The notes beneath the pieces are model-generated. The model was not told the DNA's origin. It ran no database searches and was given only the letters and a program-made list of their open reading frames with translations. Position numbers and translations under genes: made by a program. A stretch of DNA of 64,000 nucleotides from Subtercola sp. (lineage in GTDB: Bacteria; Actinomycetota; Actinomycetes; Actinomycetales; Microbacteriaceae), in NCBI GenBank assembly GCA_025463765.1, contig JAODBC010000033.1:26467-90466 (forward strand), given 5' to 3'. This document shows positions 1-64,000 of this stretch, one piece after another; within the stretch, counting starts at the first letter, position 1, and each line of letters begins with the position of its first letter.

Positions 1-1
1 G

Positions 2-865
2 TGGATGATCGACACCTTCGGCAACGACGAACAACGTCATCGCTGGGTGCCCGAACTCGCCTCGATGCAGCAGCTCGGCAGTTACTGCCTTACCGAGCCC
101 GGCGCGGGATCAGATGCCGCAGCGCTGCAGACGACCGCCCGCCGCGAAGGCGACGAGTACGTGCTGAACGGCACCAAGCAGTTCATCTCCGGCGCAGGAT
201 CATCGAGCATCTATGTCGTCATGGCGCGCACGGGCGGCCAGGGGCCGCACGGAATCAGCGCCATCGTCGTTCCGGCAGACACGCCCGGGCTCTCTTTCGG
301 TGCGAACGAGAAGAAGATGGGCTGGAACGCGCAGCCCACCCGCCAGGTCATCTTCGACGAGTTGCGGGTTCCGGTGACGAACCGTCTCGGCGAAGAGGGT
401 GGCGGCTTTCGTATCGCCATGAAGGGCCTGAACGGCGGTCGCGTCAATATGGGCGCCTGTTCGCTGGGTGGAGCCCAGTGGGCACTCGAGCAGACGATCG
501 CGCACCTGAACGAACGAGAAGCGTTCGGCAAGCCGCTCGCCGCGCAGCAGTCGCTCGTCTTCACCCTCGCCGACATGGAGACCGAACTTCAGGCTGCGCG
601 CGGAATGCTGCGCCAAGCCGCGCTGGCGATGGATAACGACGACCCCGATGTCGCGACTATCTGCGCCATGGCGAAACGGTTCGCGACCGATGCGGCATTC
701 ACCGCGGCGAACTCGGCCCTGCAGCTTCACGGCGGTTACGGCTATCTTGCAGACTACGGAATCGAGAAGGTGGTTCGCGATCTGCGTGTGCACCAGATTC
801 TCGAGGGATCGAACGAGATCATGCGCGTGATCGTAGGTCGGGCCCTTCTGGAGACCGCGCGATGA
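2..865 (+). CDS. Acyl-CoA dehydrogenase, 5'-truncated by window edge (isobutyryl-CoA dehydrogenase-like)
   Basis: This is the C-terminal three quarters of an FAD-dependent acyl-CoA dehydrogenase; the start lies before the window and the frame is open from base 2. Family signatures are [13 protein letters not shown] (substrate/FAD loop), a glycine-rich core, and a C-terminal stretch with QLHGGYGY and [11 protein letters not shown], where the Glu of LEG is the usual catalytic base. The next genes encode the later steps of valine breakdown, so oxidation of isobutyryl-CoA to methacrylyl-CoA is the likely reaction, with electrons passed to ETF (etfBA is about 5 kb away). The stop overlaps the next start (ATGA), so the two are translationally coupled. 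The substrate is inferred from context only. Confidence 0.9.
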
Positions 866-1920
866 CAGCAGAAACCGTGCCCGAACCCGACGTGCTCTTC
901 GAACAGCGTGGCAGGCTCGGACTCATCACGTTGAACCGACCGCGAGCGATCAATGCTCTCAATCACGCGATGGTCACCTCGATTCACGAGGCGTTGTCGG
1001 CTTGGAGAGATGACGACACGATTTCGACGGTGGCGATCACGGGTTCGGGTGAGCGAGGGCTGTGCGCGGGCGGCGACATCGTCTCGATCTACCGTGAAAC
1101 CCAGAGCGGCGACCTCTCGGGCACCGTTCAGTTCTGGCGCGACGAGTATGCATTGAACATCTTGATTGCGAATTACCCGAAACCCTACGTCGCGGTGATG
1201 GACGGCATCGTGCTGGGCGGGGGAATCGGCATCTCGGCGCACGGCTCGCACCGAATCGTCACGGAGCGCACGAAAGTCGGCATGCCCGAAACCGGAATCG
1301 GCTTTGTGCCCGACGTGGGCGGAACCTGGCTGCTCTCGCATGCGCCTGGTGAACTCGGCACCTTTCTCGCCCTGACCGCAGGCTCAGCGAGCGGGGCCGA
1401 CGCCATCGCCCTGGGTCTCGCCGATTGGTGGCTGCCCTCCTCGTCGATCGCGCAGCTGCTGTCGGCCCTCGAACGCGCGGATGCGGGCGAGGTCGTGCTG
1501 TTGCTGGCCACCGAGCCGCCAGAGTCGAAACTGCTGGCGCAGCAGGAGTGGATCGATCGTGCGTTCGTCGGCAGCAGCGTCTCGGCGATCGTCGATCGGT
1601 TGTCTGCCTCTGCGGTCGACGCCGCGCGCGATACCGCGAGCACCGTGGCTGCCAAATCGCCGACGGCCCTCGCGGTCACCCTCGAATCGCTTCGCCGGGC
1701 CAAAGACCTCGATCTCACCTCGTGCATCGAGCAGGAGTTCCGGGTCTCGCTTCGAGCCGTACGGGCGCCTGACTTCGCCGAAGGTGTGCGCGCCCAGGTC
1801 ATCGACAAAGACCGCTCGCCGAAGTGGCGGCCGGCCGAGATCGATGCCGTCGACGCATCGCTCGTCGAGGCGTACTTCGAATCGCTGGGCGACGACGAAC
1901 TCGTCATAGTCGATCGATGA
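862..1920 (+). CDS. 3-hydroxyisobutyryl-CoA hydrolase (crotonase fold)
   Basis: A 352-residue crotonase-fold protein, about 90 residues longer than ordinary enoyl-CoA hydratases and the normal length for 3-hydroxyisobutyryl-CoA hydrolase. The family pattern is clear: [11 protein letters not shown], then [11 protein letters not shown], then [16 protein letters not shown], which carries the Glu and Asp used by the hydrolase. It should release 3-hydroxyisobutyrate and CoA in the cytoplasm. Its ATG overlaps the stop of the acyl-CoA dehydrogenase by 4 nt, and mmsB follows 54 nt later, so the order follows valine degradation. The assignment rests on length, motifs and neighbours together. Confidence 0.92.
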
Positions 1921-1974
1921 GCATCCGTTCGGCACTCTGCAACACTTGAAATACCGCGAAGGAATGGAAAGCAC

Positions 1975-2895
1975 ATGACCACCTCAATCGCATTCATCGG
2001 TCTCGGCCACATGGGCGGCCCGATGGCGATCAACCTGGCGAAAGCCGGGCACGCCGTGACGGGCTTCGACCTGTCGCAGGCGGCTCTGGACGCCGTCGCC
2101 GGGCATGACATTCTGATCGCCGGCAGCGCAGCAGAAGCCGTGGCGACGGCAGACGTCGTGATCACGATGCTGCCGGCCGGCCGGCATGTCATCGGCGCGT
2201 ACTCTGCATCGGGCGACGACAAGGGGCTGCTGGCTTACGCCCGACCGGGAACACTGTTCATCGATTCGTCGACCATTGCCGTCGATGACGCGCGAACTGC
2301 GCACGACCTCGCTGTGGCGGCCGGGCACCGCGCGATGGATGCCCCCGTCTCGGGCGGCACCGTCGGCGCCGAAGCGGGCACGCTCGCCTTCATGGTCGGC
2401 GGATCATCCGAAGACTTCGCTGCGGCCGAGCCGATTCTGCAGGTGATGGGCAAGCGCATCGTGCACTGCGGCGGTTCGGGGCTCGGACAAGCGGCGAAGG
2501 TCTGCAACAACCTGATTCTCGGCATCTCGATGATCGGGGTGAGTGAGGCGTTTGTGCTGGGCGAAAAGCTGGGGCTCGAACACCAAGCGCTCTACGACGT
2601 CGCCTCGAACGCCTCGGGGCAATGCTGGGCTCTCACCACGAACTGCCCTGTTCCCGGGCCCGTGCCCACCAGCCCCGCGAACCGCGACTATCAGCCGGGG
2701 TTCGCCGGGGCGCTGATGGCGAAAGATCTCGGCCTCGCCGCCCAGGCGTTCGAATCGACCGGTGTAGACGCTCTGATCGGCAAGCTCGCGAACGAGATCT
2801 ATCAACGATTCGCCGAGGGCGCCGGCGCAAACGCCGACTTCTCGGGAATCATCAACGACATTCGTGAGCGCAGTGCGGCGCAGGGCGCAGCATGA
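1975..2895 (+). CDS. mmsB: 3-hydroxyisobutyrate dehydrogenase
   Basis: A 306-residue beta-hydroxyacid dehydrogenase that oxidises 3-hydroxyisobutyrate to methylmalonate semialdehyde with NAD. The N-terminus carries the Rossmann signature [19 protein letters not shown], the substrate loop [15 protein letters not shown] follows near residue 123, and the catalytic lysine is in [12 protein letters not shown]. The start is preceded by AAGGA. It sits third in the valine operon, and its stop overlaps the next ATG by 4 nt. Length and all motifs match MmsB. Other members of the superfamily (tartronate semialdehyde reductase) are possible in principle but do not fit the neighbours. Confidence 0.93.
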
Positions 2896-3668
2896 GCGAC
2901 TACGAGAACATCATCGTCGAACAGCGTGGGCGAGTGGGAATCATCACGCTGAACCGGCCGAAGGCGCTGAATGCCCTGAATACCGCCCTCATGCTCGAAG
3001 TCGTCGAAGCGGCGAGCGCCTTCGACCGCGATCCCGGGGTCGGCGCCATTGTTCTCACCGGCTCCGAACGCGCGTTCGCCGCCGGCGCCGACATCAAAGA
3101 AATGTCGAGCCTCGGATTCGTCGAGGTGTCAGAGCAGAACCTCTTCGCCGGCTGGGATGCCTTCGCGAGCCTACGAACTCCCACCATCGCTGCGGTAGCG
3201 GGCTACGCGCTCGGCGGCGGCTGCGAAGTGGCGATGATGTGCGACTTCATCATCGCTGCCGACACGGCGAAGTTCGGCCAGCCGGAGGTGAATCTCGGCG
3301 TCATTCCGGGCATCGGCGGCACGCAGCGCCTCACCCGAGCCATCGGCAAAGCCAAAGCCATGGAGTTGATTCTCACGGGTCGCACGATGGGCGCAGTTGA
3401 GGCCGAGGCCGCCGGTCTTGTGGCCCGCGTCGTGCCGGCGGCCGAGCTGCTCGACGACGCCATCGCCACCGCGACGACGGTCGCGAATCACTCGCTTCCG
3501 GTCATCCGGGCAGCGAAAGAGGCCGTCAAGGTCGCGGCCGAATCCACCCTCGCAGAGGGCCTGCGCTTCGAACGACGCACCTTCTATGCAACTTTCGCAC
3601 TGAACGATCAGAGCGAGGGGATGCTCGCCTTCCTCGAGAAGCGAAAGCCCGACTTCACCAACAGCTGA
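2892..3668 (+). CDS. Enoyl-CoA hydratase
   Basis: A 258-residue crotonase of normal length. It keeps both catalytic glutamates of true 2-enoyl-CoA hydratases: one in [14 protein letters not shown] and one in [19 protein letters not shown]. The oxyanion-hole loop is [10 protein letters not shown]. In this operon it most likely hydrates methacrylyl-CoA to 3-hydroxyisobutyryl-CoA, the step between the dehydrogenase and the hydrolase encoded upstream. It is the last gene of the operon; a convergent MarR gene starts 51 nt beyond its end. No strong terminator hairpin was recognised between them. Confidence 0.92.
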
Positions 3669-3718
3669 GCGGGTCTCGAGCGAGTCTCGGGTGGCCCGCC
3701 GACGCTTCTGACGCAGGT

Positions 3719-4255
3719 CTAGAGCGGGTCGGGAATCGTCGGCGGGTCGCCGAAGTCGCCCGAACGACGACGGAACTGCGCCAGAATGCTCACCAGATCT
3801 GCGAGGTCGTCGTCGGCGAAACCGGGCTTGGAGAAGACCGTCTCGTTGAGCGCATCGGTGGCTTGCCGCACGACCTCCGCGCCGGTGTCGGTGAGCTCGA
3901 GCAGGGTCGCACGACCATCGGTCGGGTGTGGCGACCGCTTCACGAGCCCCGCCCGCTCGAGTCGGTCCACGGTATTCGTGACGCTGGTCGGATGCACCTG
4001 AAGCCGCGCGGTCGCGCTCGACATCGGCAGCGCGCCCCCGCGAGAGAACGCCAGCAGGCGCAGCAGCTCGAAGCGTGCGAACGACAGGCCGAACGGTTTC
4101 AGTGCACCCTCCACGCGGGCGAGCATGATCTGCTGCGCACGCATGATCGACGTGACCGCGGCCATACCGCTCGCCGCATCGCCCCAGCCGTGATCGAGCC
4201 ATTGCCGTTTCGCTTCCGCGATGGGATCGATCGGAAGGGGCGACGACGGGGGCAC
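3719..4255 (-). CDS. MarR-family transcriptional regulator
   Basis: A 178-residue winged-helix regulator. The core HTH is SSATARLQVHPTSVTNTVD, followed by the wing LVKRSPHPTDGRATLLELT, both typical of MarR. I chose the GTG at 4255 because AAAGGA lies just upstream of it; the frame stays open far beyond but the upstream residues look non-coding. An N-terminal helix of about 35 residues precedes the first dimerisation helix. It converges on the valine operon and is the natural candidate to control it, although no operator was identified. Ligand unknown; acyl-CoA-like ligands would fit the context. Confidence 0.85.
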   Translation of the reverse strand: MPPSSPLPIDPIAEAKRQWLDHGWGDAASGMAAVTSIMRAQQIMLARVEGALKPFGLSFARFELLRLLAFSRGGALPMSSATARLQVHPTSVTNTVDRLERAGLVKRSPHPTDGRATLLELTDTGAEVVRQATDALNETVFSKPGFADDDLADLVSILAQFRRRSGDFGDPPTIPDPL

Positions 4256-4341
4256 AGTTCGGTCCTTTCGACGCGTACAGATCAGTCTTGGAAGCATACC
4301 GGGCGACGCTGCGACCATCGACGGCCCCTGCGCCGAGGTGC

Positions 4342-5853
4342 TCAGCGGCCGACTTTGCCCATGAGTCCCGCGATGGGGGCGAGGATGATCGGCCGTGCCG
4401 CGAGTACCGCCCCGGCCATGACGAGGAGCGAGGCGGTGAAGATGCCGAAGCCCCACCAGTTGATGGCGTCTTGGCCGCCGTACATGTGGTTGAGGTTGCG
4501 CAGGGCGCCGGTGGCGAGCACGAGCGTGACGTGGATGATGATGAACACCACGAAGTAGAGCATGACGGGGAAGTGGATGGCGCGGGCGAGTTCGATGGGG
4601 TAGAACCGGTTGATCTTCGCTTTCGAGGGCCAGGCTCCAGACATGCGGATGCCCGTGATCGCGGCGAGGGGTGCGGCGAGGAACACTGTGGCGAAGTAGG
4701 TCAGCACTTGCAGGCTGTTGTAGTTGACCCAGCCGTCTTCGGTGGGCCAGTTCAGCGAGGCGTACTGCAGGGCGGCAGAGATCGTGTTGGGAACGATGGC
4801 CCAGCTGGTGGGCACGATGCGCATCCATTGCCCGGTTGCGAAGAGCAGCACGATGAAAACGATGCCGTTGAGAAACCAGAACGAGTCCATGGTGAGGTGA
4901 AACCACAGGTCCAGGCTGATTCGTTTCGGGCGGCCCTTGGTTTTGATGAGGCCTTCGTTGTTGCGGATCCAGGAGGCGGGGGGTCGTTTCGTGGTTCGCA
5001 CGAGCCAGCCTGAGCGGATGATCAGCACGATGAAGAACGCGTTGAGAAAGTGCTGCCATTCGAGCCAGATGGGTATTCCGACGGGGGCGGCGGCCGGTAG
5101 CGGGGTCTCGCCCGGATAGGTCACGAGAAAATCTTGCACCGCCGTCATCGAGACGAGCACCCGGGCGATCAGCACGACGACCGCCGCGGCCAGCACGAGA
5201 ACGATTGCACCAGTGATGTAGCGGCGACGCCGTTTGCGCCGTGCGAGCTGCTCGTCAGAGAGGGGCGGGGCTGAGGTCGTGCTCGCCCGGGCAGTAGCGG
5301 GGGAGGCCGCAGTCGTAGCGGTTGTGGTTGTGGTTGTGGGGGTCGTGGCGGCGGTCGCCGACGAAGCGGCCGACAGCCCGACGCGACCCGAGGGCCGAGC
5401 GGCGGCCGGTGCCGCTTCGGCGACCTGTGCAGATGCGTCGGCCGGTGCAGGGGCCGTTGCGGGAGAGAGTGCGGGGGCGGCAGCGGACGACACTGCGGCC
5501 GCGCGGGGCAGACCTTGTCGCCGCGACGGCGCCGCTGCGGAGGGTGCTTCGACTGCCGACGGTGCGGCAACAGGCGGTGCGGCAACGGGCGGTGCGGCAA
5601 CGGGCGGTGCGGCGACGGGGGCCGAAGCGGCGGATGCCGGTTGACCGGAGCGCGGCAGACCCTGCCGCCGTGCGGGGGCGGCTGCCGGGGCGACCGCTTC
5701 TGCTACCGGTTCAGCTGTCGGCGTCTGGGCCGCAGCGGGCGTTGCCGCCACGTTCTCTGTAGTCGAGGGGGCGACTTCGACCGGTGCCGGGGTCGCCGGC
5801 TGACCCGGTCGGGGCAGGCCTTGCCGTCGGCGAGGTGGTGGGGGCGTGGTCAC
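4342..5853 (-). CDS. Cytochrome b/b561-type membrane protein with long repeat-bearing N-terminal tail
   Basis: A 503-residue protein in two parts. Residues 1 to about 205 are a low-complexity Pro/Ala/Thr tail with three copies of RRQGLPR (near residues 9, 63 and 113) and a degenerate fourth (GRVGLS). A basic stretch RRKRRRR then leads into the first membrane helix, followed by four or five more. Helix-borne histidines (WQHFLNAF, WFHLTMD, RAIHFPV, IIIHVTL) are candidate b-heme ligands, as in cytochrome b subunits of formate dehydrogenases and hydrogenases. The start is 2 nt after the etfA stop, so it is coupled to ETF. It may pass ETF electrons to menaquinone, but no partner Fe-S subunit is seen here. 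Confidence 0.75.
   Translation of the reverse strand: MTTPPPPRRRQGLPRPGQPATPAPVEVAPSTTENVAATPAAAQTPTAEPVAEAVAPAAAPARRQGLPRSGQPASAASAPVAAPPVAAPPVAAPPVAAPSAVEAPSAAAPSRRQGLPRAAAVSSAAAPALSPATAPAPADASAQVAEAAPAAARPSGRVGLSAASSATAATTPTTTTTTATTAASPATARASTTSAPPLSDEQLARRKRRRRYITGAIVLVLAAAVVVLIARVLVSMTAVQDFLVTYPGETPLPAAAPVGIPIWLEWQHFLNAFFIVLIIRSGWLVRTTKRPPASWIRNNEGLIKTKGRPKRISLDLWFHLTMDSFWFLNGIVFIVLLFATGQWMRIVPTSWAIVPNTISAALQYASLNWPTEDGWVNYNSLQVLTYFATVFLAAPLAAITGIRMSGAWPSKAKINRFYPIELARAIHFPVMLYFVVFIIIHVTLVLATGALRNLNHMYGGQDAINWWGFGIFTASLLVMAGAVLAARPIILAPIAGLMGKVGR
5561..5620. repeat. Four tandem 15-bp units inside the cytochrome b tail
   Basis: Four copies of GGTGCGGCAACGGGC with one or two changes. On the coding (minus) strand they encode repeats of PVAAP in the N-terminal tail. 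The unit keeps the reading frame, so copy number could vary without breaking the protein. Confidence 0.85.
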
Positions 5854-5855
5854 TC

Positions 5856-6833
5856 TTAGGCCTTTCTGGTCTCCAGAGTGTGGATCAATTGGGGTACGAC
5901 CGAGAATACGTCACCGACGATGCCGAAGTCGGCGATGGCGAAGATGGGCGCGTCGGCGTCTTTGTTAATCGCGACGATGGTCTTCGCGGTCTGCATTCCG
6001 GCTCGGTGCTGAATGGCGCCCGAGATGCCGAGCGCGATGTACAACTGTGGCGAGACGGAGACGCCGGTCTGGCCGACCTGAAAGTTCTGCGGCACATAGC
6101 CGGCGTCGACGGCGGCGCGGGAGGCGCCGACGGCAGCACCGAGGGCATCGGCGAGTTGTTCGACGAGCACGAATTTCTCACCGGATTGCAGACCGCGACC
6201 GCCGGAGACGACTTTGGCCGCACCGCGCAGGTCGGGTCGGGCAGAGTTGGAGACGAGGGGCTGAAAGCCAGTGATCTCAGCCGCGGCCGCCGCCGAGGCG
6301 GGCACGTCGAGGGCCTCGATGACGGCTTCTCGGGCTTCTGCGCGGGCATCGATCGACCCTTGGCGCACGGTCACGACGAGTGCGCCCATGCTGGCGGCGG
6401 AGTCGACGTTGTAGGCCCCGCCGTACACGGAGTGGGATGCCACGACCCCCTCTTCGTCGCGGCTGAGGCCGACGGCATCCACTGCCAGGCCGAGCCGGGC
6501 GCGAACGGCGAACCGGGCGGCGAGGTCTCTGCCGTCGACGCCGTTCGAGATCAGTACTGCGTCGGGAGCCACGGCCGCGAACGCGGCGGTGAGCGCGTCG
6601 AGCACGGGCACGGTGAGCACGGTGCTGAACTGGTCGGTTTCGACGGTCAAAACTCGGGCGGCGCCGAGCTGTGCGACAGCCTGCGCGGCCTCGGCCGCCT
6701 GGCCGACGCCGGTGACGACAAGTGCGACGGGCTCGCCGATCAGAGCGGCGGCACCGATCAGGCCCGCGGTGTTCTTATGCACGGTGCCGTCGGGGGTGAT
6801 TTCGGCGAGCACCAAGATGGAGTTCTGTGGCAT
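5856..6833 (-). CDS. etfA: Electron transfer flavoprotein alpha subunit
   Basis: A 325-residue ETF alpha subunit. The C-terminal FAD domain shows SGGRGLQSGEKF, then GQTGVSVSPQLYIALGISG followed by AIQH, the strongest signature of the family, and then FAIADFGIVGDVF. It pairs with EtfB and accepts electrons from acyl-CoA dehydrogenases, several of which lie in this window. The ATG is preceded by a GGAG-like site and sits 9 nt after the etfB stop. The cytochrome b gene follows 2 nt later, giving an etfB-etfA-cytochrome order. Length and motifs are normal. Confidence 0.97.
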   Translation of the reverse strand: MPQNSILVLAEITPDGTVHKNTAGLIGAAALIGEPVALVVTGVGQAAEAAQAVAQLGAARVLTVETDQFSTVLTVPVLDALTAAFAAVAPDAVLISNGVDGRDLAARFAVRARLGLAVDAVGLSRDEEGVVASHSVYGGAYNVDSAASMGALVVTVRQGSIDARAEAREAVIEALDVPASAAAAAEITGFQPLVSNSARPDLRGAAKVVSGGRGLQSGEKFVLVEQLADALGAAVGASRAAVDAGYVPQNFQVGQTGVSVSPQLYIALGISGAIQHRAGMQTAKTIVAINKDADAPIFAIADFGIVGDVFSVVPQLIHTLETRKA

Positions 6834-6842
6834 GGGATTCTC

Positions 6843-7619
6843 CTACGCGAGTCTGTTCGAGATGAGGTAGTCGGCGAGCTGCTCGCCCGCGGTTCCTTCG
6901 TCGACGATGGTCACTCCTGCGGCGCGCGCCGGCCGTTCAGCGACAGCGATCACGATCGATCGGGCTTTCGATGCATCGTCGGGATCGATACCGAGATCGG
7001 CGAGAGTGAGTGTTTCATGCGGCTTCTTCTTCGCCGCCATGATGCCCTTGAAGTTCGGAAAGCGGGCCTCCGGCAGCTTCTCGGTCACGCTGATCACGGC
7101 CGGCAGCGGTGCAGTCACGGTGAAGGTTCCGGCCTCGGTCGCACGGGTGCCCGCGACGTGATCGGCGAAGATCTGTACCTGTTCGAGGTTCGTGGCCTGC
7201 GGCACGCCGAGCAGCTCTGCGATCATTGCGGGCACGACACCGCCGTATCCGTCGGTCGACACGTTGCCCGCTATCACGAGATCGAACCCCGTTTGCGCGG
7301 TCGCCGCGGCGAGCACTTCGGCGGTCAGGCCGGTGTCGGCGCCGACGAGACGCTCATCGACGATCTGCACGACGGAGGTGCCCCCCATCGCGAGGCCCTT
7401 ACGCAGCGTGGTGACGGCGGACTCGGGAGCCATCGATACCAGCACGACCTCGGTGCCCGGGTTCGAGTCGGCGTACGTCAACGCGAGCTCGAGGGCACGC
7501 TCGTCGACCTCGTCGGCGGTCGCGTCGCTCGCGCCTCGGTCTGCCAGCCCGCTTTCCAGATGGAGTTTGCGGTCGCCGTAAGTATCGGGGACCTCTTTCA
7601 GCAGCACAACGATCTTCAT
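6843..7619 (-). CDS. etfB: Electron transfer flavoprotein beta subunit
   Basis: A 258-residue ETF beta subunit, starting MKIVVLLKEVPDTYGD, a standard beginning for the family. I preferred this ATG to one 12 codons upstream because those extra residues do not belong to the fold. It binds AMP and completes the ETF dimer. The C-terminal half has the usual GVVPAMIAELLGVPQAT recognition-loop region. It is the first gene of the transcript; an imperfect inverted repeat with 12-bp arms lies 16 nt upstream of its start and may be an operator. Confidence 0.97.
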   Translation of the reverse strand: MKIVVLLKEVPDTYGDRKLHLESGLADRGASDATADEVDERALELALTYADSNPGTEVVLVSMAPESAVTTLRKGLAMGGTSVVQIVDERLVGADTGLTAEVLAAATAQTGFDLVIAGNVSTDGYGGVVPAMIAELLGVPQATNLEQVQIFADHVAGTRATEAGTFTVTAPLPAVISVTEKLPEARFPNFKGIMAAKKKPHETLTLADLGIDPDDASKARSIVIAVAERPARAAGVTIVDEGTAGEQLADYLISNRLA

Positions 7620-7634
7620 GAACTCAAAACTATC

Positions 7635-7668
7635 TGCATGTCCTACTAAATACAAGGTAGTGCATGCA
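7635..7668. promoter_or_regulatory. Inverted repeat upstream of etfB (candidate operator)
   Basis: Arms TGCATGTCCTAC (7635-7646) and GTAGTGCATGCA (7657-7668) match at 10 of 12 positions, with a 10-nt spacer. The repeat lies between etfB and the end of a small winged-helix regulator gene, where a promoter for etfB must be. Which regulator binds is not known. Confidence 0.5.
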
Positions 7669-7673
7669 TATTT

Positions 7674-8036
7674 TCAGGGACGGACGGGGGATCGGTCGGC
7701 GTCGGTGAAGAGGTGACGGTTCACGTCGCGCAAAACCGTTCGCACCTCTTCTTCGTCAGCTCGGCAGTACGTGATCGGGCCGCTGCCACGGGGATGCGTG
7801 CAATGTCGGGCGCGGAGCAGGCCGCCCTCGGTAAGGGCTCGCAGGTGATGAAGCACCCCGTTGCGACTCAGACCGAGATTCATGGCGAGCTGGCTTGCAC
7901 TCACGTCGCCTGAGGCGAGCACGATTCGCAAGATCTCGATACGGGTCGGTGTGATGCCGAGCGCGATACATGCCCGGTCAGCCGCGTCGGCATCGCCGAA
8001 CCCGATGAGTGGCTCAATCATGTCAAAACCATACAT
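7674..8036 (-). CDS. Small winged-helix transcriptional regulator (ArsR/MarR-like)
   Basis: A 120-residue DNA-binding protein. The helix-turn-helix is LASGDVSASQLAMNLGLSRN, followed by GVLHHLRALTEGGLLRARH, the pattern of ArsR-like winged helices. No metal-binding CxC is visible, so it is unlikely to be a metal sensor. The start is uncertain: ATG 8036 or the ATG five codons later (8021), neither with a good ribosome site. It is divergent from the mycofactocin-type SDR gene and separated from it by an inverted repeat at 8039-8067, which suggests local control of that gene and of itself. Confidence 0.75.
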   Translation of the reverse strand: MYGFDMIEPLIGFGDADAADRACIALGITPTRIEILRIVLASGDVSASQLAMNLGLSRNGVLHHLRALTEGGLLRARHCTHPRGSGPITYCRADEEEVRTVLRDVNRHLFTDADRSPVRP

Positions 8037-8038
8037 TA

Positions 8039-8067
8039 CGAATGATTCGATTGCTCCAATTCATTCG
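8039..8067. promoter_or_regulatory. Inverted repeat between divergent regulator and SDR genes
   Basis: Perfect 7-bp arms CGAATGA (8039-8045) and TCATTCG (8061-8067) separated by 15 nt. It overlaps the start region of the winged-helix regulator and lies 48 nt upstream of the SDR start, a good position for an autoregulatory operator. Confidence 0.45.
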
Positions 8068-8114
8068 CAGCAATACACTGAGGGAACGCATAACCGACTA
8101 CAAAGGAGTACTCC

Positions 8115-8927
8115 ATGGGAGACCGTCTGAAAGGCAAAGTCGCCTTCATCACCGGTGCAGGGCGAGGCCAGGGCCGCGCACACGCCATTCGTCTCGCGCA
8201 AGAAGGCGCAGATATCATCGCCATCGACGCGTGTATCAACTTCGACACCGTTCGTTACGACATGGCCAGTGAGGAAGACCTGCAAGAAACCGTGCGGCTC
8301 GTCGAGGCGCTCGACCGCCGCATCATTGCCAGCAAGGTGGATGTTCGTGACGCCCCCGGGCTCGCAAAGGCTGTCGGCGATGGTGTCGCCGAATTCGGCA
8401 AACTCGATGTCGTCGTGGCGAACGCCGCAATCTGCTCGTGGCAGAAGTGGGACGACACCTCGGCGCAGGTGTGGCAAGACACGCTCGATGTGAACCTCAC
8501 CGGTGTGTGGAACACCATGGTCGCTTGCACGCCCCACCTGATCGCGAACGGCGGTGGGTCGATCATCGCCACCAGCTCGACCTCGGGCATCAAGGGCACC
8601 CCGTGGCTCGGCCCGTACGTGGCCGCCAAGCATGGCGTGGTCGGCATTGTGCGCATGATGGCCAACGAGCTCGCGCGCCACAACATTCGAGTAAACACGG
8701 TTCACCCCACGGGCGTGAATACGCCCCTCGCCACGAACGGCTTCGAGGTGCTCAACCAGTTCATCGCCGAAGACCCGAAGATGGGACCCATCTTCACGAA
8801 CCCGATGCCGATCGACCTGCTCGAGCCCGTCGAGATCAGCAACGCCGTCCTGTTCCTGGCCTCTGACGAATCGCAGTGGGTCACCGGAACGCAGCTCAAG
8901 GTCGATGCGGGTAACACCAACATCTGA
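8115..8927 (+). CDS. SDR oxidoreductase, mycofactocin-coupled type
   Basis: A 270-residue short-chain dehydrogenase. The NAD motif TGAGRGQGRAHAIRLAQEGA followed by DIIAIDAC is the form seen in the mycofactocin-dependent SDR subfamily, in which bound NAD is recycled by mycofactocin rather than exchanged. The active site YVAAKHG and the substrate region MPIDLLEP fit the same group. It should oxidise an alcohol, often on small or terpenoid substrates, but the substrate is unknown. The start has AAAGGAG 8 nt upstream. No mycofactocin biosynthesis gene is in the window. A strong terminator hairpin follows. Confidence 0.85.
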   Translation: MGDRLKGKVAFITGAGRGQGRAHAIRLAQEGADIIAIDACINFDTVRYDMASEEDLQETVRLVEALDRRIIASKVDVRDAPGLAKAVGDGVAEFGKLDVVVANAAICSWQKWDDTSAQVWQDTLDVNLTGVWNTMVACTPHLIANGGGSIIATSSTSGIKGTPWLGPYVAAKHGVVGIVRMMANELARHNIRVNTVHPTGVNTPLATNGFEVLNQFIAEDPKMGPIFTNPMPIDLLEPVEISNAVLFLASDESQWVTGTQLKVDAGNTNI

Positions 8928-8960
8928 CGTTCTCGCCAGAGAGACTCGCCAACTAAGACG

Positions 8961-8996
8961 AACCACCGGCGCGCCCTCGAGGGTGCGCCGGTGGTT
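8961..8996. terminator. Bidirectional terminator hairpin
   Basis: Arms AACCACCGGCGC (8961-8972) and GCGCCGGTGGTT (8985-8996) are perfectly complementary, and the loop itself contains CCCTCGAGGG. It sits between two convergent genes (ends 8927 and 9025), so it can serve both. The T-tract is poor, as is common at high GC. Confidence 0.75.
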
Positions 8997-9024
8997 GTCG
9001 ATTCACGACGTGGTTGCGTGCCTT

Positions 9025-9786
9025 TCACCCCTCCATGAACGCGCCGGCCGTAAACCCGCCATCAACGGCCAAGACCTGACCGGTGATGAATCCGGCTTCG
9101 TCGGAGGCGAGAAACGTGACCGCCGCCGCGATCTCTTCAGGTCGACCGAACCGCTTCACTGCGAGGTGCTTCAGCCAGGCGTCGTGCGTCGACGAAGCGT
9201 GCGCCTGTTGCACAAGCGCAGTCTGAATCGGCCCAGGCGCGATGGCGTTCACGGTTATTCCGCGCTCGCCGACCTCGAGCGCAAGAGTCTTCGTCAGTTG
9301 TACGACGCCCGCTTTCGCGGCTGCGTATGCGCCTCGCCGCGTGATCGCTTTGATGCCGGCCACCGACGTGATGTTGATGATGCGACCGGCGTGGCCAACC
9401 TCGAATGCCGGAATCGCCGCACGGTTGAGGTAGAAAGTGCCGCTGAGCAGAACGGCGAGCAGAGCATCCCATTGCTCGTTGGAGGTAGCTTCGACCTCTT
9501 CGAGGGCGACTATTCCCGCGCAGTTGACAACAACGTTCAGCCGACCCCAGTGGGCGACGGCTGACGCGATGGCATCGTCGCACGATTTCGAATTCGAGAT
9601 GTCGGTCTGAGTGGCGACGGCCTGCCCGCCGACATCGACGATAGCTTGCACGGTTGCCTGCGCCGCGTCGGCGTTTCGGTCCACAACAGACACATAGTCG
9701 CCGAGTCCCGCGAAGCGTAATGCTGTCGCGCGGCCGATTCCGCTGCCGGCTCCCGTGACGAATACAGATCGATGGTGATCAGACAT
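9025..9786 (-). CDS. SDR family oxidoreductase
   Basis: A 253-residue classical short-chain dehydrogenase, about the usual length. It has VTGAGSGIGRATALRF, the NCAG motif, catalytic Ser in NITSVAG, and YAAAKAG. The C-terminus ITGQVLAVDGGF is standard for 3-oxoacyl-ACP-reductase-like members. I chose the ATG at 9786 because AAAGGAGA precedes it by 6 nt. It is divergent from the ABC transporter operon, and a 17-bp shared motif lies between them, so it probably belongs to the same regulon. Substrate not deducible; an alcohol or hydroxyacyl-CoA is likely. Confidence 0.88.
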   Translation of the reverse strand: MSDHHRSVFVTGAGSGIGRATALRFAGLGDYVSVVDRNADAAQATVQAIVDVGGQAVATQTDISNSKSCDDAIASAVAHWGRLNVVVNCAGIVALEEVEATSNEQWDALLAVLLSGTFYLNRAAIPAFEVGHAGRIINITSVAGIKAITRRGAYAAAKAGVVQLTKTLALEVGERGITVNAIAPGPIQTALVQQAHASSTHDAWLKHLAVKRFGRPEEIAAAVTFLASDEAGFITGQVLAVDGGFTAGAFMEG

Positions 9787-9818
9787 GTGGTCTCCTTTGA
9801 CAATGCTCATTGCATCCT

Positions 9819-9835
9819 ATTCATGATTATGGTTA
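9819..9835. promoter_or_regulatory. Shared 17-bp motif, copy 1
   Basis: ATTCATGATTATGGTTA lies between the divergent SDR (start 9786) and the substrate-binding protein gene (start 9901). It matches the consensus ATTCATGATCATAGTAA at 14 of 17 positions. See the copies at 21162, 29722 and 32386. Confidence 0.6.
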
Positions 9836-9900
9836 TATTCAGTGCTAGCAAGTCACATTCGCTTTTCAGCTGCACTTCTACCGTTTCAAAGGAGAAACAC

Positions 9901-11055
9901 ATGGCAAGATCTACGCGGGCGCGCATGGCGTTCACGATGATGGCGGCGCTCACCGTCGCTTCAGTCGCAACCGGGCTGGTGGGCTGCAGCTCAGGCGGTA
10001 GTAGTAGCAGCAGCAGCGGGTCGGCGGCACCGGCAGACCTTGCCGCGGCCCAGACGGCAGTGGATGCTGCGCTCAAGGCCCCGACAGCAATCACCCAGAC
10101 CGTTCCGTTGCCGAAGGCGCCGGCACACGGGCTGGTCATCGATGTCGACAACGGCCTTCCTGGCTCGCTTCGAATCGGAGCAGGTGTGCAGGCTGCAGCC
10201 GAAGCGGCGGGCTGGGAGTTTCAGACGATGTCTTTCGACGCGGCGAGCCCGGCTTCGCTGCAGGCGGCGATGATGAACGCCCTGGCGAAGAACCCTACCT
10301 TCGTTACTGAGGCCGGCACCCCGCAGTCGCAGTTCGGCGACTCCGTACTGGCCGCCTACAAGGCAGCCGGCGTCGGCATCATCGTCAATAGCGCAGAACC
10401 TGTTGTCGCCGACGCTCCGGTCGTGGCCGATTCGACTCAGATTCCGAACGGTTACGCGTTGAACAAGGCCATGGGCAAGATCTTGGCCGACTGGTTCATT
10501 GTGGATTCCAAAGGAACCGGCAACGCGATCATCGCTAGTGTCTCGAGCTTTCCGAGCCTGAAAGGCATGCCCGACGGCTTCATCCCCGAGGTTCAGGCGC
10601 TCTGCCCAGGCTGCACAGTGAGTGTTACCGACATCAGCCTCGCTGACATTCAGGCCGGCACTAACCAAGACACCGCCGTCGCAGCGCTTCGTCGTAGCCC
10701 GAACACCGGCTACCTGTTCTTCGACAACGGCCAGTTCGCGGTGGGCATCGACAGCAAGCTCGCTGCTGCTGGTCTGACGAACGTCAAGGTCGCCGGCATC
10801 GCGCCGGAGCCGAAAGATATCTCTGACCTCGCAGCCGGCGGCACGTCTGCCTGGACCACGATCGGCTTCGAGTACACCGGGTACGCCTCGATGGACCTGG
10901 CCTTCCGCAAGCAGCAGGGTGTCGATCTGACCACCAACAACGCTGTGCAGCCGGTGCAGCTCGTCACGTCGGCCAACGCAAGCACCGTGACGGTGCCATG
11001 GAACTTGCCGACCGACGCGCTGGCGCAGTTCTCGAAGCTCTGGCAGCTCAAGTAA
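9901..11055 (+). CDS. ABC transporter substrate-binding lipoprotein (ribose/CUT2 type)
   Basis: A 384-residue lipoprotein. The signal peptide runs to a lipobox in TGLVGCSSGG, followed by a Ser/Gly linker, then a periplasmic-binding fold (Peripla_BP_4-like). The start ATG has AAAGGAGA upstream; the open frame before it is non-coding. The ATPase and permease that follow are of the ribose type, so it should deliver a small solute. Sugar is the default guess, but the surroundings are all terpene-like or acyl-CoA catabolism, so a non-sugar ligand is quite possible. Two cysteines in LCPGCTV may form a disulfide. Confidence 0.85.
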   Translation: MARSTRARMAFTMMAALTVASVATGLVGCSSGGSSSSSSGSAAPADLAAAQTAVDAALKAPTAITQTVPLPKAPAHGLVIDVDNGLPGSLRIGAGVQAAAEAAGWEFQTMSFDAASPASLQAAMMNALAKNPTFVTEAGTPQSQFGDSVLAAYKAAGVGIIVNSAEPVVADAPVVADSTQIPNGYALNKAMGKILADWFIVDSKGTGNAIIASVSSFPSLKGMPDGFIPEVQALCPGCTVSVTDISLADIQAGTNQDTAVAALRRSPNTGYLFFDNGQFAVGIDSKLAAAGLTNVKVAGIAPEPKDISDLAAGGTSAWTTIGFEYTGYASMDLAFRKQQGVDLTTNNAVQPVQLVTSANASTVTVPWNLPTDALAQFSKLWQLK

Positions 11056-11098
11056 CACCGAACATCCACACCACCCGGTTCGTGTCAAGGGAGACCAA

Positions 11099-12649
11099 AT
11101 GAGCACCGAAGAGTACGCTCTCGACGTTCGTTCGATGACGAAGTCGTTCGCAGGCAAAGCTGTGCTGCAAGACTTCGATCTGACCATCGAGCCGGGCGAG
11201 ATTCACGCCCTGCTCGGTCAGAACGGCTCAGGCAAGTCGACCTTCATCAAGGCGCTGGCGGGGTACCACGAGCCGGACGCAGGGTCATTCGTCGCCGTTG
11301 GCGGCAAAGACCTTGCGTTCGGCTCACCCAAAGACTCTTTCGCTCTCGGGTGCCGATTCGTGCACCAAGACCTCGCGCTGATCTTGGACATGTCCGTGCT
11401 CGACAACATGTTCATGAGCAGCTCCTTTCCCATGCGGATGGGCGTGGTTGACAAGCGCGAGGGTCGCCGCCGCGCGAAGCGAGCTCTCGAGACTGTCGGG
11501 CTCGACCTCGACCTCGACACTTTCGTCAAAGACCTCCGCCCGGCCGAGCGCACGGGGCTCGCGGTCGCCCGAGCATTGCTGTCGCATAATAACGAAACGC
11601 CGAGTGTTCTCGTTCTCGACGAGCCGACCGCATCGTTGCCGACGATCGAGGTGCAAGCGCTGCTCGCAACGGTTCGACGCACGGCGGCGGCCGGCGTGGG
11701 GATTCTGTACGTCACCCATCACCTCGACGAGATTCCGAACTTCGCCCAGCGCGTCAGTGTGCTGCGCAACGGCCGCCTGGTCGGAACGTGGAAGACCGCC
11801 GAGATTTCGCATCGCGAGCTCGTCGAGCACTTGATCGGCGAGGCCCTCGCCGCAGAGATGAACACTCAGCGCGACAAGGTCGACAGCGACCTCTCGGCCT
11901 CCCCAGCGATTGTCGTCTCCGGGCTCCAGGCCGGGCGGCTCGAGGACTTCTCGATCAGCGTGCGTCCTGGCGAGATCGTCGGCCTGTATGGCCTGACCGG
12001 TTCGGGTCGTGAAGAGATTCTGCCCGCCATCTTCGGGTCGCTGTCGGCCGACGCCGGAACCATCGTGGTTCAGGGTAAGACGCTGGAGATGGGCCGGCCC
12101 GATGCAGCCATTCGGCTCGGAATCGGCTATATGCCCCCCGACCGCAAAACGCTGGGCGGCTTCATGAGCCAGACCGCCCGGCATAACATGACTTTGCTCA
12201 GCATGAAGCAGTTCTTTCGCGGCGGGTTCTTGCGAAAGAAGCCCGAAGTGGCCGAAGCCGCTCGCTGGTTCGAGCGCTTGAACGTGCAGCCGCAGAAGGC
12301 TGAAGAGGCCCTGCTCAGCACCTTCAGTGGTGGTAACCAGCAGAAGATTCTGCTCGGCAAGTGGCTGCGCATCGATCCGAAAGTCATGCTGCTCGACGAA
12401 CCGAGCCAGGGTGTCGACGTGGGCGCGAAGCTCGAGGTGCACAAGCAGATCGCGCTCGCCGCGACCAACGGCACCGCGGTGATCATCGGATCGTCTGACG
12501 TCGAAGAACTCGCTTCGCTCTGCGAACGTGTTCTCGTGCTTCGAGACGGTCATGTGGCCGAAGAACTGACCGGCGCGCGGGTGACGGTTAAAGACATCAA
12601 CACAAGTTTCCACTCGGACATCAATCGCGAAGGACTGGTCCACGCATGA
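11099..12649 (+). CDS. ABC transporter ATP-binding protein with two nucleotide-binding domains (RbsA/MglA type)
   Basis: A 516-residue tandem ATPase. Domain 1 has Walker A GQNGSGKST, a divergent signature LRPAERTGLAVARAL in place of LSGGQ, and Walker B SVLVLDEPTASLP. Domain 2 has a degenerate Walker A (GLTGSGREE, no GKS/T) but an intact signature FSGGNQQK and Walker B VMLLDEPSQGVDVG. This split of canonical and degenerate motifs is usual for CUT2 importers. It lies between the binding protein and permease genes, and its stop overlaps the permease start by 4 nt. Confidence 0.93.
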   Translation: MSTEEYALDVRSMTKSFAGKAVLQDFDLTIEPGEIHALLGQNGSGKSTFIKALAGYHEPDAGSFVAVGGKDLAFGSPKDSFALGCRFVHQDLALILDMSVLDNMFMSSSFPMRMGVVDKREGRRRAKRALETVGLDLDLDTFVKDLRPAERTGLAVARALLSHNNETPSVLVLDEPTASLPTIEVQALLATVRRTAAAGVGILYVTHHLDEIPNFAQRVSVLRNGRLVGTWKTAEISHRELVEHLIGEALAAEMNTQRDKVDSDLSASPAIVVSGLQAGRLEDFSISVRPGEIVGLYGLTGSGREEILPAIFGSLSADAGTIVVQGKTLEMGRPDAAIRLGIGYMPPDRKTLGGFMSQTARHNMTLLSMKQFFRGGFLRKKPEVAEAARWFERLNVQPQKAEEALLSTFSGGNQQKILLGKWLRIDPKVMLLDEPSQGVDVGAKLEVHKQIALAATNGTAVIIGSSDVEELASLCERVLVLRDGHVAEELTGARVTVKDINTSFHSDINREGLVHA

Positions 12650-13677
12650 ACAGCGTCATTTCAAAACTCGGGCTGGATCGGTTCAGCGGCGTATACCTCG
12701 GCGTCATTCTCATCATCGTCTTCGGGTTCGCAACCCCCGAATTCTTGACGCCTGCAACCTTTCACGTCATCGCGTCGAGCCAGTCGATCGCAGGCATCAT
12801 CGCCATCGCCCTGCTGATACCCATGGTCGCCGGGCAGTACGACCTGTCGGTGGGCACGAACGCAAACCTCACCGGGCTCGTCGTCGTCGCGCTGCAGGGT
12901 TACTGGGGCTGGTCATTGCCCGCCGCGCTGGTCGCGGGTGTCGCCTTGGGGGTACTGATCGGCTTCGTGAACGGCTTCATCGTGGTGGTGCTGAAGGTGG
13001 ATTCGTTCATCGCCACACTGGGTGTCTCGTCGATCCTGACCGCTTCGGTGATCATCGTCACGAACTCTGTCGTTCCGCCTCAGCCCACGTCAGCCGGGTG
13101 GAAGAGTTTGACGCAGTTCGAGTTCGGCGGCTTTCAGATCGTCATCGTCTACCTGATCGTGCTTGCCCTGCTTGCCTGGTGGCTTTTGGAGTTCACCCCC
13201 GCCGGCCGCTATCTGCACGCCATCGGCAGCAACCGCGACGCGGCTCGCCTGGCGGGCGTTCGAGTCAATCGCTGGTCGTGGATCGCTCTTGTGCTATCGG
13301 GCGGAATCGCCGGCATCGGCGGCATTCTCTACACGTCGCTCACCGGCCCCTCCTTCACCTTCGGCGCGACCTTGTTGTTGCCCGCGTTCGCGGCAGTGTT
13401 CCTCGGCTCGACGCAGCTCTTCCCCGGCCGGTTCAACGTGTGGGGAACCCTTCTCGCCATCTTCGTTCTGGCGCTCGGCGTTCAGGGCCTCCAGCTGCTC
13501 TCGGGAGTCACCTGGCTCAGCCCGATGTTCAATGGCATCGCGCTGATCGCGGCCGTCGCACTCGCCGTCAGCCGTGGCCGCTCGCGAAGCAAGGGGTCTA
13601 AGCAGTCGAAAGAAGTCGAGCCGCCGAACGAAGCGGCCGAGCGCCACGACTCGCCGGCTCTCACCGGCGTGAGCTGA
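12646..13677 (+). CDS. ABC transporter permease (RbsC type)
   Basis: A 343-residue integral membrane permease with eight to ten hydrophobic segments. The conserved region LHAIGSNRDAARLAGVRVNR is the EAA-like coupling loop of BPD_transp_2 permeases. The first helix follows a short N-terminus. The C-terminal 40 residues are hydrophilic and charged (SRGRSRSKGSKQ onward), which is longer than usual. It is coupled to the ATPase by an ATGA overlap and ends the three-gene importer operon; the aldehyde dehydrogenase relic follows. Confidence 0.9.
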   Translation: MNSVISKLGLDRFSGVYLGVILIIVFGFATPEFLTPATFHVIASSQSIAGIIAIALLIPMVAGQYDLSVGTNANLTGLVVVALQGYWGWSLPAALVAGVALGVLIGFVNGFIVVVLKVDSFIATLGVSSILTASVIIVTNSVVPPQPTSAGWKSLTQFEFGGFQIVIVYLIVLALLAWWLLEFTPAGRYLHAIGSNRDAARLAGVRVNRWSWIALVLSGGIAGIGGILYTSLTGPSFTFGATLLLPAFAAVFLGSTQLFPGRFNVWGTLLAIFVLALGVQGLQLLSGVTWLSPMFNGIALIAAVALAVSRGRSRSKGSKQSKEVEPPNEAAERHDSPALTGVS

Positions 13678-13734
13678 CGCATCCCCAACAGGCGAGACAA
13701 AGCATGAGCGCCATGATCGCAACCCACGTGTTCT

Positions 13735-13920
13735 GCTGCGGTTGATGCGGCTCGCACCGCTTTCGCTGACGGCCCCTGGGATGCGGCTCTGGCTGCTTCG
13801 CACCAGATCGTCTGGGAAGAAGACCGCGGCGACGCAATCGCGCGTCACGAGCCGTCGCGTACGGCGACCGCCGGCCTCCGGAGTTGGAGCACGGCTACTA
13901 CTACGAGCCGTCGTTTAGCT
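13735..13920 (+). pseudogene. Aldehyde dehydrogenase relic made of three non-contiguous fragments
   Basis: Translated on the plus strand, 13735-13779 gives AAVDAARTAFADGPW and 13813-13860 gives WEEDRGDAIARHEPSR in the same frame. Then 13872-13916 in another frame gives RPPELEHGYYYEPSF. These correspond in order to three places of the intact aldehyde dehydrogenase next door (AAVAAARAAFDKGEW, WEEDRGDAIIRREPTG and QPDGFEHGYFYEPT), about 85 and 230 residues apart there. The intervening parts are gone and a frameshift is present. It has no start or ribosome site and cannot be functional. Its orientation is opposite to that of the intact copy. Confidence 0.8.
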
Positions 13921-13956
13921 CTTCGCGGTGTCGAAACCGTGTGCAGCACACACAAA

Positions 13957-13991
13957 AGCTCCCGGCAGATGGATGAGATCTGCCGGGAGCT
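13957..13991. terminator. Terminator for the minus-strand aldehyde dehydrogenase
   Basis: Perfect 14-bp arms AGCTCCCGGCAGAT (13957-13970) and ATCTGCCGGGAGCT (13978-13991) with a 7-nt loop. On the minus strand the stem is followed by TTTTGTGTG. It lies 33 nt after the aldehyde dehydrogenase stop. Confidence 0.85.
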
Positions 13992-14024
13992 CTTGGCTTG
14001 TGCCGGGCGCCTGGCCCAGTTTTA

Positions 14025-15533
14025 TCAGGCGTCGAGGTATGAAGTGCCCGACGGCAGAAGCATCTGCTTGATGTCTGTGAACTCCAAGATGCCCTCTGGT
14101 CCGCATTCGCGACCCCAGCCCGACTTCTTCATGCCGCCGAACGGCTGCCCTAGTGACATGCCCGAGACGTTGACGCCGACGGTACCCGAACGAATGCGAC
14201 GGGCGATCTGCAGGGCGAAGTCGTTGTCTTGCGTGAAGATCGAGGCAGCGAGACCGTAGTCGGTGTCGTTGGCGATATCGACGGCTTCTTCGATGCCGTC
14301 GTAGCGCATCAGCACGGTCACCGGGCCGAAGACCTCTTCTTGGGCGACCGTCATGTCACGGGTCACATTGCCGAGCACCGTGGGCTCGTAGAAGTAGCCG
14401 TGTTCGAATCCGTCGGGCTGTTTGCCGCCGATGACGACGTCGGCGCCCTGAGCGAGTGCACCCTGCACGAATCCTTCGACCCGGGTCACCGAACGCGCGG
14501 TGGCCAGCGGCCCACGTGTGGTGTCGGGGTTGAAGGGGTCGCCCAGCGTGAACTTACTGAAGTAGTCGGCGAAAGCAGCGGCCGTCTCGTCGTAACGGCT
14601 GCTCGGCACCAAGATGCGCGACAGCGCCACACAGACCTGACCGTTGAACGCCTGGGCGCCCTCGGCGAGGTTCGGAATGACTGATTCGAGGTCGAAGTCT
14701 TCACCCAGAATGGCCGGCGACTTTCCGCCCAGTTCGAGCGCGGTGCGGGCGAGCCGGCCGGCGGTGCGCTGCACGATGTCGGTGGCGGCGCGCTGGCTGC
14801 CGGTAATGGTCACCATGTCGATTCCGTTGTGCCCAACAAGGTACTGCGTGATGTCGAGCTCGGCCGGCACGAAGTTGATGACGCCTTTCGGCAGCCCGGA
14901 GGTGCGGGCTGCTTCGGCCAGAATGTGCGCGCTCAGCTGCGATTCGGGGGCGTGCTTGACCACGACGGTGCAGCCGGCAAGCAGTGCCGGAACTACCTTC
15001 ATGCCGATGAGAACGGTCGGGCCGTTGTTGGTCAGAATGGCCAGAACGGTTCCGGTCGGCTCCCGACGGATGATCGCGTCTCCGCGGTCTTCTTCCCACG
15101 GCAGGCTCTCGGCGATGTTGATCGAACTGTTCCACGAGATTACTGCCGCGCCGTTGTTGATGATGCGAGCGTGCGCCAGAGTCGGGCCTGATTCGAACGC
15201 CCACGCCCGGTTGAGGTCTTCGAGCTTCTCGGTGATGGCATCGGTGAAGCGGCGAACAGCTGCGACACGTTCACCCGGCGACATGCGGGGCCACTCGCCC
15301 TTATCGAAGGCAGCCCGTGCTGCAGCGACGGCAGCATCTGCTTCGGCCACACCGGGACGAGCGACCTTCAGCAGAACCTGCTCTGTCGTCGGGTCGATGA
15401 CATCGATTGTTCCCGCTTCGGCGAGCTTGATCCACTCTCCGCCCACGAACACGGCGTCAGGCTCGGGAATGTCGATGTCGATTACGTGGTTCGTCAGCGT
15501 CTGTTCGACGGTACCCTGAACGACTTGGCTCAT
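14025..15533 (-). CDS. NAD(P)-dependent aldehyde dehydrogenase
   Basis: A 502-residue enzyme of normal length for the ALDH superfamily. The catalytic Glu is in ALELGGKSPAILG and the nucleophile in FNGQVCVALSRIL, with the usual late motif EEVFGPVTVLMRYD. The C-terminus PFGGMKKSGWGRECGPEG is typical of group-X aldehyde dehydrogenases. It should oxidise an aldehyde made by a P450/SDR step to the acid. It is transcribed away from the P450 operon, sharing a 232-nt divergent region with it, so co-regulation is likely. A degraded relative lies just beyond its terminator. Confidence 0.93.
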   Translation of the reverse strand: MSQVVQGTVEQTLTNHVIDIDIPEPDAVFVGGEWIKLAEAGTIDVIDPTTEQVLLKVARPGVAEADAAVAAARAAFDKGEWPRMSPGERVAAVRRFTDAITEKLEDLNRAWAFESGPTLAHARIINNGAAVISWNSSINIAESLPWEEDRGDAIIRREPTGTVLAILTNNGPTVLIGMKVVPALLAGCTVVVKHAPESQLSAHILAEAARTSGLPKGVINFVPAELDITQYLVGHNGIDMVTITGSQRAATDIVQRTAGRLARTALELGGKSPAILGEDFDLESVIPNLAEGAQAFNGQVCVALSRILVPSSRYDETAAAFADYFSKFTLGDPFNPDTTRGPLATARSVTRVEGFVQGALAQGADVVIGGKQPDGFEHGYFYEPTVLGNVTRDMTVAQEEVFGPVTVLMRYDGIEEAVDIANDTDYGLAASIFTQDNDFALQIARRIRSGTVGVNVSGMSLGQPFGGMKKSGWGRECGPEGILEFTDIKQMLLPSGTSYLDA

Positions 15534-15765
15534 AGCTACTCCCTTGTAGGTGGTGTTGGTGCCCTCAAGTATCGCGCAAATTGCTGCGTATGAAAAGGAT
15601 TATTCGATTGGATATTGACTTTGCTCTTATTCCGTATGCCGGGCGCAACGGTGCGAAGAGTGACAGAGTCGGGATGACTGGGCATATCGATAATCTGTGC
15701 GTATAGTTAGCATGCTGGTAATGAATTATCGACTCGTGCCCGATTCGAACGACGGAGTTCTTGTA

Positions 15766-17034
15766 ATGGTCTTGAAGAACGTGGTGATCGCCGGAGCCTC
15801 GGTGGCGGGGGTGACCGCTGCTCGTGAACTTCGTGCGCAAGGTTACGCCGGCCATCTGACCGTCATCGACCGAGACCCGCATTCTCCCTACCGTCGCCCC
15901 GAGGTCTCGAAAGCACTGCTCTCGGGCGTTCTCGGCCTCGACAAGGTGAGCATGCCCTGGCCCGAGGGCCTCGACGCAGAACGACTGGTCGGCGTCGAGC
16001 TGACCGGTCTTGACCTCGCCGCCCGCACGGTGTCGATCAGCAGCGAGGGTGAAGCCCGTGAGATCGGCTTCGACGGCCTCATCATCGCCACCGGAACAGT
16101 CTCTCGCCCGTCACCGTTCGGCGAGGGCATCCCTGGTGTGCATTCTTTGCGCAACTACACCGATTCCATCAAGATGCGCGACGAGCTGGTGGATGCCCGC
16201 AACCTCGTCGTGGTCGGTGGCGGTTTCATCGGGCTCGAGGTCGCCGCCGTTGCGCGTGCCCTCGGAAAGTCGGTCACCGTCGTCGAAGCGGCCGCCTTGC
16301 CGCTGGAGCGAGTCTTCGGTGAGGAGTTCAGTTTGCAATTGCTGAAGAATCACCAACTGCAAGGTGTCGACGTTCGCCTGGCGGCGACTGTGGCTTCGCT
16401 CGAGCGAGGCGACAGCGGTGCCGTGAGCGAAGTCGTCTTGGGCGACGGAAGTCGCATTCCCGCCGACGTCGTTCTCGTGGCGATCGGATCGGTTCCGGCC
16501 ACCGCGTGGCTGGCCGGCTCGGGCATTGACATCAGTCAGGGTGTCGTCTGCGACGCCACCTGCGCCGTGCTCGACGAGAACAGCGATGTCATCGAAGGAA
16601 TCGTTGCGGCTGGTGACGCGGTCACCTGGTACAACTCCCTCTATCGGCGTCAGATGCGTGTCGAGCATTGGACGAATGCCATAGAGCAGGGAGCTTATGC
16701 TGCAAAACGGCTGCTGGGCATCCACGACCCCGACGGGTTCGTCAGCGCACCATACTTCTGGTCCGACCAATACGGCTCGCGTATTCAGAGCATCGGTTCG
16801 ACGTTCGGCCATGACGAGGCGGTCGTACTCGATGACGACCCGGAGCTGCTGCTGGTCGCCTACCTGCAGAACGGTCGTCTCGTCGCGGTCGCCGGCATGA
16901 AGGCTGGGGCATCGATCTTTCGTTACCGCGCGCTCGTGAACAGTGGGGGCTCGCTCGATGACGTGCGCTCGCACGCTCGGGCTCTGCGCGAAGCCGCCGA
17001 AGCCAAACGCCAGGTGCTGGAGCGCACGGCATGA
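15766..17034 (+). CDS. Ferredoxin reductase (FAD, NAD(P)H) for the P450 system
   Basis: A 422-residue rubredoxin/putidaredoxin-reductase-like flavoprotein. FAD-binding motif VVIAGASVAGVTAARELR is at the N-terminus, and the NAD-binding motif VVVGGGFIGLEVAAVARALG follows about 140 residues later. The conserved GIVAAGDAVTWYN is the second FAD contact. The start ATG 15766 has GGAG 8 nt upstream; more distant ATGs lack such sites. It heads the operon reductase-SDR-P450-ferredoxin, so it should pass electrons from NADH to the [3Fe-4S] ferredoxin encoded last. Confidence 0.92.
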   Translation: MVLKNVVIAGASVAGVTAARELRAQGYAGHLTVIDRDPHSPYRRPEVSKALLSGVLGLDKVSMPWPEGLDAERLVGVELTGLDLAARTVSISSEGEAREIGFDGLIIATGTVSRPSPFGEGIPGVHSLRNYTDSIKMRDELVDARNLVVVGGGFIGLEVAAVARALGKSVTVVEAAALPLERVFGEEFSLQLLKNHQLQGVDVRLAATVASLERGDSGAVSEVVLGDGSRIPADVVLVAIGSVPATAWLAGSGIDISQGVVCDATCAVLDENSDVIEGIVAAGDAVTWYNSLYRRQMRVEHWTNAIEQGAYAAKRLLGIHDPDGFVSAPYFWSDQYGSRIQSIGSTFGHDEAVVLDDDPELLLVAYLQNGRLVAVAGMKAGASIFRYRALVNSGGSLDDVRSHARALREAAEAKRQVLERTA

Positions 17035-17804
17035 GCACGGACCTCGTGCTCGACGGGCAGGTGGCACTGGTCACCGGCGCAGCTCAGGGAATCGGACTCG
17101 CCATCGCGGCCGGGCTTCGCGCTGCGGGGGCTCAGGTCGCTCTAGTCGACGTTCAAGAAGAGATGCTGAACGAAGCCGTGGAATCGCTCGGCGGCCAAAG
17201 CGACGACGTGCGCGGGTACCTGGCCGATCTTTCATTGCCCGAAATCGCCCAATCGCTTCCCGGTCGGGTTGCCGACGACTTCGGGCAACTCGACATCGCG
17301 GTGAACAACGCGGGGCGCCGCGGAGTCTACGCGTTTCTCGACTATCCACTCGCGGACTGGGAGCGAACCTTCGCCCTGAACGTCACGGCTCCGTTTTTGA
17401 TCTGCCGCGAGGCCGCGAAGATCATGGTCGCGCAGGGCGGTGGGGGCAGCTTGGTCAATGTCACGTCGGTCGCGGCCGATCTGGCGTTCGGTAACAGAGC
17501 CGCATACAACTCGTCGAAAGCGGCGCTGGTGATGCTGACAAAGTCCATCGCGCGAGAGCTCGGGGTACACGGTGTGCGATGCAACGCGGTGGCGCCGGGC
17601 ATCGTGGAGACGCCCCTCAACTCGGAGTACCTTCGCGATTCACCGGTGACCCCGGTCATCCTCGATGGCACGCCGATGGGTCATTGGGGTCAGCCAGAAG
17701 ACGTAGCTGCACCCGTTGTCTTTCTCTGCACGCCGGCGGCGAAGTTCATCACCGGAGCCGTGATCCACGCCGACGGCGGCTGGACCACCGGAAAAGGCTA
17801 CTGA
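17031..17804 (+). CDS. SDR family oxidoreductase of the P450 operon
   Basis: A 257-residue classical short-chain dehydrogenase with VTGAAQGIGLAIAAGLRAAG, NNAGRRG, NVTSVAAD and active-site YNSSKAAL. The tail ITGAVIHADGGWTTG is typical. Its ATG overlaps the reductase stop, and the P450 gene follows 53 nt later. The best guess is oxidation of the alcohol made by that P450 to a ketone. With a hydroxy-ketone substrate this would give a beta-diketone for the CamK-like hydrolase at 26.6 kb; that link is inference. Confidence 0.88.
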   Translation: MSTDLVLDGQVALVTGAAQGIGLAIAAGLRAAGAQVALVDVQEEMLNEAVESLGGQSDDVRGYLADLSLPEIAQSLPGRVADDFGQLDIAVNNAGRRGVYAFLDYPLADWERTFALNVTAPFLICREAAKIMVAQGGGGSLVNVTSVAADLAFGNRAAYNSSKAALVMLTKSIARELGVHGVRCNAVAPGIVETPLNSEYLRDSPVTPVILDGTPMGHWGQPEDVAAPVVFLCTPAAKFITGAVIHADGGWTTGKGY

Positions 17805-17856
17805 CCGGATACCCCGGCAGATCACCCCCGCACCCACAACTCGAAGGAGAGAAACG

Positions 17857-19071
17857 ATGACACCGACAGGTCAGACCGAAGCGCCTGCGATAAAGCGCTA
17901 CCCGTTCACGCGCACGTCGCCGCTTGCGCCCGCGCCCGAATTCGATGAGTTGCGTACGAACGATCCGGTGACGCAAGTGGAGTTGTGGAACGGCAACCGC
18001 GCCTGGCTCGCGACGCGCTACGAAGACATTCGAGCCCTTCTGCACAACCCCAATCTGAGCTCGGACACCATGCGCGAAGGCTTTCCGCAGGCCAACGCCA
18101 CGGCGGCCTCGTTTCGGGGTGGCCAGAGGGTCTTCGCGCGCATGGATCCGCCGCAGCACGACGAGCACCGTCTCATGTTGACGGCCGACTTCATGGTGCG
18201 TCACGTTCGCGAATTGCGGCCGTATCTCGATGAACTCATCGACAACTTTCTTGACGACATGCAAGCCTCAGAAGGCCCCGTCGACCTCGTCAAGGTGCTG
18301 GCTCAGCCTGTTCCGGCGAACATTATCACTCGCCTTCTCGACCTGCCGCCCGAAGACAGCGAGTTCTTTCTCGAGCGTGTCAACACGTGGATGAGCCTCG
18401 AAGTCGAGCCGGCCGTGTCGGCACAGGCCGGAGCCGACTCGCTCGCCTACTTCGATCGTCTCATCACCTCCCGACTCGAAAGCACCGCCGACGACCTCGT
18501 CAGCCGGTTGATTCGCGAGCGTCTGCTCACGGGCCAGCTCTCCCGTGCCGAGCTCCAGCACATGCTCGGACTCATCCTCGTGGGTGGCTTCGACACCACG
18601 GCGAACATGATCGCGCTGGGCACTCTCACGTTCATCCAGCACCCCGACCAGCTGCAGGTGCTGCTCGACGACCCGAGCCTCTTGCCGAACGCAGTCGAAG
18701 AGCTCTTGCGTTATCTCACCGTCGCCCATCACGTGGCCTATCGCATCGCTGCGGGGCCGATCGAGATCGCCGGCCGGAGCATCAGGGAGGGTGACGGCGT
18801 GATCGCTCCACTTATGGCCGCGAACTACGACCCCGAGGTCTTTCCCTCGCCTCACACGTTCGACATTCAGCGGGACGCCCGGGGTCACCTCGCCTTCGGC
18901 TATGGGGTGCACCAGTGTCTCGGTCAGGCGCTCGCCCGGGTCGAGCTGCAGGCCGTGTTCGGCAAGCTGTTCCAGCGGCTGCCGAACATCCGTCTCGCCG
19001 TACCCGAGAACGAGCTGCGCTTCAAAGACTCGCTCATCTACGGGGTCGTCGCTTTGCCCGTCACCTGGTGA
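17857..19071 (+). CDS. Cytochrome P450 monooxygenase
   Basis: A 404-residue soluble bacterial P450. The I-helix oxygen-activation motif is GGFDTTANM (Asp246, Thr247, Thr248). The K-helix is EELLRY. The heme loop FGYGVHQCLGQALARVEL places the thiolate ligand at Cys354. The start has AAGGAGAG upstream. It is the third gene of a full class I system with its own reductase and ferredoxin. Substrate not readable from sequence; the CamK-like hydrolase in the neighbouring operon points to a bicyclic monoterpenoid ketone. Assignment to a CYP family needs a database comparison. Confidence 0.96.
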   Translation: MTPTGQTEAPAIKRYPFTRTSPLAPAPEFDELRTNDPVTQVELWNGNRAWLATRYEDIRALLHNPNLSSDTMREGFPQANATAASFRGGQRVFARMDPPQHDEHRLMLTADFMVRHVRELRPYLDELIDNFLDDMQASEGPVDLVKVLAQPVPANIITRLLDLPPEDSEFFLERVNTWMSLEVEPAVSAQAGADSLAYFDRLITSRLESTADDLVSRLIRERLLTGQLSRAELQHMLGLILVGGFDTTANMIALGTLTFIQHPDQLQVLLDDPSLLPNAVEELLRYLTVAHHVAYRIAAGPIEIAGRSIREGDGVIAPLMAANYDPEVFPSPHTFDIQRDARGHLAFGYGVHQCLGQALARVELQAVFGKLFQRLPNIRLAVPENELRFKDSLIYGVVALPVTW

Positions 19072-19109
19072 ATTCGCTCACCGCCCGTAGCTTCAGAAAG
19101 GTATGAACA

Positions 19110-19325
19110 ATGTCAGTCAAAATCGAGGTCATGCGCGAACGGTGCATGGGTGCCGGAAACTGCGCCGAGGTGTCACCGGACTACTTCGACCAGGATTCCA
19201 TCGACGGTACAGTGGTGCTGCTGCGCTCAGACGTCGAACCGGGTGACGAGCACGAGGTCGAGACGGCCGCCGATGTGTGCCCCGTCGCCGCCATTCTCGT
19301 GAAGAAGACCGCTGCTTCGGTCTGA
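19110..19325 (+). CDS. [3Fe-4S]-type ferredoxin
   Basis: A 71-residue single-cluster ferredoxin. The binding pattern is CMGAGNCAEVSP followed by CPVAAI, giving three cysteines in the arrangement of P450-partner 3Fe-4S ferredoxins of actinobacteria. The start has AAAGG about 8 nt upstream. It is 38 nt after the P450 stop and is the last gene of that operon, so it is the electron donor to the P450. A hairpin follows directly. Confidence 0.95.
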   Translation: MSVKIEVMRERCMGAGNCAEVSPDYFDQDSIDGTVVLLRSDVEPGDEHEVETAADVCPVAAILVKKTAASV

Positions 19326-19348
19326 TCCGGTCGACGCCGGGAGATCTC

Positions 19349-19378
19349 GGGTACCGCATCACTCGTGCTGCGGTACCC
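19349..19378. terminator. Terminator between convergent ferredoxin and MFS genes
   Basis: Arms GGGTACCGCA (19349-19358) and TGCGGTACCC (19369-19378) are perfect, followed on the plus strand by TTTCTC. The stem overlaps the last codons of the MFS gene on the minus strand. Confidence 0.7.
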
Positions 19379-20552
19379 TTTCTCGCGCCCGGCGGCTGGC
19401 GGTCGACGCGGCCACCACGAAGAGCGGAGTCAACACCGCTGCGACGATCCACAGCCCGTTCGTCAGGCCCACTCGCGTTGCTACCTCGCCTCCGGCGATC
19501 ACGAACAGCGCGCAGGCCGCGTAAGAGATGCAGGCGTACACCGACGCTCTGCCCCCCTGTAGTCGAGGGGTCAGCCCGGCCGAGGCGATGCGCAACCCCA
19601 GGCGGTAGCCGGCACCCTGCCCGAACCCGACGAAGGCGCAACCGAGCACGACGAACGGAACCAGGCCTGCCGCGACCGAGGCAGCGATGATCACGACTCC
19701 GGCTCCCATGCAGATCATGGCCAGAGCCGACATATGCCTGATCGATCTGCCCCCCACCGAGAACTGCCCGATGTTCGCGAAGACGAGCAACGCGATCGTA
19801 CCCAAGCCGGCGATCAGCAACGATGTGGTGTTGAGGTCTTGGCTGATGGCGAGCGGAACGAGCGCCACAATGATGCCGCCCGAGATCCAGGCGAGCGAGC
19901 CCATCAGGTAGCCCGTCCAGCGGGCAGGCAGATCGCGCGGAACGGCCGTGTTGATGGCGACCTGCCGATCGAGTGCCCACGATGACCGGGGCCAGCGCAC
20001 GAGCCCTACGATCACGGCGATGAGCGCCGCGCACGTGACGGCCGCATGAATGGCGTATCCCGCGATCAGTGGCGCGGGGCCGAATTGGGCGAGTGTAACG
20101 GCGATGATGCTTCCGACGACCGCGCCGACGATGGTGCCCGTCGCTGCGAGAGTTCGTGCGCGTTCGCCCCGGAGTGCCAGGGCGAGGCTGGCGGCTGCTC
20201 CGGTGCCGAGGCCGAGGCTGATTCCGTTGAGGGCACGGCCGACGATGAGAGCCGGGTGCGTGGCTAACGAGAGAACGAGGTCGGCGACCACCGCCATGAG
20301 CAGCGCCGCCACCAGCGCCGCACCCGGTCGGGATTGCATACGCGGCCGGGCCATGGCTGCAAGGGTGATGGTGAGCGCGATGAGAAAGGAGCTGTAGACG
20401 ATCGACAGATCCGCCGGATCCAGACCGAGCGTTCGGCCGTACAGAGGCAGAAGCGGGTTGGGCAGATTTGGCCCAGCAACGATGACGACGAATGCCACGG
20501 GAATGGTCGCAGAGAGGATGCGGGGCGACAGACCCGAATTCGCCCGGCTCAT
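19359..20552 (-). CDS. MFS transporter
   Basis: A 397-residue membrane protein with about twelve hydrophobic segments, the normal length of a major facilitator. The loop after helix 2 reads RPRMQSRPGAA, a weak version of the A-motif. The C-terminus is basic (SRRARERVPQHE). Its ATG overlaps the stop of the HtaA-domain protein by 4 nt, so the two are coupled. It may import or export the substrate of the island; no sequence feature identifies it. It converges on the P450 operon. Confidence 0.88.
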   Translation of the reverse strand: MSRANSGLSPRILSATIPVAFVVIVAGPNLPNPLLPLYGRTLGLDPADLSIVYSSFLIALTITLAAMARPRMQSRPGAALVAALLMAVVADLVLSLATHPALIVGRALNGISLGLGTGAAASLALALRGERARTLAATGTIVGAVVGSIIAVTLAQFGPAPLIAGYAIHAAVTCAALIAVIVGLVRWPRSSWALDRQVAINTAVPRDLPARWTGYLMGSLAWISGGIIVALVPLAISQDLNTTSLLIAGLGTIALLVFANIGQFSVGGRSIRHMSALAMICMGAGVVIIAASVAAGLVPFVVLGCAFVGFGQGAGYRLGLRIASAGLTPRLQGGRASVYACISYAACALFVIAGGEVATRVGLTNGLWIVAAVLTPLFVVAASTASRRARERVPQHE

Positions 20553-21088
20553 CGAGACGCGGGGGCGATCACCGAGCGCGGAACATACAGCGGGTCGAGC
20601 ATCGTTTCGGCGGGGTAAACGTCACCGAACAGGTGGGAGCCCTCTGCCGTCAGCACCGGCCAGAGCTCGATCTGCTCAGTCTCGATCAGCTCTGCGTGTG
20701 TACGCTCCGCCTCGGCGCGATCGGGGCCGCCAGTGAGAAGGGCGATCATGAGCCGTTCTGCACCCCCGTTTGTCGACGTGGCACCGTCCACCGTCAGCCA
20801 GGCGGCGCCGTGGCGCACGATGACGGCAGGGTCGCGCAGTGAGAAGTCGAGCGCGCCGAAGTGGGCGGAGAAGTGAATCGTGCCGGCGAATCGGGTGTCC
20901 TGGTCGTCGCTGCCACTACCCGAGGCCGCGTCAGACACGAGTGGAAAGACGAAAAAGAAACCGTCTTCTGTGGCGGGCGATTGCACTTCTACCGTTCCGC
21001 CGGCCGTTCGCAGGTAGCGCCGAAAGCTCGTCTTGACGCCCCAGACCAGAGCTGATGGTGCTGACACCTTCGTCGATGGATGCTGCAC
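20549..21088 (-). CDS. HtaA-domain protein without signal peptide
   Basis: A 179-residue protein that resembles the HtaA domain known from corynebacterial heme-uptake proteins: ALVWGVKTSFRRYL near the start, then FFFVFPLVSD, then FAGTIHFSAHFGALDFSLRD with DPAVIV. The aromatic and His positions used for heme in HtaA appear to be present (Tyr in RRYL, His in SAHFG). Unlike HtaA it has no signal peptide or C-terminal anchor and holds a single domain. I chose GTG 21088 because GAGAGGAAAA precedes it. It heads a two-gene unit with the MFS gene and is divergent from the amidohydrolase operon. Confidence 0.65.
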   Translation of the reverse strand: MQHPSTKVSAPSALVWGVKTSFRRYLRTAGGTVEVQSPATEDGFFFVFPLVSDAASGSGSDDQDTRFAGTIHFSAHFGALDFSLRDPAVIVRHGAAWLTVDGATSTNGGAERLMIALLTGGPDRAEAERTHAELIETEQIELWPVLTAEGSHLFGDVYPAETMLDPLYVPRSVIAPASR

Positions 21089-21161
21089 GTCCGGCTTTTC
21101 CTCTCTGAAGCGACCTCTCGACAAGCTTGGCGTGCTTGCTTCGCATATACAAGATCAATAT

Positions 21162-21178
21162 AATCATGATCATAGTAA
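21162..21178. promoter_or_regulatory. Shared 17-bp motif, copy 2
   Basis: AATCATGATCATAGTAA lies in the divergent region between the HtaA-domain gene and the first amidohydrolase, ending 23 nt before the latter's start. It matches the consensus at 16 of 17 positions and contains the palindrome ATGATCAT. Confidence 0.7.
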
Positions 21179-21201
21179 GCACCTAAGTTTCGGAGGATGC
21201 C

Positions 21202-22335
21202 ATGACAACGCAGTTAGCAACTCCCGCACCCGTGTTCGGGTCGGAGACCACGTACCCCATCGTGGATTGCGATATTCACCCCATGGCTCCGTCGACGGCG
21301 GACTTCTATCCCTATCTCTCATCGGCCTGGCGTCAGCACTTCGACGAGCGCGGCATTCGAACCTACGCCCGGGCTCGTGACCGGTACAACCACCCCGCCG
21401 ACACCCAGCGGCTCGACGCGTACCCTGAAGACGGGGGGCCTGCGGGCTCAGACCCTGCGATGACCATCGCGCGTCACCTCGACCCTTTCGGCATCAGCGT
21501 GGCGCTGTTGCTGCCGCAGCAGCCGTACGGCGTCACGTCGTGGGGAGACGTCGACGCGGCCAGCGCCTTCATCTCGGCCACCAACGACTTCTTCGTCGAA
21601 AAGTGGGTCGGCTACGACGAGCGCTACAGCCTCGCGGTAACGGTCTCGCCGCACGACCCCGCCGCCGCCGCCGCGGAGATCCGCCGGCACGCGGACACCC
21701 CCGGGGTGATTGCGGTACAGCTGCTGCTGATGGATCGCATGCTGGGCGACACCTGGTATGACCCGATCTACGAAGCCGCCTGCGAGGCCGGTCTTCCGAT
21801 CGCAATGCACCAGAGCGGGGCAGAAGGGTGCTTCACGTACTCTCAAGGCCCGGCAGTCGGTGTTCCGCGGTCATACGGCGAACGTCACGTGGTGCTGACT
21901 CAGGTCGGCGCAGCGAATGTCGCAGACATGGTGGTGGGTGGGGCCTTTGAGCGTTTTCCTGAACTCAAGGTCGTCATGGTCGAGTGGGGGTTCAGCTGGC
22001 TTCCGTCGCTGAGCAACCGACTTGATCTGTTCTGGCAGCGTGACCCTTCAGCCGCCCTGCGCATCAAGAAGCTTCCGAGCGAGTACATCCAGAAGCACTT
22101 CACCTTCACCACGCAGCCGCTTGACGAGGTCGAGACGCAAGCCGACCGAAAGGCGCTCTTCTCTGCTAGTGGGCTCAGCGACATGTTGCTGTTCAGCTCG
22201 GACTACCCGCACTACGACACCGATGACCCCCGATTCGTGCTGCAGAACAAGATTCCAGAAGAATTGCGGGCCGCGCTCTGCTACCAAAACGCGGTCGGGG
22301 TGTTTGGGCCCGAGATTCTGCGTGCCGTCGCCTGA
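21202..22335 (+). CDS. Amidohydrolase_2 (ACMSD-like TIM-barrel) family metal-dependent hydrolase, active-site-complete paralogue
   Basis: A 377-residue TIM-barrel hydrolase or decarboxylase. Candidate metal and catalytic residues are D22/D24/H26 in VDCDIHP, H203 in IAMHQSGAEG, E261 in VEWGFSWLPSL and D334 in FSSDYPHYDTD. In ACMSD-type enzymes these positions bind Zn or another divalent metal and act in decarboxylation or hydrolysis. The start has GGAGG upstream. It is the first gene of an eight-gene operon running to 28307, headed by the shared motif. The substrate is unknown; ring-cleavage or carboxylate chemistry would fit both the family and the operon. Confidence 0.88.
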   Translation: MTTQLATPAPVFGSETTYPIVDCDIHPMAPSTADFYPYLSSAWRQHFDERGIRTYARARDRYNHPADTQRLDAYPEDGGPAGSDPAMTIARHLDPFGISVALLLPQQPYGVTSWGDVDAASAFISATNDFFVEKWVGYDERYSLAVTVSPHDPAAAAAEIRRHADTPGVIAVQLLLMDRMLGDTWYDPIYEAACEAGLPIAMHQSGAEGCFTYSQGPAVGVPRSYGERHVVLTQVGAANVADMVVGGAFERFPELKVVMVEWGFSWLPSLSNRLDLFWQRDPSAALRIKKLPSEYIQKHFTFTTQPLDEVETQADRKALFSASGLSDMLLFSSDYPHYDTDDPRFVLQNKIPEELRAALCYQNAVGVFGPEILRAVA

Positions 22336-22406
22336 GGCGCAGCCACGAGCATCCGTCGCCCGGCACCGCGCCGCGCAGCAAGCCCAGACCTACAGAGAGG
22401 TACGTC

Positions 22407-23417
22407 ATGATTTTTGACGTTGACCGCCACGTCGCGGTTCAGAGTTACAGCGAGATCTTTCCGTTCATGGAACACTCCTGGCAGAAGCATTTCGAACGAA
22501 AGGAGTTCGTCGGTTCCATCGCGGAGTCGTCGAACCACATCAGGGTCTCGAGCAGATTCGGCGATGCGCCTGAATCTGCCCCGGCGCTGGTCGAGGCAGA
22601 CCATACTCTGCTCGTGCCGCACCAGGCACTGACCGTCAACGGCTGGGCCGACAACGTCGCCGCAGTAGTCTTCGTCGAGGCATTCAACAGCTTCGCCGCA
22701 GAGAACTGGGTGAGCGAGAAATCGGCCCCCGCCATTGTCGTTTCTGCTGCCGACCCGGAATGGTCGGCGCGCGAGATCACGCGTCGCGCGGGTGACGGTG
22801 GTTTCGGCGCCGTCGCGCTTCCGCTCGGGGCGACGCTGGCCGGCTCGAAATATTACGACCCGATTTACGAGGCGGCCTCGAACGCGGGACTGCCGATCGT
22901 CTTTCACTTCTCGGGTGTCGAAGGCTTTTACGATGGAGCTCCCGGGCTCGGCGGCGGCATTCACCAGACGGCGTTCTCGCGGCTGGTACTGCTGCCTCAA
23001 CTCGCCGAATCGACGATTACCAGCCTGGCGTTCGAGGGAGTCTTCGAACGCTTTCCACAGCTTCGGGTCGTGTTCTCAGGATTCGGGTTCAGCTGGCTGC
23101 CGTCGTTGCTCTGGCGACTCGATCGGGAGTGGCGAACGTTCCGGCACGACGTGCCATGGGTGAAGCGAGTGCCGAGCGAGTACGTACTCGAGAACGTCTG
23201 GCTGACGACCTGGCCACTCCAGGAGGCCACGATGGATGACGACTGGCACCGTTTGTTCAGCACAGAAACCCTGCGCAGCCGAATCGTCTTCGGTTCGCAT
23301 GCGCCCTTCGATGGCGACGCTCCGTCTGACGTGGTCGAGCAATTGGGCGAAACCGACGCGGCACTCGTGCTCGGCAACGGCGCAGCGTTGCTGCCCTTCG
23401 TCTCGGTACGAGCATGA
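22407..23417 (+). CDS. Amidohydrolase_2 family paralogue with altered active site
   Basis: A 336-residue paralogue of the preceding gene. It shares FERFPQLRVVFSGFGFSW, the linker VPSEYVLENVWLTTWPLQE and the same domain order. It keeps D4/D6/H8 (FDVDRHV) and H167 (IVFHFSGVEG). The conserved Asp of SSDYPH is replaced by His298 (FGSHAPFD), and the Glu of VEWGF by Gly225 (SGFGF). It may therefore be a structural or regulatory partner of the first paralogue, or have different chemistry. Its stop overlaps the Rieske start by 4 nt. Confidence 0.82.
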   Translation: MIFDVDRHVAVQSYSEIFPFMEHSWQKHFERKEFVGSIAESSNHIRVSSRFGDAPESAPALVEADHTLLVPHQALTVNGWADNVAAVVFVEAFNSFAAENWVSEKSAPAIVVSAADPEWSAREITRRAGDGGFGAVALPLGATLAGSKYYDPIYEAASNAGLPIVFHFSGVEGFYDGAPGLGGGIHQTAFSRLVLLPQLAESTITSLAFEGVFERFPQLRVVFSGFGFSWLPSLLWRLDREWRTFRHDVPWVKRVPSEYVLENVWLTTWPLQEATMDDDWHRLFSTETLRSRIVFGSHAPFDGDAPSDVVEQLGETDAALVLGNGAALLPFVSVRA

Positions 23418-23884
23418 CGTCAGAACGCCTCGGTTCGACTGTGACCGCTGATGCCGCCGCTGGCGCACCTGGGGCGGTCACGCCCGGCGTGGCCGACGAC
23501 GGTTTCGAATACATCTGCGAGCTCGACGAGCTGGTGCCGAACAAGATTCGGCGTTCAGCGGTCGGCGGTCGAGAGATCGGCGTCGTTCGCACCGTGGCCG
23601 GCGTTTTTGCCATCGGCTCCAGCTGCCCGCATCAGGGCGGCCCGATGTGCGACGGCGCGATCAAGGGCACCATGGAGCCCTCCGATCGTAACGAATACGT
23701 CTTCGCGCAAGAAGGCGAGGTCGTGACGTGCCCCTGGCACGGCTACGAGTTCGAACTGAAGACCGGTGCGAGCGTCGGCGGGGCCATCCTCGGGCGAATC
23801 GGCGTCTATCAGGTCGACGTGCGCGGCACGGCGGTATTCTGCAGCTCGAAGCGAATTCGCCCGCAACGCCGGAGGGCGGAGTAG
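23414..23884 (+). CDS. Rieske [2Fe-2S] protein, orphan
   Basis: A 156-residue Rieske protein with CPHQGGPMC (Cys71, His73) and CPWHGYEF (Cys106, His109), the complete CxH and CxxH ligand set. It has an N-terminal extension of about 35 residues compared with ordinary Rieske ferredoxins of about 105. No ring-hydroxylating oxygenase alpha subunit occurs in the window, so its electron acceptor is unclear. The start overlaps the amidohydrolase stop and its stop overlaps the next GTG by one base, so it is made together with its neighbours. It could serve the amidohydrolase pair or an unlinked oxygenase. Confidence 0.9.
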   Translation: MTSERLGSTVTADAAAGAPGAVTPGVADDGFEYICELDELVPNKIRRSAVGGREIGVVRTVAGVFAIGSSCPHQGGPMCDGAIKGTMEPSDRNEYVFAQEGEVVTCPWHGYEFELKTGASVGGAILGRIGVYQVDVRGTAVFCSSKRIRPQRRRAE

Positions 23885-24750
23885 TGCGCTCGGGTCTGCG
23901 TTCGTTTCTTTTCGTTCCTGGCGATGACGACCGCAAGCTCAGCAGGGCTGCCACGACGGCCGCGGATGCCCTGATCGTCGACCTCGAAGACGCCGTCGCG
24001 CCAGAGAACAAGAGCGCCGCACGACAACGGGTGCTCTCCTTCATCGGGTCGTATGCGGGATCTGCCGAACTCGTGGTGCGCATCAACGCCGCGGGCACGC
24101 CGTTCTTCGTCGACGACCTCAGGGCTGTCGCGGCCACGAAGACGGTCGCGATCATGCTGCCGAAGGCCACGGAGGCCAGCCTTCGCGAGTTGGCCGCCCT
24201 CGCGCCCGGAGCCGAAATAGTCGCTCTGATCGAGACGGCGCTCGGAGTCGAGCAGGCCTTCGTGATCGCATCGCACCGTCAAGTGATGCGGCTGATGCTC
24301 GGCTCGGCCGACCTGGCTGCAGAACTCGGAATCGCCCTTTCGGTCGACGAGATCGAGATGCAGTATCCGCGTGCACGGGTCGCGTTCGCGTCGGCGGCGG
24401 CACTGCGCGAGGCCCCGATCGACGTCGTGCACCTCGGTGTAGCAGACCCCGAGGCCCTGCTCGAGAGCAGCCGGCGCGGCAAGGCGCTCGGATTCACGGC
24501 CAAGGCGTGCATCCACCCTGCCCAGCTCGACGTGGTGAATCGCGTGTTCAGCCCGAGTGCAGGCGAAGTCAGCGAGGCTCGCGACGTCGTCGAGGCCTAT
24601 GCGGATGCCCGGCAGGCCGGCCTCGGAGTGACGTCTGTCAACGGCAAGCTCGTCGACCTTCCGGTCGTATTGCAGGCCCAACGGATTCTTGCGATGCATA
24701 ACGCACCGTCGATGCAGAGCGCGACCATTCGCGGAGAGGAACAAAGATGA
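23884..24750 (+). CDS. HpcH/HpaI-type CoA-ester lyase (CitE-like)
   Basis: A 288-residue TIM-barrel lyase beginning at GTG 23884, which overlaps the Rieske stop (TAGTG) and has GGAGG upstream. Family motifs are SFLFVPGDDDRKLSRA, ADALIVDLEDAV (Asp/Glu for Mg), ALIETALGVEQA and GFTAKACIHPAQLDVVN. Known members cleave malyl-, methylmalyl- or citramalyl-CoA. With the MaoC hydratase and CaiB CoA-transferase that follow, it forms the same trio as the itaconate route (transferase, itaconyl-CoA hydratase, citramalyl-CoA lyase). The true substrate here may be a related branched C5 or larger acid. Confidence 0.9.
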   Translation: MRSGLRSFLFVPGDDDRKLSRAATTAADALIVDLEDAVAPENKSAARQRVLSFIGSYAGSAELVVRINAAGTPFFVDDLRAVAATKTVAIMLPKATEASLRELAALAPGAEIVALIETALGVEQAFVIASHRQVMRLMLGSADLAAELGIALSVDEIEMQYPRARVAFASAAALREAPIDVVHLGVADPEALLESSRRGKALGFTAKACIHPAQLDVVNRVFSPSAGEVSEARDVVEAYADARQAGLGVTSVNGKLVDLPVVLQAQRILAMHNAPSMQSATIRGEEQR

Positions 24751-25280
24751 CGAACACAGCGACCGTGCAGGCGCCGAAAGAATGGCGAGGTCGATACTTC
24801 GAAGACATGGAGGTCGGCGACGTCTATCGCAGTCGGCTGGGGCGCACCATCGAGCAGACCGACAACACCTGGTTCACCCTGCTCACCTGCAATACGAACC
24901 AAGTGCACTTCAATAGCGAGTTCGCGGCGGCGACGGAATTCAAAGAGCCGCTGGTCAATTCGTGTCTGACGCTTTCGATCGTCGTCGGCCTCTCAGTGGC
25001 AGACACCAGCGAAAACGCCATGGCGAATCTCGGCTGGGACTCAATCTCTATGCCGACACCGGTCTTCGCCGGCGACACGCTCTGGGCCGAGAGCGAGGTG
25101 CTGTCGAAGCGAGAGTCTAAGTCGCGACCACATCAGGGCATTGTGGGCATCCGCACCAGAGGCGTGAATCAGCGTGGCGAAACTGTCGTCGAGTACTTGC
25201 GCACCTTCATGATGTACCGCCGCAGTGCCCCGCAGGCGGTCAGCCGTTTTCCTGAACCCGCCTCTGAGTGGCGGGTCTGA
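24747..25280 (+). CDS. MaoC-family acyl-CoA hydratase (itaconyl/mesaconyl-CoA hydratase-like)
   Basis: A 177-residue hot-dog protein. It begins with GRYFEDMEVGDVYRSRLGR and TIEQTDNTWFTLLTCNTNQ, then VHFN, the form of the MaoC hydratase motif found in itaconyl- and mesaconyl-CoA hydratases. It then has the region PVFAGDTLWAESEVL. It should add water across the double bond of a branched enoyl-CoA, giving the substrate for the CitE-like lyase upstream. The ATG overlaps the lyase stop. It is longer than minimal MaoC domains but normal for this subgroup. Confidence 0.88.
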   Translation: MTNTATVQAPKEWRGRYFEDMEVGDVYRSRLGRTIEQTDNTWFTLLTCNTNQVHFNSEFAAATEFKEPLVNSCLTLSIVVGLSVADTSENAMANLGWDSISMPTPVFAGDTLWAESEVLSKRESKSRPHQGIVGIRTRGVNQRGETVVEYLRTFMMYRRSAPQAVSRFPEPASEWRV

Positions 25281-25344
25281 TCCATTTCTCACCGCTCGTG
25301 CGATGACGCCCGAGTTTCGCAAACACCCCGAGGAGTTGTAACCA

Positions 25345-26583
25345 GTGAGCATCACCGACCAGCCCATCATCACCGAACCGCTTGGCCCGACCGACCTGAG
25401 AGCACTGGCCGGTCTGAAGATCGTCGAGTTCGCGCACGTAATCGCGGGCCCGTTGGCCGGCACGCTGATGGCGGACCTTGGCGCCGACGTCGTGCATGTC
25501 GAAGATCCGGGGCGCGGCGACCCGCAGCGAAATGCCGGTCCCGCGAAAGACGGCACCCACCTGTGGTGGAAGGTTTCGGCACGAAACAAGAAGTCGGTCA
25601 CGCTCAATCTGCGCACCGAAGAGGGCCGAGTTCTCGCACGGGAGCTCGCGATGTGGGCCGATGTCGTGATCTGCAACTTCCGAGTCGAGACGCTCGAGAA
25701 GTGGGAACTCGACTTCGTCTCGTTGAACAAGATCAACCCGAAGCTGATCATGCTGCAGGTCACAGGCTTCGGCAACACGTCGTCGAAGCGCAATTCACCC
25801 GGCTTCGGTAAGGTCGGCGAGGCCATGAGCGGTGTTGTGAACATCACCGGTTTTCCCGACGGACCGCCCGTGCATACCGGCTTCTCGCACGGCGACTCCG
25901 TGACCGGTCTGATGGGTGCGTTCTCAGTGATGGCGGCCCTCTACCGTAAGAACACCGATCCAGAGTTTCGTGGTGAATGGATCGATCTCGCGCTGTACGA
26001 CGGACTGTTCCGGCTCATCGAGTGGCAGGTCATTTTCTACGACCAGCTCGGTGAAAATCCCACCCGCGTCGGCAACGAGTTGTCGGCCGCGCCGGCCGCG
26101 GTCATCAACACCTTCAAGACTTCGGATGATCGTTGGATCACCGTCACGTCGGGCACCCCGCGTTCGGTTCAGAACGTGGCCGCTCTCGTCGGTGAGCCGA
26201 TCGAGGAGTATGCCACCGCCGCCATGCAGGTGGTGCGCAAGGCGCGGCTCGACGAGATGGTTCGCCAGTGGATTCTGCAGCACACGCTCGACGAGTGCAT
26301 CGCCGAGATGACCCGCCTCGAGGTCGTCGCGTCGCCGATCTTCACGGTCGAAGACATTCTGGCCGACCCGACCTACCGCGAACGTGAGAACGTTGTCGAG
26401 ATCGAAGACCCCGACCTGGGCATGGTGAAGATGCAGAACGTCTTTCCCCGGTTGGCCAACTACGCCGGAAAGGTCTGGCGCACTGCTCCGGCACTCGGCG
26501 AAGACAGTGATGCGGTGTACAGCCAGGCGCTCGGGCGCACGCCAGAGCAGATCGCCGAACTGCGCGCCGCCGGTACGATCTAG
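25345..26583 (+). CDS. CaiB/BaiF (class III) CoA-transferase
   Basis: A 412-residue formyl-CoA-transferase-family enzyme starting at a GTG. It has VIAGPLAGTLMADLGADVVH and VEDPGRGD, RNKKSVTLNLRTEEG, and SHGDSVTGLMGAFSVMAAL, where the Asp is the expected acyl-anhydride-forming residue. It moves CoA to a free carboxylic acid from a donor such as succinyl-CoA. In this operon it would activate the acid released by the CamK-like hydrolase encoded next, or a dicarboxylate such as itaconate. A 64-nt gap separates it from the MaoC gene. Confidence 0.93.
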   Translation: MSITDQPIITEPLGPTDLRALAGLKIVEFAHVIAGPLAGTLMADLGADVVHVEDPGRGDPQRNAGPAKDGTHLWWKVSARNKKSVTLNLRTEEGRVLARELAMWADVVICNFRVETLEKWELDFVSLNKINPKLIMLQVTGFGNTSSKRNSPGFGKVGEAMSGVVNITGFPDGPPVHTGFSHGDSVTGLMGAFSVMAALYRKNTDPEFRGEWIDLALYDGLFRLIEWQVIFYDQLGENPTRVGNELSAAPAAVINTFKTSDDRWITVTSGTPRSVQNVAALVGEPIEEYATAAMQVVRKARLDEMVRQWILQHTLDECIAEMTRLEVVASPIFTVEDILADPTYRERENVVEIEDPDLGMVKMQNVFPRLANYAGKVWRTAPALGEDSDAVYSQALGRTPEQIAELRAAGTI

Positions 26584-26624
26584 GGTGCGACCGGTCAGCG
26601 CGGACGCCCGAAGGAGTGTGCTCC

Positions 26625-27365
26625 ATGAGTGAAGTTGTTCCCGAGTGGCAGACGGTCGCTGTGTCGGTCGCAGACGACATCATCGAGTTGCGGCTGCATT
26701 CCGGCGAGCAGTCGCTCGTATGGAGTGCAACCGCGCATCGCGAAGTCATGGAGGCTTTCGGCTGGGCCGGTTCGCGCCGTTCGACCAAAGCGGTGATCAT
26801 CACCGGCACCGGCGAGACGTTCTGTTCGAGTATCGACGTTGCGTCGTTCAAGGGCATGCCGTGGGATGAGATCTGGTGGGAGGGGCGGCGCATGTTGCAG
26901 AACATCACCGACATCGATGTTCCGGTCATCGCGGCCGTCAACGGCCCGGCGACCGCCCACGCAGAGATCGCGGTGCTGGCCGACATCGTCATCGCTTCTG
27001 ATACCGCGGTGTTCGGTGACCATATCCACATCACTCGTCGAACCGCGCCGGGTGATGGCGCGCACGCGGTCTGGGCGAACCTGCTCGGCCCGTCTCGGGT
27101 GAAATACTTTCTGCTCACCGCGGCGACCATCGACGCCCACGAAGGCAGAACCATCGGATTCGTGCACGAGGTTCTGCCGTACGACGATGTTCTGCCGCGG
27201 GCTCACGCCGTCGCTGAGCGGCTTGCAACGCTGAGCGTTCCCGTGCTGCGATTCTCGAAGGCGGCGGTGTCGATCGCCGCTCGCCGGTTCTTCGCCGAAG
27301 ACCTGAGCCACGGCCTCGGTCTCGAGGGCAGCGGCCACTGGGTCGACGGCGGCATCTCGTCGTAG
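26625..27365 (+). CDS. 6-oxocamphor-hydrolase-like crotonase (beta-diketone C-C hydrolase)
   Basis: A 246-residue crotonase that departs from enoyl-CoA hydratases. It lacks the usual paired Glu and the CoA-type AGAD loop, and reads GEQSLVWSATAH, IITGTGETFCSSIDV, NGPATAHAEI and APGDGAHAVWANLLG. From memory these are the landmarks of 6-oxocamphor hydrolase (CamK/OCH) of Rhodococcus. Its catalytic residues His45, His122, His145, Asp154 and Glu244 correspond to His38, His112, His135, Asp144 and Glu234 here, with a constant offset of 10 for the last four. Such an enzyme opens a bicyclic beta-diketone to a keto-acid by retro-Claisen cleavage. ATG 26625 has AAGGAG upstream. Confidence 0.8.
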   Translation: MSEVVPEWQTVAVSVADDIIELRLHSGEQSLVWSATAHREVMEAFGWAGSRRSTKAVIITGTGETFCSSIDVASFKGMPWDEIWWEGRRMLQNITDIDVPVIAAVNGPATAHAEIAVLADIVIASDTAVFGDHIHITRRTAPGDGAHAVWANLLGPSRVKYFLLTAATIDAHEGRTIGFVHEVLPYDDVLPRAHAVAERLATLSVPVLRFSKAAVSIAARRFFAEDLSHGLGLEGSGHWVDGGISS

Positions 27366-27440
27366 CCCATCGTGCGGCGCACCGGCGGCGACTCTGATTC
27401 ATCCGAACTTTCACCACTCTCAACGTCAAAGGAGACACCA

Positions 27441-28307
27441 ATGGCTGACGCACAGCGCCTCGACATTCCCGAATTCACGAGTGACACACGGCTCGCCGGT
27501 CGAACCGCCATCGTGACCGGAGCGGGCTCTGCCGGCGAGATGGGCGGCACCGGTTCGGATATCGCGGTGCTTCTGGCCGCGAAGGGGGCGAACGTCATGA
27601 TTCTCGATGTCGACGAAGCCCGCGCCTGGCACACCGCCGAAGCGGTCGAACGGGTCGGCGGCACCTGTCTCGTCGCAATCGCCGACATCACCGAACAAGA
27701 GGAGTGCGAAGACGCCGTCGACAAGTGTGTTCGCGAGTTCGGTGGCGTCGACATTCTGGTGAACAATGCGGCCATCGCTCCCGGCGAGCAAGAGAATTTG
27801 CGGTCGATGTGGGACAAGATCATCGCGCTCAACCTGACGGCAGTGAAACTCATGTCTGACGCGGTGTTGCCGAGCATGTTCGAAAAGGGTGCGGGTTCGA
27901 TCATCCACATCACCTCGGTGGCCGGTCTGCGCGCCGGCGGGGGCATCGGGTACTCGGCGTCGAAGGGCGGGCTCATCGCAATGGCCAAGGCTCAGGCATA
28001 CGAGTATGGTCCGCGTGGGGTGCGCGTGAACACGGTCGCTCCCGGGCACGTCGCCATTCCCATGGGCCTCGGTTTCGCGGGCTGGAATGGCGGCGGAACC
28101 GGCGAGATGCGCCGTCGCCGCGCGAAGGCGACGATGCTCGGAACCGAAGGCACGGGGTGGGATGTCGCGTTCGCGGTACTCTACCTCGCCAGCGACGAGG
28201 CCTCGTATGTGACGGGCCACACCATTCCCGTCGACGGCGGCACCACCGAGGTGTTCCCCATCGTCATGGCTGAGACGATCGTCGGCGACGGTTCGGGCAG
28301 TCTCTAG
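27441..28307 (+). CDS. SDR family oxidoreductase with enlarged glycine loop
   Basis: A 288-residue short-chain dehydrogenase. The nucleotide motif reads TGAGSAGEMGGTGSDIA, about five residues longer than the usual TGxxxGIG loop. The NNAA motif, ITSVAG and active-site YSASKGG are intact. The C-terminus has the normal DGGTTEV plus about 20 extra residues. The start has AAAGGAGA upstream. It is the last gene of the 21.2-28.3 kb operon and probably oxidises a hydroxy intermediate to a ketone, perhaps the diketone used by the CamK-like enzyme just upstream. Its stop overlaps that of the convergent MmgE/PrpD gene. Confidence 0.87.
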   Translation: MADAQRLDIPEFTSDTRLAGRTAIVTGAGSAGEMGGTGSDIAVLLAAKGANVMILDVDEARAWHTAEAVERVGGTCLVAIADITEQEECEDAVDKCVREFGGVDILVNNAAIAPGEQENLRSMWDKIIALNLTAVKLMSDAVLPSMFEKGAGSIIHITSVAGLRAGGGIGYSASKGGLIAMAKAQAYEYGPRGVRVNTVAPGHVAIPMGLGFAGWNGGGTGEMRRRRAKATMLGTEGTGWDVAFAVLYLASDEASYVTGHTIPVDGGTTEVFPIVMAETIVGDGSGSL

Positions 28308-29695
28308 AGCACAAAAGAATTCGTCAGGGAACGGGCGTCGGCGGCGCTGCCGAGCAGACTGATGTGCTGCAGCGCAGCCGTCGCCTTCGCTTCGCCGAGC
28401 ACGGGCGTTGCACGCACGAGAAACAGGCGCGCGAAAGAATCGTCGTCGGGAAACAGGATGCCCGGCCGGCGCCCGGCCAGCGTCACCGTCTCGCCATCGC
28501 TCAGGTGCACGACATACTCAACGTCGCCGCTGACCGATGTCTGAAGATGAATGCGTTCGGCGAGATCATGGGTAGCCTCGTCAGAGCCCGCGGACTCGAA
28601 ATAGAACGGGCGGTTGACCGGCCGGCCGAGCAGGGCCGCGGCCGCGGTGAATCTCGCCGACATCTGTCGCTGCAGCCGCGTTTCATAGGGCCCGTCGGCG
28701 CCGACTCCCGGGCTGGCGGTGCCGTTCTCGGGGGTGTTCGGGCGTCGAAGCACGACGGCCTCGATCTCGCGGTCGCCGATCAACTCGCGCACCTCGCCAG
28801 CGAGTTCGATGCTCTCTTGGTTCTGCAAGCACACCGCGTACTTCTTGCTTCCCAGCCCCTCGAGGGCGAGCCGCTCGTCGTCGGAGAAGAGCGGATCGGG
28901 AATCGCCGCCTGCCCGGCGTAAACGGCGAAGAACCCGTGTTCGCCCTCGAGGGCCAATTCTGCGCTCGGGGCTCCGGCGACGGCCAGTGAGGCCGCCAGC
29001 AGACCGTTTCGGGCCGCGAACCCGGCATGGAAGTACGGTTCCATGCTGCCAGAGACGAAGCCCTGGCTGGTGCCGGCCGATGTATTGGCGGCGATGCCGA
29101 TGGCGCGCCCGATGACTTCGGCGTCGCCGCCGAGGGCGTAGGCGGCGGCAACCGCGGCGCCGAACGGCCCCATGACGCCGACCGGCCGAAACCGACGTGC
29201 GCTCAGTGCGGGCGGAACGGCAAGACCCAGCCGGTGAACGGCCTCGTACCCGGCGATGATGGCACGCTGCAATCGGTCGCCCGAGCATCCACTCAGGTCT
29301 GCGGCCGCCAGCGCCGCGGGAATGACGTACGTGCCAGGGTGGCTGCCTTCGCGAAACCCGCCGGGCCCGCAGTCTTCTTGCAGGCTGCTGTGCGCCGTTA
29401 CCGCGTTCACGAAGGCCGCTGCGCCCGGCGCAAGGCGAGTGGATGAACCGACGACGACGGCATCGCCCGACTCTGTCGTGAGTGCGTCGAGCGCGGTGCT
29501 GAACGGCTCTAGCGCTGTGCTGGCGAGGCTTACTCCGAGGGAGTGCGTGAGGCGATTCGAGACGGCCGTGCCCGAAGACGATGTCAGCGGGGCAGCGGCC
29601 AAGTCGTAGATCTTCTCGGCGAGCGCGTGCGCCATTCCGCCGGAACCATAGACACTGCTCGAGGTCACCGGACTCACGCCAGCGGGAATGGTCAT
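28304..29695 (-). CDS. MmgE/PrpD family protein
   Basis: A 463-residue protein of the family that holds 2-methylcitrate dehydratase, cis-aconitate decarboxylase and iminodisuccinate epimerase. The hallmark stretch FVNAVTAHSSLQEDCG, followed by EGSHPGTYVIPAALAAAD, and the helical region with MGPFGAAVAAAYALGG are typical. The exact reaction cannot be read. The presence of an itaconate-type trio close by makes a branched tricarboxylate or dicarboxylate plausible. GAGG precedes the ATG. It is divergent from the alpha/beta hydrolase across the third copy of the shared motif and ends tail to tail with the SDR (shared CTAG). Confidence 0.82.
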   Translation of the reverse strand: MTIPAGVSPVTSSSVYGSGGMAHALAEKIYDLAAAPLTSSSGTAVSNRLTHSLGVSLASTALEPFSTALDALTTESGDAVVVGSSTRLAPGAAAFVNAVTAHSSLQEDCGPGGFREGSHPGTYVIPAALAAADLSGCSGDRLQRAIIAGYEAVHRLGLAVPPALSARRFRPVGVMGPFGAAVAAAYALGGDAEVIGRAIGIAANTSAGTSQGFVSGSMEPYFHAGFAARNGLLAASLAVAGAPSAELALEGEHGFFAVYAGQAAIPDPLFSDDERLALEGLGSKKYAVCLQNQESIELAGEVRELIGDREIEAVVLRRPNTPENGTASPGVGADGPYETRLQRQMSARFTAAAALLGRPVNRPFYFESAGSDEATHDLAERIHLQTSVSGDVEYVVHLSDGETVTLAGRRPGILFPDDDSFARLFLVRATPVLGEAKATAALQHISLLGSAADARSLTNSFVL

Positions 29696-29721
29696 GTGAA
29701 CCTCACTTCAGTGGAATGGCA

Positions 29722-29738
29722 ATTCATGCATATAGTAA
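29722..29738. promoter_or_regulatory. Shared 17-bp motif, copy 3
   Basis: ATTCATGCATATAGTAA lies between the divergent MmgE/PrpD (start 29695) and alpha/beta hydrolase (start 29793) genes. It matches the consensus at 14 of 17 positions. Confidence 0.65.
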
Positions 29739-29792
29739 CATTGATAAGAATGATGTTGGTGGAGTTGTTCGCTCAGCGAGGAGTTATGGATC

Positions 29793-30641
29793 ATGCACGA
29801 CTATCAAGATGGTGAAGTTCGCGTCGGCGGCCTCAAAATGCATTACCTCGAGTGGGGCACCCCGGGCAAGCCGCCGCTGGTGATGCTGCACGGCCTGAAC
29901 GTTCAGGCCCACACGTGGGATCCGATCTCCCGTCGCCTTGCGAGCGACTACCACGTGTTCACGCCCGATCTGCGCGGGCACGGTGAGAGCGACTGGTCGA
30001 AGACGGGATACCGAGTGCGTTCGATGTCGAACGACATCAGCCTCTTCGTCGATGCACTCGGCATCGGCGAATTCGACCTGCTGGGGCATTCGGCGGGTGT
30101 GCGCGTCGCGCTCTCGCTGGCGGGCGAACGCCCCGACATCGTGAAGAAGCTGATCTTGTCTGACGCGGGCCCCGAGACCACCCGCGCGGGTGCGGAGTTC
30201 ATGCGCGACTTCATTCAGCGCACCGTCTCGATTCGCGGGTTCCGCAACTCGGCCGAGGCGCGCGAGTACTACAAGAAAGAGCACCCTGAGTGGGTCGAAG
30301 AGTTCATCGACCTGCACGTCGAGCACCAGCTGCGCAAGAACTGGGCCGGCAAGCTCGTGCTGAAGGCCGACCCCGACGTGCAGTGGATCACTGGGTCGGC
30401 GAGCCTGCCCGACATTCCCTACCTGTGGAAGATGTGCGCCCAGGCGAGCATGCCCACCCTGCTGATGATCGGTCGCACGAGCAACGTGCTCGACGAGGGC
30501 ATCGTCGAAAAGATGACCACCGTCATGCCCGACGCCGTGGCGCTCTGGTTCGAGACCGGCCACTACATTCCACGTGAACAGCCCGAAGAGTTCATCGCTG
30601 CAGTGCAAGACTTTCTCGCCGCCGAGAAGGTGACCGCATGA
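29793..30641 (+). CDS. Alpha/beta-hydrolase
   Basis: A 282-residue hydrolase. It has the oxyanion segment MLHGLNVQAHTW, the PDLRGHGESDW turn, the nucleophile Ser100 in LLGHSAGVR, and the late histidine in ETGHYIPREQPEEF. These are the motifs of the hydrolase group that cleaves esters, lactones or C-C bonds of ring-fission products. In a Baeyer-Villiger or ring-cleavage pathway it could open a lactone or a keto-acid; that role is inference. Its stop overlaps the next ATG (second CitE-like lyase), so the two are co-expressed. Confidence 0.88.
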   Translation: MHDYQDGEVRVGGLKMHYLEWGTPGKPPLVMLHGLNVQAHTWDPISRRLASDYHVFTPDLRGHGESDWSKTGYRVRSMSNDISLFVDALGIGEFDLLGHSAGVRVALSLAGERPDIVKKLILSDAGPETTRAGAEFMRDFIQRTVSIRGFRNSAEAREYYKKEHPEWVEEFIDLHVEHQLRKNWAGKLVLKADPDVQWITGSASLPDIPYLWKMCAQASMPTLLMIGRTSNVLDEGIVEKMTTVMPDAVALWFETGHYIPREQPEEFIAAVQDFLAAEKVTA

Positions 30642-31510
30642 CCGCACGCGCTGATTTCGCGACGATGACGAGCCTCATCGAGGTGCCTATTCTGAATCCC
30701 AAATACTGGTCGAAGGTGCCCGAGGTGCAGGCCGACGCGATCATGCTCGACCTCGAAGACTCCGCGACACCGGCGAACAAGGCGGCGGTGCGCACGGCGA
30801 TCATCGAGGCGCTCGGCGATATGTCGTACTTCGGCGGGCGCCGCGTCATCGTGCGGTGCAACAACCTCGCCACCCCGTGGGGCCGAGACGACCTCGAAGC
30901 CCTCGGCGCCGTGTCGGCCGATATCGTGGTGTCGTATCCCAAGGTCGAGCGGCGCGCGGAGCTCGACGAAGTGGCCGGCATTCTCGCGGCTGCAGGCAAC
31001 GCGCATCCACTGCACGTCATGATCGAGACCGCGCGCGCACTGATCGAGATCGACCAGATCGCGTCGCACGAGGCCGTGGCCGGCCTGCACTTCGGCTACG
31101 TCGACTTCGCGGCAGACGTGGGCAGTCGCCCGTTCGATGCGAACGGCGAGCTGTCGATGCTGACCAGTGGCTACGCGCGATCGAAGATCGCCATCGCGGC
31201 GGCGGCCTACGGGCTTTTCGCAACGGGCGGCTCACTGATTCCCGACTACAAAGATCTCGACAAAGTGCGGGCGCTCATCCAGTCGTGGTCAGACCTCGGA
31301 TACACCGCGTGCATCGCCGTGTCGCCGGCCCATCTGCCGATCATCAACGAGGTCATGCGCCCGTCTGCCGCCGAGATCACGAAGGCGAAAGAGGTCGTCG
31401 AGGCCTACGATGCGGCCACCGCACAGGGCGACCCGGCTGCAGTACTCAATGGGCGAGTAATCACGCTGCCCGACTACCGGGTCGCCGAGCTGCTGCTCAA
31501 GCGCGCGTAA
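30638..31510 (+). CDS. Second HpcH/HpaI-type CoA-ester lyase (CitE-like)
   Basis: A 290-residue TIM-barrel lyase paralogous to the one at 23.9 kb but divergent. Mg-binding ADAIMLDLEDSATPANKAAV is intact, the arginine is in VIVRCNN, the central Glu in HVMIETARALIEID, and the C-terminal SPAHLPIINEVMRPS replaces the CIHPAQ motif. The beginning (SLIEVPILNPKYWSKVPEV) differs from the usual FVPG start. It should also split a beta-hydroxyacyl-CoA. Having two such lyases in one island suggests two different cleavage steps. It is coupled to the alpha/beta hydrolase. Confidence 0.82.
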   Translation: MTARADFATMTSLIEVPILNPKYWSKVPEVQADAIMLDLEDSATPANKAAVRTAIIEALGDMSYFGGRRVIVRCNNLATPWGRDDLEALGAVSADIVVSYPKVERRAELDEVAGILAAAGNAHPLHVMIETARALIEIDQIASHEAVAGLHFGYVDFAADVGSRPFDANGELSMLTSGYARSKIAIAAAAYGLFATGGSLIPDYKDLDKVRALIQSWSDLGYTACIAVSPAHLPIINEVMRPSAAEITKAKEVVEAYDAATAQGDPAAVLNGRVITLPDYRVAELLLKRA

Positions 31511-31577
31511 TCGCAGCGCCCGTGCGCGAGCGGATGCCCGCGCGCAACGACCTCGCCGACTCGACCTCCGTCGGTCG

Positions 31578-32354
31578 TCAGCCCCAGTTGATGACCGACG
31601 GCCCGAATCCGGGCGAGGCCTCGAGAGTCTGAGCGAAGTGCTCGGTGAGGTGCTCACGCATGAGTCTCTCGGCCAGATCACCGTCGCCGGCGATCACGGC
31701 GTCGCCAATGCGGCGGTGTTCATGCCTGATCGTCGGCTTCGTGGTCTTCTCGGCGAGACCCACGCCCACGACGCGGGTCGTATACATTTCTTTCAGGGCC
31801 GTGGCGACGAGGTTGAACACGCTGTTTCCGGTGAGCGTGGCAAGCAGATAATGAAAGTCGTTCGCTGCTTCGACCACGGTTCCGGCGGTCGGGCGCACCG
31901 ACTCCTCGCGGTCGAGGGTGGCGAGAATCGCGGCCTTCGACTCGTCGCTGATCGCTTCGGCGGCCATGCGGGCCGCTTGCGGGTCGATGATGAGGCGCGC
32001 ATCGACCAGCTCCTGAATCGTGGCGCCGCTGATGTTGAGGTACAGCGAGAAGCTGCGGCTGACGTCGCGCGGATTGACGCTCAGCAGCACGGGACCGCCG
32101 CCGGGGCCTGAGCGCAGGCTGATCATGCCGTAGGTCTCCAGAATGCGCAGAGCCTCGCGCAGTGAGCCGCGACCGACCTCGAACTGCTCGATCATCTCGG
32201 CCTCATTGGGCAATCGATCGCCTGGTTTTAGGCCGTTGTCGACGATGAGAGTGACGATGGCCGAGGCGACGCGCTCAGAGGTCTTGACCTGACGCCCGAT
32301 GGCCGATGCGCTGAAATTGGTGGGCCACGCCGACTTCGACTCAGACTCAGTCAT
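31578..32354 (-). CDS. GntR/FadR-family regulator with FCD domain
   Basis: A 258-residue regulator. The N-terminal winged helix reads GLKPGDRLPNEAEMIEQFEV and GRGSLREALRILETYGMI, the GntR signature. The C-terminal all-helical FCD domain has the metal/ligand residues DFHYLLA and RHEHRRIGDAV typical of FadR-like proteins. ATG 32354 has a short AGGGG site upstream; an earlier ATG is possible but lacks one. The fourth copy of the shared 17-bp motif lies 32-48 nt upstream of its start, so it is the best candidate for the regulator of the whole 9.8-33.8 kb island and of itself. An acyl-CoA or acid ligand is likely. Confidence 0.88.
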   Translation of the reverse strand: MTESESKSAWPTNFSASAIGRQVKTSERVASAIVTLIVDNGLKPGDRLPNEAEMIEQFEVGRGSLREALRILETYGMISLRSGPGGGPVLLSVNPRDVSRSFSLYLNISGATIQELVDARLIIDPQAARMAAEAISDESKAAILATLDREESVRPTAGTVVEAANDFHYLLATLTGNSVFNLVATALKEMYTTRVVGVGLAEKTTKPTIRHEHRRIGDAVIAGDGDLAERLMREHLTEHFAQTLEASPGFGPSVINWG

Positions 32355-32385
32355 CGATACCCCTGTCCGTCCGAACGATAAGAAC

Positions 32386-32402
32386 ATTCATGATCATAGT
32401 AT
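32386..32402. promoter_or_regulatory. Shared 17-bp motif, copy 4 (own promoter of the GntR/FadR regulator)
   Basis: ATTCATGATCATAGTAT matches the consensus at 16 of 17 positions and shares the 14-mer TCATGATCATAGTA exactly with copy 2, 11 kb away. It is in the promoter region of the FadR-type regulator. Confidence 0.7.
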
Positions 32403-32453
32403 TCGGGGTTGCGACGTGCGCCGCAAGCGAGTCGTTCTCACCGAAATTCCGTG

Positions 32454-33749
32454 CTAGGTGCGAAGACCCGCCCGGTCATCTGGGTGCGCGATCTGGGCGA
32501 GCAGCTCGCGTCGCTCGAACAATGTGCGCCCCGTGAGGTGCGCAATGCCGTATTCGGTCACGACGTAATCGACATCCCCACCCGCTGTCGTTGCCGTTGC
32601 TCCGTGCAGTGCGTCGACGATGCGACTGTGAGCTTTTGCGCTGCGCGACGGTAGTGCTATCACCGACGCACCTTCAGCGCTCAGATGCGCCGCCCGCATG
32701 AAGTCGGCCTGCCCGCCGCCGCAGACGAGCTTCTGTCCGTTCATCCACTCGGCGTTTGTCTGACCGCTCAGGTCGACCGAGAACGCCGAGTTGATCGACC
32801 ACAGGTTCGGGTGCCGAGCGAGCTCGATCGGCGAGTGGGTCTGCGAGATGGGCCGCAACTCGACCGTCTGAGGCCACGCACCGCGGCCGGCGGTGGGCGA
32901 GAGGCCGGTCGCCACCACGCGGCCCTCGTCGAACGTCTTCGCCGCCCCGGTGAACCGCCCGGCGGCGAGCTCGGCGCGCAGCGAGTTCGGCAGAATACCG
33001 GTGTGGATGCCCGTGCGGCCGTTGATCGAAAGTGCTCCGATGATCGCTTCAGCCGCCCCGCCGATACCGATTTGTACCGTCGCGTCTGGGGGCACAATCG
33101 AGGCGATCAGGCGCGCAATGTGCTCCCGCTCGGCGTCGTGTCGCTGTGGAGTCGGCGGGGCAGCCTCGTAGGGCGTCACGGTGTCGTGCCAGACGGTGGC
33201 CCGTGCGGCGGCGTCTGTGTCGAGTGTGGCGAAGCCCGTTGCGTACTGCTGAGAATGCGAGACCTCGAGGGCGAGCACAACGTCGGGGCGTGCCGCCAGG
33301 GTTGGGGTGTAGGCGACCATGTTGCCGAGGTCGAATGCGCCGTCGAAGAGGCCCGGTTGCACCCGAACCGCGTAGATGTCGCACGCGATCTGACCGCTGC
33401 CGAGCATCCGGTCGGCGTCCCACAGCGAATGCGGCCAGCTGTCGACGAGGCCGCTCAGGGCGCGAGGAACGCCCCCGGCCAGCATCGAGATCTGCAGGCG
33501 TCCTGAGGCGAGATCGTTGCGGCCGTCTTCGTCGAGAAAGTCGAACGTGCCCTCGACATCGGCGACGAGCAGCCGAATCGCGATGCCGAGTCGGCGGGCT
33601 TCGCGAACCAGTGCGGCAAGCAGGAAGGTCGGCTGCTGAGGCGACATCGCCGCACAGACCGTCACCGCCGCTCTGCCGTCGAGCAGAGTTTCAGCGGTAT
33701 TTCGTAGTTCCGCATCGTTCGCACTCGAATGCAGCAGGAATTGGTTCAT
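32454..33749 (-). CDS. Acetyl-CoA hydrolase/transferase family CoA-transferase
   Basis: A 431-residue class I-type CoA-transferase of the group that includes 4-hydroxybutyrate and propionate CoA-transferases. It shows VQIGIGGAAEAIIGAL, GIHTGILPNS, then NSAFSVDLSGQTNAEWMNG, VCGGGQADFMRAA, and a C-terminal VVTEYGIAHLTGRTLFER, all standard. It exchanges CoA between acids, so it can activate an intermediate of the island or recover CoA. Start ATG 33749 has GGTGGGA upstream. It is divergent from the acyl-CoA dehydrogenase at 33836; the short region between holds a weaker copy of the shared motif. Confidence 0.88.
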   Translation of the reverse strand: MNQFLLHSSANDAELRNTAETLLDGRAAVTVCAAMSPQQPTFLLAALVREARRLGIAIRLLVADVEGTFDFLDEDGRNDLASGRLQISMLAGGVPRALSGLVDSWPHSLWDADRMLGSGQIACDIYAVRVQPGLFDGAFDLGNMVAYTPTLAARPDVVLALEVSHSQQYATGFATLDTDAAARATVWHDTVTPYEAAPPTPQRHDAEREHIARLIASIVPPDATVQIGIGGAAEAIIGALSINGRTGIHTGILPNSLRAELAAGRFTGAAKTFDEGRVVATGLSPTAGRGAWPQTVELRPISQTHSPIELARHPNLWSINSAFSVDLSGQTNAEWMNGQKLVCGGGQADFMRAAHLSAEGASVIALPSRSAKAHSRIVDALHGATATTAGGDVDYVVTEYGIAHLTGRTLFERRELLAQIAHPDDRAGLRT

Positions 33750-33768
33750 TGCGTCCCACCTTCGTATC

Positions 33769-33785
33769 CGTCATAATTATACGCA
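33769..33785. promoter_or_regulatory. Weak candidate copy of the shared motif
   Basis: CGTCATAATTATACGCA matches the consensus at 10 of 17 positions, including the core TCATNATNATA. Its place, between the divergent CoA-transferase and acyl-CoA dehydrogenase genes, supports it more than its score does. Confidence 0.35.
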
Positions 33786-33835
33786 TCAATAGCCGCAATC
33801 TCAGCTAGCCGTTCTGAAACCAAAGGATCCGCCGA

Positions 33836-34999
33836 ATGACCCGACTCAGCGTTGAGCAAGAAGAACTCACCCAACTCGTTCGATCATGGGTCGACCAAGA
33901 GGTACTACCGGTCGCCTCCGACTTCGATCACCGAGACGAATTTCCTGAAGAGCTTGTCGAAGCGATGAAAGAGATGGGTCTGTTCGGAGTGACGATTCCC
34001 GAGGAATACGGTGGTCTCGGTCTCGACCTGCTCACTTACGCTCTCGTCATCAAGGAGCTGGCGCGCGGCTGGATCTCGCTCGCAGGTGTCGTCAACACTC
34101 ATTTCATGGCCGCGTGGATGATCATGACCTACGGCACCGACGAGCAGAAGCAGCATTACCTTCCCCGCATGGTCACCGGCGAAATGCGTAGCGCCTACTC
34201 GATGACCGAGCCGCAAGCCGGCTCCGACGTGCAGGCCATCACGACTCGCGCCAGGCGGGAGGGCGACGAGTTCGTCATTGACGGATCGAAGATGTGGGTC
34301 ACGAACGGTTTGCGAGCCGACATGATCATGATCTTGACGGTGACCGACCCGACGGCCGAGCCCCGACACCGCGGAATGACAGCATTCATTCTCGAGAAAG
34401 AGGCCGGCGTCTCGCATCAGCCCGGGCTCATCGTGCCGCCTCAGCTGAAGAAGATGGGCTACAAGGGGGTCGAATCCACCGAACTGATTTTCGAGGGGTT
34501 CCGCACGCCTGTGTCGTCGGTGCTCGGCGGCGAAGTCAATATCGGTGCTGGTTTCAAGCACTTCATGGCAGCCGTCGAGCTTGGCCGGGTGAATGTGGGT
34601 GCCCGCGCAGTGGGCCTTGCGACCTGTGCCCTCGAACAGGCTGTGAAGTACGCAAACGAACGCGAGACATTCGGCAAGAAAATCAGCAAGCATCAGGCGA
34701 TTCAGCTGAAGATCGCCCAGATGGGCACGAAGATAAAGGCCTCCGAGCTTCTCGTCTTCGACGCGGCCGAAAAGAAGGCCGAGGGCGGCCGGGTCGATCT
34801 CGAAGCCGGAATGGCCAAGTACTTCGCCACTGAGACCGCGTTAGAGGTCGCCACGGAGTCGATGCGCATCCACGGCGGCTACGGCTACTCGCAGGAGTTC
34901 ATGGTCGAGCGGCTCTACCGCGACGCCATGCTGCTCATTCTGGGTGAGGGAACCAACGAGATTCAGCAGCTGCTGATTGCTCGAAGGCTGCTGGAGTAA
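33836..34999 (+). CDS. Acyl-CoA dehydrogenase
   Basis: A complete 387-residue acyl-CoA dehydrogenase. Motifs include MTEPQAGSDVQAI, WVTNG, the FAD/dimer segment RETFGKKISKHQAIQ, and the C-terminal IHGGYGYSQEFMVERLYRDA with ILGEGTNEIQQLLIARRL, which carries the catalytic Glu region. The start has AAAGGA upstream. The nearby CoA-transferase, CitE-like lyases and MaoC suggest it oxidises a branched acyl-CoA of the same pathway, with ETF as acceptor. The large FAD/Fe-S gene begins 55 nt later. Confidence 0.93.
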   Translation: MTRLSVEQEELTQLVRSWVDQEVLPVASDFDHRDEFPEELVEAMKEMGLFGVTIPEEYGGLGLDLLTYALVIKELARGWISLAGVVNTHFMAAWMIMTYGTDEQKQHYLPRMVTGEMRSAYSMTEPQAGSDVQAITTRARREGDEFVIDGSKMWVTNGLRADMIMILTVTDPTAEPRHRGMTAFILEKEAGVSHQPGLIVPPQLKKMGYKGVESTELIFEGFRTPVSSVLGGEVNIGAGFKHFMAAVELGRVNVGARAVGLATCALEQAVKYANERETFGKKISKHQAIQLKIAQMGTKIKASELLVFDAAEKKAEGGRVDLEAGMAKYFATETALEVATESMRIHGGYGYSQEFMVERLYRDAMLLILGEGTNEIQQLLIARRLLE

Positions 35000-35054
35000 C
35001 GGCGGTCGACGAGACCGGCGGCCGCGGCGACCCAGAGCGCCTAGCATCGTGTTC

Positions 35055-37985
35055 ATGGGCGAACTCAAGCGAAACCGCGAGCTGTTCCGGTCGCTACGCC
35101 GTGCGGGTATCGACGTGAAAGACGACGCGGGCAGCATCGTGATGTACTCCAGTGACGCCTCGCTGTACCGGGTTCCGCCGATCGGCGTCGCCCGGCCGCG
35201 CTCGGCAGACGAGGTCGCGACCATCGTCAGCACCGCCGAGCGTCTCGGCGTGCCGGTGACCGCCCGCGGCGGCGGCACGTCGGTCGCGGGCAACGCGATC
35301 GGCCGCGGGCTGGTGGTCGATTTCAGTCGTCATTTCGACCAGGTGCTCGAGGTCGACATCGATGAGCGGTGGGCGCGGGTGCAGCCCGGGGTGGTGCAGG
35401 CCGACGTGCAGAAGCGCGTTCGGCCGCACGGTCTGCGGTTCGGCCCCGATCCGTCGACGCACACCCGCTGCACCATCGGGGGCATGATCGGCAACAACGC
35501 GTGCGGATCGCACAGCCTCGTTTACGGCCGCACCTCTGACAACGTGCTCGGGCTCGAGGTGGTCGGAGCCGGGGGAAAGCGCTTCGCGACCGGCTACGAC
35601 GAGCACGGGCTGCCGACGCTGCACGGGACCGAAGGGAACGGCGCCGGTACCCACGGCGCCGACGAGCTCGCCTCGGCGTTACGGGGCGTGGCGTCACGGC
35701 ATCTCAGCACGGCCCGCACCGAGTTCGCCCGTTTCGGGCGGCAGGTCTCTGGGTACGCCGCCGAGCACCTCCTGCCCGAGAACAAGCTCGACCTCACGAA
35801 GCTGCTGGTCGGCAGCGAGGGAACCCTCGCAATCGTGACCGAGGCCACGCTTCGGCTCGTGCCCGAACCGCTCTACCGGGTCGTCGTGGCGATCGGCTTC
35901 GTCGACATCGCTTCGGCCGCCGATGCGGCGCCCGCCGTTCTCGTGTTCAGCCCCACCGCGTGCGAAGGGCTCGACGCCCGCATCGTCGACGTCGTGCGGT
36001 CACGCCGAGGCCAGGCGCTGGTGCCCGACCTGCCGCGCGGAAACGCCTGGCTGTTCGTCGAGATCTCCGACGACGACGCCGGTCTCGCCGCCGCTCGTGC
36101 TCGCGAGCTGGCCGCGGCCGGTTTCGGAATCGAGAGCCGTGTCGTCACCAGCGCGGCGGAGGCGGCGGCGCTGTGGCACATTCGCGAGGCCGGCGCAGGG
36201 CTCGCTGGCCGAGCACCCTCTGGGCTGCCGGCCTGGGCGGGCTGGGAAGACTCGGCCGTGCCGCCCGCGGCGCTCGGCGCCTACCTGCGCGAATTCGACG
36301 AACTCGTCGCTCGGTACGGCATGAGCGCGATGCCCTACGGCCACTTCGGTGACGGATGCGTGCACGTGCGCCTCGACTATCCGCTCGGTTCCCCGGGCGG
36401 CACCGACACCTTCCGCGAATTCGTCACCGACGCGGCAGACCTCGTCGGGCGGTTCGGCGGTTCGCTGTCGGGCGAGCACGGCGACGGCCGGGCGCGCAGC
36501 GAACTGTTAGGGCGGATGTACTCGGCAGACGCCATGCGCATGTTCGCTGAGATCAAACACGCCTTCGATCCGGGCAACGTGCTGAACCCCGGGGTGCTTG
36601 TCGATGCGGAGGCGCTCGATGCGGGCATCCGTGTCGCCGCCCCGCTGCGCACGCCCGTCGACCTGATGTTCGGCTACACATCTGACAACGGCGACTTCGC
36701 CCAGGCGGTGCATCGCTGCACCGGGGTGGGGTCATGCCGGGCCGACAACAGCGCAGCCGAGGGAGTGATGTGCCCGTCGTTCGGGGCGACCCGCGAAGAG
36801 AAAGATTCCACCCGCGGCCGCGCGCGCGTGCTCGAAGAGGTGATTCGGGGCGACCGGCTGCTGTCGTGGAAGTCGCCAGAGGTCGAAGACGCGCTGGATC
36901 TCTGTCTGTCATGCAAAGGCTGTGCATCCGATTGCCCGACGGGTGTCGACATGGCCGCCTACAAGTCCGAAGCGCTGCAGCAGCGTTACCGAGGGCGGCT
37001 TCGACCGCGGGCGCACTACAGCATCGGGCGACTGCCGCAGTGGAGCCGGCTCGCCCATCGGGCCCCGGCGCTGGCGAACCTCGCGTTGCGGTTGCCGGGC
37101 ATCCGTCGAGCCGGCCTGTTTGCGGCGGGCGTCGACAGCAGACGAACGATTCCGCCCTTTGCGCGCGAAACGTTTCGCGAGTGGTTTCTTCGGCGCCCTA
37201 GCGCCCCGGCGGGTGTGCCCGTGCTGCTGTTCGTCGACAGCTTCACGAACCACTTCGAGCCGAAAGTGGCGAAGTCGATGGTCGCGGTGCTCGAGTCGGC
37301 GGGGTTCGCGCCGCAGATCACCGAACGCGAGGTGTGTTGCGGGCTGACCTGGATCACCACCGGGCAGCTGACGTCGGCCCGTGCCATTCTGACCGAGACG
37401 GTGGATGCTCTGCAGCACTCCGCCGCGTCCGGAATGCCGATCGTGGGCATCGAGCCGTCGTGCACGGCAGTGCTGCGCAGCGACGCGGTCGAGTTGCTCG
37501 CAAGCGACGCGGCCCGCAGCGTGGCACGCGCGACGACGACGCTGGCCGAGCTGCTGACAGCGGCGGCGACAGCCGATCGCGAGGCGTGGGTCGGGCCCGA
37601 TCTCTCGGGCATGCAGATCGTCGCGCAGCCGCACTGCCACCACCACGCGGTCATGGGCTGGAACGCCGACCACAAGCTGCTCGAGTCACTGGGAGCCGAG
37701 GTGACCAGGGTCAGCGGATGCTGCGGGCTGGCCGGCAACTTCGGCCTCGAGCGCGGGCATTACGAGGTGTCGGTGGCGATCGCCGAGCAGAACCTGCTGC
37801 CAGCCGTGACTGCAGCGCCCGCGAACGCGGTCGTACTGGCCGACGGCTTCTCGTGTCGCACTCAGCTCGACGATCTCGCGGGCGTTGCGTCACTGCACCT
37901 GGCGGAGCTGCTCGAGACGAAGCTGCCTCAGGTCAAGCTGCTCGAGGCGAAGCCGCTCGAGAGCGCGCCGCCGCGCGACGCCTGA
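35055..37985 (+). CDS. FAD-binding and Fe-S-binding oxidoreductase (D-lactate/D-2-hydroxyglutarate dehydrogenase-like fusion)
   Basis: A 976-residue fusion. The N-terminal half is a GlcD-type FAD domain (VTARGGGTSVAGNAIGRGLV, DPSTHTRCTIGGMIGNNACG, and the C-terminal GEHGDGRARSE). The middle has two 4Fe-4S motifs (HRCTGVGSCRADNS ending in MCPSFGATRE, and CLSCKGCASDCPTGVD). The C-terminal half has two CCG-type domains (REVCCGLTW, SGCCGLAGNFG). This arrangement oxidises a D-2-hydroxyacid and passes electrons on through Fe-S clusters. ATG 35055 was chosen for its MGELKRNRELF beginning; a GTG two codons earlier is also possible. D-lactate or D-2-hydroxyglutarate are the default substrates. Confidence 0.9.
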   Translation: MGELKRNRELFRSLRRAGIDVKDDAGSIVMYSSDASLYRVPPIGVARPRSADEVATIVSTAERLGVPVTARGGGTSVAGNAIGRGLVVDFSRHFDQVLEVDIDERWARVQPGVVQADVQKRVRPHGLRFGPDPSTHTRCTIGGMIGNNACGSHSLVYGRTSDNVLGLEVVGAGGKRFATGYDEHGLPTLHGTEGNGAGTHGADELASALRGVASRHLSTARTEFARFGRQVSGYAAEHLLPENKLDLTKLLVGSEGTLAIVTEATLRLVPEPLYRVVVAIGFVDIASAADAAPAVLVFSPTACEGLDARIVDVVRSRRGQALVPDLPRGNAWLFVEISDDDAGLAAARARELAAAGFGIESRVVTSAAEAAALWHIREAGAGLAGRAPSGLPAWAGWEDSAVPPAALGAYLREFDELVARYGMSAMPYGHFGDGCVHVRLDYPLGSPGGTDTFREFVTDAADLVGRFGGSLSGEHGDGRARSELLGRMYSADAMRMFAEIKHAFDPGNVLNPGVLVDAEALDAGIRVAAPLRTPVDLMFGYTSDNGDFAQAVHRCTGVGSCRADNSAAEGVMCPSFGATREEKDSTRGRARVLEEVIRGDRLLSWKSPEVEDALDLCLSCKGCASDCPTGVDMAAYKSEALQQRYRGRLRPRAHYSIGRLPQWSRLAHRAPALANLALRLPGIRRAGLFAAGVDSRRTIPPFARETFREWFLRRPSAPAGVPVLLFVDSFTNHFEPKVAKSMVAVLESAGFAPQITEREVCCGLTWITTGQLTSARAILTETVDALQHSAASGMPIVGIEPSCTAVLRSDAVELLASDAARSVARATTTLAELLTAAATADREAWVGPDLSGMQIVAQPHCHHHAVMGWNADHKLLESLGAEVTRVSGCCGLAGNFGLERGHYEVSVAIAEQNLLPAVTAAPANAVVLADGFSCRTQLDDLAGVASLHLAELLETKLPQVKLLEAKPLESAPPRDA

Positions 37986-37997
37986 GCCGCACCGGCG

Positions 37998-38804
37998 TCA
38001 GCTCATGAACATGCCGCCGTCGATGTTGATCGCCTGGCCGGTGATGTACGACGCCGCATCGGAGGCCAGAAAGAGCAACAGGTTCGCAACGTCGCTGGCC
38101 TCGGCCGCCCGCTTCAACGGAATGTCGTCGATCCACTCCTGAATGAGCTCGCCCGGCGCATAGTCGCCGAGCCGTTTGCCCCACTCGCGGTCGTTGTACT
38201 GCCACATGTCGGTCTTCACGATGCCCGGGCAGTACGAATTGACGCGGATGTTGTCGGCCGCGAGCTCTTTCGCCAGTGACTGGCTGAGGCCCACAACGCC
38301 GAACTTGCTCGCGGCGTAGTGCGGTGTGTAGATGAAGCCCTGCCGGGCCTGGCCCGAGGCCGCATTCAAGATGACGCCGCTCGGGCTCTTGCGCAACAGC
38401 GGCGCGGCCTCGCGACAGCAGAGGAACATGGCGGTGGTGTTCACGTTCAGTACGCGCTGGAACTCGGCGAGGCTCAGGTCGTCGAGGTTCGAGATGGTGA
38501 TGATTCCGGCATTGTTGACCAGAACATCCAGTCGCCCCCACAGCTCGTCGACCCAGCGGAAGGCGCTCTTCATCGCCTCTTCGTCGGTCACGTCGGCCCT
38601 CAGCCCGCGCACGTCGAAGCCGGCCGCACGCAGCGTCTCGGCGGCCTCTTCGACGACCTCGTCGCGGTCGATGAGCAGTACGGAGGCCCCCGACTCGGCG
38701 AACGACTGCGCGATGGCCAGCCCGATGCCCCTGCCCGCGCCGGTCACGACCGCTGTGCGGCCGGTGAACTGGTTCTGGTACATGGCTGAGGCGACGAGCG
38801 TCAT
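37998..38804 (-). CDS. SDR family oxidoreductase
   Basis: A 268-residue classical short-chain dehydrogenase: VVTGAGRGIGLAIAQSFAES, NNAGIIT, NAASGQAR, and active-site HYAASKFGVVG. The C-terminus YITGQAINIDGGMFMS is normal. ATG 38804 has AGGA 7 nt upstream; the 12 codons before it lack a site. It converges on the FAD/Fe-S gene with a 12-nt gap. The substrate is unknown; a sugar-alcohol or hydroxy-acid role is as likely as a terpenoid one. Confidence 0.87.
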   Translation of the reverse strand: MTLVASAMYQNQFTGRTAVVTGAGRGIGLAIAQSFAESGASVLLIDRDEVVEEAAETLRAAGFDVRGLRADVTDEEAMKSAFRWVDELWGRLDVLVNNAGIITISNLDDLSLAEFQRVLNVNTTAMFLCCREAAPLLRKSPSGVILNAASGQARQGFIYTPHYAASKFGVVGLSQSLAKELAADNIRVNSYCPGIVKTDMWQYNDREWGKRLGDYAPGELIQEWIDDIPLKRAAEASDVANLLLFLASDAASYITGQAINIDGGMFMS

Positions 38805-38893
38805 TCGATGATCCTGTTCTCTCGAGCGGCCGGCGTGCATAGATATTCACTACCGCATTGAAGTGCTTACGCCTTCATCGTACAGGTCACCCA

Positions 38894-39931
38894 TCACGCC
38901 TGTCGGGCATCCGCCGTTTCGCGTCGCACGACAGGGGCGACCTCGGTCATATACAACTCCAGCGACTCGCGAGTCATGCTCCAGGGCAGGTTACCGACGT
39001 CGATCTGACCCATGAACCGGTCGATGCCGAGCAGTTCGACGCGCCGCATAATGGCGTCGATCACCTGCTGCGGGCTGCCGACCGGCAGGCCCCCGGCGAT
39101 CCAGGCGTCGTACGCTTCGCGCGGAAAGCCGTTGGCGGCGAACGACGCGCCGCCCTGCTGAAAGTAGCGCGAGTAGTAGGGGTAGAAGTCGTCGCGAGCC
39201 TTCTGCGAGGTCTTGCCGACGTACATGTGCCCGCTCACGCCGAGTCGCAGGGCCGCCGGGTCATGCCCGGCCTGAGCGCCGGCGCGCTGGTAGAGATCGA
39301 CGCGCGAGACGAACTGCTCGGGGCCGGCGAAGAATCCCATCATCATGGGCAGGCCGAGTATTCCGGCGCGTACGGCTGACGCGGGGGTTCCGCCGATTCC
39401 CACCCAGATGGGCAGCGGGTCTTGCAGGGGGCGCGGGGAAATCTCAACGTTCTCGAGGGCAGAGCGAAAGCGCCCGTTCCAGCTGACCACCGGGTGATCG
39501 CGAATCTCCAGCAGCAACCGCAGCTTCTCGTCGAAGAGTGCGTCGTAATCGGCGAGGTCGTAGCCGAAGAGCGGAAACGACTCGGTGAACGCGCCGCGCC
39601 CCACGATGATCTCGGCGCGCCCGTTCGACACGTGGTCGAGCGTTGCGAACTGCTCGAAGACACGCACGGGGTCTTGGCTCGAGATGACCGTCACTCCGCT
39701 GGCGAGCCGCAGTCGCTTCGTCACGCTCGCCATTGCTGCGAGCACGATCTCGGGCGCCGACATGCTGAAGTCGGCGCGGTGATGTTCGCCGAGCGAGATG
39801 GCGTCGAGTCCGCCGGCATCGGCCAGTTTCGCCAGTTCGATCACCTGGTCGAATCGCTCGTGGATGCTGGTGGCCGAGCCTCCGTCGGGGTTCGCGACGA
39901 GCTCGCCGAACGAGTAGATGCCGAGTTCCAT
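38894..39931 (-). CDS. LLM-class (luciferase-like) flavin-dependent oxidoreductase
   Basis: A 345-residue luciferase-like monooxygenase-fold protein. It starts MELGIYSFGELVANPDGG and has LGEHHRADFSMSAPEIVLAA and VFEQFATLDHVSNGRAEII, typical of the FMN- or F420-using LLM superfamily, and then VGRGAFTESFPLFGYDL. GGAGGAGA precedes the ATG; the open frame upstream is a repeat-rich shadow. With an altered FbiC homologue in the same window it is unclear whether F420 is available, so FMN is a safer assumption. It lies just downstream of the quinone oxidoreductase on the same strand. Confidence 0.87.
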   Translation of the reverse strand: MELGIYSFGELVANPDGGSATSIHERFDQVIELAKLADAGGLDAISLGEHHRADFSMSAPEIVLAAMASVTKRLRLASGVTVISSQDPVRVFEQFATLDHVSNGRAEIIVGRGAFTESFPLFGYDLADYDALFDEKLRLLLEIRDHPVVSWNGRFRSALENVEISPRPLQDPLPIWVGIGGTPASAVRAGILGLPMMMGFFAGPEQFVSRVDLYQRAGAQAGHDPAALRLGVSGHMYVGKTSQKARDDFYPYYSRYFQQGGASFAANGFPREAYDAWIAGGLPVGSPQQVIDAIMRRVELLGIDRFMGQIDVGNLPWSMTRESLELYMTEVAPVVRRETADARQA

Positions 39932-40008
39932 GCTGTCTCCTCCTGCTACGGGGTGCGGATGCCCGGGGCACTGCCCCGCCGAGGGTACGACCCCGGGCAT
40001 CCACTGTG

Positions 40009-40941
40009 TCAGATCGTGATAATCAGTTTGCCGAGCGTGCCCCCGGCGAAGTCGGCGAATGCCGCGGGGGCTTCGGCGAGCGAATACGCGCGCTGAATGC
40101 TCACGGCGGTGTGGCCCTCCGCTTGATTCTTCGCGAGACGGTCGAGCGTCTGCGTCGTGGGAGCGGCGAAGATCGAGGTGAACTGTACGTCGTCGACGTC
40201 GCCCAACTGCTCGGCGGACTGGGCCAGCGTCGATACGAACCGGCCGCCCTTCTTCGTGGCGGAGGCGAGCGTTGCAGGGTCTCCGGCGAAGTGCAGCACG
40301 ACGTCGACACCGTCGGCATGCAGTGCGCGAACCTGTGCAATGACGTCGCCGGTGTAGTCGACGATCTGGGTAGCACCGAGGGCCTTTACCGCTTCGATCT
40401 CTTCTGCAGAATGCGCCGTGACGACGACGTCTGCGCCGGCGCGAAGGGCGAGCTGCAGGGCTTGGTTGCCGACACCACCGGTCGCGCCCGCGATGAGCAC
40501 GGTGGTGCCCGTCTCGACCTGCGCGGCGTCGAACGAGTCGACGGCGGCTGTTCCGGCGAGACCGAGACCGGCCGCATCGCTGAACGTGATGCTGTCGGGC
40601 AGCTTGGCGACGCCGATCGCCGCCGGCACGGTCACGAACTCGGCGAACGAGCCGTCGCCCAGAAAGTCTTTGGTCACGACGCCGAAGACGCGGTCGCCGA
40701 TCTCGTAGCCGTCGACGCCGGAGCCGACCTGGTCGACGGTTCCGGCGAAGTCTTTGCCAAGTACCACGGGAAAACGGTGTTCCATCATTCCGTTGAGGTA
40801 GCCGTTCGCGACGGCGAGGTCGAAGCCGTTCACGGAGGCCGCTTCGATGCGCACCCGTATTTCGCCTTCTGCCGCAGTGGGTGCGTCGATGTCGATGAGC
40901 TCGGGGGAGTGGTCGAATGCGCTGAATGCGACTGCCTTCAT
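40009..40941 (-). CDS. Zinc-independent MDR / quinone oxidoreductase family protein
   Basis: A 310-residue medium-chain reductase without the catalytic zinc cysteines. It has FPVVLGKDFAGTVDQVGSGV, the NADP motif LIAGATGGVGNQALQLALRA, and the C-terminus GGTLGKLIITI. Such enzymes reduce quinones or alpha,beta-enones with NADPH. It is divergent from a TetR regulator, and its 5' region contains three tandem 18-bp units (40976-41029), so its leader is unusual. The TetR protein is the likely local repressor. Confidence 0.9.
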   Translation of the reverse strand: MKAVAFSAFDHSPELIDIDAPTAAEGEIRVRIEAASVNGFDLAVANGYLNGMMEHRFPVVLGKDFAGTVDQVGSGVDGYEIGDRVFGVVTKDFLGDGSFAEFVTVPAAIGVAKLPDSITFSDAAGLGLAGTAAVDSFDAAQVETGTTVLIAGATGGVGNQALQLALRAGADVVVTAHSAEEIEAVKALGATQIVDYTGDVIAQVRALHADGVDVVLHFAGDPATLASATKKGGRFVSTLAQSAEQLGDVDDVQFTSIFAAPTTQTLDRLAKNQAEGHTAVSIQRAYSLAEAPAAFADFAGGTLGKLIITI

Positions 40942-40965
40942 GACGGCGTGGTTCCTGTTCTTGTC

Positions 40966-41029
40966 GGGGTGGTTCGGGGTGTTCGGGTGGTTCGGGGTGT
41001 TCGCGTTGTTCGGGGTGTTCGCGTTGTTC
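40966..41029. repeat. 18-bp minisatellite upstream of the quinone oxidoreductase
   Basis: Three tandem 18-bp units (40976-41029; two are identical copies of GGGGTGTTCGCGTTGTTC) preceded by a 10-nt partial unit. They lie 25-88 nt upstream of the minus-strand start, within the region shared with the TetR gene. On other frames they produce repetitive spurious peptides. Confidence 0.85.
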
Positions 41030-41109
41030 GGGCGGGAGCGGAATAGATGCTCCGTTTTTCATTCAACCACTAATCGGAGCAAAAATTCCAATTGCGATAG
41101 AATCGGGTC

Positions 41110-41757
41110 ATGGCTACCGACTCTCGAACGTTGCGGGCCGACGCCGAGCGCAATCGGCAGTCGATTCTCTGTGCCGCGGCAGCCGTCTTCGCGGCGCACG
41201 GCACTGATGTGACTCTCGAGGCGATCGCGCGTGAGGCCGGCGTCGGCGTCGGAACGATCTATCGCCGGTTCGCCTCGGTCGAAGAGCTCATCGGTGTCGT
41301 CTTCGAAGAGAAGATGGGCCTGTACGCCGACAGGTCCGAAGCGGCGGCCGAACAGGCACTGACCGAGCCGTGGGCGGCTTTTCGCGACTACGTGCTCTAC
41401 ATCCTCGAGCAGCAGGCGCTCGATCTCGCGTTCAGCGACGTCATCGCGTCGCCGAATCGCGGCACCGAGCACTTTCGCGTGCAGATGAATCGTGCTCTTG
41501 CGGCATCGATCACGCTGGTCGATCGGGCCGTTGCCGCCGGGGCTCTTCGATCCGATTTCGACCACAGCGATCTGTACCTGTTGACGACCGCCAATGCCGG
41601 GCTCATCCGCGGCACTCGGCGTTCGGCGCCCGATGCGTGGCGCCGATTCGGCGAGTACATGCTGCGAGCCTTTCGCTACCGCCCCGACGACGAGGTGTTG
41701 ACTCCACCGTCACGTGTACTGACCCGGGTGCACACGAAAGCGCGGGGCGGCGGGTGA
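41110..41757 (+). CDS. TetR-family transcriptional regulator
   Basis: A 215-residue repressor. The N-terminal HTH reads VTLEAIAREAGVGVGTIYRR, the standard TetR motif with FASVEELIG following. The C-terminal ligand domain is typical in length (about 150 residues). It starts 169 nt from the divergent quinone oxidoreductase gene and probably controls it. The intervening AT-richer segment (about 41055-41105) is a likely promoter/operator area, but no clean palindrome was recognised. Confidence 0.9.
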   Translation: MATDSRTLRADAERNRQSILCAAAAVFAAHGTDVTLEAIAREAGVGVGTIYRRFASVEELIGVVFEEKMGLYADRSEAAAEQALTEPWAAFRDYVLYILEQQALDLAFSDVIASPNRGTEHFRVQMNRALAASITLVDRAVAAGALRSDFDHSDLYLLTTANAGLIRGTRRSAPDAWRRFGEYMLRAFRYRPDDEVLTPPSRVLTRVHTKARGGG

Positions 41758-41833
41758 CGAACGGATGGTCGGCAGCTCATCCGCGGAGGAGCTGCTGCTG
41801 ACCTAACCGACGACTGGCGGCCGACGGGGGCGA

Positions 41834-42214
41834 TCAGCCGGCGGATCCCGGGGGAACATTGATCCAGACGCCGAGATAGGTCGGCGAATCCGGGTCGGTG
41901 TCGATGCGGGCGGGAACGCTGATGGCGCGGTTGCGCAGCGAGTTGAAGAACACGCTCACGCGCAGCTTGGCCGCCACGTCTCCGGTCAGTTCACCGATTT
42001 TCGCGCGGTACATGCTGAAACGCAGGCTGACGATCGTGGTGGTGCGGCTGCCGAATTTGTCGCGGTAGATGCGCGCGTAGGGCTGGCCGCCGAAAGCGTT
42101 GACGGCATCGACGATGGCCATCACGTGACCGTGGTCGTTCGTCGTGGGAATGAAGATGGGGCCAGAACTCTGAAGGTATTTCGAGCGCGCTGATTTGCGT
42201 TGTCTTCTCGCCAT
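41834..42214 (-). CDS. Hypothetical protein, 126 aa
   Basis: I do not recognise this protein. It is basic at the N-terminus (MARRQRKSARSKYL), then has HGHVMAIVDAVNAFGGQPYA, a middle part RIYRDKFGSRTTTIVSLRFSM and an acidic/neutral C-terminus with WINVPPGSAG. No membrane segment or signal peptide is visible. The codon use matches the neighbours and GAGG lies upstream of the ATG, so I think it is a real gene. The basic start could mean nucleic acid or ribosome contact, but that is a guess. Confidence 0.55.
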   Translation of the reverse strand: MARRQRKSARSKYLQSSGPIFIPTTNDHGHVMAIVDAVNAFGGQPYARIYRDKFGSRTTTIVSLRFSMYRAKIGELTGDVAAKLRVSVFFNSLRNRAISVPARIDTDPDSPTYLGVWINVPPGSAG

Positions 42215-42440
42215 TGTGAACCTCGGGATACATGTCGCAGACGGGTAGCGGCCGCCCGAGCTGCGACCCCGGGCAACCCTGCAAGCCGATGCTATTCCTC
42301 GAAGGCAGACACGCCAGTGAATCTGAGCGTGCTTTCACAGAATTGTAACAATGACCCCAGAAAGAGGGCCAGATTGCTGAGCAATCCACGCGACTCACGG
42401 GGGTGCGACTGAGTTGAAATAATCCTCGACATCGTTTAGC

Positions 42441-42465
42441 GTGAAGTGATAATCTATCACTTCAC
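42441..42465. promoter_or_regulatory. Perfect palindrome upstream of a small membrane protein gene
   Basis: Arms GTGAAGTGATA (42441-42451) and TATCACTTCAC (42455-42465) are perfect 11-bp reverse complements around a 3-nt centre. The palindrome ends 27 nt before the start codon at 42493, a position that would block transcription or ribosome access. It looks like an operator for a dimeric repressor; the regulator is unknown. Confidence 0.7.
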
Positions 42466-42492
42466 ACATCGCCTTCACGCCAAAGGATCATC

Positions 42493-42756
42493 ATGACCAC
42501 CTCGAACACGCCTGCCGTTGCTCAGGCCCGCTTCAACATTCTCTCGATCGTCGCAATCATCGGTGCCTTCGTCGTGCCGCTGGTCGGGGCGATCATCGGG
42601 TTCGTCGCCCTCGGGCAGATCAAACGCACAGGTGAACGCGGTCATGGCCTGGCGCTTGCGGCGGTGGTACTCGGGCTCGTCTTCACGGTGCTGTATATCG
42701 TGATCGCCGTACTGACGGCGGTGGTCTCGGCGAGCGTCAGTGTTTCGGGCTACTAG
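42493..42756 (+). CDS. DUF4190-type small membrane protein
   Basis: An 87-residue protein with two membrane helices. The central part GFVALGQIKRTGERGHGLAL followed by AAVVLGLV is the DUF4190 signature, found as a small domain in many actinobacterial membrane proteins. The function of the domain is not known. AAAGGA precedes the ATG. A perfect palindrome lies directly upstream, so expression is probably controlled. It is alone, followed by the 16-bp minisatellite. Confidence 0.85.
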   Translation: MTTSNTPAVAQARFNILSIVAIIGAFVVPLVGAIIGFVALGQIKRTGERGHGLALAAVVLGLVFTVLYIVIAVLTAVVSASVSVSGY

Positions 42757-42784
42757 CTCGCGGGTGCGTCACGCTCGTGCGGTC

Positions 42785-42912
42785 GCGCGCTAATACTGCT
42801 GCGCGTTCGTGCTGGTGTGCGCTAGTACTGCGGTGCGTGAGTACTGCTGTGCGTTAGTACTGCGGTGCGTGAGTACTGGGGTGCGTGAGTACTGCGGTGC
42901 GCTAGTACTGCC
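42785..42912. repeat. 16-bp minisatellite, eight tandem units, overlapping the 3' end of gluconokinase
   Basis: Eight units of the type GTGCGTGAGTACTGCG (128 bp), the first two degenerate. Units 3 to 8 differ at one to three positions. Each good copy contains AGTACT. The stop codon of the gluconokinase gene (TAG, 42902-42904 on the minus strand) lies in the last unit. There are no spacers, so it is not a CRISPR array. Confidence 0.9.
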
Positions 42913-43441
42913 GGGCCGCGGCCACGATGGCAGACACACCGGCGTCGACGATGGAGTTGATGTCGGTGTCGATCGAGAGGTCGACGCCCCGTTCATCCGC
43001 TGTCAGCGGCTCGAACGCGGCCAGCTGCGAGTCGAGCAGCGCGGGCGGCATGAAGTGCCCGGTGCGAGCAGCCAGGCGGCTCGCGATGAGTTCGCGGGAG
43101 CCGGTGAGCACGACGAAGAAGGTGCTCGGCGCCGCCGAGCGGATGAGGTCGCGGTACTGCCGCTTCAAAGACGAACAGGCGATGACGACTCCGGAGTCGT
43201 CGTGCCCGTGCAGCTCGGCGCCGATACGTTCGAGCCAGGGCTCCCGGTCGGCGTCGGTGAGCGGATGACCGGCCGCCATCTTGGCGATGTTCGCCGGCGA
43301 GTGCAGCGAATCCGCGTCGACGAACGGCACGCCGAGCTTCACGGCTATGGCTGTGCCGATGGTCGACTTGCCCGCCCCCGTAACCCCCGCGACGATGACG
43401 AGCGGGTGTACTCCGCGCCCCGGCGCCCCCGACTCAGGCAC
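42902..43441 (-). CDS. gntK: Gluconokinase
   Basis: A 179-residue P-loop kinase that makes 6-phosphogluconate. Walker A is GVTGAGKSTIG, followed by FVDADSLHSPANIAKMAAGH and PLTDADREPW, then SSLKRQYRDLIR, and the diagnostic ASRLAARTGHFMPPALLDSQ. The start is GTG 43441. Length is normal. The last residues (AARQY) and the stop are encoded by the terminal unit of the 16-bp minisatellite, so the repeat has grown from, or into, the gene end. No gluconate transporter gene is adjacent. Confidence 0.93.
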   Translation of the reverse strand: MPESGAPGRGVHPLVIVAGVTGAGKSTIGTAIAVKLGVPFVDADSLHSPANIAKMAAGHPLTDADREPWLERIGAELHGHDDSGVVIACSSLKRQYRDLIRSAAPSTFFVVLTGSRELIASRLAARTGHFMPPALLDSQLAAFEPLTADERGVDLSIDTDINSIVDAGVSAIVAAARQY

Positions 43442-43837
43442 GGGCGGTTTCGAGTGGTCGCTTCACGCCGATCACGCTAGCACGCCCCGGTGACGGGCCA
43501 CTCTGTGCGCGCCGCAAGACCCAGCCGTGCCACGCGTCGAGGTCGGTCGACGTGGCGCAGAAGTGCCTGTTTCGCGCCGTGAAAGTGCTTCTACCCTCCC
43601 TCGCCCCGCGCGCCCGCGCCGCCCATCCTTCCTCCCCCCTCTCCCTCCCTCGGGCGCCCGTCGACTTTGCGAGAAGGCCCCTAAAAACCCTCGGGAAGGG
43701 GCTTTTTCGCAAAGTCGACGGGTGTGGGGAGGGGGAGAGGGGGATAAGAGAAAAGGGGGGAAGGAGAGGGAGGAGGGGAAGGGGAGGAGAGAGGGGGAGA
43801 GGGGGGAGGGGGGGGAGGAGGCGGAGGGAGAAGGGGC
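43442..43837. other. Gene-free 396-bp stretch: large hairpin flanked by polypyrimidine and polypurine tracts
   Basis: No convincing gene. A 26-bp-arm inverted repeat is at 43657-43682 and 43697-43722 (14-nt loop, two mismatches that would be G-U pairs in RNA), with GTCGACTTTGCGA at the outer end. Left of it is a 26-nt pyrimidine run (43626-43651). Right of it is a purine tract 43726-43836 broken only by T43745 and C43822. The two tracts are roughly complementary and could extend the stem. The purine tract runs up to the stop codon of the monooxygenase gene. Confidence 0.85.
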
Positions 43838-45481
43838 TCAGAGGGGGGCGAGGGCCACGGCACCAGAGGCGGCGTAGGGGGTGGGGTCGAAGCGGGCGTT
43901 GCGCTCGCGAAAGGCGCGGGCGGTGCCCGGCCAGAGCAGCGTCTGGCGCCCGGTGCGCGGGTCGAGGTACCAGCTCGTGCATCCGCCCCGCAGCCACACC
44001 GTATCGGCGTTGGCGCGGTCGAGCTCGGCGGTGTAGTCGTGCTCGGCCTCGGCCGAGACCTCGAGCACCTGCGCCGGTTCGGCGAGGGCGCCGAGAATGT
44101 ACTCGATCTGCGTCTCGATCATCTCGACCGCCGAGTTGTGGCCGAGACTCGCGAGCGGCCCGTCGACGATGTACAGGTTCGGAAAGCCGTGCACACTGGT
44201 CGAGGCGAAGGCGCTCATGCCGTTCATCCAGTGCTCGGCGAGGGTTGCGCCCGAGCGACCGACCACGAGCCGGCTGAAGGGCAGCTCTGTCGTTTCGAAT
44301 CCGGTCGCGAAGACCAGTACGTCGAGGTCGTACTCCGTTCCGCTGGCCGCGGTGGCGCGGATGCCCGCGACACTCCTCAAGGCAGAGGGCTCGAGTGTCA
44401 CGGTCGACAGCCCCAGCGCCGGGTAGTAGTCGTCAGAGATCAGCACGCGTTTGCACCCGATTTCGTAGTCGGGAGTGAGCATTCGCCTGAGCACCGGGTC
44501 TGCCACCTGGCGTTCGAGATGGCTGAGCGCGCGCTCACGATGCTGCGCCGCCTCGGCGCTGCCGTGCCGCTTCTGGGCGAATCCCGCCTCGGCCGCTCGA
44601 AAAATGTCGGCTCGTGCGCGGTCGAGGGCCTGCGGATGCCCGGCGAAGAACTCCCGTTCGGCCGGAGTGAAGGCGCGATCGCCGCGCGGAATCACATAGG
44701 GCGCGCTGCGCTGAAACACCACGACCTCAGCACCCGCCGCCGCGAGCTGCGGAACGAGTTGCACCGCCGAAGCGCCCGTTCCGACGACGCCGACGCGTTT
44801 GCCGGTGAGGTCGACCGAGTGATCCCAGGCGGCCGTGTGAAAACGCGGGCCGGCGAACGACTCCAGTCCGTCGACCGCAGGCAACATGGGCTCTGAGAGC
44901 CGGCCCGCGGCGGTCACCAGCACGCGCGCGGTGTAGTCGCCGCGCGACGTCGTCAGGCGCCAGCGGTTCTCGCGGGCATCCCATCGTGCCTCGAGCAGCT
45001 CGGCACCGAAGTGGATGTTCGGCTCGAGCCCCTCGGCCGCGACGCACTCGCTCAGGTAGCTGTTGATCTCGTCACCGGGAGCGAAGACCCGAGACCAGTC
45101 GGCCTTCTGCCGGAACGAGTACGAGTAGAGCTGCGCCGGAATGTCGCAGGCCACGCCGGGGTACGTGTTGTCGCGCCACGTTCCGCCGACGGCCGTGGCG
45201 CGCTCGAGAATCACGAAGTCGTCGCGGCCGGCGTGGCGCAGGCGCATACCGAGCCCGATGCCGGCGAACCCGGCCCCGATGATGACGACGTCGGCATGGG
45301 TGAGTTCGGCGTGAGGTAGCGCGGCATGGGTGAGCGCGGCTTGCGTGCGCGCGGGGCGGCTTATACTCGCGTGGTCGGGCAGGGCCTCTGCTCGCGCGTC
45401 GGGGGTGAGCCCAGCGGGTCCGGCTGCGGCCGCAGGGGCCGCGGCGCCGGGCCCAGCGCCCTCGCGGCGCTCAGCCGACAC
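43838..45481 (-). CDS. Flavin-containing Baeyer-Villiger-type monooxygenase
   Basis: A 547-residue flavoprotein. An Ala-rich N-terminal leader of about 62 residues precedes VVIIGAGFAGIGLGMRLRHA. The Baeyer-Villiger fingerprint is FAGPRFHTAAWDH, and the second dinucleotide motif is VGVVGTGASAVQLVPQLAAA. It should insert oxygen into a ketone with NADPH. The GTG start overlaps the fbiC stop by 11 nt, so the leader may be partly non-functional; a later start near the VVIIGAG motif is possible. In a monoterpene pathway such an enzyme could lactonise a cyclopentanone intermediate, but it is outside the main island. Confidence 0.88.
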   Translation of the reverse strand: MSAERREGAGPGAAAPAAAAGPAGLTPDARAEALPDHASISRPARTQAALTHAALPHAELTHADVVIIGAGFAGIGLGMRLRHAGRDDFVILERATAVGGTWRDNTYPGVACDIPAQLYSYSFRQKADWSRVFAPGDEINSYLSECVAAEGLEPNIHFGAELLEARWDARENRWRLTTSRGDYTARVLVTAAGRLSEPMLPAVDGLESFAGPRFHTAAWDHSVDLTGKRVGVVGTGASAVQLVPQLAAAGAEVVVFQRSAPYVIPRGDRAFTPAEREFFAGHPQALDRARADIFRAAEAGFAQKRHGSAEAAQHRERALSHLERQVADPVLRRMLTPDYEIGCKRVLISDDYYPALGLSTVTLEPSALRSVAGIRATAASGTEYDLDVLVFATGFETTELPFSRLVVGRSGATLAEHWMNGMSAFASTSVHGFPNLYIVDGPLASLGHNSAVEMIETQIEYILGALAEPAQVLEVSAEAEHDYTAELDRANADTVWLRGGCTSWYLDPRTGRQTLLWPGTARAFRERNARFDPTPYAASGAVALAPL

Positions 45482-48137
45482 GGATGCTCGCCTCGACCGG
45501 CGCGTACAGGGTGCTGCGCTGGCGAGCCTCGCGGCCGAGTGCCGCGGCCGTCGCGTTGACGTCGGTCAGCTCGAGCGATCGCCCGGCCTCGGCGCCCGCT
45601 GCGGCGTTGATCGACCCGTCGAGTAGCAGCCCGCCGAGGTCGTCGGCGCCGCCGCGCAGTACGGCGCGGGAGTCGGCGAAGCCGAGCTTGGTCCAGGCCG
45701 CTTGCACGTGATCGATGCGCCCGGCGAGCATCAGCCGCGCCACCGCGTGCAGGGCCCGCGTCTCGCGGCGATCGGGGCCGGTGGCGGAGCGGTCGTGGCC
45801 GTGGCGAGGGCGGTCGTGGCCGTTGCGAGAGCGGTCGGCCTCTGAGCTGCCGTGAACCGGAGTCTTTTCGACTGGTGCCGATGCCACGGGCGGAGCATCC
45901 GCCGGCACGAACGGCATGGGAATGAACTCGGTGAAGCCGCCCGTCTCGTCGTGCATCCGCAGCAGTGTTCGCAGGTGCGCCACCTGCTGGGCCGGGGTCT
46001 CGATGTGCCCGTAGACCATCGTGGCGGTGGAGCGGAGCCCGGCGCGGTGCGCTGCAGTGATCACGCGCATCCACTCGGCCGAGGGCAAGTCGGTTCCTCC
46101 GCTGAGGCGCGCACGAATGTCGTCGTCGAGAATGCGCGCTCCTGTTCCGGGCACCGAATCGAGTCCTGCCGAACGCAGCTCCGCCAGGTGCTCATCGAGC
46201 GAAAGCCCGGCACGCTGGGCGCCGTCGAGCAGCTCGGCGGGCCGGAACGCGTGCAGATGCAGGCCCAGGGCCCCGCGCTTCACAGCCCGCACCAGGTCGG
46301 CGTAGGCCGTCGGCCCGAGGTCGGCGTGAGCGGCGCCCTGCATGCAGATCTCGGTGGCGCCGAGCTCCCACGCCTCGGCGGCCAGAGTCTCCACATCGTC
46401 GAGGGTCAGGATGCCCGGTGCTCTGCGCGCCCGCACCAGCGACGAGTCGAGGTTGCGGTTGACGGCGTAGGTCAGCGTTGCGCCGAGAGCCTCCTCGCGC
46501 ACCGCATCTGCCAACCGCGCCAGCTGCTCGAGTTCGTCGCCCCGTGCGCCCAGCAACAACTCGTACTCTCGGTCGCTCAGCCCGGCGGGGATCGCCTCGG
46601 CGGCACTCAGTGCGTCGCGAATCTCGGCAGGGTCGTCGACAAAGAAGGAGATACTCGCCTTCGAGCCCGTATTCTCCTCGGTACTCGACAGCTCTTTATT
46701 TGTGGCCGCAGTTGCGCCGTCAGGCACCGCCGCGGCCGCGCCATCACTCGGCCCTGCCGCTCGGGCCACGCCTCCGACGCGGGCCGAGGCGCCCACCCGC
46801 GCCAGATCATCCACCCGCGCCAGCCCGCTCGCGTCGGCCAGCGCCAGCACCGCCGGCAGCACGGCGTCGTCGATCCACCCCTCTGGCTCGCGAATGTAGT
46901 GCGGATGCGCGGTCAGCCGCTCGCGCAGCTCGAACCCGCTCGCCGCCGTCAGCCGCGCCAGCTCGTCGATCTGCGGCCACGGGCGCTCGGGGTTCACATG
47001 ATCTGGCGTGAGCGGGCTGACCCCGCCCCAGTCGTCGATTCCCGCCCGAATGAGCAGCGCGAGTTCTGCCGCGTCGGTGAGGTTCGGCGGGGCCTGAAGC
47101 CGGGCATCCGCCCCCATCACCAGCCGCGTCACGGCGACCGACGCGATGTACTCCTCGGTCTCGAGATCGACCTCGTGCATCATGGCGGTGGCGTCTTTGG
47201 CGCGAAAGTTCTGCACGATGGTCTCTTGCACGTGCCCCCACAGGCGAGCGGATGCCCGAATAGCCAGCATCGAATCGACCCGTTCGGCGTAGTTCTCCCC
47301 GATGCCGAACAGCACCCCCGTGGTGAACGGAATCTTCGAACGCCCCGCATCGTCGAGCACCCGCAGGCGCACCGCCGGATCTTTATCGGGCGACCCGTAG
47401 TGCGCTCCACTTTTCTCTGACCAGAGCCGCGTCGCCGTGGTCTCGAGCATCATGCCCATCGACGGTCCTACCGGCTTCAGCCGCTGCATCTCGGCCCACG
47501 TCATGACCCCGGGGTTGAGGTGCGGCAGCAGCCCGGTTTCATCGAGTACGCGCTGCGCGGCATCCGCGACGTAGTCGAGCGTCGACGCATAGCCGTGCTC
47601 GTCGAGCCAGGCCCGCGCCGCCGGCCAGCGGTTCTCGGGGCGGTCGCCGAGTGTGAACAGCGCCTCTTTGCAGCCCATAGCCGCGCCGGCCCGGGCCACC
47701 TCGAGCACCTCCTCGATGGGCAGATACGGCGCCTTGCCCTCTTTGGCGAGCTTGCCGGGTGTCGACACGAAGATGCAGTAGTGGCAGCGGTCTTGGCATA
47801 GATGGGTGAGCGGAATGAAGACTTTGCGCGAGTACGTGATGATGCCCGGGCGCCCCGCGGCGGCGAGTCCCTCGTCGCGAAGGGCGCTGGCGACCTCGAG
47901 CAGCCGCTCGAGCGACTCACCGCGCGCGTGCAGTAGCGTCTCGTACTGCTGCGGGGCCAGTGGATGCCCGGCCTCGGCACTCGCCAGGGCATCCTGCAGC
48001 TCGGCGGCACGGGGCGTGAAGCGCTGAATGACGGGCGTGCCGGCGCCTACCGCGGGTTCAGAGAACGCGCGGGCAGACGATGCGCCGCCGCCGATCGTTC
48101 GCGTGGCAGACAGGCTCGGCAGGCGTACAGCGGGCAC
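45471..48137 (-). CDS. fbiC: FbiC-type FO synthase homologue, CofH half lacking its radical-SAM cysteines
   Basis: An 888-residue CofG-CofH fusion. FO synthase makes the deazaflavin of F420 with two radical-SAM domains. The CofG half is intact with LTHLCQDRCHYCIF (CxxxCxxC). In the CofH half the expected Cys-rich stretch after TYAVNRN is absent: the protein reads NRNLDSSLVRARRAPGILTL, about 14 residues shorter than canonical. Later CofH landmarks (EICMQGAAHADLG, DSVPGTGARILDDD, GGFTEFIPMPF) remain. Insertions are a repetitive RVDDLARVG linker and a charged DRSRNGHDRPRHGHDR block. Start GTG 48137 has GAGGA upstream. Confidence 0.85.
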   Translation of the reverse strand: MPAVRLPSLSATRTIGGGASSARAFSEPAVGAGTPVIQRFTPRAAELQDALASAEAGHPLAPQQYETLLHARGESLERLLEVASALRDEGLAAAGRPGIITYSRKVFIPLTHLCQDRCHYCIFVSTPGKLAKEGKAPYLPIEEVLEVARAGAAMGCKEALFTLGDRPENRWPAARAWLDEHGYASTLDYVADAAQRVLDETGLLPHLNPGVMTWAEMQRLKPVGPSMGMMLETTATRLWSEKSGAHYGSPDKDPAVRLRVLDDAGRSKIPFTTGVLFGIGENYAERVDSMLAIRASARLWGHVQETIVQNFRAKDATAMMHEVDLETEEYIASVAVTRLVMGADARLQAPPNLTDAAELALLIRAGIDDWGGVSPLTPDHVNPERPWPQIDELARLTAASGFELRERLTAHPHYIREPEGWIDDAVLPAVLALADASGLARVDDLARVGASARVGGVARAAGPSDGAAAAVPDGATAATNKELSSTEENTGSKASISFFVDDPAEIRDALSAAEAIPAGLSDREYELLLGARGDELEQLARLADAVREEALGATLTYAVNRNLDSSLVRARRAPGILTLDDVETLAAEAWELGATEICMQGAAHADLGPTAYADLVRAVKRGALGLHLHAFRPAELLDGAQRAGLSLDEHLAELRSAGLDSVPGTGARILDDDIRARLSGGTDLPSAEWMRVITAAHRAGLRSTATMVYGHIETPAQQVAHLRTLLRMHDETGGFTEFIPMPFVPADAPPVASAPVEKTPVHGSSEADRSRNGHDRPRHGHDRSATGPDRRETRALHAVARLMLAGRIDHVQAAWTKLGFADSRAVLRGGADDLGGLLLDGSINAAAGAEAGRSLELTDVNATAAALGREARQRSTLYAPVEASIRVG

Positions 48138-48501
48138 GGCGTTCCTCAAAGGTTTCGGCAATCATCAACCAAAAGCCCAAATCGAGGCCCACTACTAGAT
48201 TCGCTTCAATTCTATGCCTTGAGCTTCTGCGCCTGAGCAAGATGTCGATCGTCGGCGCACGGAAGAACTTAGAGCTGGCCTTGCGACCGAACGATCGGTG
48301 GGCCCATGTTCTGCAGGATCACAAAGGCCATCGAGGGCCAAACCGCCCCGATCACGCCGTGGATACGTATACACACGAATTGTGAATTCGTATACACTCA
48401 GCAGTGCCACCCTTTGATTCGCGCACTGTCGCCGGAACTATGCCGGACTGTTCGCAATCCGAAGCCGTCGGCAGACATCAAACAAAGGGAAGGCGGTTCC
48501 G
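48138..48501. other. 364-bp intergenic region with paired GTATAC sites
   Basis: Divergent control region between fbiC and a GntR regulator. No gene recognised. Two GTATAC palindromes lie at 48367-48372 and 48390-48395, within CGTATACACACG and CGTATACACTCA, 23 bp apart and separated by GAATTGTGAATTC. The right half holds the GntR leader with AAGGGAAGG before the start. Confidence 0.7.
48367..48395. promoter_or_regulatory. Candidate GntR operator: two GTATAC elements
   Basis: GTATAC at 48367 and 48390 surround GAATTGTGAATTC, so each arm is GTATAC(ACAC)GAATT or its reverse. FCD-type GntR proteins often bind GTATAC-centred sites, and a GntR gene starts 107 nt downstream. Autoregulation is likely. 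Confidence 0.55.
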
Positions 48502-49221
48502 GTGGTCTTGCAGCGAATGCTCCTCGATGGCGGCGATCAGATGCGACCTAGCGTCGCTGCTCGTTCCGATGCCGGAAGACAGATCGCCTCCGACATTCGG
48601 GACGGCATCCTGGCAGGGCGACTACGGCCGGGCGAACGCTTGCGGCAAGAACAGATCGCCGCGGAGTACCGAGTGTCGCGAACTCCCGTACGCGACGCGC
48701 TGAAGATCCTCTCGACTGAGGGTCTAGTCGAGCTCAGAGTGAATTCGGGAGCGTGGGTGGCCTCCCGTGGAAAGACGAATCTCCTTGAGCAGTACCTCAT
48801 TCTCGAACGAATCGAGCCGGTCTTGCTGGATTCGGCCATCACGCTATATACGGAATCGACGGTGGATTCGCTGTCCGCACTCGCGGGCCGAGCGACGCGC
48901 TCGACGACACTCGACGACTTTCTTCGCTGCGACCGCGAATTCCACTCGCTGAGTTACCGACCTTCACCGTTCACCGTTCTCAAAGAGCTGGTGAGCGATT
49001 CATGGGTCAGCACCGAAGTGTATCGACGCACCTACCTTGCTCAAGACTTCCAACGGCGAAAGAGTGTCGCGGTGCATGAGTACGCCCTGTTGATGGGCGC
49101 CATACGTGAGCGCGACATTCGCCAGGCGGGTGAGCTTCTGCGTATCCAGATCCGGCGCTCCCGCATCGAGGTTTTGCGGCATGTCGCCAGGGATACGTCG
49201 GCGTACGCCACAGCTAACTGA
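48502..49221 (+). CDS. GntR-family regulator with FCD domain
   Basis: A 239-residue regulator. The winged helix has GRLRPGERLRQEQIAAEYRV followed by SRTPVRDALKILSTEGLVEL, a clear GntR match. The FCD-type C-terminal part shows LRCDREFHSL. The start is not certain: GTG 48502 follows AAGGGAAGG, while ATG 48541 is closer to the conserved part. Its neighbours are cyclase and Liv-transport genes, so it may control those. The GTATAC pair upstream fits self-regulation. A terminator hairpin follows. Confidence 0.87.
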   Translation: MVLQRMLLDGGDQMRPSVAARSDAGRQIASDIRDGILAGRLRPGERLRQEQIAAEYRVSRTPVRDALKILSTEGLVELRVNSGAWVASRGKTNLLEQYLILERIEPVLLDSAITLYTESTVDSLSALAGRATRSTTLDDFLRCDREFHSLSYRPSPFTVLKELVSDSWVSTEVYRRTYLAQDFQRRKSVAVHEYALLMGAIRERDIRQAGELLRIQIRRSRIEVLRHVARDTSAYATAN

Positions 49222-49253
49222 GTGCCGTGACCGATTCGGGGCACGGCACTCAG
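49218..49253. terminator. Terminator between convergent GntR and cyclase genes
   Basis: Perfect 12-bp arms CTGAGTGCCGTG (49218-49229) and CACGGCACTCAG (49242-49253) with a 12-nt loop. It starts inside the last codons of the GntR gene and lies 34 nt from the end of the cyclase gene. Confidence 0.75.
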
Positions 49254-49286
49254 GTGATGGTCATTAGCGACCGCCCAGAGAACTGG

Positions 49287-50156
49287 TCAGCGGATCGCCA
49301 CCGCGTTGGCCGTTGAGCCATATGCGCCGTGGATGCTCAGTGGCACACTCGTCAGCAGAAAGTCGTATCGCGCATCTGCTCGGCATGCCGCGGTGAGCGC
49401 GCGTAACGCCCACAGTTCTCCCAGCGGAATGCCTTGCCCGCGCAGAGTTTCAATGTGAACCGCGTTGTCGGTAGGCAGCGCCTCCACCGCAGGGTTGTCG
49501 CTGATAAGAGCAATGATCTGCAGCTCATCCCACAGAGCTGTCGTCGATCCGTCGACCCCGGCGATCACCTCCGGGTACTGCCCGCCGCTGGCCTCGCGCA
49601 CGTTTTCGAAGCCGGTGTACAGCAGCACGGCATCGCCCGGGTAGACGCTCGTGGACTGCGCTCGAAGCGCCTGTTCGACCATCGCGCGGTTCACGCGCGT
49701 GCCTTCAGGGAGCATCTGACCGTCACCGAATTCAGCGACGAGGTCGACGAGCACGCCTCGGGCGACGATCGCCGGGCCGAGAGCTTGAATGCCGAGATGC
49801 TCCGGTGTTGGCTGCCGAAAAGTCTCCTCGAGCCCATAACCGCCAAAATATACGGAGCGCTCTGTGTCGTCGATCACACCGAAGTGCGCGAACGAGTCCC
49901 ATTGCGAACTGCCCTGGAGCGCCACCTGGATCTGGTCGTCATTGATCACCACGTACCGCCCATCGGGCAGCGGGCGTACATCGTTCAGCAGGCGCATGGT
50001 ACGAGTGAAACGTGGCCTGTTGAACGGAACAATCGGATCGTCGAGTTCGAGGTTGAGCGAGATGATCTGGCCCGTCACTACCGACGCTAGGCCGCGAATC
50101 ACATTGGCCCCGCCGAACCGTGCCGGAGCGCCGAGGCGCTGTTCCTCCGTACTCAT
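49287..50156 (-). CDS. Cyclase-family metal-dependent hydrolase (PF04199-like)
   Basis: A 289-residue protein of the family that includes kynurenine formamidase and isatin hydrolase. The metal-binding stretch is SSQWDSFAHFG, in place of the HxGTHxDxPxH of formamidases; the QWD...H variant is common in actinobacterial cyclases. Later landmarks are AIVARGVLVDL and VYPGDAVLLYTGF. It should hydrolyse a cyclic amide or an N-acyl group. It is preceded on the same strand by a small unknown protein (4-nt overlap) and a Liv-type binding protein, suggesting it acts on an imported compound. Confidence 0.82.
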   Translation of the reverse strand: MSTEEQRLGAPARFGGANVIRGLASVVTGQIISLNLELDDPIVPFNRPRFTRTMRLLNDVRPLPDGRYVVINDDQIQVALQGSSQWDSFAHFGVIDDTERSVYFGGYGLEETFRQPTPEHLGIQALGPAIVARGVLVDLVAEFGDGQMLPEGTRVNRAMVEQALRAQSTSVYPGDAVLLYTGFENVREASGGQYPEVIAGVDGSTTALWDELQIIALISDNPAVEALPTDNAVHIETLRGQGIPLGELWALRALTAACRADARYDFLLTSVPLSIHGAYGSTANAVAIR

Positions 50157-50680
50157 GACTGCCCTTCGCGAATGAAATTCCTGATCCTATACACGTTGCC
50201 ATACACGTCGAGCACATGGGTGAGGTAGGACTGGTGATCTTCGGACATCCGTCGAAGAAGCACGGATTGTGCGTGACCGGCATCGTCGCGGCTCACGCGA
50301 TAGTGAGTGAGTTCGTCGACACTCACAAGGCGCACATTGCCGTAGTTCGTGCCCACCTCGAAACTACGATCGCGTACGCCACCACTCGCCTTGATTCGCT
50401 TCTTGAACGCCTCGACCGATTCCTCTCCCGCCTGCTCGGAGTATGTCACCTGCCGAACGGAGTAGGGGACCCATCTCGTGTCGTCGAACCGAGCGGTGAA
50501 ACCCATGCGGATGACCGGATCGTCGCCGTAAAGCACTTCGTAGTTCTGTACGTCACCGTCATGCTCAAAGGTGATCACCTCGCGGCCCACCTCATCAGCC
50601 ACGTGCTTGCGCAACGCGTCGTCCCAAACGCGAGCGCTGTTCACGTCCAGATGCCAGGTGCCGTCCCAGATATTGACCAT
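50153..50680 (-). CDS. Hypothetical protein, 175 aa (lipocalin-like start)
   Basis: I do not recognise a family with confidence. It begins VNIWDGTWHLDVNSARVWDD, similar in style to lipocalin-like GTWxL starts, followed by regularly spaced short beta-like segments such as NYEVLYGDDPVIRMGF and GNVRLVSVDELTHYRV. No signal peptide or membrane helix. A beta-barrel that binds or converts a small ligand is plausible. Its stop overlaps the start of the cyclase gene by 4 nt, so the two proteins are made together and may share a substrate. Confidence 0.65.
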   Translation of the reverse strand: MVNIWDGTWHLDVNSARVWDDALRKHVADEVGREVITFEHDGDVQNYEVLYGDDPVIRMGFTARFDDTRWVPYSVRQVTYSEQAGEESVEAFKKRIKASGGVRDRSFEVGTNYGNVRLVSVDELTHYRVSRDDAGHAQSVLLRRMSEDHQSYLTHVLDVYGNVYRIRNFIREGQS

Positions 50681-50723
50681 GTGTATTCTCTTCTTTCTTC
50701 AGAGGGACGTGACCGAGGTCACG

Positions 50724-51914
50724 TCAGTTTCCGGTGTACGGAGCGAGTGAGGGCTTTCCGTCTATCTCTGCGCCGATCAGTGCCTGATAGGTGCCGTTCG
50801 CCTGGCCGTCGCTGCCGAATGTGACGGCGCCCTGAGGCAGATTCCAGCTACCAGCGACGATTGCTTGCCGAAGAGTCGACGGGTCGGAGCTGCCGGTCTT
50901 AGCCGCGGCTTGAGCGAGAAGCAGAATCTGCGACCACGTCAGAGCACCCTGAAATTCAGGTGACTTGCCGCTGCATTCGTTGATGGTGGGGGCGTATTTC
51001 GCGAACGCGGCTTTGTAGGCGTCATTCGCCGGGTTGTCGAAGCTCGGATCGTAGATCGAGGTCGTGATGACTCCGTCAATCGCGCCATTGCTGGGCGCGA
51101 GAGTTGCGCCGGTGATCGTGCTCGCGAATCCGATCGACTTCACGTCGAGGCCCGAATCGTGCACCGACTTGAAGAATGAGTCGAGATGGGCACCGCCCGC
51201 GAGAACCGCAACGACCGCATCCGGCTTGGCGCTGGAGATCTGCGTTATCACGGGGTCGAAGTTGTTCTGTGTGGGGTCGACCACGACCGTTGTGGCTTGC
51301 ACATCGCCGCCGAGGTTCTGCGTGAGCGCGGTGGCGCCACCCTCACCGTACGCGCCTTTGTCGGCCACGATCACGACGGACTTGATTCCGAGTTGCTTGA
51401 GCTGGTCTGCGCTCGCCACTGCTGACTGAGTGTTGCTGTCGTTCAGGCGAACGACGTTGGTTCCTGATTTCAGAAAGTCGACGCTCTTGCTGGTGCCGCC
51501 CGTGTGCAGGCCTCCAGCTGCATCGATGATCGGCATGGCGGCCAGGATTGTTGACGATAGGGTGCCCCCCACGAAGAGCTGAGTACCGGCCGACGTGAGG
51601 TTCGTCGCCTGGCTGGCCGAGATGGCCGGGTTCGTCTGGTCATCGACGATTGTCAGATCGACCTTCCAGCCGGAGGTAGCTGCGGTATCGCCTGCGTTGA
51701 TCGCCTGCTCAGCGATCAACGCAGAGCATTGGTTCGACGTTCCGCCCGTTGCCCCGCTGCCGGTAAGGGAGTCGATCATGCCGATCTGCAGAGTGTTAGC
51801 CGCCCCGCTCGAGGATGCATCACCCCCTGTGGAGCCCGAGCATGCCGACAAAGCCAGCGCCAGCGCGATTCCGGAGCCGAGGGCTCCGATCGTTTTCTTA
51901 CGTGTCGAAATCAT
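50724..51914 (-). CDS. Branched-chain amino-acid-type ABC substrate-binding lipoprotein (LivK-like)
   Basis: A 396-residue lipoprotein. Signal peptide to a lipobox in ALALSACSGSTGG, then the LivK-like fold: IGMIDSLTGSGATGGTSN, SVVIVADKGAYGEGGA, and PDAVVAVLAGGAHLDSFF. It is divergent from the genes for the permease and ATPases (52237-55627). These importers carry amino acids, ureas and small carboxylates; nothing here fixes the ligand. The cyclase and unknown protein genes follow on the same strand. ATG 51914 has AGGGA upstream. Confidence 0.9.
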   Translation of the reverse strand: MISTRKKTIGALGSGIALALALSACSGSTGGDASSSGAANTLQIGMIDSLTGSGATGGTSNQCSALIAEQAINAGDTAATSGWKVDLTIVDDQTNPAISASQATNLTSAGTQLFVGGTLSSTILAAMPIIDAAGGLHTGGTSKSVDFLKSGTNVVRLNDSNTQSAVASADQLKQLGIKSVVIVADKGAYGEGGATALTQNLGGDVQATTVVVDPTQNNFDPVITQISSAKPDAVVAVLAGGAHLDSFFKSVHDSGLDVKSIGFASTITGATLAPSNGAIDGVITTSIYDPSFDNPANDAYKAAFAKYAPTINECSGKSPEFQGALTWSQILLLAQAAAKTGSSDPSTLRQAIVAGSWNLPQGAVTFGSDGQANGTYQALIGAEIDGKPSLAPYTGN

Positions 51915-52236
51915 TGAGGTCCCTGTCGTCGTTGAAGGTAAGGTGCGCGCCGACGGCGCTCCGAGATGAACGTGATCGATCGCTCGGTAAACGCTAGAGC
52001 TCGCCGGAAGAACGTCGCACGGAAGTTCCCCATCGTGTCCAATCGAGTCGACCAACCGTCGATTCGCGCGGCACGGCGCTGTGTTCCGGCTCCCGAATCG
52101 CCGGCGACCATCAGGCATAGTGCACAATCGCGACGAACCTCCGCCGACCGTGTTTAGGTGCTCGGTATGCGGAGCGAGTACTCGGTCGATGCCGGGTGGC
52201 TACAAACAGACCCACCGCACGAGAGGATGACCGCGA
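51915..52236. other. 322-bp divergent control region of the Liv-type transporter
   Basis: No gene recognised. The region must hold promoters for the binding-protein gene (minus) and the permease operon (plus). Short palindromes of note are GATCGATC (51974-51981), in GTGATCGATCGC as a possible LacI-type site, and CGAGTACTCG (52175-52184), 52 nt before the livH start. GAGAGGA serves the GTG start of the permease gene. Confidence 0.6.
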
Positions 52237-53094
52237 GTGTTATACGGCTATCTGCTGAACGGACTGGCCGCTGGCGGAGGTTATGCCCTGGTCGGCGTGG
52301 GGCTCTCCTTCACCATCGGTACGGCGAGAGTGTTCAACTTCGCGTACGGAACGATGTACATGATCGCCACCCTCTTGGTGGCGTTCTTCGCAGGATCGGC
52401 GCTCGGGCAGGGATACCTGCTGGCGTGCCTCATCATGATCGCGATCATGGCGGTCTTGGCGTTCGTCTTCGCGCGGATCGCCGTTTTGCCGGTGATCAAC
52501 GTCAGCGAGAGTGCGGTCATGATCTCCACGCTGGCCATCAGCCTTTTGCTAGCGAATCTCGCTCAACTAGTCTTCGGATCACAAGCACAGTTCATTGAGG
52601 GTTCGTTCGCGAAGCAGGTACTCCACCTCGGCGACGCTCTCATCTCGACTCAAGCGATCATCGCCCTCGTCGCGGCGCCGATCGCAACGCTTGCTCTGGT
52701 GATGTTCATGCGACGCACGAGCACAGGGCTTCAGATCCGTGCCACGGCGCAGAACCCGGCTCTCGCCGAGGCGACGGGGGTCAACACCAATACGACTTTC
52801 ACAATCGCAGTCGTCATAGGAATCGTGTTGGCCGCCCTGGCGGGAGCCTTGTATGGACCGACATCTACTGTGGATGCCTTCAGTGGTGACGCCATCTTGC
52901 TCAAGGCGTTCACGGTGGCTGCATTAGCTGGCATGGGCAGGCTGTGGGGTGCCGTCATCGTGGGCGTGGGAATGGGTGTAGCAGAGAGCCTCTTCAGCGG
53001 ATACGCGAGCCCCGCCTTCGCCTCGGCGTTCATTTACGCCCTGCTCATCGTCACTTTGTTGTTTTTTCCGAAGGGGGTGTTTAAGGGCGAATGA
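52237..53094 (+). CDS. livH: Branched-chain amino-acid-type ABC permease (LivH-like)
   Basis: A 285-residue membrane permease with about eight helices. It begins VLYGYLLNGLAAGGGYALVG and has the LivH signature GTARVFNFAYGTMYM, plus GLQIRATAQNPALAEATGVN, the coupling-loop region. The GTG start has GAGAGGA upstream. It is the first of four plus-strand genes with ATGA overlaps (permease, permease-ATPase fusion, ATPase), then a LacI gene. The symbol is by family; the solute is not known to be an amino acid. Confidence 0.92.
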   Translation: MLYGYLLNGLAAGGGYALVGVGLSFTIGTARVFNFAYGTMYMIATLLVAFFAGSALGQGYLLACLIMIAIMAVLAFVFARIAVLPVINVSESAVMISTLAISLLLANLAQLVFGSQAQFIEGSFAKQVLHLGDALISTQAIIALVAAPIATLALVMFMRRTSTGLQIRATAQNPALAEATGVNTNTTFTIAVVIGIVLAALAGALYGPTSTVDAFSGDAILLKAFTVAALAGMGRLWGAVIVGVGMGVAESLFSGYASPAFASAFIYALLIVTLLFFPKGVFKGE

Positions 53095-54926
53095 AAACCC
53101 CACGCGAAACCGACTTGAAGGAGGCTGTCATGCCCCGGCCATGGATGAGTGCATTCCGCCGACCCGGATCCCTTCCTCGAAGTGTGCTCAGCTGCATTCT
53201 CGCGGTGGCGGCGCTCTTCATTGCGGGATCGGTGACCAGCGGCTCGACGGCGGGCTTGCTGAGTCTGGCCGCAATCATGGCGGCATTGGCCGTGTCGTTT
53301 CAGATCGTCTATGGAATTCTCGGCCAGCTGAGCTTGGGCCAGGCTGCTCTCTTCGGGGTGGGTGCCTACAGTTACGGCGCTCTGACATCGCACGGTGTGA
53401 ATCTCGTTGTGGCTTTGATCGTCGGTGCGGTCTTCGGGCTGCTCGCGGGAGTCGCCGTGGCTGCCATCACGGTGCGTTTGTCGCAGGCGTATTTCGCGGT
53501 CGCGACATTTGCGCTGGCCAGTCTCGGAGCGGTCATCGTCTCGTCAAGCAAGTTCCTTGGCCAGGACGAGGGACTGATCGGCGTCAAGGGGTTCGCTCGG
53601 CTGGGCAGCCTGACAGTCGCTCAGAGCCAGCTCATCTATACGGGTGGCGCCTTTCTGCTGGTGATCGGAGTGTTCGTGGTTTTCCGGAGCTCACGAACGG
53701 GTGTGGCACTCGAGACGGTACGTGCTGACCCGTCGTTGGCGAAGATGCTCGGCATAAACGTGGGGCTGTCGCGCGTGATCGCTTCGGGCATGTCCGGGCT
53801 GCTGGCCGGATTCGTCGGTGGTGTCTTCGCGGAGCAGGCGCATTTCGTCAGCCCGAACACCTTCGGTACCTACTATGTGATAACGCCTCTGGCGATCATC
53901 GCCGTGGGAGGCCTGCGCTCAGCCTGGGCTGCGGTGATCGGTGTGGTTATCGTGGTCGTCGTACCGCAACTTCTCGGGTTCAGCGCGATCGCCAACCAGA
54001 TCTTCGCGGCCATTGTGCTGTTCCTCTGTGTTCTCCTTTTGCCTCGGGGCATCGCAGGGGCGATCGTCGCCGGATGGAAAAAGCTACGAGCGCGTGTTCG
54101 TCGCCCGTCGACTGAAATTTCTAATGTCGCTGTGCCTGTGGTGCTGCCATGGATCGAAGACGAGCAAGACCACGCGATGCTCCCCGTCGCTGACGCCGTG
54201 TCTGAGCCGGTCTTCCGGGCCGAGGGCATTGGCGTGCGATTCGGCGCTCTCGTGGCCGTGAGCAACGTGAGTCTTTCGATTCGAGCTGGTGAGGTGCTCG
54301 GACTGATCGGCGCCAATGGCGCCGGCAAATCCACCTTCGTCAATGCGGTGACCGGATTGGTGCACACTACCTCAGGCGAGGTGTGGGTGGGCGGTCAAGA
54401 CGTGTCGTCAAAATCAGCGCACGCTCGTGCTCGCTTGGGGCTGTCGAGAACGTTTCAGCAGGTGCTGGTGGCCGATGATCTGAGCGTTCTCGACAACCTC
54501 CGCGTCGCTGCATCCCGGGGCCGATTCATCGGCAACAGGATCGACAACGATCGGCTTCAGTCGGTCGCCCTGCACTGCGGGCTGGCCGATCGGATATCTG
54601 TGGTGGCGAGCCAGCTGACCTACATGCACCGCAGGCTGCTCACGATAGCCATGGCTCTGGCATCGAGCCCCGTCGTGATCTTCCTCGACGAGGTCACAGC
54701 AGGACTTAGCGACGAGGAGCGCGCTGCGATCTCGGGCGTGGTGACAGGCATCGCTCGAAAGCAAGGCACGGCCTTCTTGGTGATCGAGCACGACGTCGAA
54801 TTCGTGACCGAGGTTTCCGACCGAATCGCCGTGATGGACCGCGGCGCCTTGATCGCCGAAGGGTTGGCCGGTGACGTTCTCAAAGACGCTGCCGTCGTCC
54901 GCTCATACCTGGGAACGAGCTCATGA
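53091..54926 (+). CDS. Fused LivM permease - LivG ATPase
   Basis: A 611-residue fusion. Residues 1 to about 330 form a LivM-type permease (QIVYGILGQLSLGQAALFGV, then FAVATFALASLG). A linker of about 35 residues leads to an ATPase of about 240 residues with Walker A GANGAGKST near residue 407 and Walker B VVIFLDEVTAGLS. The signature position reads LTYMHRRLLTIAMAL in place of LSGGQQRLLEIA, which is unusual. Such fusions occur in actinobacterial Liv systems. The LivF gene overlaps its stop. Confidence 0.92.
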   Translation: MKTPRETDLKEAVMPRPWMSAFRRPGSLPRSVLSCILAVAALFIAGSVTSGSTAGLLSLAAIMAALAVSFQIVYGILGQLSLGQAALFGVGAYSYGALTSHGVNLVVALIVGAVFGLLAGVAVAAITVRLSQAYFAVATFALASLGAVIVSSSKFLGQDEGLIGVKGFARLGSLTVAQSQLIYTGGAFLLVIGVFVVFRSSRTGVALETVRADPSLAKMLGINVGLSRVIASGMSGLLAGFVGGVFAEQAHFVSPNTFGTYYVITPLAIIAVGGLRSAWAAVIGVVIVVVVPQLLGFSAIANQIFAAIVLFLCVLLLPRGIAGAIVAGWKKLRARVRRPSTEISNVAVPVVLPWIEDEQDHAMLPVADAVSEPVFRAEGIGVRFGALVAVSNVSLSIRAGEVLGLIGANGAGKSTFVNAVTGLVHTTSGEVWVGGQDVSSKSAHARARLGLSRTFQQVLVADDLSVLDNLRVAASRGRFIGNRIDNDRLQSVALHCGLADRISVVASQLTYMHRRLLTIAMALASSPVVIFLDEVTAGLSDEERAAISGVVTGIARKQGTAFLVIEHDVEFVTEVSDRIAVMDRGALIAEGLAGDVLKDAAVVRSYLGTSS

Positions 54927-55627
54927 CACTTGAGATCACGTCGTTGCACGTACAGTACGGAGCAGTCACGGCCGTCGACAATCTCGACCTCGTCGTCGAC
55001 GTCGGTGGAGTGACGAGTCTGATCGGGCCCAACGGGGCAGGTAAGACCAGTGCCGTCAGAGCCGTGATGGGAGCGATCGCGAGTTCGGGAACCGTTCGAC
55101 TCGACGGAAAGGAAATCCGCGGGAAAGGAACTCATCGGCGAGTTCATCATGGTATTTCCTATGTTCCAGACGACCGGGGGGTCTTCCCGCAGATCTCGGT
55201 GAAAGAGCACATTCGACTTGCCGTGGGAGGACGAGCCGGGTGGCTTGATCGCTGGGACTATCTCGTCGATCTCTTTCCGATCATCGGCGAGAAACAGAAC
55301 GCTCTCGGCAGCGAACTCTCGGGCGGTCAGCAGAAATCGCTGAGCATCGCGCGAGCTCTTGCGCCGGCGCCGCGGTACATTGTGCTCGACGAGCCTTCGA
55401 TCGGGCTCTCTCCAATCGCGATCATCGGCGTGATCGAAGCCATCGAGCGATTGGCCGAATCGGGCGTGGGAGTGCTGTTGGCCGAGCAGAACGCATCCAT
55501 TGCTCTCGGAGTAAGCCGAGAAGTGCACGTTATGGCGCGTGGCGCCATCCGGCTCACGTCTACGCCCGCCGAGCTGCGAGGTACCGAAGTTCTTCGACGT
55601 CTGTACCTTGGTCTGGCCCCGGAATGA
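54923..55627 (+). CDS. livF: ABC transporter ATP-binding protein (LivF-like)
   Basis: A 234-residue ATPase with Walker A GPNGAGKTS, signature LSGGQQKSLSIARAL and Walker B RYIVLDEPSIGLS, all intact. Its partner ATPase domain, in the upstream fusion, has a weak signature motif, so this subunit carries the complete set. The ATG overlaps the previous stop by 4 nt. It ends the transport operon; the LacI gene begins 93 nt later on the same strand. Confidence 0.94.
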   Translation: MTLEITSLHVQYGAVTAVDNLDLVVDVGGVTSLIGPNGAGKTSAVRAVMGAIASSGTVRLDGKEIRGKGTHRRVHHGISYVPDDRGVFPQISVKEHIRLAVGGRAGWLDRWDYLVDLFPIIGEKQNALGSELSGGQQKSLSIARALAPAPRYIVLDEPSIGLSPIAIIGVIEAIERLAESGVGVLLAEQNASIALGVSREVHVMARGAIRLTSTPAELRGTEVLRRLYLGLAPE

Positions 55628-55720
55628 TGAGGCTTCGTCGGTCGACGGCTGATACATTGTGCACGTGGAGGGTCATCCGTTCGAGCATTCGCCGCGGCCA
55701 GCTCGGCGTCTGGAGAACGC

Positions 55721-56740
55721 ATGACGACGAGTAACGATGTCGCTCGCAGAGCAGGAGTGTCACAGGCGACGGTATCGAGAGTTCTGCACGACAACGCACG
55801 CGTAGGCGCTGAGGCTCGAGCCAGAGTGCTTGCGGCCATGGCTGAGCTGAACTATGTGCCGAATGCCCAAGCTCGCGCGATGCGTCTGCAGCGAACGGGA
55901 ACGATCGGAGTGGTGAGCGGCAAGATCAAGACTCCTTTCTTTCCGCAGCTCATCGACGCGATCGGCTCCAACATAGCCGACCGTAATCTGCGCATGGTCT
56001 TATGGAACTCGGAAGAGAACCGTGGCGAGCCTGCGGCGCTGGAAACCATTCGATCCGGCTTGCTCGACGGACTGATCTTCACCTCGGCCCGGCCGCATTC
56101 CGCCACCCTCCACCAGGTCGCCGAGCTGGGCATCCCCTTCGTCCTAGTGAATCGCACAGTCGATGAGCTGGAGTGCGACAAAGTGACCAGCGACAATGAG
56201 GCCGGCGGTAGGCAGGTCGCGCAGTACTTCATCGCTAACGGGCGCCATCAAGTCGCCATCGTCGGCAGCTCGTCTGATCTGAGCACGGTGCGAGCTCGGC
56301 GCAAGGGATTCGTCGATGAATTCACGCGGCAGGGCATTCCTCTTCGGCCAGAGTGGCAGACGCAAGGAGACGAACCTTACACTCACGATCTCGCCCTCGA
56401 GGCTGCTGTGCCGATTCTCGCCGCAGAGGACCATCCAGACGCGGTGTTCTGCCTGGGCGACCCTAATGGCTTCGGAGTGCTCGATGCGGCCCGACGTACT
56501 CATCGGGTTGTGCCTACGGATGTTTGGGTGGTTGGTTACGACGATACGGAGATGTGTTCGTGGGAATCGTTCGATCTCAGCTCGGTGCGCCAGCCGGTCG
56601 ACGATATGGCGCGGGTCGCCGTCGAGTTGCTCGTGCGGCGAATCGCCGAGCCTGATGCTCCGTTCATCGATCACCGGTTCGCGTCGAATTTGATCGTGCG
56701 TGGCTCGACCGGCAACGTGCCGCTGAAGAGCACGCAATAG
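55721..56740 (+). CDS. LacI-family transcriptional regulator
   Basis: A 339-residue regulator. The N-terminal HTH is TSNDVARRAGVSQATVSRVL, with the hinge region LNYVPNAQARAMRLQRTG. The C-terminal periplasmic-binding-type domain shows VNRTVDELECDKVTSDNEAG and DAVFCLGDPNGFG. The start has GGAG 7 nt upstream. It is downstream of the Liv-type operon, so it probably senses a breakdown product and represses that operon; a LacI-type palindrome at 51974 is a possible site. Confidence 0.92.
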   Translation: MTTSNDVARRAGVSQATVSRVLHDNARVGAEARARVLAAMAELNYVPNAQARAMRLQRTGTIGVVSGKIKTPFFPQLIDAIGSNIADRNLRMVLWNSEENRGEPAALETIRSGLLDGLIFTSARPHSATLHQVAELGIPFVLVNRTVDELECDKVTSDNEAGGRQVAQYFIANGRHQVAIVGSSSDLSTVRARRKGFVDEFTRQGIPLRPEWQTQGDEPYTHDLALEAAVPILAAEDHPDAVFCLGDPNGFGVLDAARRTHRVVPTDVWVVGYDDTEMCSWESFDLSSVRQPVDDMARVAVELLVRRIAEPDAPFIDHRFASNLIVRGSTGNVPLKSTQ

Positions 56741-56753
56741 GTCGCTCCACACC

Positions 56754-57965
56754 CTACGCGCCGAGGTAGTGGGCGATGACGTAGTCGGCGATCGCCATCG
56801 ACGAAGTCGCGGCCGGCGACGGTGCATTTCGTAACAGTGTCACCGGGCCGACCTGATCGACCGCGAAATCGTCGAGAAGCGAGCCGTCACGACCCCAGGC
56901 TTGTGCGCGAACCCCGGCAGCCGTCTTCGCTGTGAGATCAGACATCCGCAGCTCGGGAATGAACCGGCGTGCCTTATTGAAATACAGCGGTTTGATCAAT
57001 GAGCCACTGATCTCATCAATACCCATCCGCCAATGCTGTCGAGCCAGTGGTGCCGCACCGGGCCATCTGAGCGAGCTGAATGTATCCCGCGCCGATAGAG
57101 TCAGCCACTTGTAGCCTTCACGAGCGAGTGCAGGCACGGCATTCGGCCCTACGTGGATGTCGTCGTATACTCCGCGCGTGAAGTGAACACCGAGAAAGGG
57201 AAAGCGGGGGTCGGGCACCGGGTAGATCATGCCGCGTACGAGATCGTTGCGCTTCGAGGCGAGCGACCAGTATTCACCGCGGAATGGCAGGATCTTGGGC
57301 GACGGCGAGGCTCCGATCAGTGCGGCGACGACATCGGACTGCAGGCCCGCACATGCGATAACCCTATCGAAGACGTGTTCTGACGCGCCGGTCTTCACAC
57401 GCACCGTATTGTTTCGTTCCAGACGCATTGCGACGATTCCGCTGCCAAGCAGGATGGATCCGCCGGACTGGCGAACGTCTTGAGCCATCGCCTCGGTGAT
57501 CGCTGCGTAGTCGACGACAGCTGTGTGCGGAGAGTGCACAGCTGCTACACCGTGAACATGCGGCTCGATGTCGTGCAGTTCGCTCTGATCGTCGATGCGT
57601 CTGAGATCGGGTACCCCGTTGGCGATCGAGCGGCGCTCGATGTCGGCGAGTGCATCCAGCTCGGAGTCGTCGACCGCGACGACGAGCTTGCCTACTTCAC
57701 GGTAGGGCAGCTTCTTCTCGTCGCAGAACTCGTGGATCTGGTTTCGCCCGATGACGCAGAGCTGCGCCTTCAGCGATCCGGGCTTGTAGTAGAGGCCCGC
57801 GTGTACGACGCCGGAGTTATGGCCGGTCTGATGCGCGGCAACTCGCTCTTCTTTCTCGAAGACGGTTACGTCAGCCGTGCCCCGCATAGTGAGCGCCCTG
57901 GCCAGAGCGATTCCGACGATACCCCCGCCGATGATTCCGATTCGCTCGCTCAACTCGCCGACCAT
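56754..57965 (-). CDS. lhgO: L-2-hydroxyglutarate oxidase-like FAD enzyme
   Basis: A 403-residue D-amino-acid-oxidase-fold flavoprotein. It begins with RIGIIGGGIVGIALARAL, has AAHQTGHNSGVVHAGLYYKP, typical of LhgO, then SPHTAVVDYAAITEAM and the C-terminal GPVTLLRNAPSPAATSSMAI. LhgO oxidises L-2-hydroxyglutarate to 2-oxoglutarate with membrane quinone as acceptor. ATG 57965 lies inside the end of the SDR gene (16-nt overlap), so the two are coupled; the ribosome site is weak and a TTG start four codons in is possible. With the aldehyde and alcohol dehydrogenases it suggests a C5 or C4 diol/acid route. Confidence 0.85.
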   Translation of the reverse strand: MVGELSERIGIIGGGIVGIALARALTMRGTADVTVFEKEERVAAHQTGHNSGVVHAGLYYKPGSLKAQLCVIGRNQIHEFCDEKKLPYREVGKLVVAVDDSELDALADIERRSIANGVPDLRRIDDQSELHDIEPHVHGVAAVHSPHTAVVDYAAITEAMAQDVRQSGGSILLGSGIVAMRLERNNTVRVKTGASEHVFDRVIACAGLQSDVVAALIGASPSPKILPFRGEYWSLASKRNDLVRGMIYPVPDPRFPFLGVHFTRGVYDDIHVGPNAVPALAREGYKWLTLSARDTFSSLRWPGAAPLARQHWRMGIDEISGSLIKPLYFNKARRFIPELRMSDLTAKTAAGVRAQAWGRDGSLLDDFAVDQVGPVTLLRNAPSPAATSSMAIADYVIAHYLGA

Positions 57966-58714
57966 CCGCCATCGACCATCAAGAGCTGCCCAGTAATGTA
58001 TGACGACGCATCTGAGGCGAGGAACACCGCGGCACCGGCCATGTCGTCGGGGGAGCCGAGCCTGCCCATTGGTATCCGTTCGAGGAGCTGTCGATAGCGA
58101 TCCGGATCGTCGACCAATGACTGAGTCAGCGCCGTTCGGATGTAACCGGGACCGATTCCGTTGGCGCGAACTCCCCGAGCGGACCACTCGAGGCTGAGAT
58201 TGCGCAGGATGCCGTAAATGCCGGATTTGCTCGCCGTGTAGGCGGAGACTCCGCGCACCGAAAGGTGGCTGGTGAGTGAGCCGATGAAGATGTGGCTTCC
58301 GGTTCGGCCCGCTGTCAGCTGTCGCCCGCCGATCTCCTGACTCAGAAAGAATGGAGCGGTGAGGTTGGTTGCGATCACGTCATCCCATGCTTGTCTACCG
58401 AAAGTTTCTGCCGGCTCACGGTGTTGTATGCCTGCCGCGTGCAAGACGATGTCGATGGGACCGTCGAGCGCTCGCTCGACCCTGTCGACAAGGTCGAGCG
58501 TTTGGTTCGAATCAGAAATATCGGCAACGACGACGCACGCGTTCTCACCGATGGTCGCCGCCGTGGCAGTCAATTCGGCCTCATTCCGTGAGACGAGCGC
58601 CACACGTGCGCCGGCGTCGGCGAGGCCTCTGGCCATGGCTGCACCGAGACCGCGGCCGGCTCCGGTGACGAGCGCGCGTTTGCCGCTCAACGAGAAGGCG
58701 TCTAGTCCCCCCAT
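57950..58714 (-). CDS. SDR family oxidoreductase
   Basis: A 254-residue classical short-chain dehydrogenase: VTGAGRGLGAAMARGLADAG, HAAGIQHRE, GSLTSHLSVRG, and active-site YTASKSG. The C-terminus SYITGQLLMVDGGWSAS fits the gluconate-5-dehydrogenase-like group. It is the third gene of the minus-strand unit Fe-ADH, ALDH, SDR, LhgO. It starts exactly at the end of the ALDH gene (one-base overlap). The substrate is unknown; an open-chain hydroxy acid or sugar acid is reasonable. Confidence 0.87.
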   Translation of the reverse strand: MGGLDAFSLSGKRALVTGAGRGLGAAMARGLADAGARVALVSRNEAELTATAATIGENACVVVADISDSNQTLDLVDRVERALDGPIDIVLHAAGIQHREPAETFGRQAWDDVIATNLTAPFFLSQEIGGRQLTAGRTGSHIFIGSLTSHLSVRGVSAYTASKSGIYGILRNLSLEWSARGVRANGIGPGYIRTALTQSLVDDPDRYRQLLERIPMGRLGSPDDMAGAAVFLASDASSYITGQLLMVDGGWSAS

Positions 58715-60165
58715 CAGTGCGTCCTGATTGCGGCGGTCTTGACACGCGTGTAGAAGTGCAGGGCCTCGAGGCCCTGCTCTTTGAAAGCAGACCCGGAATC
58801 CTTGAAGCCGCCGAAAGGTTGGTGCACGTCCCAGCCGCTTGTCGGCTGATTCACGGAGACCTGCCCGGTGTCCACTCCATCGATGAAGCGGAAGGCGGCG
58901 TCGAGATCTCGGGTGAAGACCGCACTGGAGAGCCCGTAAGCCGAGTCGTTCACGGCGTCGATCGCCTCAGCGAGTGTATCGACGACGATCATGCCGAGCA
59001 CGGGGCCGAACACCTCTTCTCGCCAGAGTGAGTTGCTGCGTTCGACGTTCACGAATGCGGGCTCGACAAAAGCGCCGACGATCTGCTGCTCATCGTTCAG
59101 CGGCGACCGGGCGATGATGCTCGCGCCTTCAGCGAGACCAGCTTCAACACGGGCGCGGATGTCTTTCTGTGCGGCCTTGCTGACTACCGGGCCGACATCG
59201 ACCCCGGCGTCACTGCCTCGGCCGATGTGCAGCTTTTCGACCGCCGCGGCGACTCGGCGTCGCACTTCGTCGGCCACGCCCGCCTGCACGATCAGTCGAC
59301 TCGTAGCTGTGCATCGTTGCCCGGCCTGGGCGAACGCCGCGGCCATGACGACACTGGTTGCGAGATCGAGGTCGGCGTCATCGAGCACGACGGCAGCGTT
59401 CTTTCCGCCCATCTCCGTCTGAACGCGAACGCCGCTGCCGGCGAGCCGGCGCTGAAGATCCAACCCGACGGTCGTCGACCCCGTGAACGACACTGCTTTG
59501 ATCCGGCGATCAGCCGAGAGCACGTCGCCGATCTCCGCTCCTCGTCCAGTCACGGTTCCGATTACGCCAGAGGGAAGTCCTGCTCGGTGGAGTATCTCCG
59601 CGAGATGCAGAGTGATCAGCGGCGTTTCTGTCGCAGGCTTGATCACGACAGTGTTTCCCGAGACGAGGGCCGGCGCCATTTTCCGAGCTGGCGTGAGAAG
59701 CGGATCGTTCCACGGGGTGATGAGCAGCACGACGCCGAGCGGTTCGCGAGTTTGGGTCGCGAAGGTACCGGCGCGGGTATCCGGAATCATCTCGCCGAAG
59801 GGAAGACGCGCAAGCCCCCCGTAATATTCGAAGAACTCGGCTGCCTTGCCCACTTCGCCTTTCGCTTCGGCGCGGGTCTTTCCCATTTCAGCGACGATCA
59901 GCTCGGCGAGCTGATCGGCTTCGGCGCGAATGAGGGCAGCGGCATCGATGAGGATTCGGCCGCGGCCGAGGGGCCCCAGCGCCCGCCACGAAGACGCGGC
60001 GCCCGCAGCGGCATCGAAAACGGCGTCGAGATCGTCGGCTGACATTGCCGGTACACGGCCGACGATCTCGCCGTCGGTGGCCGGATTCACGACATCAATG
60101 AAGGAGCCGTCGCGCGCCGGAACGAATTCGCCGCCGATGAGATTGGGAGTAAGAACGTCGGTCAT
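58714..60165 (-). CDS. NAD(P)-dependent aldehyde dehydrogenase (succinate-semialdehyde-type group)
   Basis: A 483-residue aldehyde dehydrogenase of full length. The catalytic Glu is in TEMGGKNAAVVLDDADLD and the nucleophilic Cys in GQRCTATSRL. PWNDPLLTPARKMAPALVSG and REEVFGPVLGMIVVDTLAEA are typical. It shares a 4-nt overlap with the iron alcohol dehydrogenase upstream. The pair would convert an omega-hydroxy acid to a dicarboxylate, for example 4-hydroxybutyrate to succinate or 5-hydroxyvalerate to glutarate; the substrate is inferred. Confidence 0.93.
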   Translation of the reverse strand: MTDVLTPNLIGGEFVPARDGSFIDVVNPATDGEIVGRVPAMSADDLDAVFDAAAGAASSWRALGPLGRGRILIDAAALIRAEADQLAELIVAEMGKTRAEAKGEVGKAAEFFEYYGGLARLPFGEMIPDTRAGTFATQTREPLGVVLLITPWNDPLLTPARKMAPALVSGNTVVIKPATETPLITLHLAEILHRAGLPSGVIGTVTGRGAEIGDVLSADRRIKAVSFTGSTTVGLDLQRRLAGSGVRVQTEMGGKNAAVVLDDADLDLATSVVMAAAFAQAGQRCTATSRLIVQAGVADEVRRRVAAAVEKLHIGRGSDAGVDVGPVVSKAAQKDIRARVEAGLAEGASIIARSPLNDEQQIVGAFVEPAFVNVERSNSLWREEVFGPVLGMIVVDTLAEAIDAVNDSAYGLSSAVFTRDLDAAFRFIDGVDTGQVSVNQPTSGWDVHQPFGGFKDSGSAFKEQGLEALHFYTRVKTAAIRTH

Positions 60166-61370
60166 CGAACAACCTCCCCCGCTGTGACAGCGAATGCAGC
60201 CGCGAGGTCTCCCTCATGCATCGCGTGCAGCAGCCGCTCGAGCTTGTCGACATCGAGTGGCTCGGGATTGGTCGGCCGAGGGTATTCCGTGACAATGCGA
60301 GAGGCGATCGCCTTTTCGGAACTCGATGGAATCTGAACCTCTTCGAGGGTGGTAGGCAGGCCGAGGCGACGCGCGAGCGCCATGATCGAGGCGGCTGCCT
60401 CGCTCAAGTCGCTGCTTGCGCCGGAAGTGAGTGCGCTCGCCAGAACCGCCGCCAATGCCGGGTCGAGGTTCTGGTTGTAGGCGATGCAGTACGGCAATGC
60501 CAGAGCACACGATGTTCCGTGGGCCATCGGATGCTCGTACGCGAGGCAGTACGCGAGAGAGTGCCCCACGACGACTCCGGCGTTCAGCGCCTGACCTGCA
60601 AGGTGCGCGCCCCAGAGGCACTGCGCGAGCGCGTTCTGGTCACCCTCGCTCGCCGCGGCGATGTTTGTCACCAGAAGGTCGATGGCTGTGAGCGCGTGAT
60701 GCGCAGACATCGGGGAATGCGCGGTCGACATGAGCGACTCCACGGCGTGGGCGAGCGCGTCCATCGCTGTCGATGCGACGACGAAACCGGGGAGCGAGGC
60801 GACCATGACCGGATCGAGGATGACCGCTGCCGGCACATAGCGAGCGCTCGACGAGGCGCGCTTCGCCCCGTCGACGGTCACCATAGCGATACGCGTCGCT
60901 TCGGATCCGGTTCCGCATGTGGTCGGAATGAGAAGCGTAGGAGCGACTGAGTTCTGCGGATCGACAGCGCCCAGCCAATCGGCAGTCGTGCCGGTATTGC
61001 GCACCAACAACGAGAGCAGTTTCGCCGAATCGAGTACCGATCCGCCGCCGATTCCGATGATCGCGACCGCTCCAGCCGCCCGCGCCTTCTCGGCGGCGGC
61101 GTCGACGACTTCGCTCGACGGTTCGCTGCCGAAGCCGCTGCTGAGTACCACGTCGAAGCCCTGACCGCTCAGTGAATCGATCACCGGTTGAGCGAGTCCG
61201 TTCGACAGCACGATGTCATCGACTGCCACAAGCACGGTGCCCGACGCGACGCCGAACTGACGGACGAGAATGTCAGCGGTCTGTGCGGCTGAACCGCTGC
61301 CGCTGGCGATAAGGGTTGGCGAAAGAAATTCTGAGTAGGCAGCAGTATCTGGCCACCAGGTGTTCGGCAT
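60162..61370 (-). CDS. Iron-containing alcohol dehydrogenase
   Basis: A 402-residue group III alcohol dehydrogenase. NAD-binding GIGGGSVLDSAKLLSLL is present, then PTTCGTGSEATRIAMV, and the metal site is in MDALAHAVES and VVGHSLAYCLAYEHPMAHG. The ATG 61370 has GGAGG 8 nt upstream; an ATG five codons earlier does not. Candidate 4-hydroxybutyrate-, lactaldehyde- or diol dehydrogenase. It is the first gene of the minus-strand operon, with two copies of the TCGTATCC motif upstream and the GntR gene just beyond. Confidence 0.9.
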   Translation of the reverse strand: MPNTWWPDTAAYSEFLSPTLIASGSGSAAQTADILVRQFGVASGTVLVAVDDIVLSNGLAQPVIDSLSGQGFDVVLSSGFGSEPSSEVVDAAAEKARAAGAVAIIGIGGGSVLDSAKLLSLLVRNTGTTADWLGAVDPQNSVAPTLLIPTTCGTGSEATRIAMVTVDGAKRASSSARYVPAAVILDPVMVASLPGFVVASTAMDALAHAVESLMSTAHSPMSAHHALTAIDLLVTNIAAASEGDQNALAQCLWGAHLAGQALNAGVVVGHSLAYCLAYEHPMAHGTSCALALPYCIAYNQNLDPALAAVLASALTSGASSDLSEAAASIMALARRLGLPTTLEEVQIPSSSEKAIASRIVTEYPRPTNPEPLDVDKLERLLHAMHEGDLAAAFAVTAGEVVR

Positions 61371-61383
61371 GTCTAAATCCTCC

Positions 61384-61456
61384 ATTGGATACGATTAGGG
61401 TCAATATGACCACAAATAGCCCGTAATCACAACTCAAGAGACTCGTTCGTATCCGA
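61384..61456. promoter_or_regulatory. Two candidate GntR sites in front of the iron alcohol dehydrogenase
   Basis: ATTGGATACGAT (61384-61395) and TTCGTATCCGA (61446-61456) are in inverted orientation, sharing GGATACGA and TCGTATCC. Both resemble the palindrome TTCGTATCCGAA in front of the GntR gene (62139-62150). They flank the likely promoter of the operon. Confidence 0.5.
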
Positions 61457-61457
61457 C

Positions 61458-62111
61458 TCAGAATATGTCGGGCCGCTCCGCCAGTGCCAGCCGTGTGCGG
61501 CGGATGTGGCTGGAGACGAGATTCGCGGCCGCCTCACCGTCATGACGTTCGATCGCATCGACGATGAGGTGATGCTCCGCGTCGGTGGCCCAGTTCGACG
61601 ATGGTTGCCTGATTTGCGCCCACGCTCTGCGATAGTGCTGAGTCGAGTTCCAGAACCTCTGCACGAGTTCGTGCAAGAGGCTGAACCGCGCCCCCTCATA
61701 GGTCAGCAGATGAAATTGCCGATCCAGTGAGAGAAAGTGTTCGACATCTGTCGCCGCCTCGATGGCGTCGGCGAGCTCATGAAGGCGCGCGACCATCTCT
61801 GGTGACAGATTATCGATGCTCTCCCGAATGGCAAGAGATTCAACGGATTCGCGAAGTTTGTAGGTCTGATCGAACTCGAAACGATCCAAGCGCGAGACCC
61901 ACGCTCCGCTATTCGGAACGATCGTCACGAGTCCTTCAGCTTCGAGCGCCTTCAGCCCCTCGCGAACCGGAATACGGCTGGCTGCGAAGCGCTCGGCCAC
62001 GGCATCTTGGCCGATCCGTTCGCCTTGAGTGAGGATGCCCGCCAGAATCTCTGCTCGCAGCTTGTCGGCAATGAGCCTGCCCGTGGCCCCGATGCTTCCC
62101 GTCGAATTCAT
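61458..62111 (-). CDS. GntR-family regulator with FCD domain
   Basis: A 217-residue regulator. The winged helix reads LTQGERIGQDAVAERFAAS and RIPVREGLKALEAEGLV, the GntR signature. The FCD domain shows LSLDRQFHLLTY and DAEHHLIVDAIERHD. ATG 62111 was taken because the upstream residues look non-coding. It sits just upstream of the Fe-ADH operon on the same strand. A palindrome TTCGTATCCGAA lies 28-39 nt before its start, so it is likely self-regulated and controls the operon after it. Confidence 0.88.
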   Translation of the reverse strand: MNSTGSIGATGRLIADKLRAEILAGILTQGERIGQDAVAERFAASRIPVREGLKALEAEGLVTIVPNSGAWVSRLDRFEFDQTYKLRESVESLAIRESIDNLSPEMVARLHELADAIEAATDVEHFLSLDRQFHLLTYEGARFSLLHELVQRFWNSTQHYRRAWAQIRQPSSNWATDAEHHLIVDAIERHDGEAAANLVSSHIRRTRLALAERPDIF

Positions 62112-62138
62112 GCTTCTACTATCGCCTACTCGCACCAC

Positions 62139-62150
62139 TTCGTATCCGAA
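62139..62150. promoter_or_regulatory. Palindromic candidate operator in front of the GntR gene
   Basis: TTCGTATCCGAA has perfect 4-bp arms TTCG/CGAA around TATC. Related sites are at 61384 and 61446, and a 10-of-12 match (TTCGTATCCGTC) occurs far away at 33761-33772. Confidence 0.55.
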
Positions 62151-62169
62151 CGGACAGCCTGTCACTCGC

Positions 62170-62511
62170 TCAGGTCGACTCGAAGTACAAATGCGAGTGC
62201 AGCCGGCATCCGGGGTTGAACTCCGCACCGCAGCGCGGGCATCCGTCGACACTGAGGTATTCGGTGGTGCTGAGTTCGGCTTGGCACACGCCGCACAGCA
62301 CGGCCAACTCGCCCTGCTGGCTGACCGGCCAGACCTGCGCCGGGTGCCCCGCCGACTCGGCGTGACAGAGGTGGCAGGGGTAGTACTCGCCGCAGCAAGC
62401 GAACTTGATAGCGATCACGTCGAGCGCCGAGTGATAGTGGATGCAGCGGGTCTGGTCGTCGACGACGGTTCCGAGCACGCGCATCTCGGGTCCCTCGGGA
62501 GGCACGCGCAT
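62170..62511 (-). CDS. CHY zinc-finger protein
   Basis: A 113-residue zinc-binding protein. It has the CHY-type arrangement: RCIHYHSALDVIAI, FACCGEYYPCHLCHAE, then LCGVCQAELS and GCPRCGAEFNPGC, giving at least eight cysteines and several histidines as ligands. CHY zinc fingers are best known from eukaryotic ubiquitin ligases; bacterial single-domain members have no established function. It directly follows ecfT (1-nt gap), so it is part of the ECF transporter operon. The start could also be nine codons later. Confidence 0.85.
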   Translation of the reverse strand: MRVPPEGPEMRVLGTVVDDQTRCIHYHSALDVIAIKFACCGEYYPCHLCHAESAGHPAQVWPVSQQGELAVLCGVCQAELSTTEYLSVDGCPRCGAEFNPGCRLHSHLYFEST

Positions 62512-62512
62512 C

Positions 62513-63109
62513 TCAGCTCACCCCGCGAGCCGTGAGGGCGTCGCCGAGCTCGTCGGCGTGCTTGAGCGAGACCACGAGAAACGGAATGACGAACGCGCGC
62601 AGGCCGGGGCGTACGCCGCGCGCTCGCTGCGCTTCACGCACTCCGATCGCCAGGCGCATGAGAACGGGCACCGTGGTGATTGCGACGGCCAGCACGAGCG
62701 CGATTCGTGCCGAGTCGACGCCGAAGCGCGCGAACGGACGCAGGCCGCGCTCGAACGCGTCGAGCAGAGCGGCGACGCGGGTGGTCAGAACAAGCAGGGC
62801 CGCGATGACGATGGCGGCGACGACCCTCGTGATGTTCGCGACGGCGGCTTCCATCGGCAGAAAGAACACCTGAAAGGCGAAGGTGATGAGGATCACCCAC
62901 CGAACACTCACGACCTGCCGGGCCAGCTCGGCCACGCCGACGCGTGAAGAAACGTACGCCACCACGGTGACGGCTCCGGCGATCGCCGCCGAGAGGTAGG
63001 TCGAGGGCAGCAGCGAGACGGCGAGCACCACGAGCAGCAGAACGAAAGCCTTCGGGCCGGCGGGTGCGCGATAGAACCACGAGGTTCCGGGGCGATAGAG
63101 GGTCAGCAT
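62513..63109 (-). CDS. bioN: ECF transporter transmembrane protein (BioN/EcfT type)
   Basis: A 198-residue membrane protein with about five helices. The two short coupling motifs of EcfT are AQRARGVRPGLRAF and ALTARG at the C-terminus. It is small, which fits the BioN type of biotin transporters. The start codon is inside the first of three 38-bp tandem units, so the start region (GAGG plus ATG) is triplicated upstream. The ATPase gene is next upstream. The symbol is by family and by size; the S component lies outside the window. Confidence 0.82.
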   Translation of the reverse strand: MLTLYRPGTSWFYRAPAGPKAFVLLLVVLAVSLLPSTYLSAAIAGAVTVVAYVSSRVGVAELARQVVSVRWVILITFAFQVFFLPMEAAVANITRVVAAIVIAALLVLTTRVAALLDAFERGLRPFARFGVDSARIALVLAVAITTVPVLMRLAIGVREAQRARGVRPGLRAFVIPFLVVSLKHADELGDALTARGVS

Positions 63110-63215
63110 CGCTGAGCCTCGCGGGTGGTGGGTGCTGGGGTCAGCATCGCTGGGCCTCGCGGCTGGCGGGTGCTGGGGTCAGCATTGCTGGGCCTCGCGG
63201 GTGGTGGGTGCTGGG
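63102..63215. repeat. Three 38-bp tandem units duplicating the ecfT start region
   Basis: Units at 63102-63139, 63140-63177 and 63178-63215 differ at a few positions. On the minus strand each contains a GAGG-like ribosome site and an ATGCTGACC start, of which the most downstream (63109) is used by ecfT. A 5-nt partial unit follows. There are no unique spacers. Confidence 0.9.
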
Positions 63216-63242
63216 GTCAGGGTGCGAGGATTTCGGATGGCC

Positions 63243-63272
63243 GGTGCCGGTGCCGGTGCCGGTGCCGGTGCC
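63243..63272. repeat. Five GGTGCC hexanucleotide units
   Basis: Five perfect copies of GGTGCC between the stop of the ATPase gene (63277) and the 38-bp repeats. A short simple repeat of this kind can vary in copy number. Confidence 0.85.
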
Positions 63273-63276
63273 GCGG

Positions 63277-63966
63277 TCAGCACGAGAGGCTCGCTTCGTA
63301 CTGCTCTGCGACCTCGGCCGGGTCTCCGACGCCGGTCAGCCGCCCGTCTTCGAACAGCACCGCAACGTCGCAGCGCGCGGCGAGCGCGAGGTCGTGGGTC
63401 ACCAGCACGAGGCGGCGATCGCTCGGAGCGAGCAGGTGGTCGGCGATCAGGCGGCTGTTGCGGGCATCCAGGTAGGCCGTCGGCTCGTCGGCGATCATGA
63501 GCTGCGGCCGGCGGATGACTGCACCGCACAGTGCGAGCAACTGCTTCTGGCCCCCGGAGAGATCGTGCGCGGCACGGTCGGCGAGGTCGGTCAGGCCGAA
63601 CTCCTCGAGCGCCACGCGCACACGCTCGGCGCTCTCGGCCTTCGGCAGCTTCTCGCCGCGCAGCGAAAATGCGGCGTCTTCGGCGACGGTCGGCATGATG
63701 ATCTGCGCGTCGGGATTGCTGAAGACGAACCCCACGAGGCGTCGCAGCGCCTTGCTCTGCGTGACCGGGTCGACGCCGAGCACCGAGAGGGTGCCCGAGG
63801 TCGGCGTCACCAGGCCGCCGAGCAGTCGGGCGAAGGTCGACTTGCCCGATCCGTTGGATCCGATGACGGCTATGCGCTGCTGATCGAGGCGCAGTGAGAC
63901 CGAGTCGAGGGCGAGGCTGTCACCCAGCTGAACGGAGACGTCGTCGAGGATGATCGGGTCGGTCAT
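63277..63966 (-). CDS. bioM: ECF transporter ATP-binding protein (BioM/EcfA type)
   Basis: A 229-residue ABC ATPase with Walker A GSNGSGKST, signature LSGGQKQLLALC and Walker B QLMIADEPTAYLD. The Q-loop reads FSNPDAQIIMPTV, typical of ECF ATPases. Only one ATPase is seen, as in BioMNY. Its ATG overlaps a TGA that probably ends the S-component gene upstream. The gap to ecfT (167 nt) is filled by the hexamer and 38-bp repeats, longer than normal for such an operon. Confidence 0.88.
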   Translation of the reverse strand: MTDPIILDDVSVQLGDSLALDSVSLRLDQQRIAVIGSNGSGKSTFARLLGGLVTPTSGTLSVLGVDPVTQSKALRRLVGFVFSNPDAQIIMPTVAEDAAFSLRGEKLPKAESAERVRVALEEFGLTDLADRAAHDLSGGQKQLLALCGAVIRRPQLMIADEPTAYLDARNSRLIADHLLAPSDRRLVLVTHDLALAARCDVAVLFEDGRLTGVGDPAEVAEQYEASLSC

Positions 63967-64000
63967 CCGCGGCCCCCAGGCGCGCTGCGCTTCGACACTC
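63963..64000 (-). CDS. Possible 3' end of an upstream gene (S component such as BioY)
   Basis: In the frame whose TGA (63963-63965) overlaps the ATPase start, the last codons read VSKRSAPGGRG. The ATGA overlap suggests a coupled gene, and in ECF operons of this kind it is usually the substrate-binding membrane protein. Only 12 codons are visible, so identity cannot be shown. Confidence 0.3.
   Translation of the reverse strand, partial: VSKRSAPGGRG

Follow-up and report, generated by a model that had tools for sequence, protein, structure and literature searches.

We predict that a protein of the 6-oxocamphor hydrolase (OCH) family, encoded at positions 26,625-27,365 of the 64 kb stretch of DNA analysed here (the window), is a beta-diketone hydrolase that provides one step of a ring-degradation pathway whose gene cassette recurs in at least three genera, a reading to which we give a probability of roughly 60%. 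Judged by its residues and closest solved relatives, the likely reaction of the protein is the opening of a cyclic beta-diketone through hydrolysis of a C-C bond. The original prediction for this DNA had proposed an OCH-type active site close to a class I P450 system; a second predicted oxygenase (21,202-23,884) and the presence of the cassette in further genera go beyond it. The genes concerned are:

9,772-13,677, + strand: sugar-type ABC transporter (RbsA/YtfR type), comprising binding protein, double ATPase and permease
15,697-17,034, + strand: FdR, BphA4/HcaD-type ferredoxin reductase; the true start may lie after this GTG
17,031-17,804, + strand: SDR1, short-chain dehydrogenase, predicted oxidiser of the P450 product
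17,857-19,071, + strand: cytochrome P450, nearest solved relatives CYP105-like hydroxylases
19,110-19,325, + strand: ferredoxin of 71 aa (C-x5-C ... C-P), directly after the P450
21,202-22,335, + strand: AmH1, predicted AibH2/SfbO-type subunit of an amidohydrolase-fold dinuclear monooxygenase
22,407-23,417, + strand: AmH2, partner of AmH1 with the same fold, without three metal ligands
23,414-23,884, + strand: small Rieske ferredoxin (CPH ... CPWH)
23,728-24,750, + strand: CitE1, HpcH/CitE-type CoA lyase; start probably at ~23,881-23,884, the end of the Rieske gene
24,747-25,280, + strand: MaoC-type enoyl-CoA hydratase (RipB-like)
25,345-26,583, + strand: CoaT3, class III CoA-transferase
26,625-27,365, + strand: predicted OCH-type beta-diketone hydrolase, 246 aa, crotonase fold (the main finding)
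27,372-28,307, + strand: SDR2, short-chain dehydrogenase; likely start near 27,441
28,304-29,695, - strand: MmgE/PrpD-family protein (PrpD)
29,793-30,641, + strand: ABH, alpha/beta hydrolase
30,638-31,510, + strand: CitE2, second HpcH/CitE-type lyase, malyl-CoA lyase-like
31,578-32,387, - strand: GntR/FCD regulator
32,454-33,749, - strand: ACH, acetyl-CoA hydrolase/transferase family protein
33,836-34,999, + strand: ACAD2, acyl-CoA dehydrogenase

In both sequence and predicted fold the closest solved relatives of the 26,625-27,365 protein are OCH and the Anabaena enzyme ABDH, which rank ahead of every CoA enzyme listed by ~80 bits or more, and by both measures it stands closer to these two than to the CoA-dependent crotonases. 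A sequence alignment made inside the whole-fold match, as distinct from a superposition of coordinates, sets H38, H112, H135, D144 and E234 against H45, H122, H145, D154 and E244 of OCH, which bears out the places originally assigned to these residues, the catalytic His and Asp coinciding. In OCH the H145/D154 pair (here H135/D144) activates water, and H122 (here H112) and its neighbours hold the enolate. Across 40 aligned relatives (the protein itself and 39 taken from the best 120 of 708 relatives at E ≤ 1e-20), W33, F75, H38, H112, H135 and D144 are invariant, with position 234 occupied by Glu in 28 and by Gln in 12. Seven of the 19 other crotonase matches of the same genome served as controls: H38 and H112 are missing from all of them, His at 135 and Asp at 144 occur in one each, and Glu at 234 occurs in six. 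At the OCH-like loci of other genomes, H38, H112, H135, D144 and E234 were present in 15/15, and Trp at 33 in 14/15. On these counts the three His and the Asp are diagnostic of the OCH type and E234 is not, so that the five catalytic residues of the original prediction are all in place, the last of them being uninformative as to type. The oxyanion stretch reads T-A-H-A-E, the GGG-type glycine-rich stretch being absent, and all seven own-genome crotonases examined have a Gly-containing stretch and no His at 112. We reject chance similarity and an ordinary enoyl-CoA hydratase on the strength of the residues, the ranking of solved relatives and the fold match.

In a tree of 38 rows two starred clades contain the protein (11 rows, 97/95; 17 rows, 99/94), and neither includes OCH; OCH itself sits at an unresolved base together with ABDH and several loci, and seven ordinary crotonases lie on long branches, their own placement being unsure. 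Among the matches listed, the nearest protein is from Subtercola endophyticus (96% identical). Relatives at E ≤ 1e-40 were found in 1/199 genomes of the same family (the own one), in 0/3 further listed genomes of the genus, and in 11/394 genomes of the class (own included), and the order of Saccharopolyspora spinosa had relatives at E ≤ 1e-50 in 3/397 genomes, S. spinosa among them. This patchy occurrence suggests that the OCH-type gene was gained horizontally. A plasmid search returned 35 records with the OCH-like places, none at ≥60% identity. The genome from which the window comes has a completeness of 88.4% and a contamination of 4.41%.

Four genomes, representing at least three genera, carry the cassette: that of the window, Arthrobacter sp. 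efr-133-R2A-120, S. spinosa and a further genome, G207. Comparison of 35 window proteins with the loci of the nearest relatives gave S. spinosa and two Arthrobacter strains, the second of which (L010) has a cassette that runs into the contig edge and is left out of the counts. Twelve genes are common to all four cassettes at 38-86% identity (values for Arthrobacter/S. spinosa/G207): the P450 (64/63/54), ferredoxin (66/58/52), FdR (58/51/53.5), OCH (51/60/38), CoaT3 (84/75/71), CitE1 (48/42/45), CitE2 (74/64/58), ABH (63/61/62), ACAD2 (80/74/75.5), ACH (51/42/43), MaoC (86/48/47) and GntR (65/54/54.5). Gene order varies among the genomes. SDR2 and the transporter ATPase and permease share 49-73% identity with their Arthrobacter and S. 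spinosa counterparts and 30-34% with those of G207 (ATPase 32%, permease 30%), and SDR1 shares 69% with Arthrobacter and 52% with S. spinosa, only distant SDRs (31% or less) being found in G207. AmH1 (78/62 in Arthrobacter/S. spinosa), AmH2 (68/54), the Rieske ferredoxin (67/50), PrpD (55/47) and the binding protein (35/39) occur in three of the four cassettes, the G207 stretch having no match to any of them at E ≤ 1e-3. OCH was the query that led to the cassettes of Arthrobacter and S. spinosa, so the OCH linkage there is not independent and is partly circular; G207 was also retrieved by the CoaT3 and P450 searches. The protein in its OCH slot is an OCH-family member which the tree places outside the clade of the 26,625-27,365 protein, so the cassette seems to need an OCH-type reaction.

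Gene content is different at eleven other OCH-like loci, compared with up to ~10 kb of flank per side (less at contig ends). CoaT3-family genes occur in 5/11, ACAD2-family in 7/11, MaoC-family in 6/11, FdR-family in 3/11 and P450-family in 3/11, at 26-36% identity, and at E ≤ 1e-8 none has CitE1, CitE2, ABH, ACH, GntR, the ferredoxin, AmH1, AmH2, the Rieske ferredoxin or PrpD. OCH relatives would thus serve other, apparently CoA-linked, pathways, and the lack of a nearby CitE-type lyase at these loci argues against the idea that OCH chemistry is generally followed by aldolytic cleavage.

Several further features were seen in and around the cassettes. Scans for promoters and terminators (15,500-34,000) gave a signal at or below chance, a repeat scan (20,900-34,200) returned short, imperfect families only, and no tRNA was found in the 64 kb window. 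An HtaA-domain protein (20,549-21,124, - strand) lies beside an MFS transporter, and counterparts of the two (32% and 44%) are likewise located after the P450 in Arthrobacter. The Arthrobacter cassette additionally carries a second ABH copy (L030:16794-17645, + strand) ~24 kb from the first, the first 60 residues differing at one position. Downstream in the window, 34,977-37,985 (+ strand) encodes a fused FAD oxidase/4Fe-4S/CCG protein like the D-2-hydroxyglutarate dehydrogenase YdiJ (463 bits, cut-off 1350), and 45,474-48,161 (- strand) a radical SAM protein with a CofH C-terminal domain, which is presumably the F420 enzyme FbiC. The luciferase-like monooxygenase frame at 38,894-41,062 (- strand) extends upstream in an Arg-rich reading, its family match beginning at residue 378, and the real gene probably has ~350 codons (TIGR03858, 393 bits, cut-off 462); the Arthrobacter, S. 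spinosa and G207 comparisons gave no counterpart to this protein.

FdR, SDR1, the P450 and the ferredoxin form a contiguous set at 15,697-19,325, and a P450 with its own ferredoxin and a flavin reductase constitutes a class I system, in agreement with the one originally placed at ~15.8-19.3 kb; for the short-chain dehydrogenase originally invoked to make the diketone there are two nearby genes, SDR1 and SDR2. The reductase, P450 and ferredoxin recur in the other three cassettes. The ferredoxin matches Fer4_15 (51.0 bits) and Fer4_13 (43.2 bits), and among the matches listed the nearest solved relatives of the P450 include a compactin hydroxylase (325 bits) alongside other enzymes of the CYP105-like group. 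When the P450 was searched alone against the 394 genomes of the class, matches at E ≤ 1e-120 were confined to two, the own genome and G207, both of which have an OCH-type gene within 10 kb of it. The presence of the 71 aa ferredoxin led us to abandon service of the P450 by the Rieske protein; G207, moreover, has FdR, P450 and ferredoxin without a Rieske or AmH match (E ≤ 1e-3), and this absence of the AmH/Rieske trio suggests that FdR goes with the P450.

AmH1, AmH2 and the Rieske ferredoxin are together the predicted second oxygenase of the cassette, by virtue of their solved relatives and ligand residues. AmH1 matches 8sm7 with 216 bits and chain B of 6m1w (AibH2) with 164.6 bits, and AmH2 matches 8sm6 (SfbO) with 134 bits; 6m1w and 6m2i we take to be AibH1H2, and the numbering of 6m1w chain B fits the published AibH2 ligands, which are D25, H27, H211, E265, D337 and H340 (as given in PMC10401708 and PMC7782822). 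All six are present in AmH1 (D24, H26, H203, E261, D334 and H337) along with the second-shell D339, and the six ligands and the second-shell Asp are retained in all three AmH1-bearing cassettes (window, Arthrobacter and S. spinosa). In AmH2 three of the ligands remain, the other three positions being Gly (for Glu), His (for Asp) and a gap (for His) in 3/3 genomes. Read by the AibH2 columns it likewise departs from the five-ligand pattern of AibH1 (D24, H26, H201, E255 and D328, according to PMC7782822), with Glu replaced by Gly and Asp by His in 3/3 cassettes. AibH1 is described as keeping its Glu and Asp ligands and a conserved His (PMC7782822), whereas AmH2 is without all three, so that AmH2 would be the more degenerate partner. 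The Rieske ferredoxin gene adjoins the AmH genes, as expected for the amidohydrolase-related dinuclear oxygenases (AROs), which were found through their adjacency to small Rieske proteins (PMC10811679). A role for the AmH genes as hydrolases or decarboxylases is less likely, as the best solved matches are AROs and the AmH1 ligands are complete. The trio is missing from G207 and therefore looks like an add-on to a core of P450, OCH and CoA enzymes. An AibF-like flavin/2Fe-2S reductase lies beside ACAD2 in the Arthrobacter cassette (L030:6607-7596, - strand), where a second such reductase (47%) stands ~3 kb before the AmH1 gene; at E ≤ 1e-3 nothing matched the former in the window or in the S. 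spinosa and G207 stretches, and two homologues (49-51%) are encoded elsewhere in the genome of the window.

The CoA enzymes of the cassette point to how the product of ring opening may be processed. When OCH hydrolyses a bridged diketone, the product is a ring to which a carboxymethyl arm is attached (a campholinic acid product is named in the title of 1szo). Each of the four cassettes has two CitE-type lyases, and no Thiolase_N match (E ≤ 1e-10) was found in any of the four cassette spans, with 9-15 matches elsewhere in each genome; this combination suggests aldolytic side-chain removal, although those thiolases could still serve the pathway. If the beta carbon belongs to a ring, thiolysis is blocked and cleavage would have to be aldolytic, which fits. 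CoaT3 homologues outside the cassette (56-64%) have a CitE-family gene adjacent or within 2 kb in 6/7 loci (L067-L071 and L073), and no P450, OCH or AmH match was found in the stretches compared at the seven loci, some of them shortened by contig ends. Transferase and lyase thus look like an older pair that was taken into the cassette, and CoaT3 with a CitE-family lyase is perhaps a small module of its own. MaoC scores 194.1 bits against the RipB model (cut-off 340) and CitE1 163 bits against the RipC model (cut-off 375), and this likeness, below both cut-offs, may mean that the two act on a C5 diacid end-product instead of removing the ring arm.

From these parts we propose the following route. 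The ABC transporter would import the substrate, the P450 with FdR and its ferredoxin would hydroxylate a ring carbon beta to a carbonyl, and an SDR would oxidise the product to the diketone. Water activated by H135/D144 would then attack one carbonyl, with H112 and its neighbours holding the enolate (roles carried over from OCH), and the released acid, if the chemistry follows OCH, would be a ring bearing a carboxymethyl arm. CoaT3 would load this acid with CoA, ACAD2 would desaturate it, MaoC would hydrate it, and a CitE-type lyase would cut the product, yielding acetyl-CoA plus either a ketone or a keto acid, so that no thiolase would be required. In the three cassettes that have them, AmH1, AmH2 and the Rieske ferredoxin likely oxidise a second C-H position, on the ring that is left. 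Taken as a whole, this would be an undescribed aerobic ring catabolism of actinobacteria, in which the ketones are built by two unrelated oxygenases, namely a class I P450 and a Mn/Fe (or diiron) monooxygenase of amidohydrolase fold whose pseudo-subunit is poor in metal ligands. An OCH-family enzyme would perform the retro-Claisen opening, and the carboxymethyl arm, once activated with CoA, would be lost through aldol cleavage rather than thiolysis; we advance this full scheme tentatively, at somewhat less than even odds. A literature search, to which subscription literature was mostly out of reach, found no paper on the cassette. As to a Baeyer-Villiger step, the four cassette spans contain no PF00743 match at E ≤ 1e-6, a search which missed a weaker, adjacent match: a 547 aa frame just outside the cassette (43,841-45,481, - strand) is FMO-like (32.4 bits, above the Pfam cut-off) and matches Pyr_redox_3 (67.6 bits). 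This flavin oxidoreductase could be a Baeyer-Villiger-type monooxygenase, and a Baeyer-Villiger route is possible.

Of the other readings of the 26,625-27,365 protein, the furthest from ours makes it a CoA-dependent crotonase, either an enoyl-CoA hydratase or a ring hydrolase like EchA20, acting on a CoA ester. CoA enzymes lie all around it, Pfam ECH_1 scores over its cut-off, many NCBIfam crotonase models match, though far below their cut-offs, and EchA20 offers the precedent of a crotonase that opens the ring of a CoA ester (PMC5380842); yet A-H-A with H112 stands in place of the glycine-rich oxyanion stretch, the same His being found in OCH and ABDH, and with the lead of these two over the CoA enzymes this makes the reading very improbable. 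A narrower reading, that the protein is a true 6-oxocamphor hydrolase (we take CamK to be the name of that enzyme) in a camphor-degradation island following the Rhodococcus 6-hydroxylation route, was close to the original prediction, and we consider it unlikely. The 11-row clade excludes OCH, whose nearest rows are unresolved, which speaks against CamK identity, and the P450 is nearest to CYP105-like enzymes, no camphor hydroxylase being named among the best 60 of the 153 solved chains that match it.

The conserved residues show the type of reaction and not the substrate, since ABDH, solved with a 3-oxocyclohexyl ligand, has the same three His, Asp and Glu. With OCH outside the clade and these residues shared, degradation of a bicyclic monoterpenoid ketone, which the original prediction had stated, is not supported in that form; such a compound is still our leading guess at the substrate. 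A monocyclic, larger or more polar beta-diketone, derived for example from a polar alicyclic, a diterpenoid fragment or a glycoside, is a less probable substrate, though one with a better claim than camphor. The ABDH ligand and the CYP105-like P450 fit it, as do the GFO/IDH/MocA protein encoded directly after OCH in Arthrobacter (L029:10615-11715, + strand) and the sugar-type importer, but importers of this type have broad ligand ranges, the transporter is poorly conserved in G207, and no glycosidase model matched among the island ORFs scanned.

Set beside known systems, the protein differs from OCH (PDB 1o8u/1szo) in its clade and from ABDH (PDB 2j5g/2j5s) in the residues at Trp33 and Phe75, shared with OCH and replaced by Phe and Leu in ABDH. 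EchA20 of mycobacterial steroid-ring degradation also belongs to the crotonase superfamily and performs a hydrolytic ring opening in catabolism, but is reported to act on a CoA ester and to cluster with MenB (PMC5380842), a likeness drawn here at the level of the reaction. The camphor route that was deemed completely known in a 2014 review proceeds by Baeyer-Villiger oxidation (PMC4097962). On the CoA side, MaoC and CitE1 resemble RipB and RipC of itaconate RipABC, with the differences that their scores fall below the curated cut-offs and that they lie here inside an oxygenase cassette. The citramalate pathway consists of a CoA-transferase and a citramalyl-CoA lyase, and the cassette similarly has a class III CoA-transferase near a CitE-type gene. 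The second predicted oxygenase shares with SfbO and with AibH1H2-AibG-AibF, the Mn/Fe monooxygenase of Rhodococcus wratislaviensis, the AmH1 ligands, the second-shell Asp and the adjacent small Rieske protein (PMC10811679), as well as the pairing of PF04909 genes. Unlike AibH1H2-AibG-AibF, the window has no counterpart of the AibF-like reductase (E ≤ 1e-3), which the Arthrobacter cassette does have, and unlike the AibH1H2 and SfbO systems the trio neighbours a P450 and an OCH. The authors of PMC10401708 describe 555 AibH2-like proteins as uncharacterised, with neighbourhoods that gave scant functional hint; an orphan AibH2-like monooxygenase is now placed in a defined gene set. OCH itself has solved structures, and the cassette supplies a multi-gene setting for OCH-type chemistry, such that its substrate, once found, would give a natural role to both an OCH-type enzyme and an AibH2-like monooxygenase.
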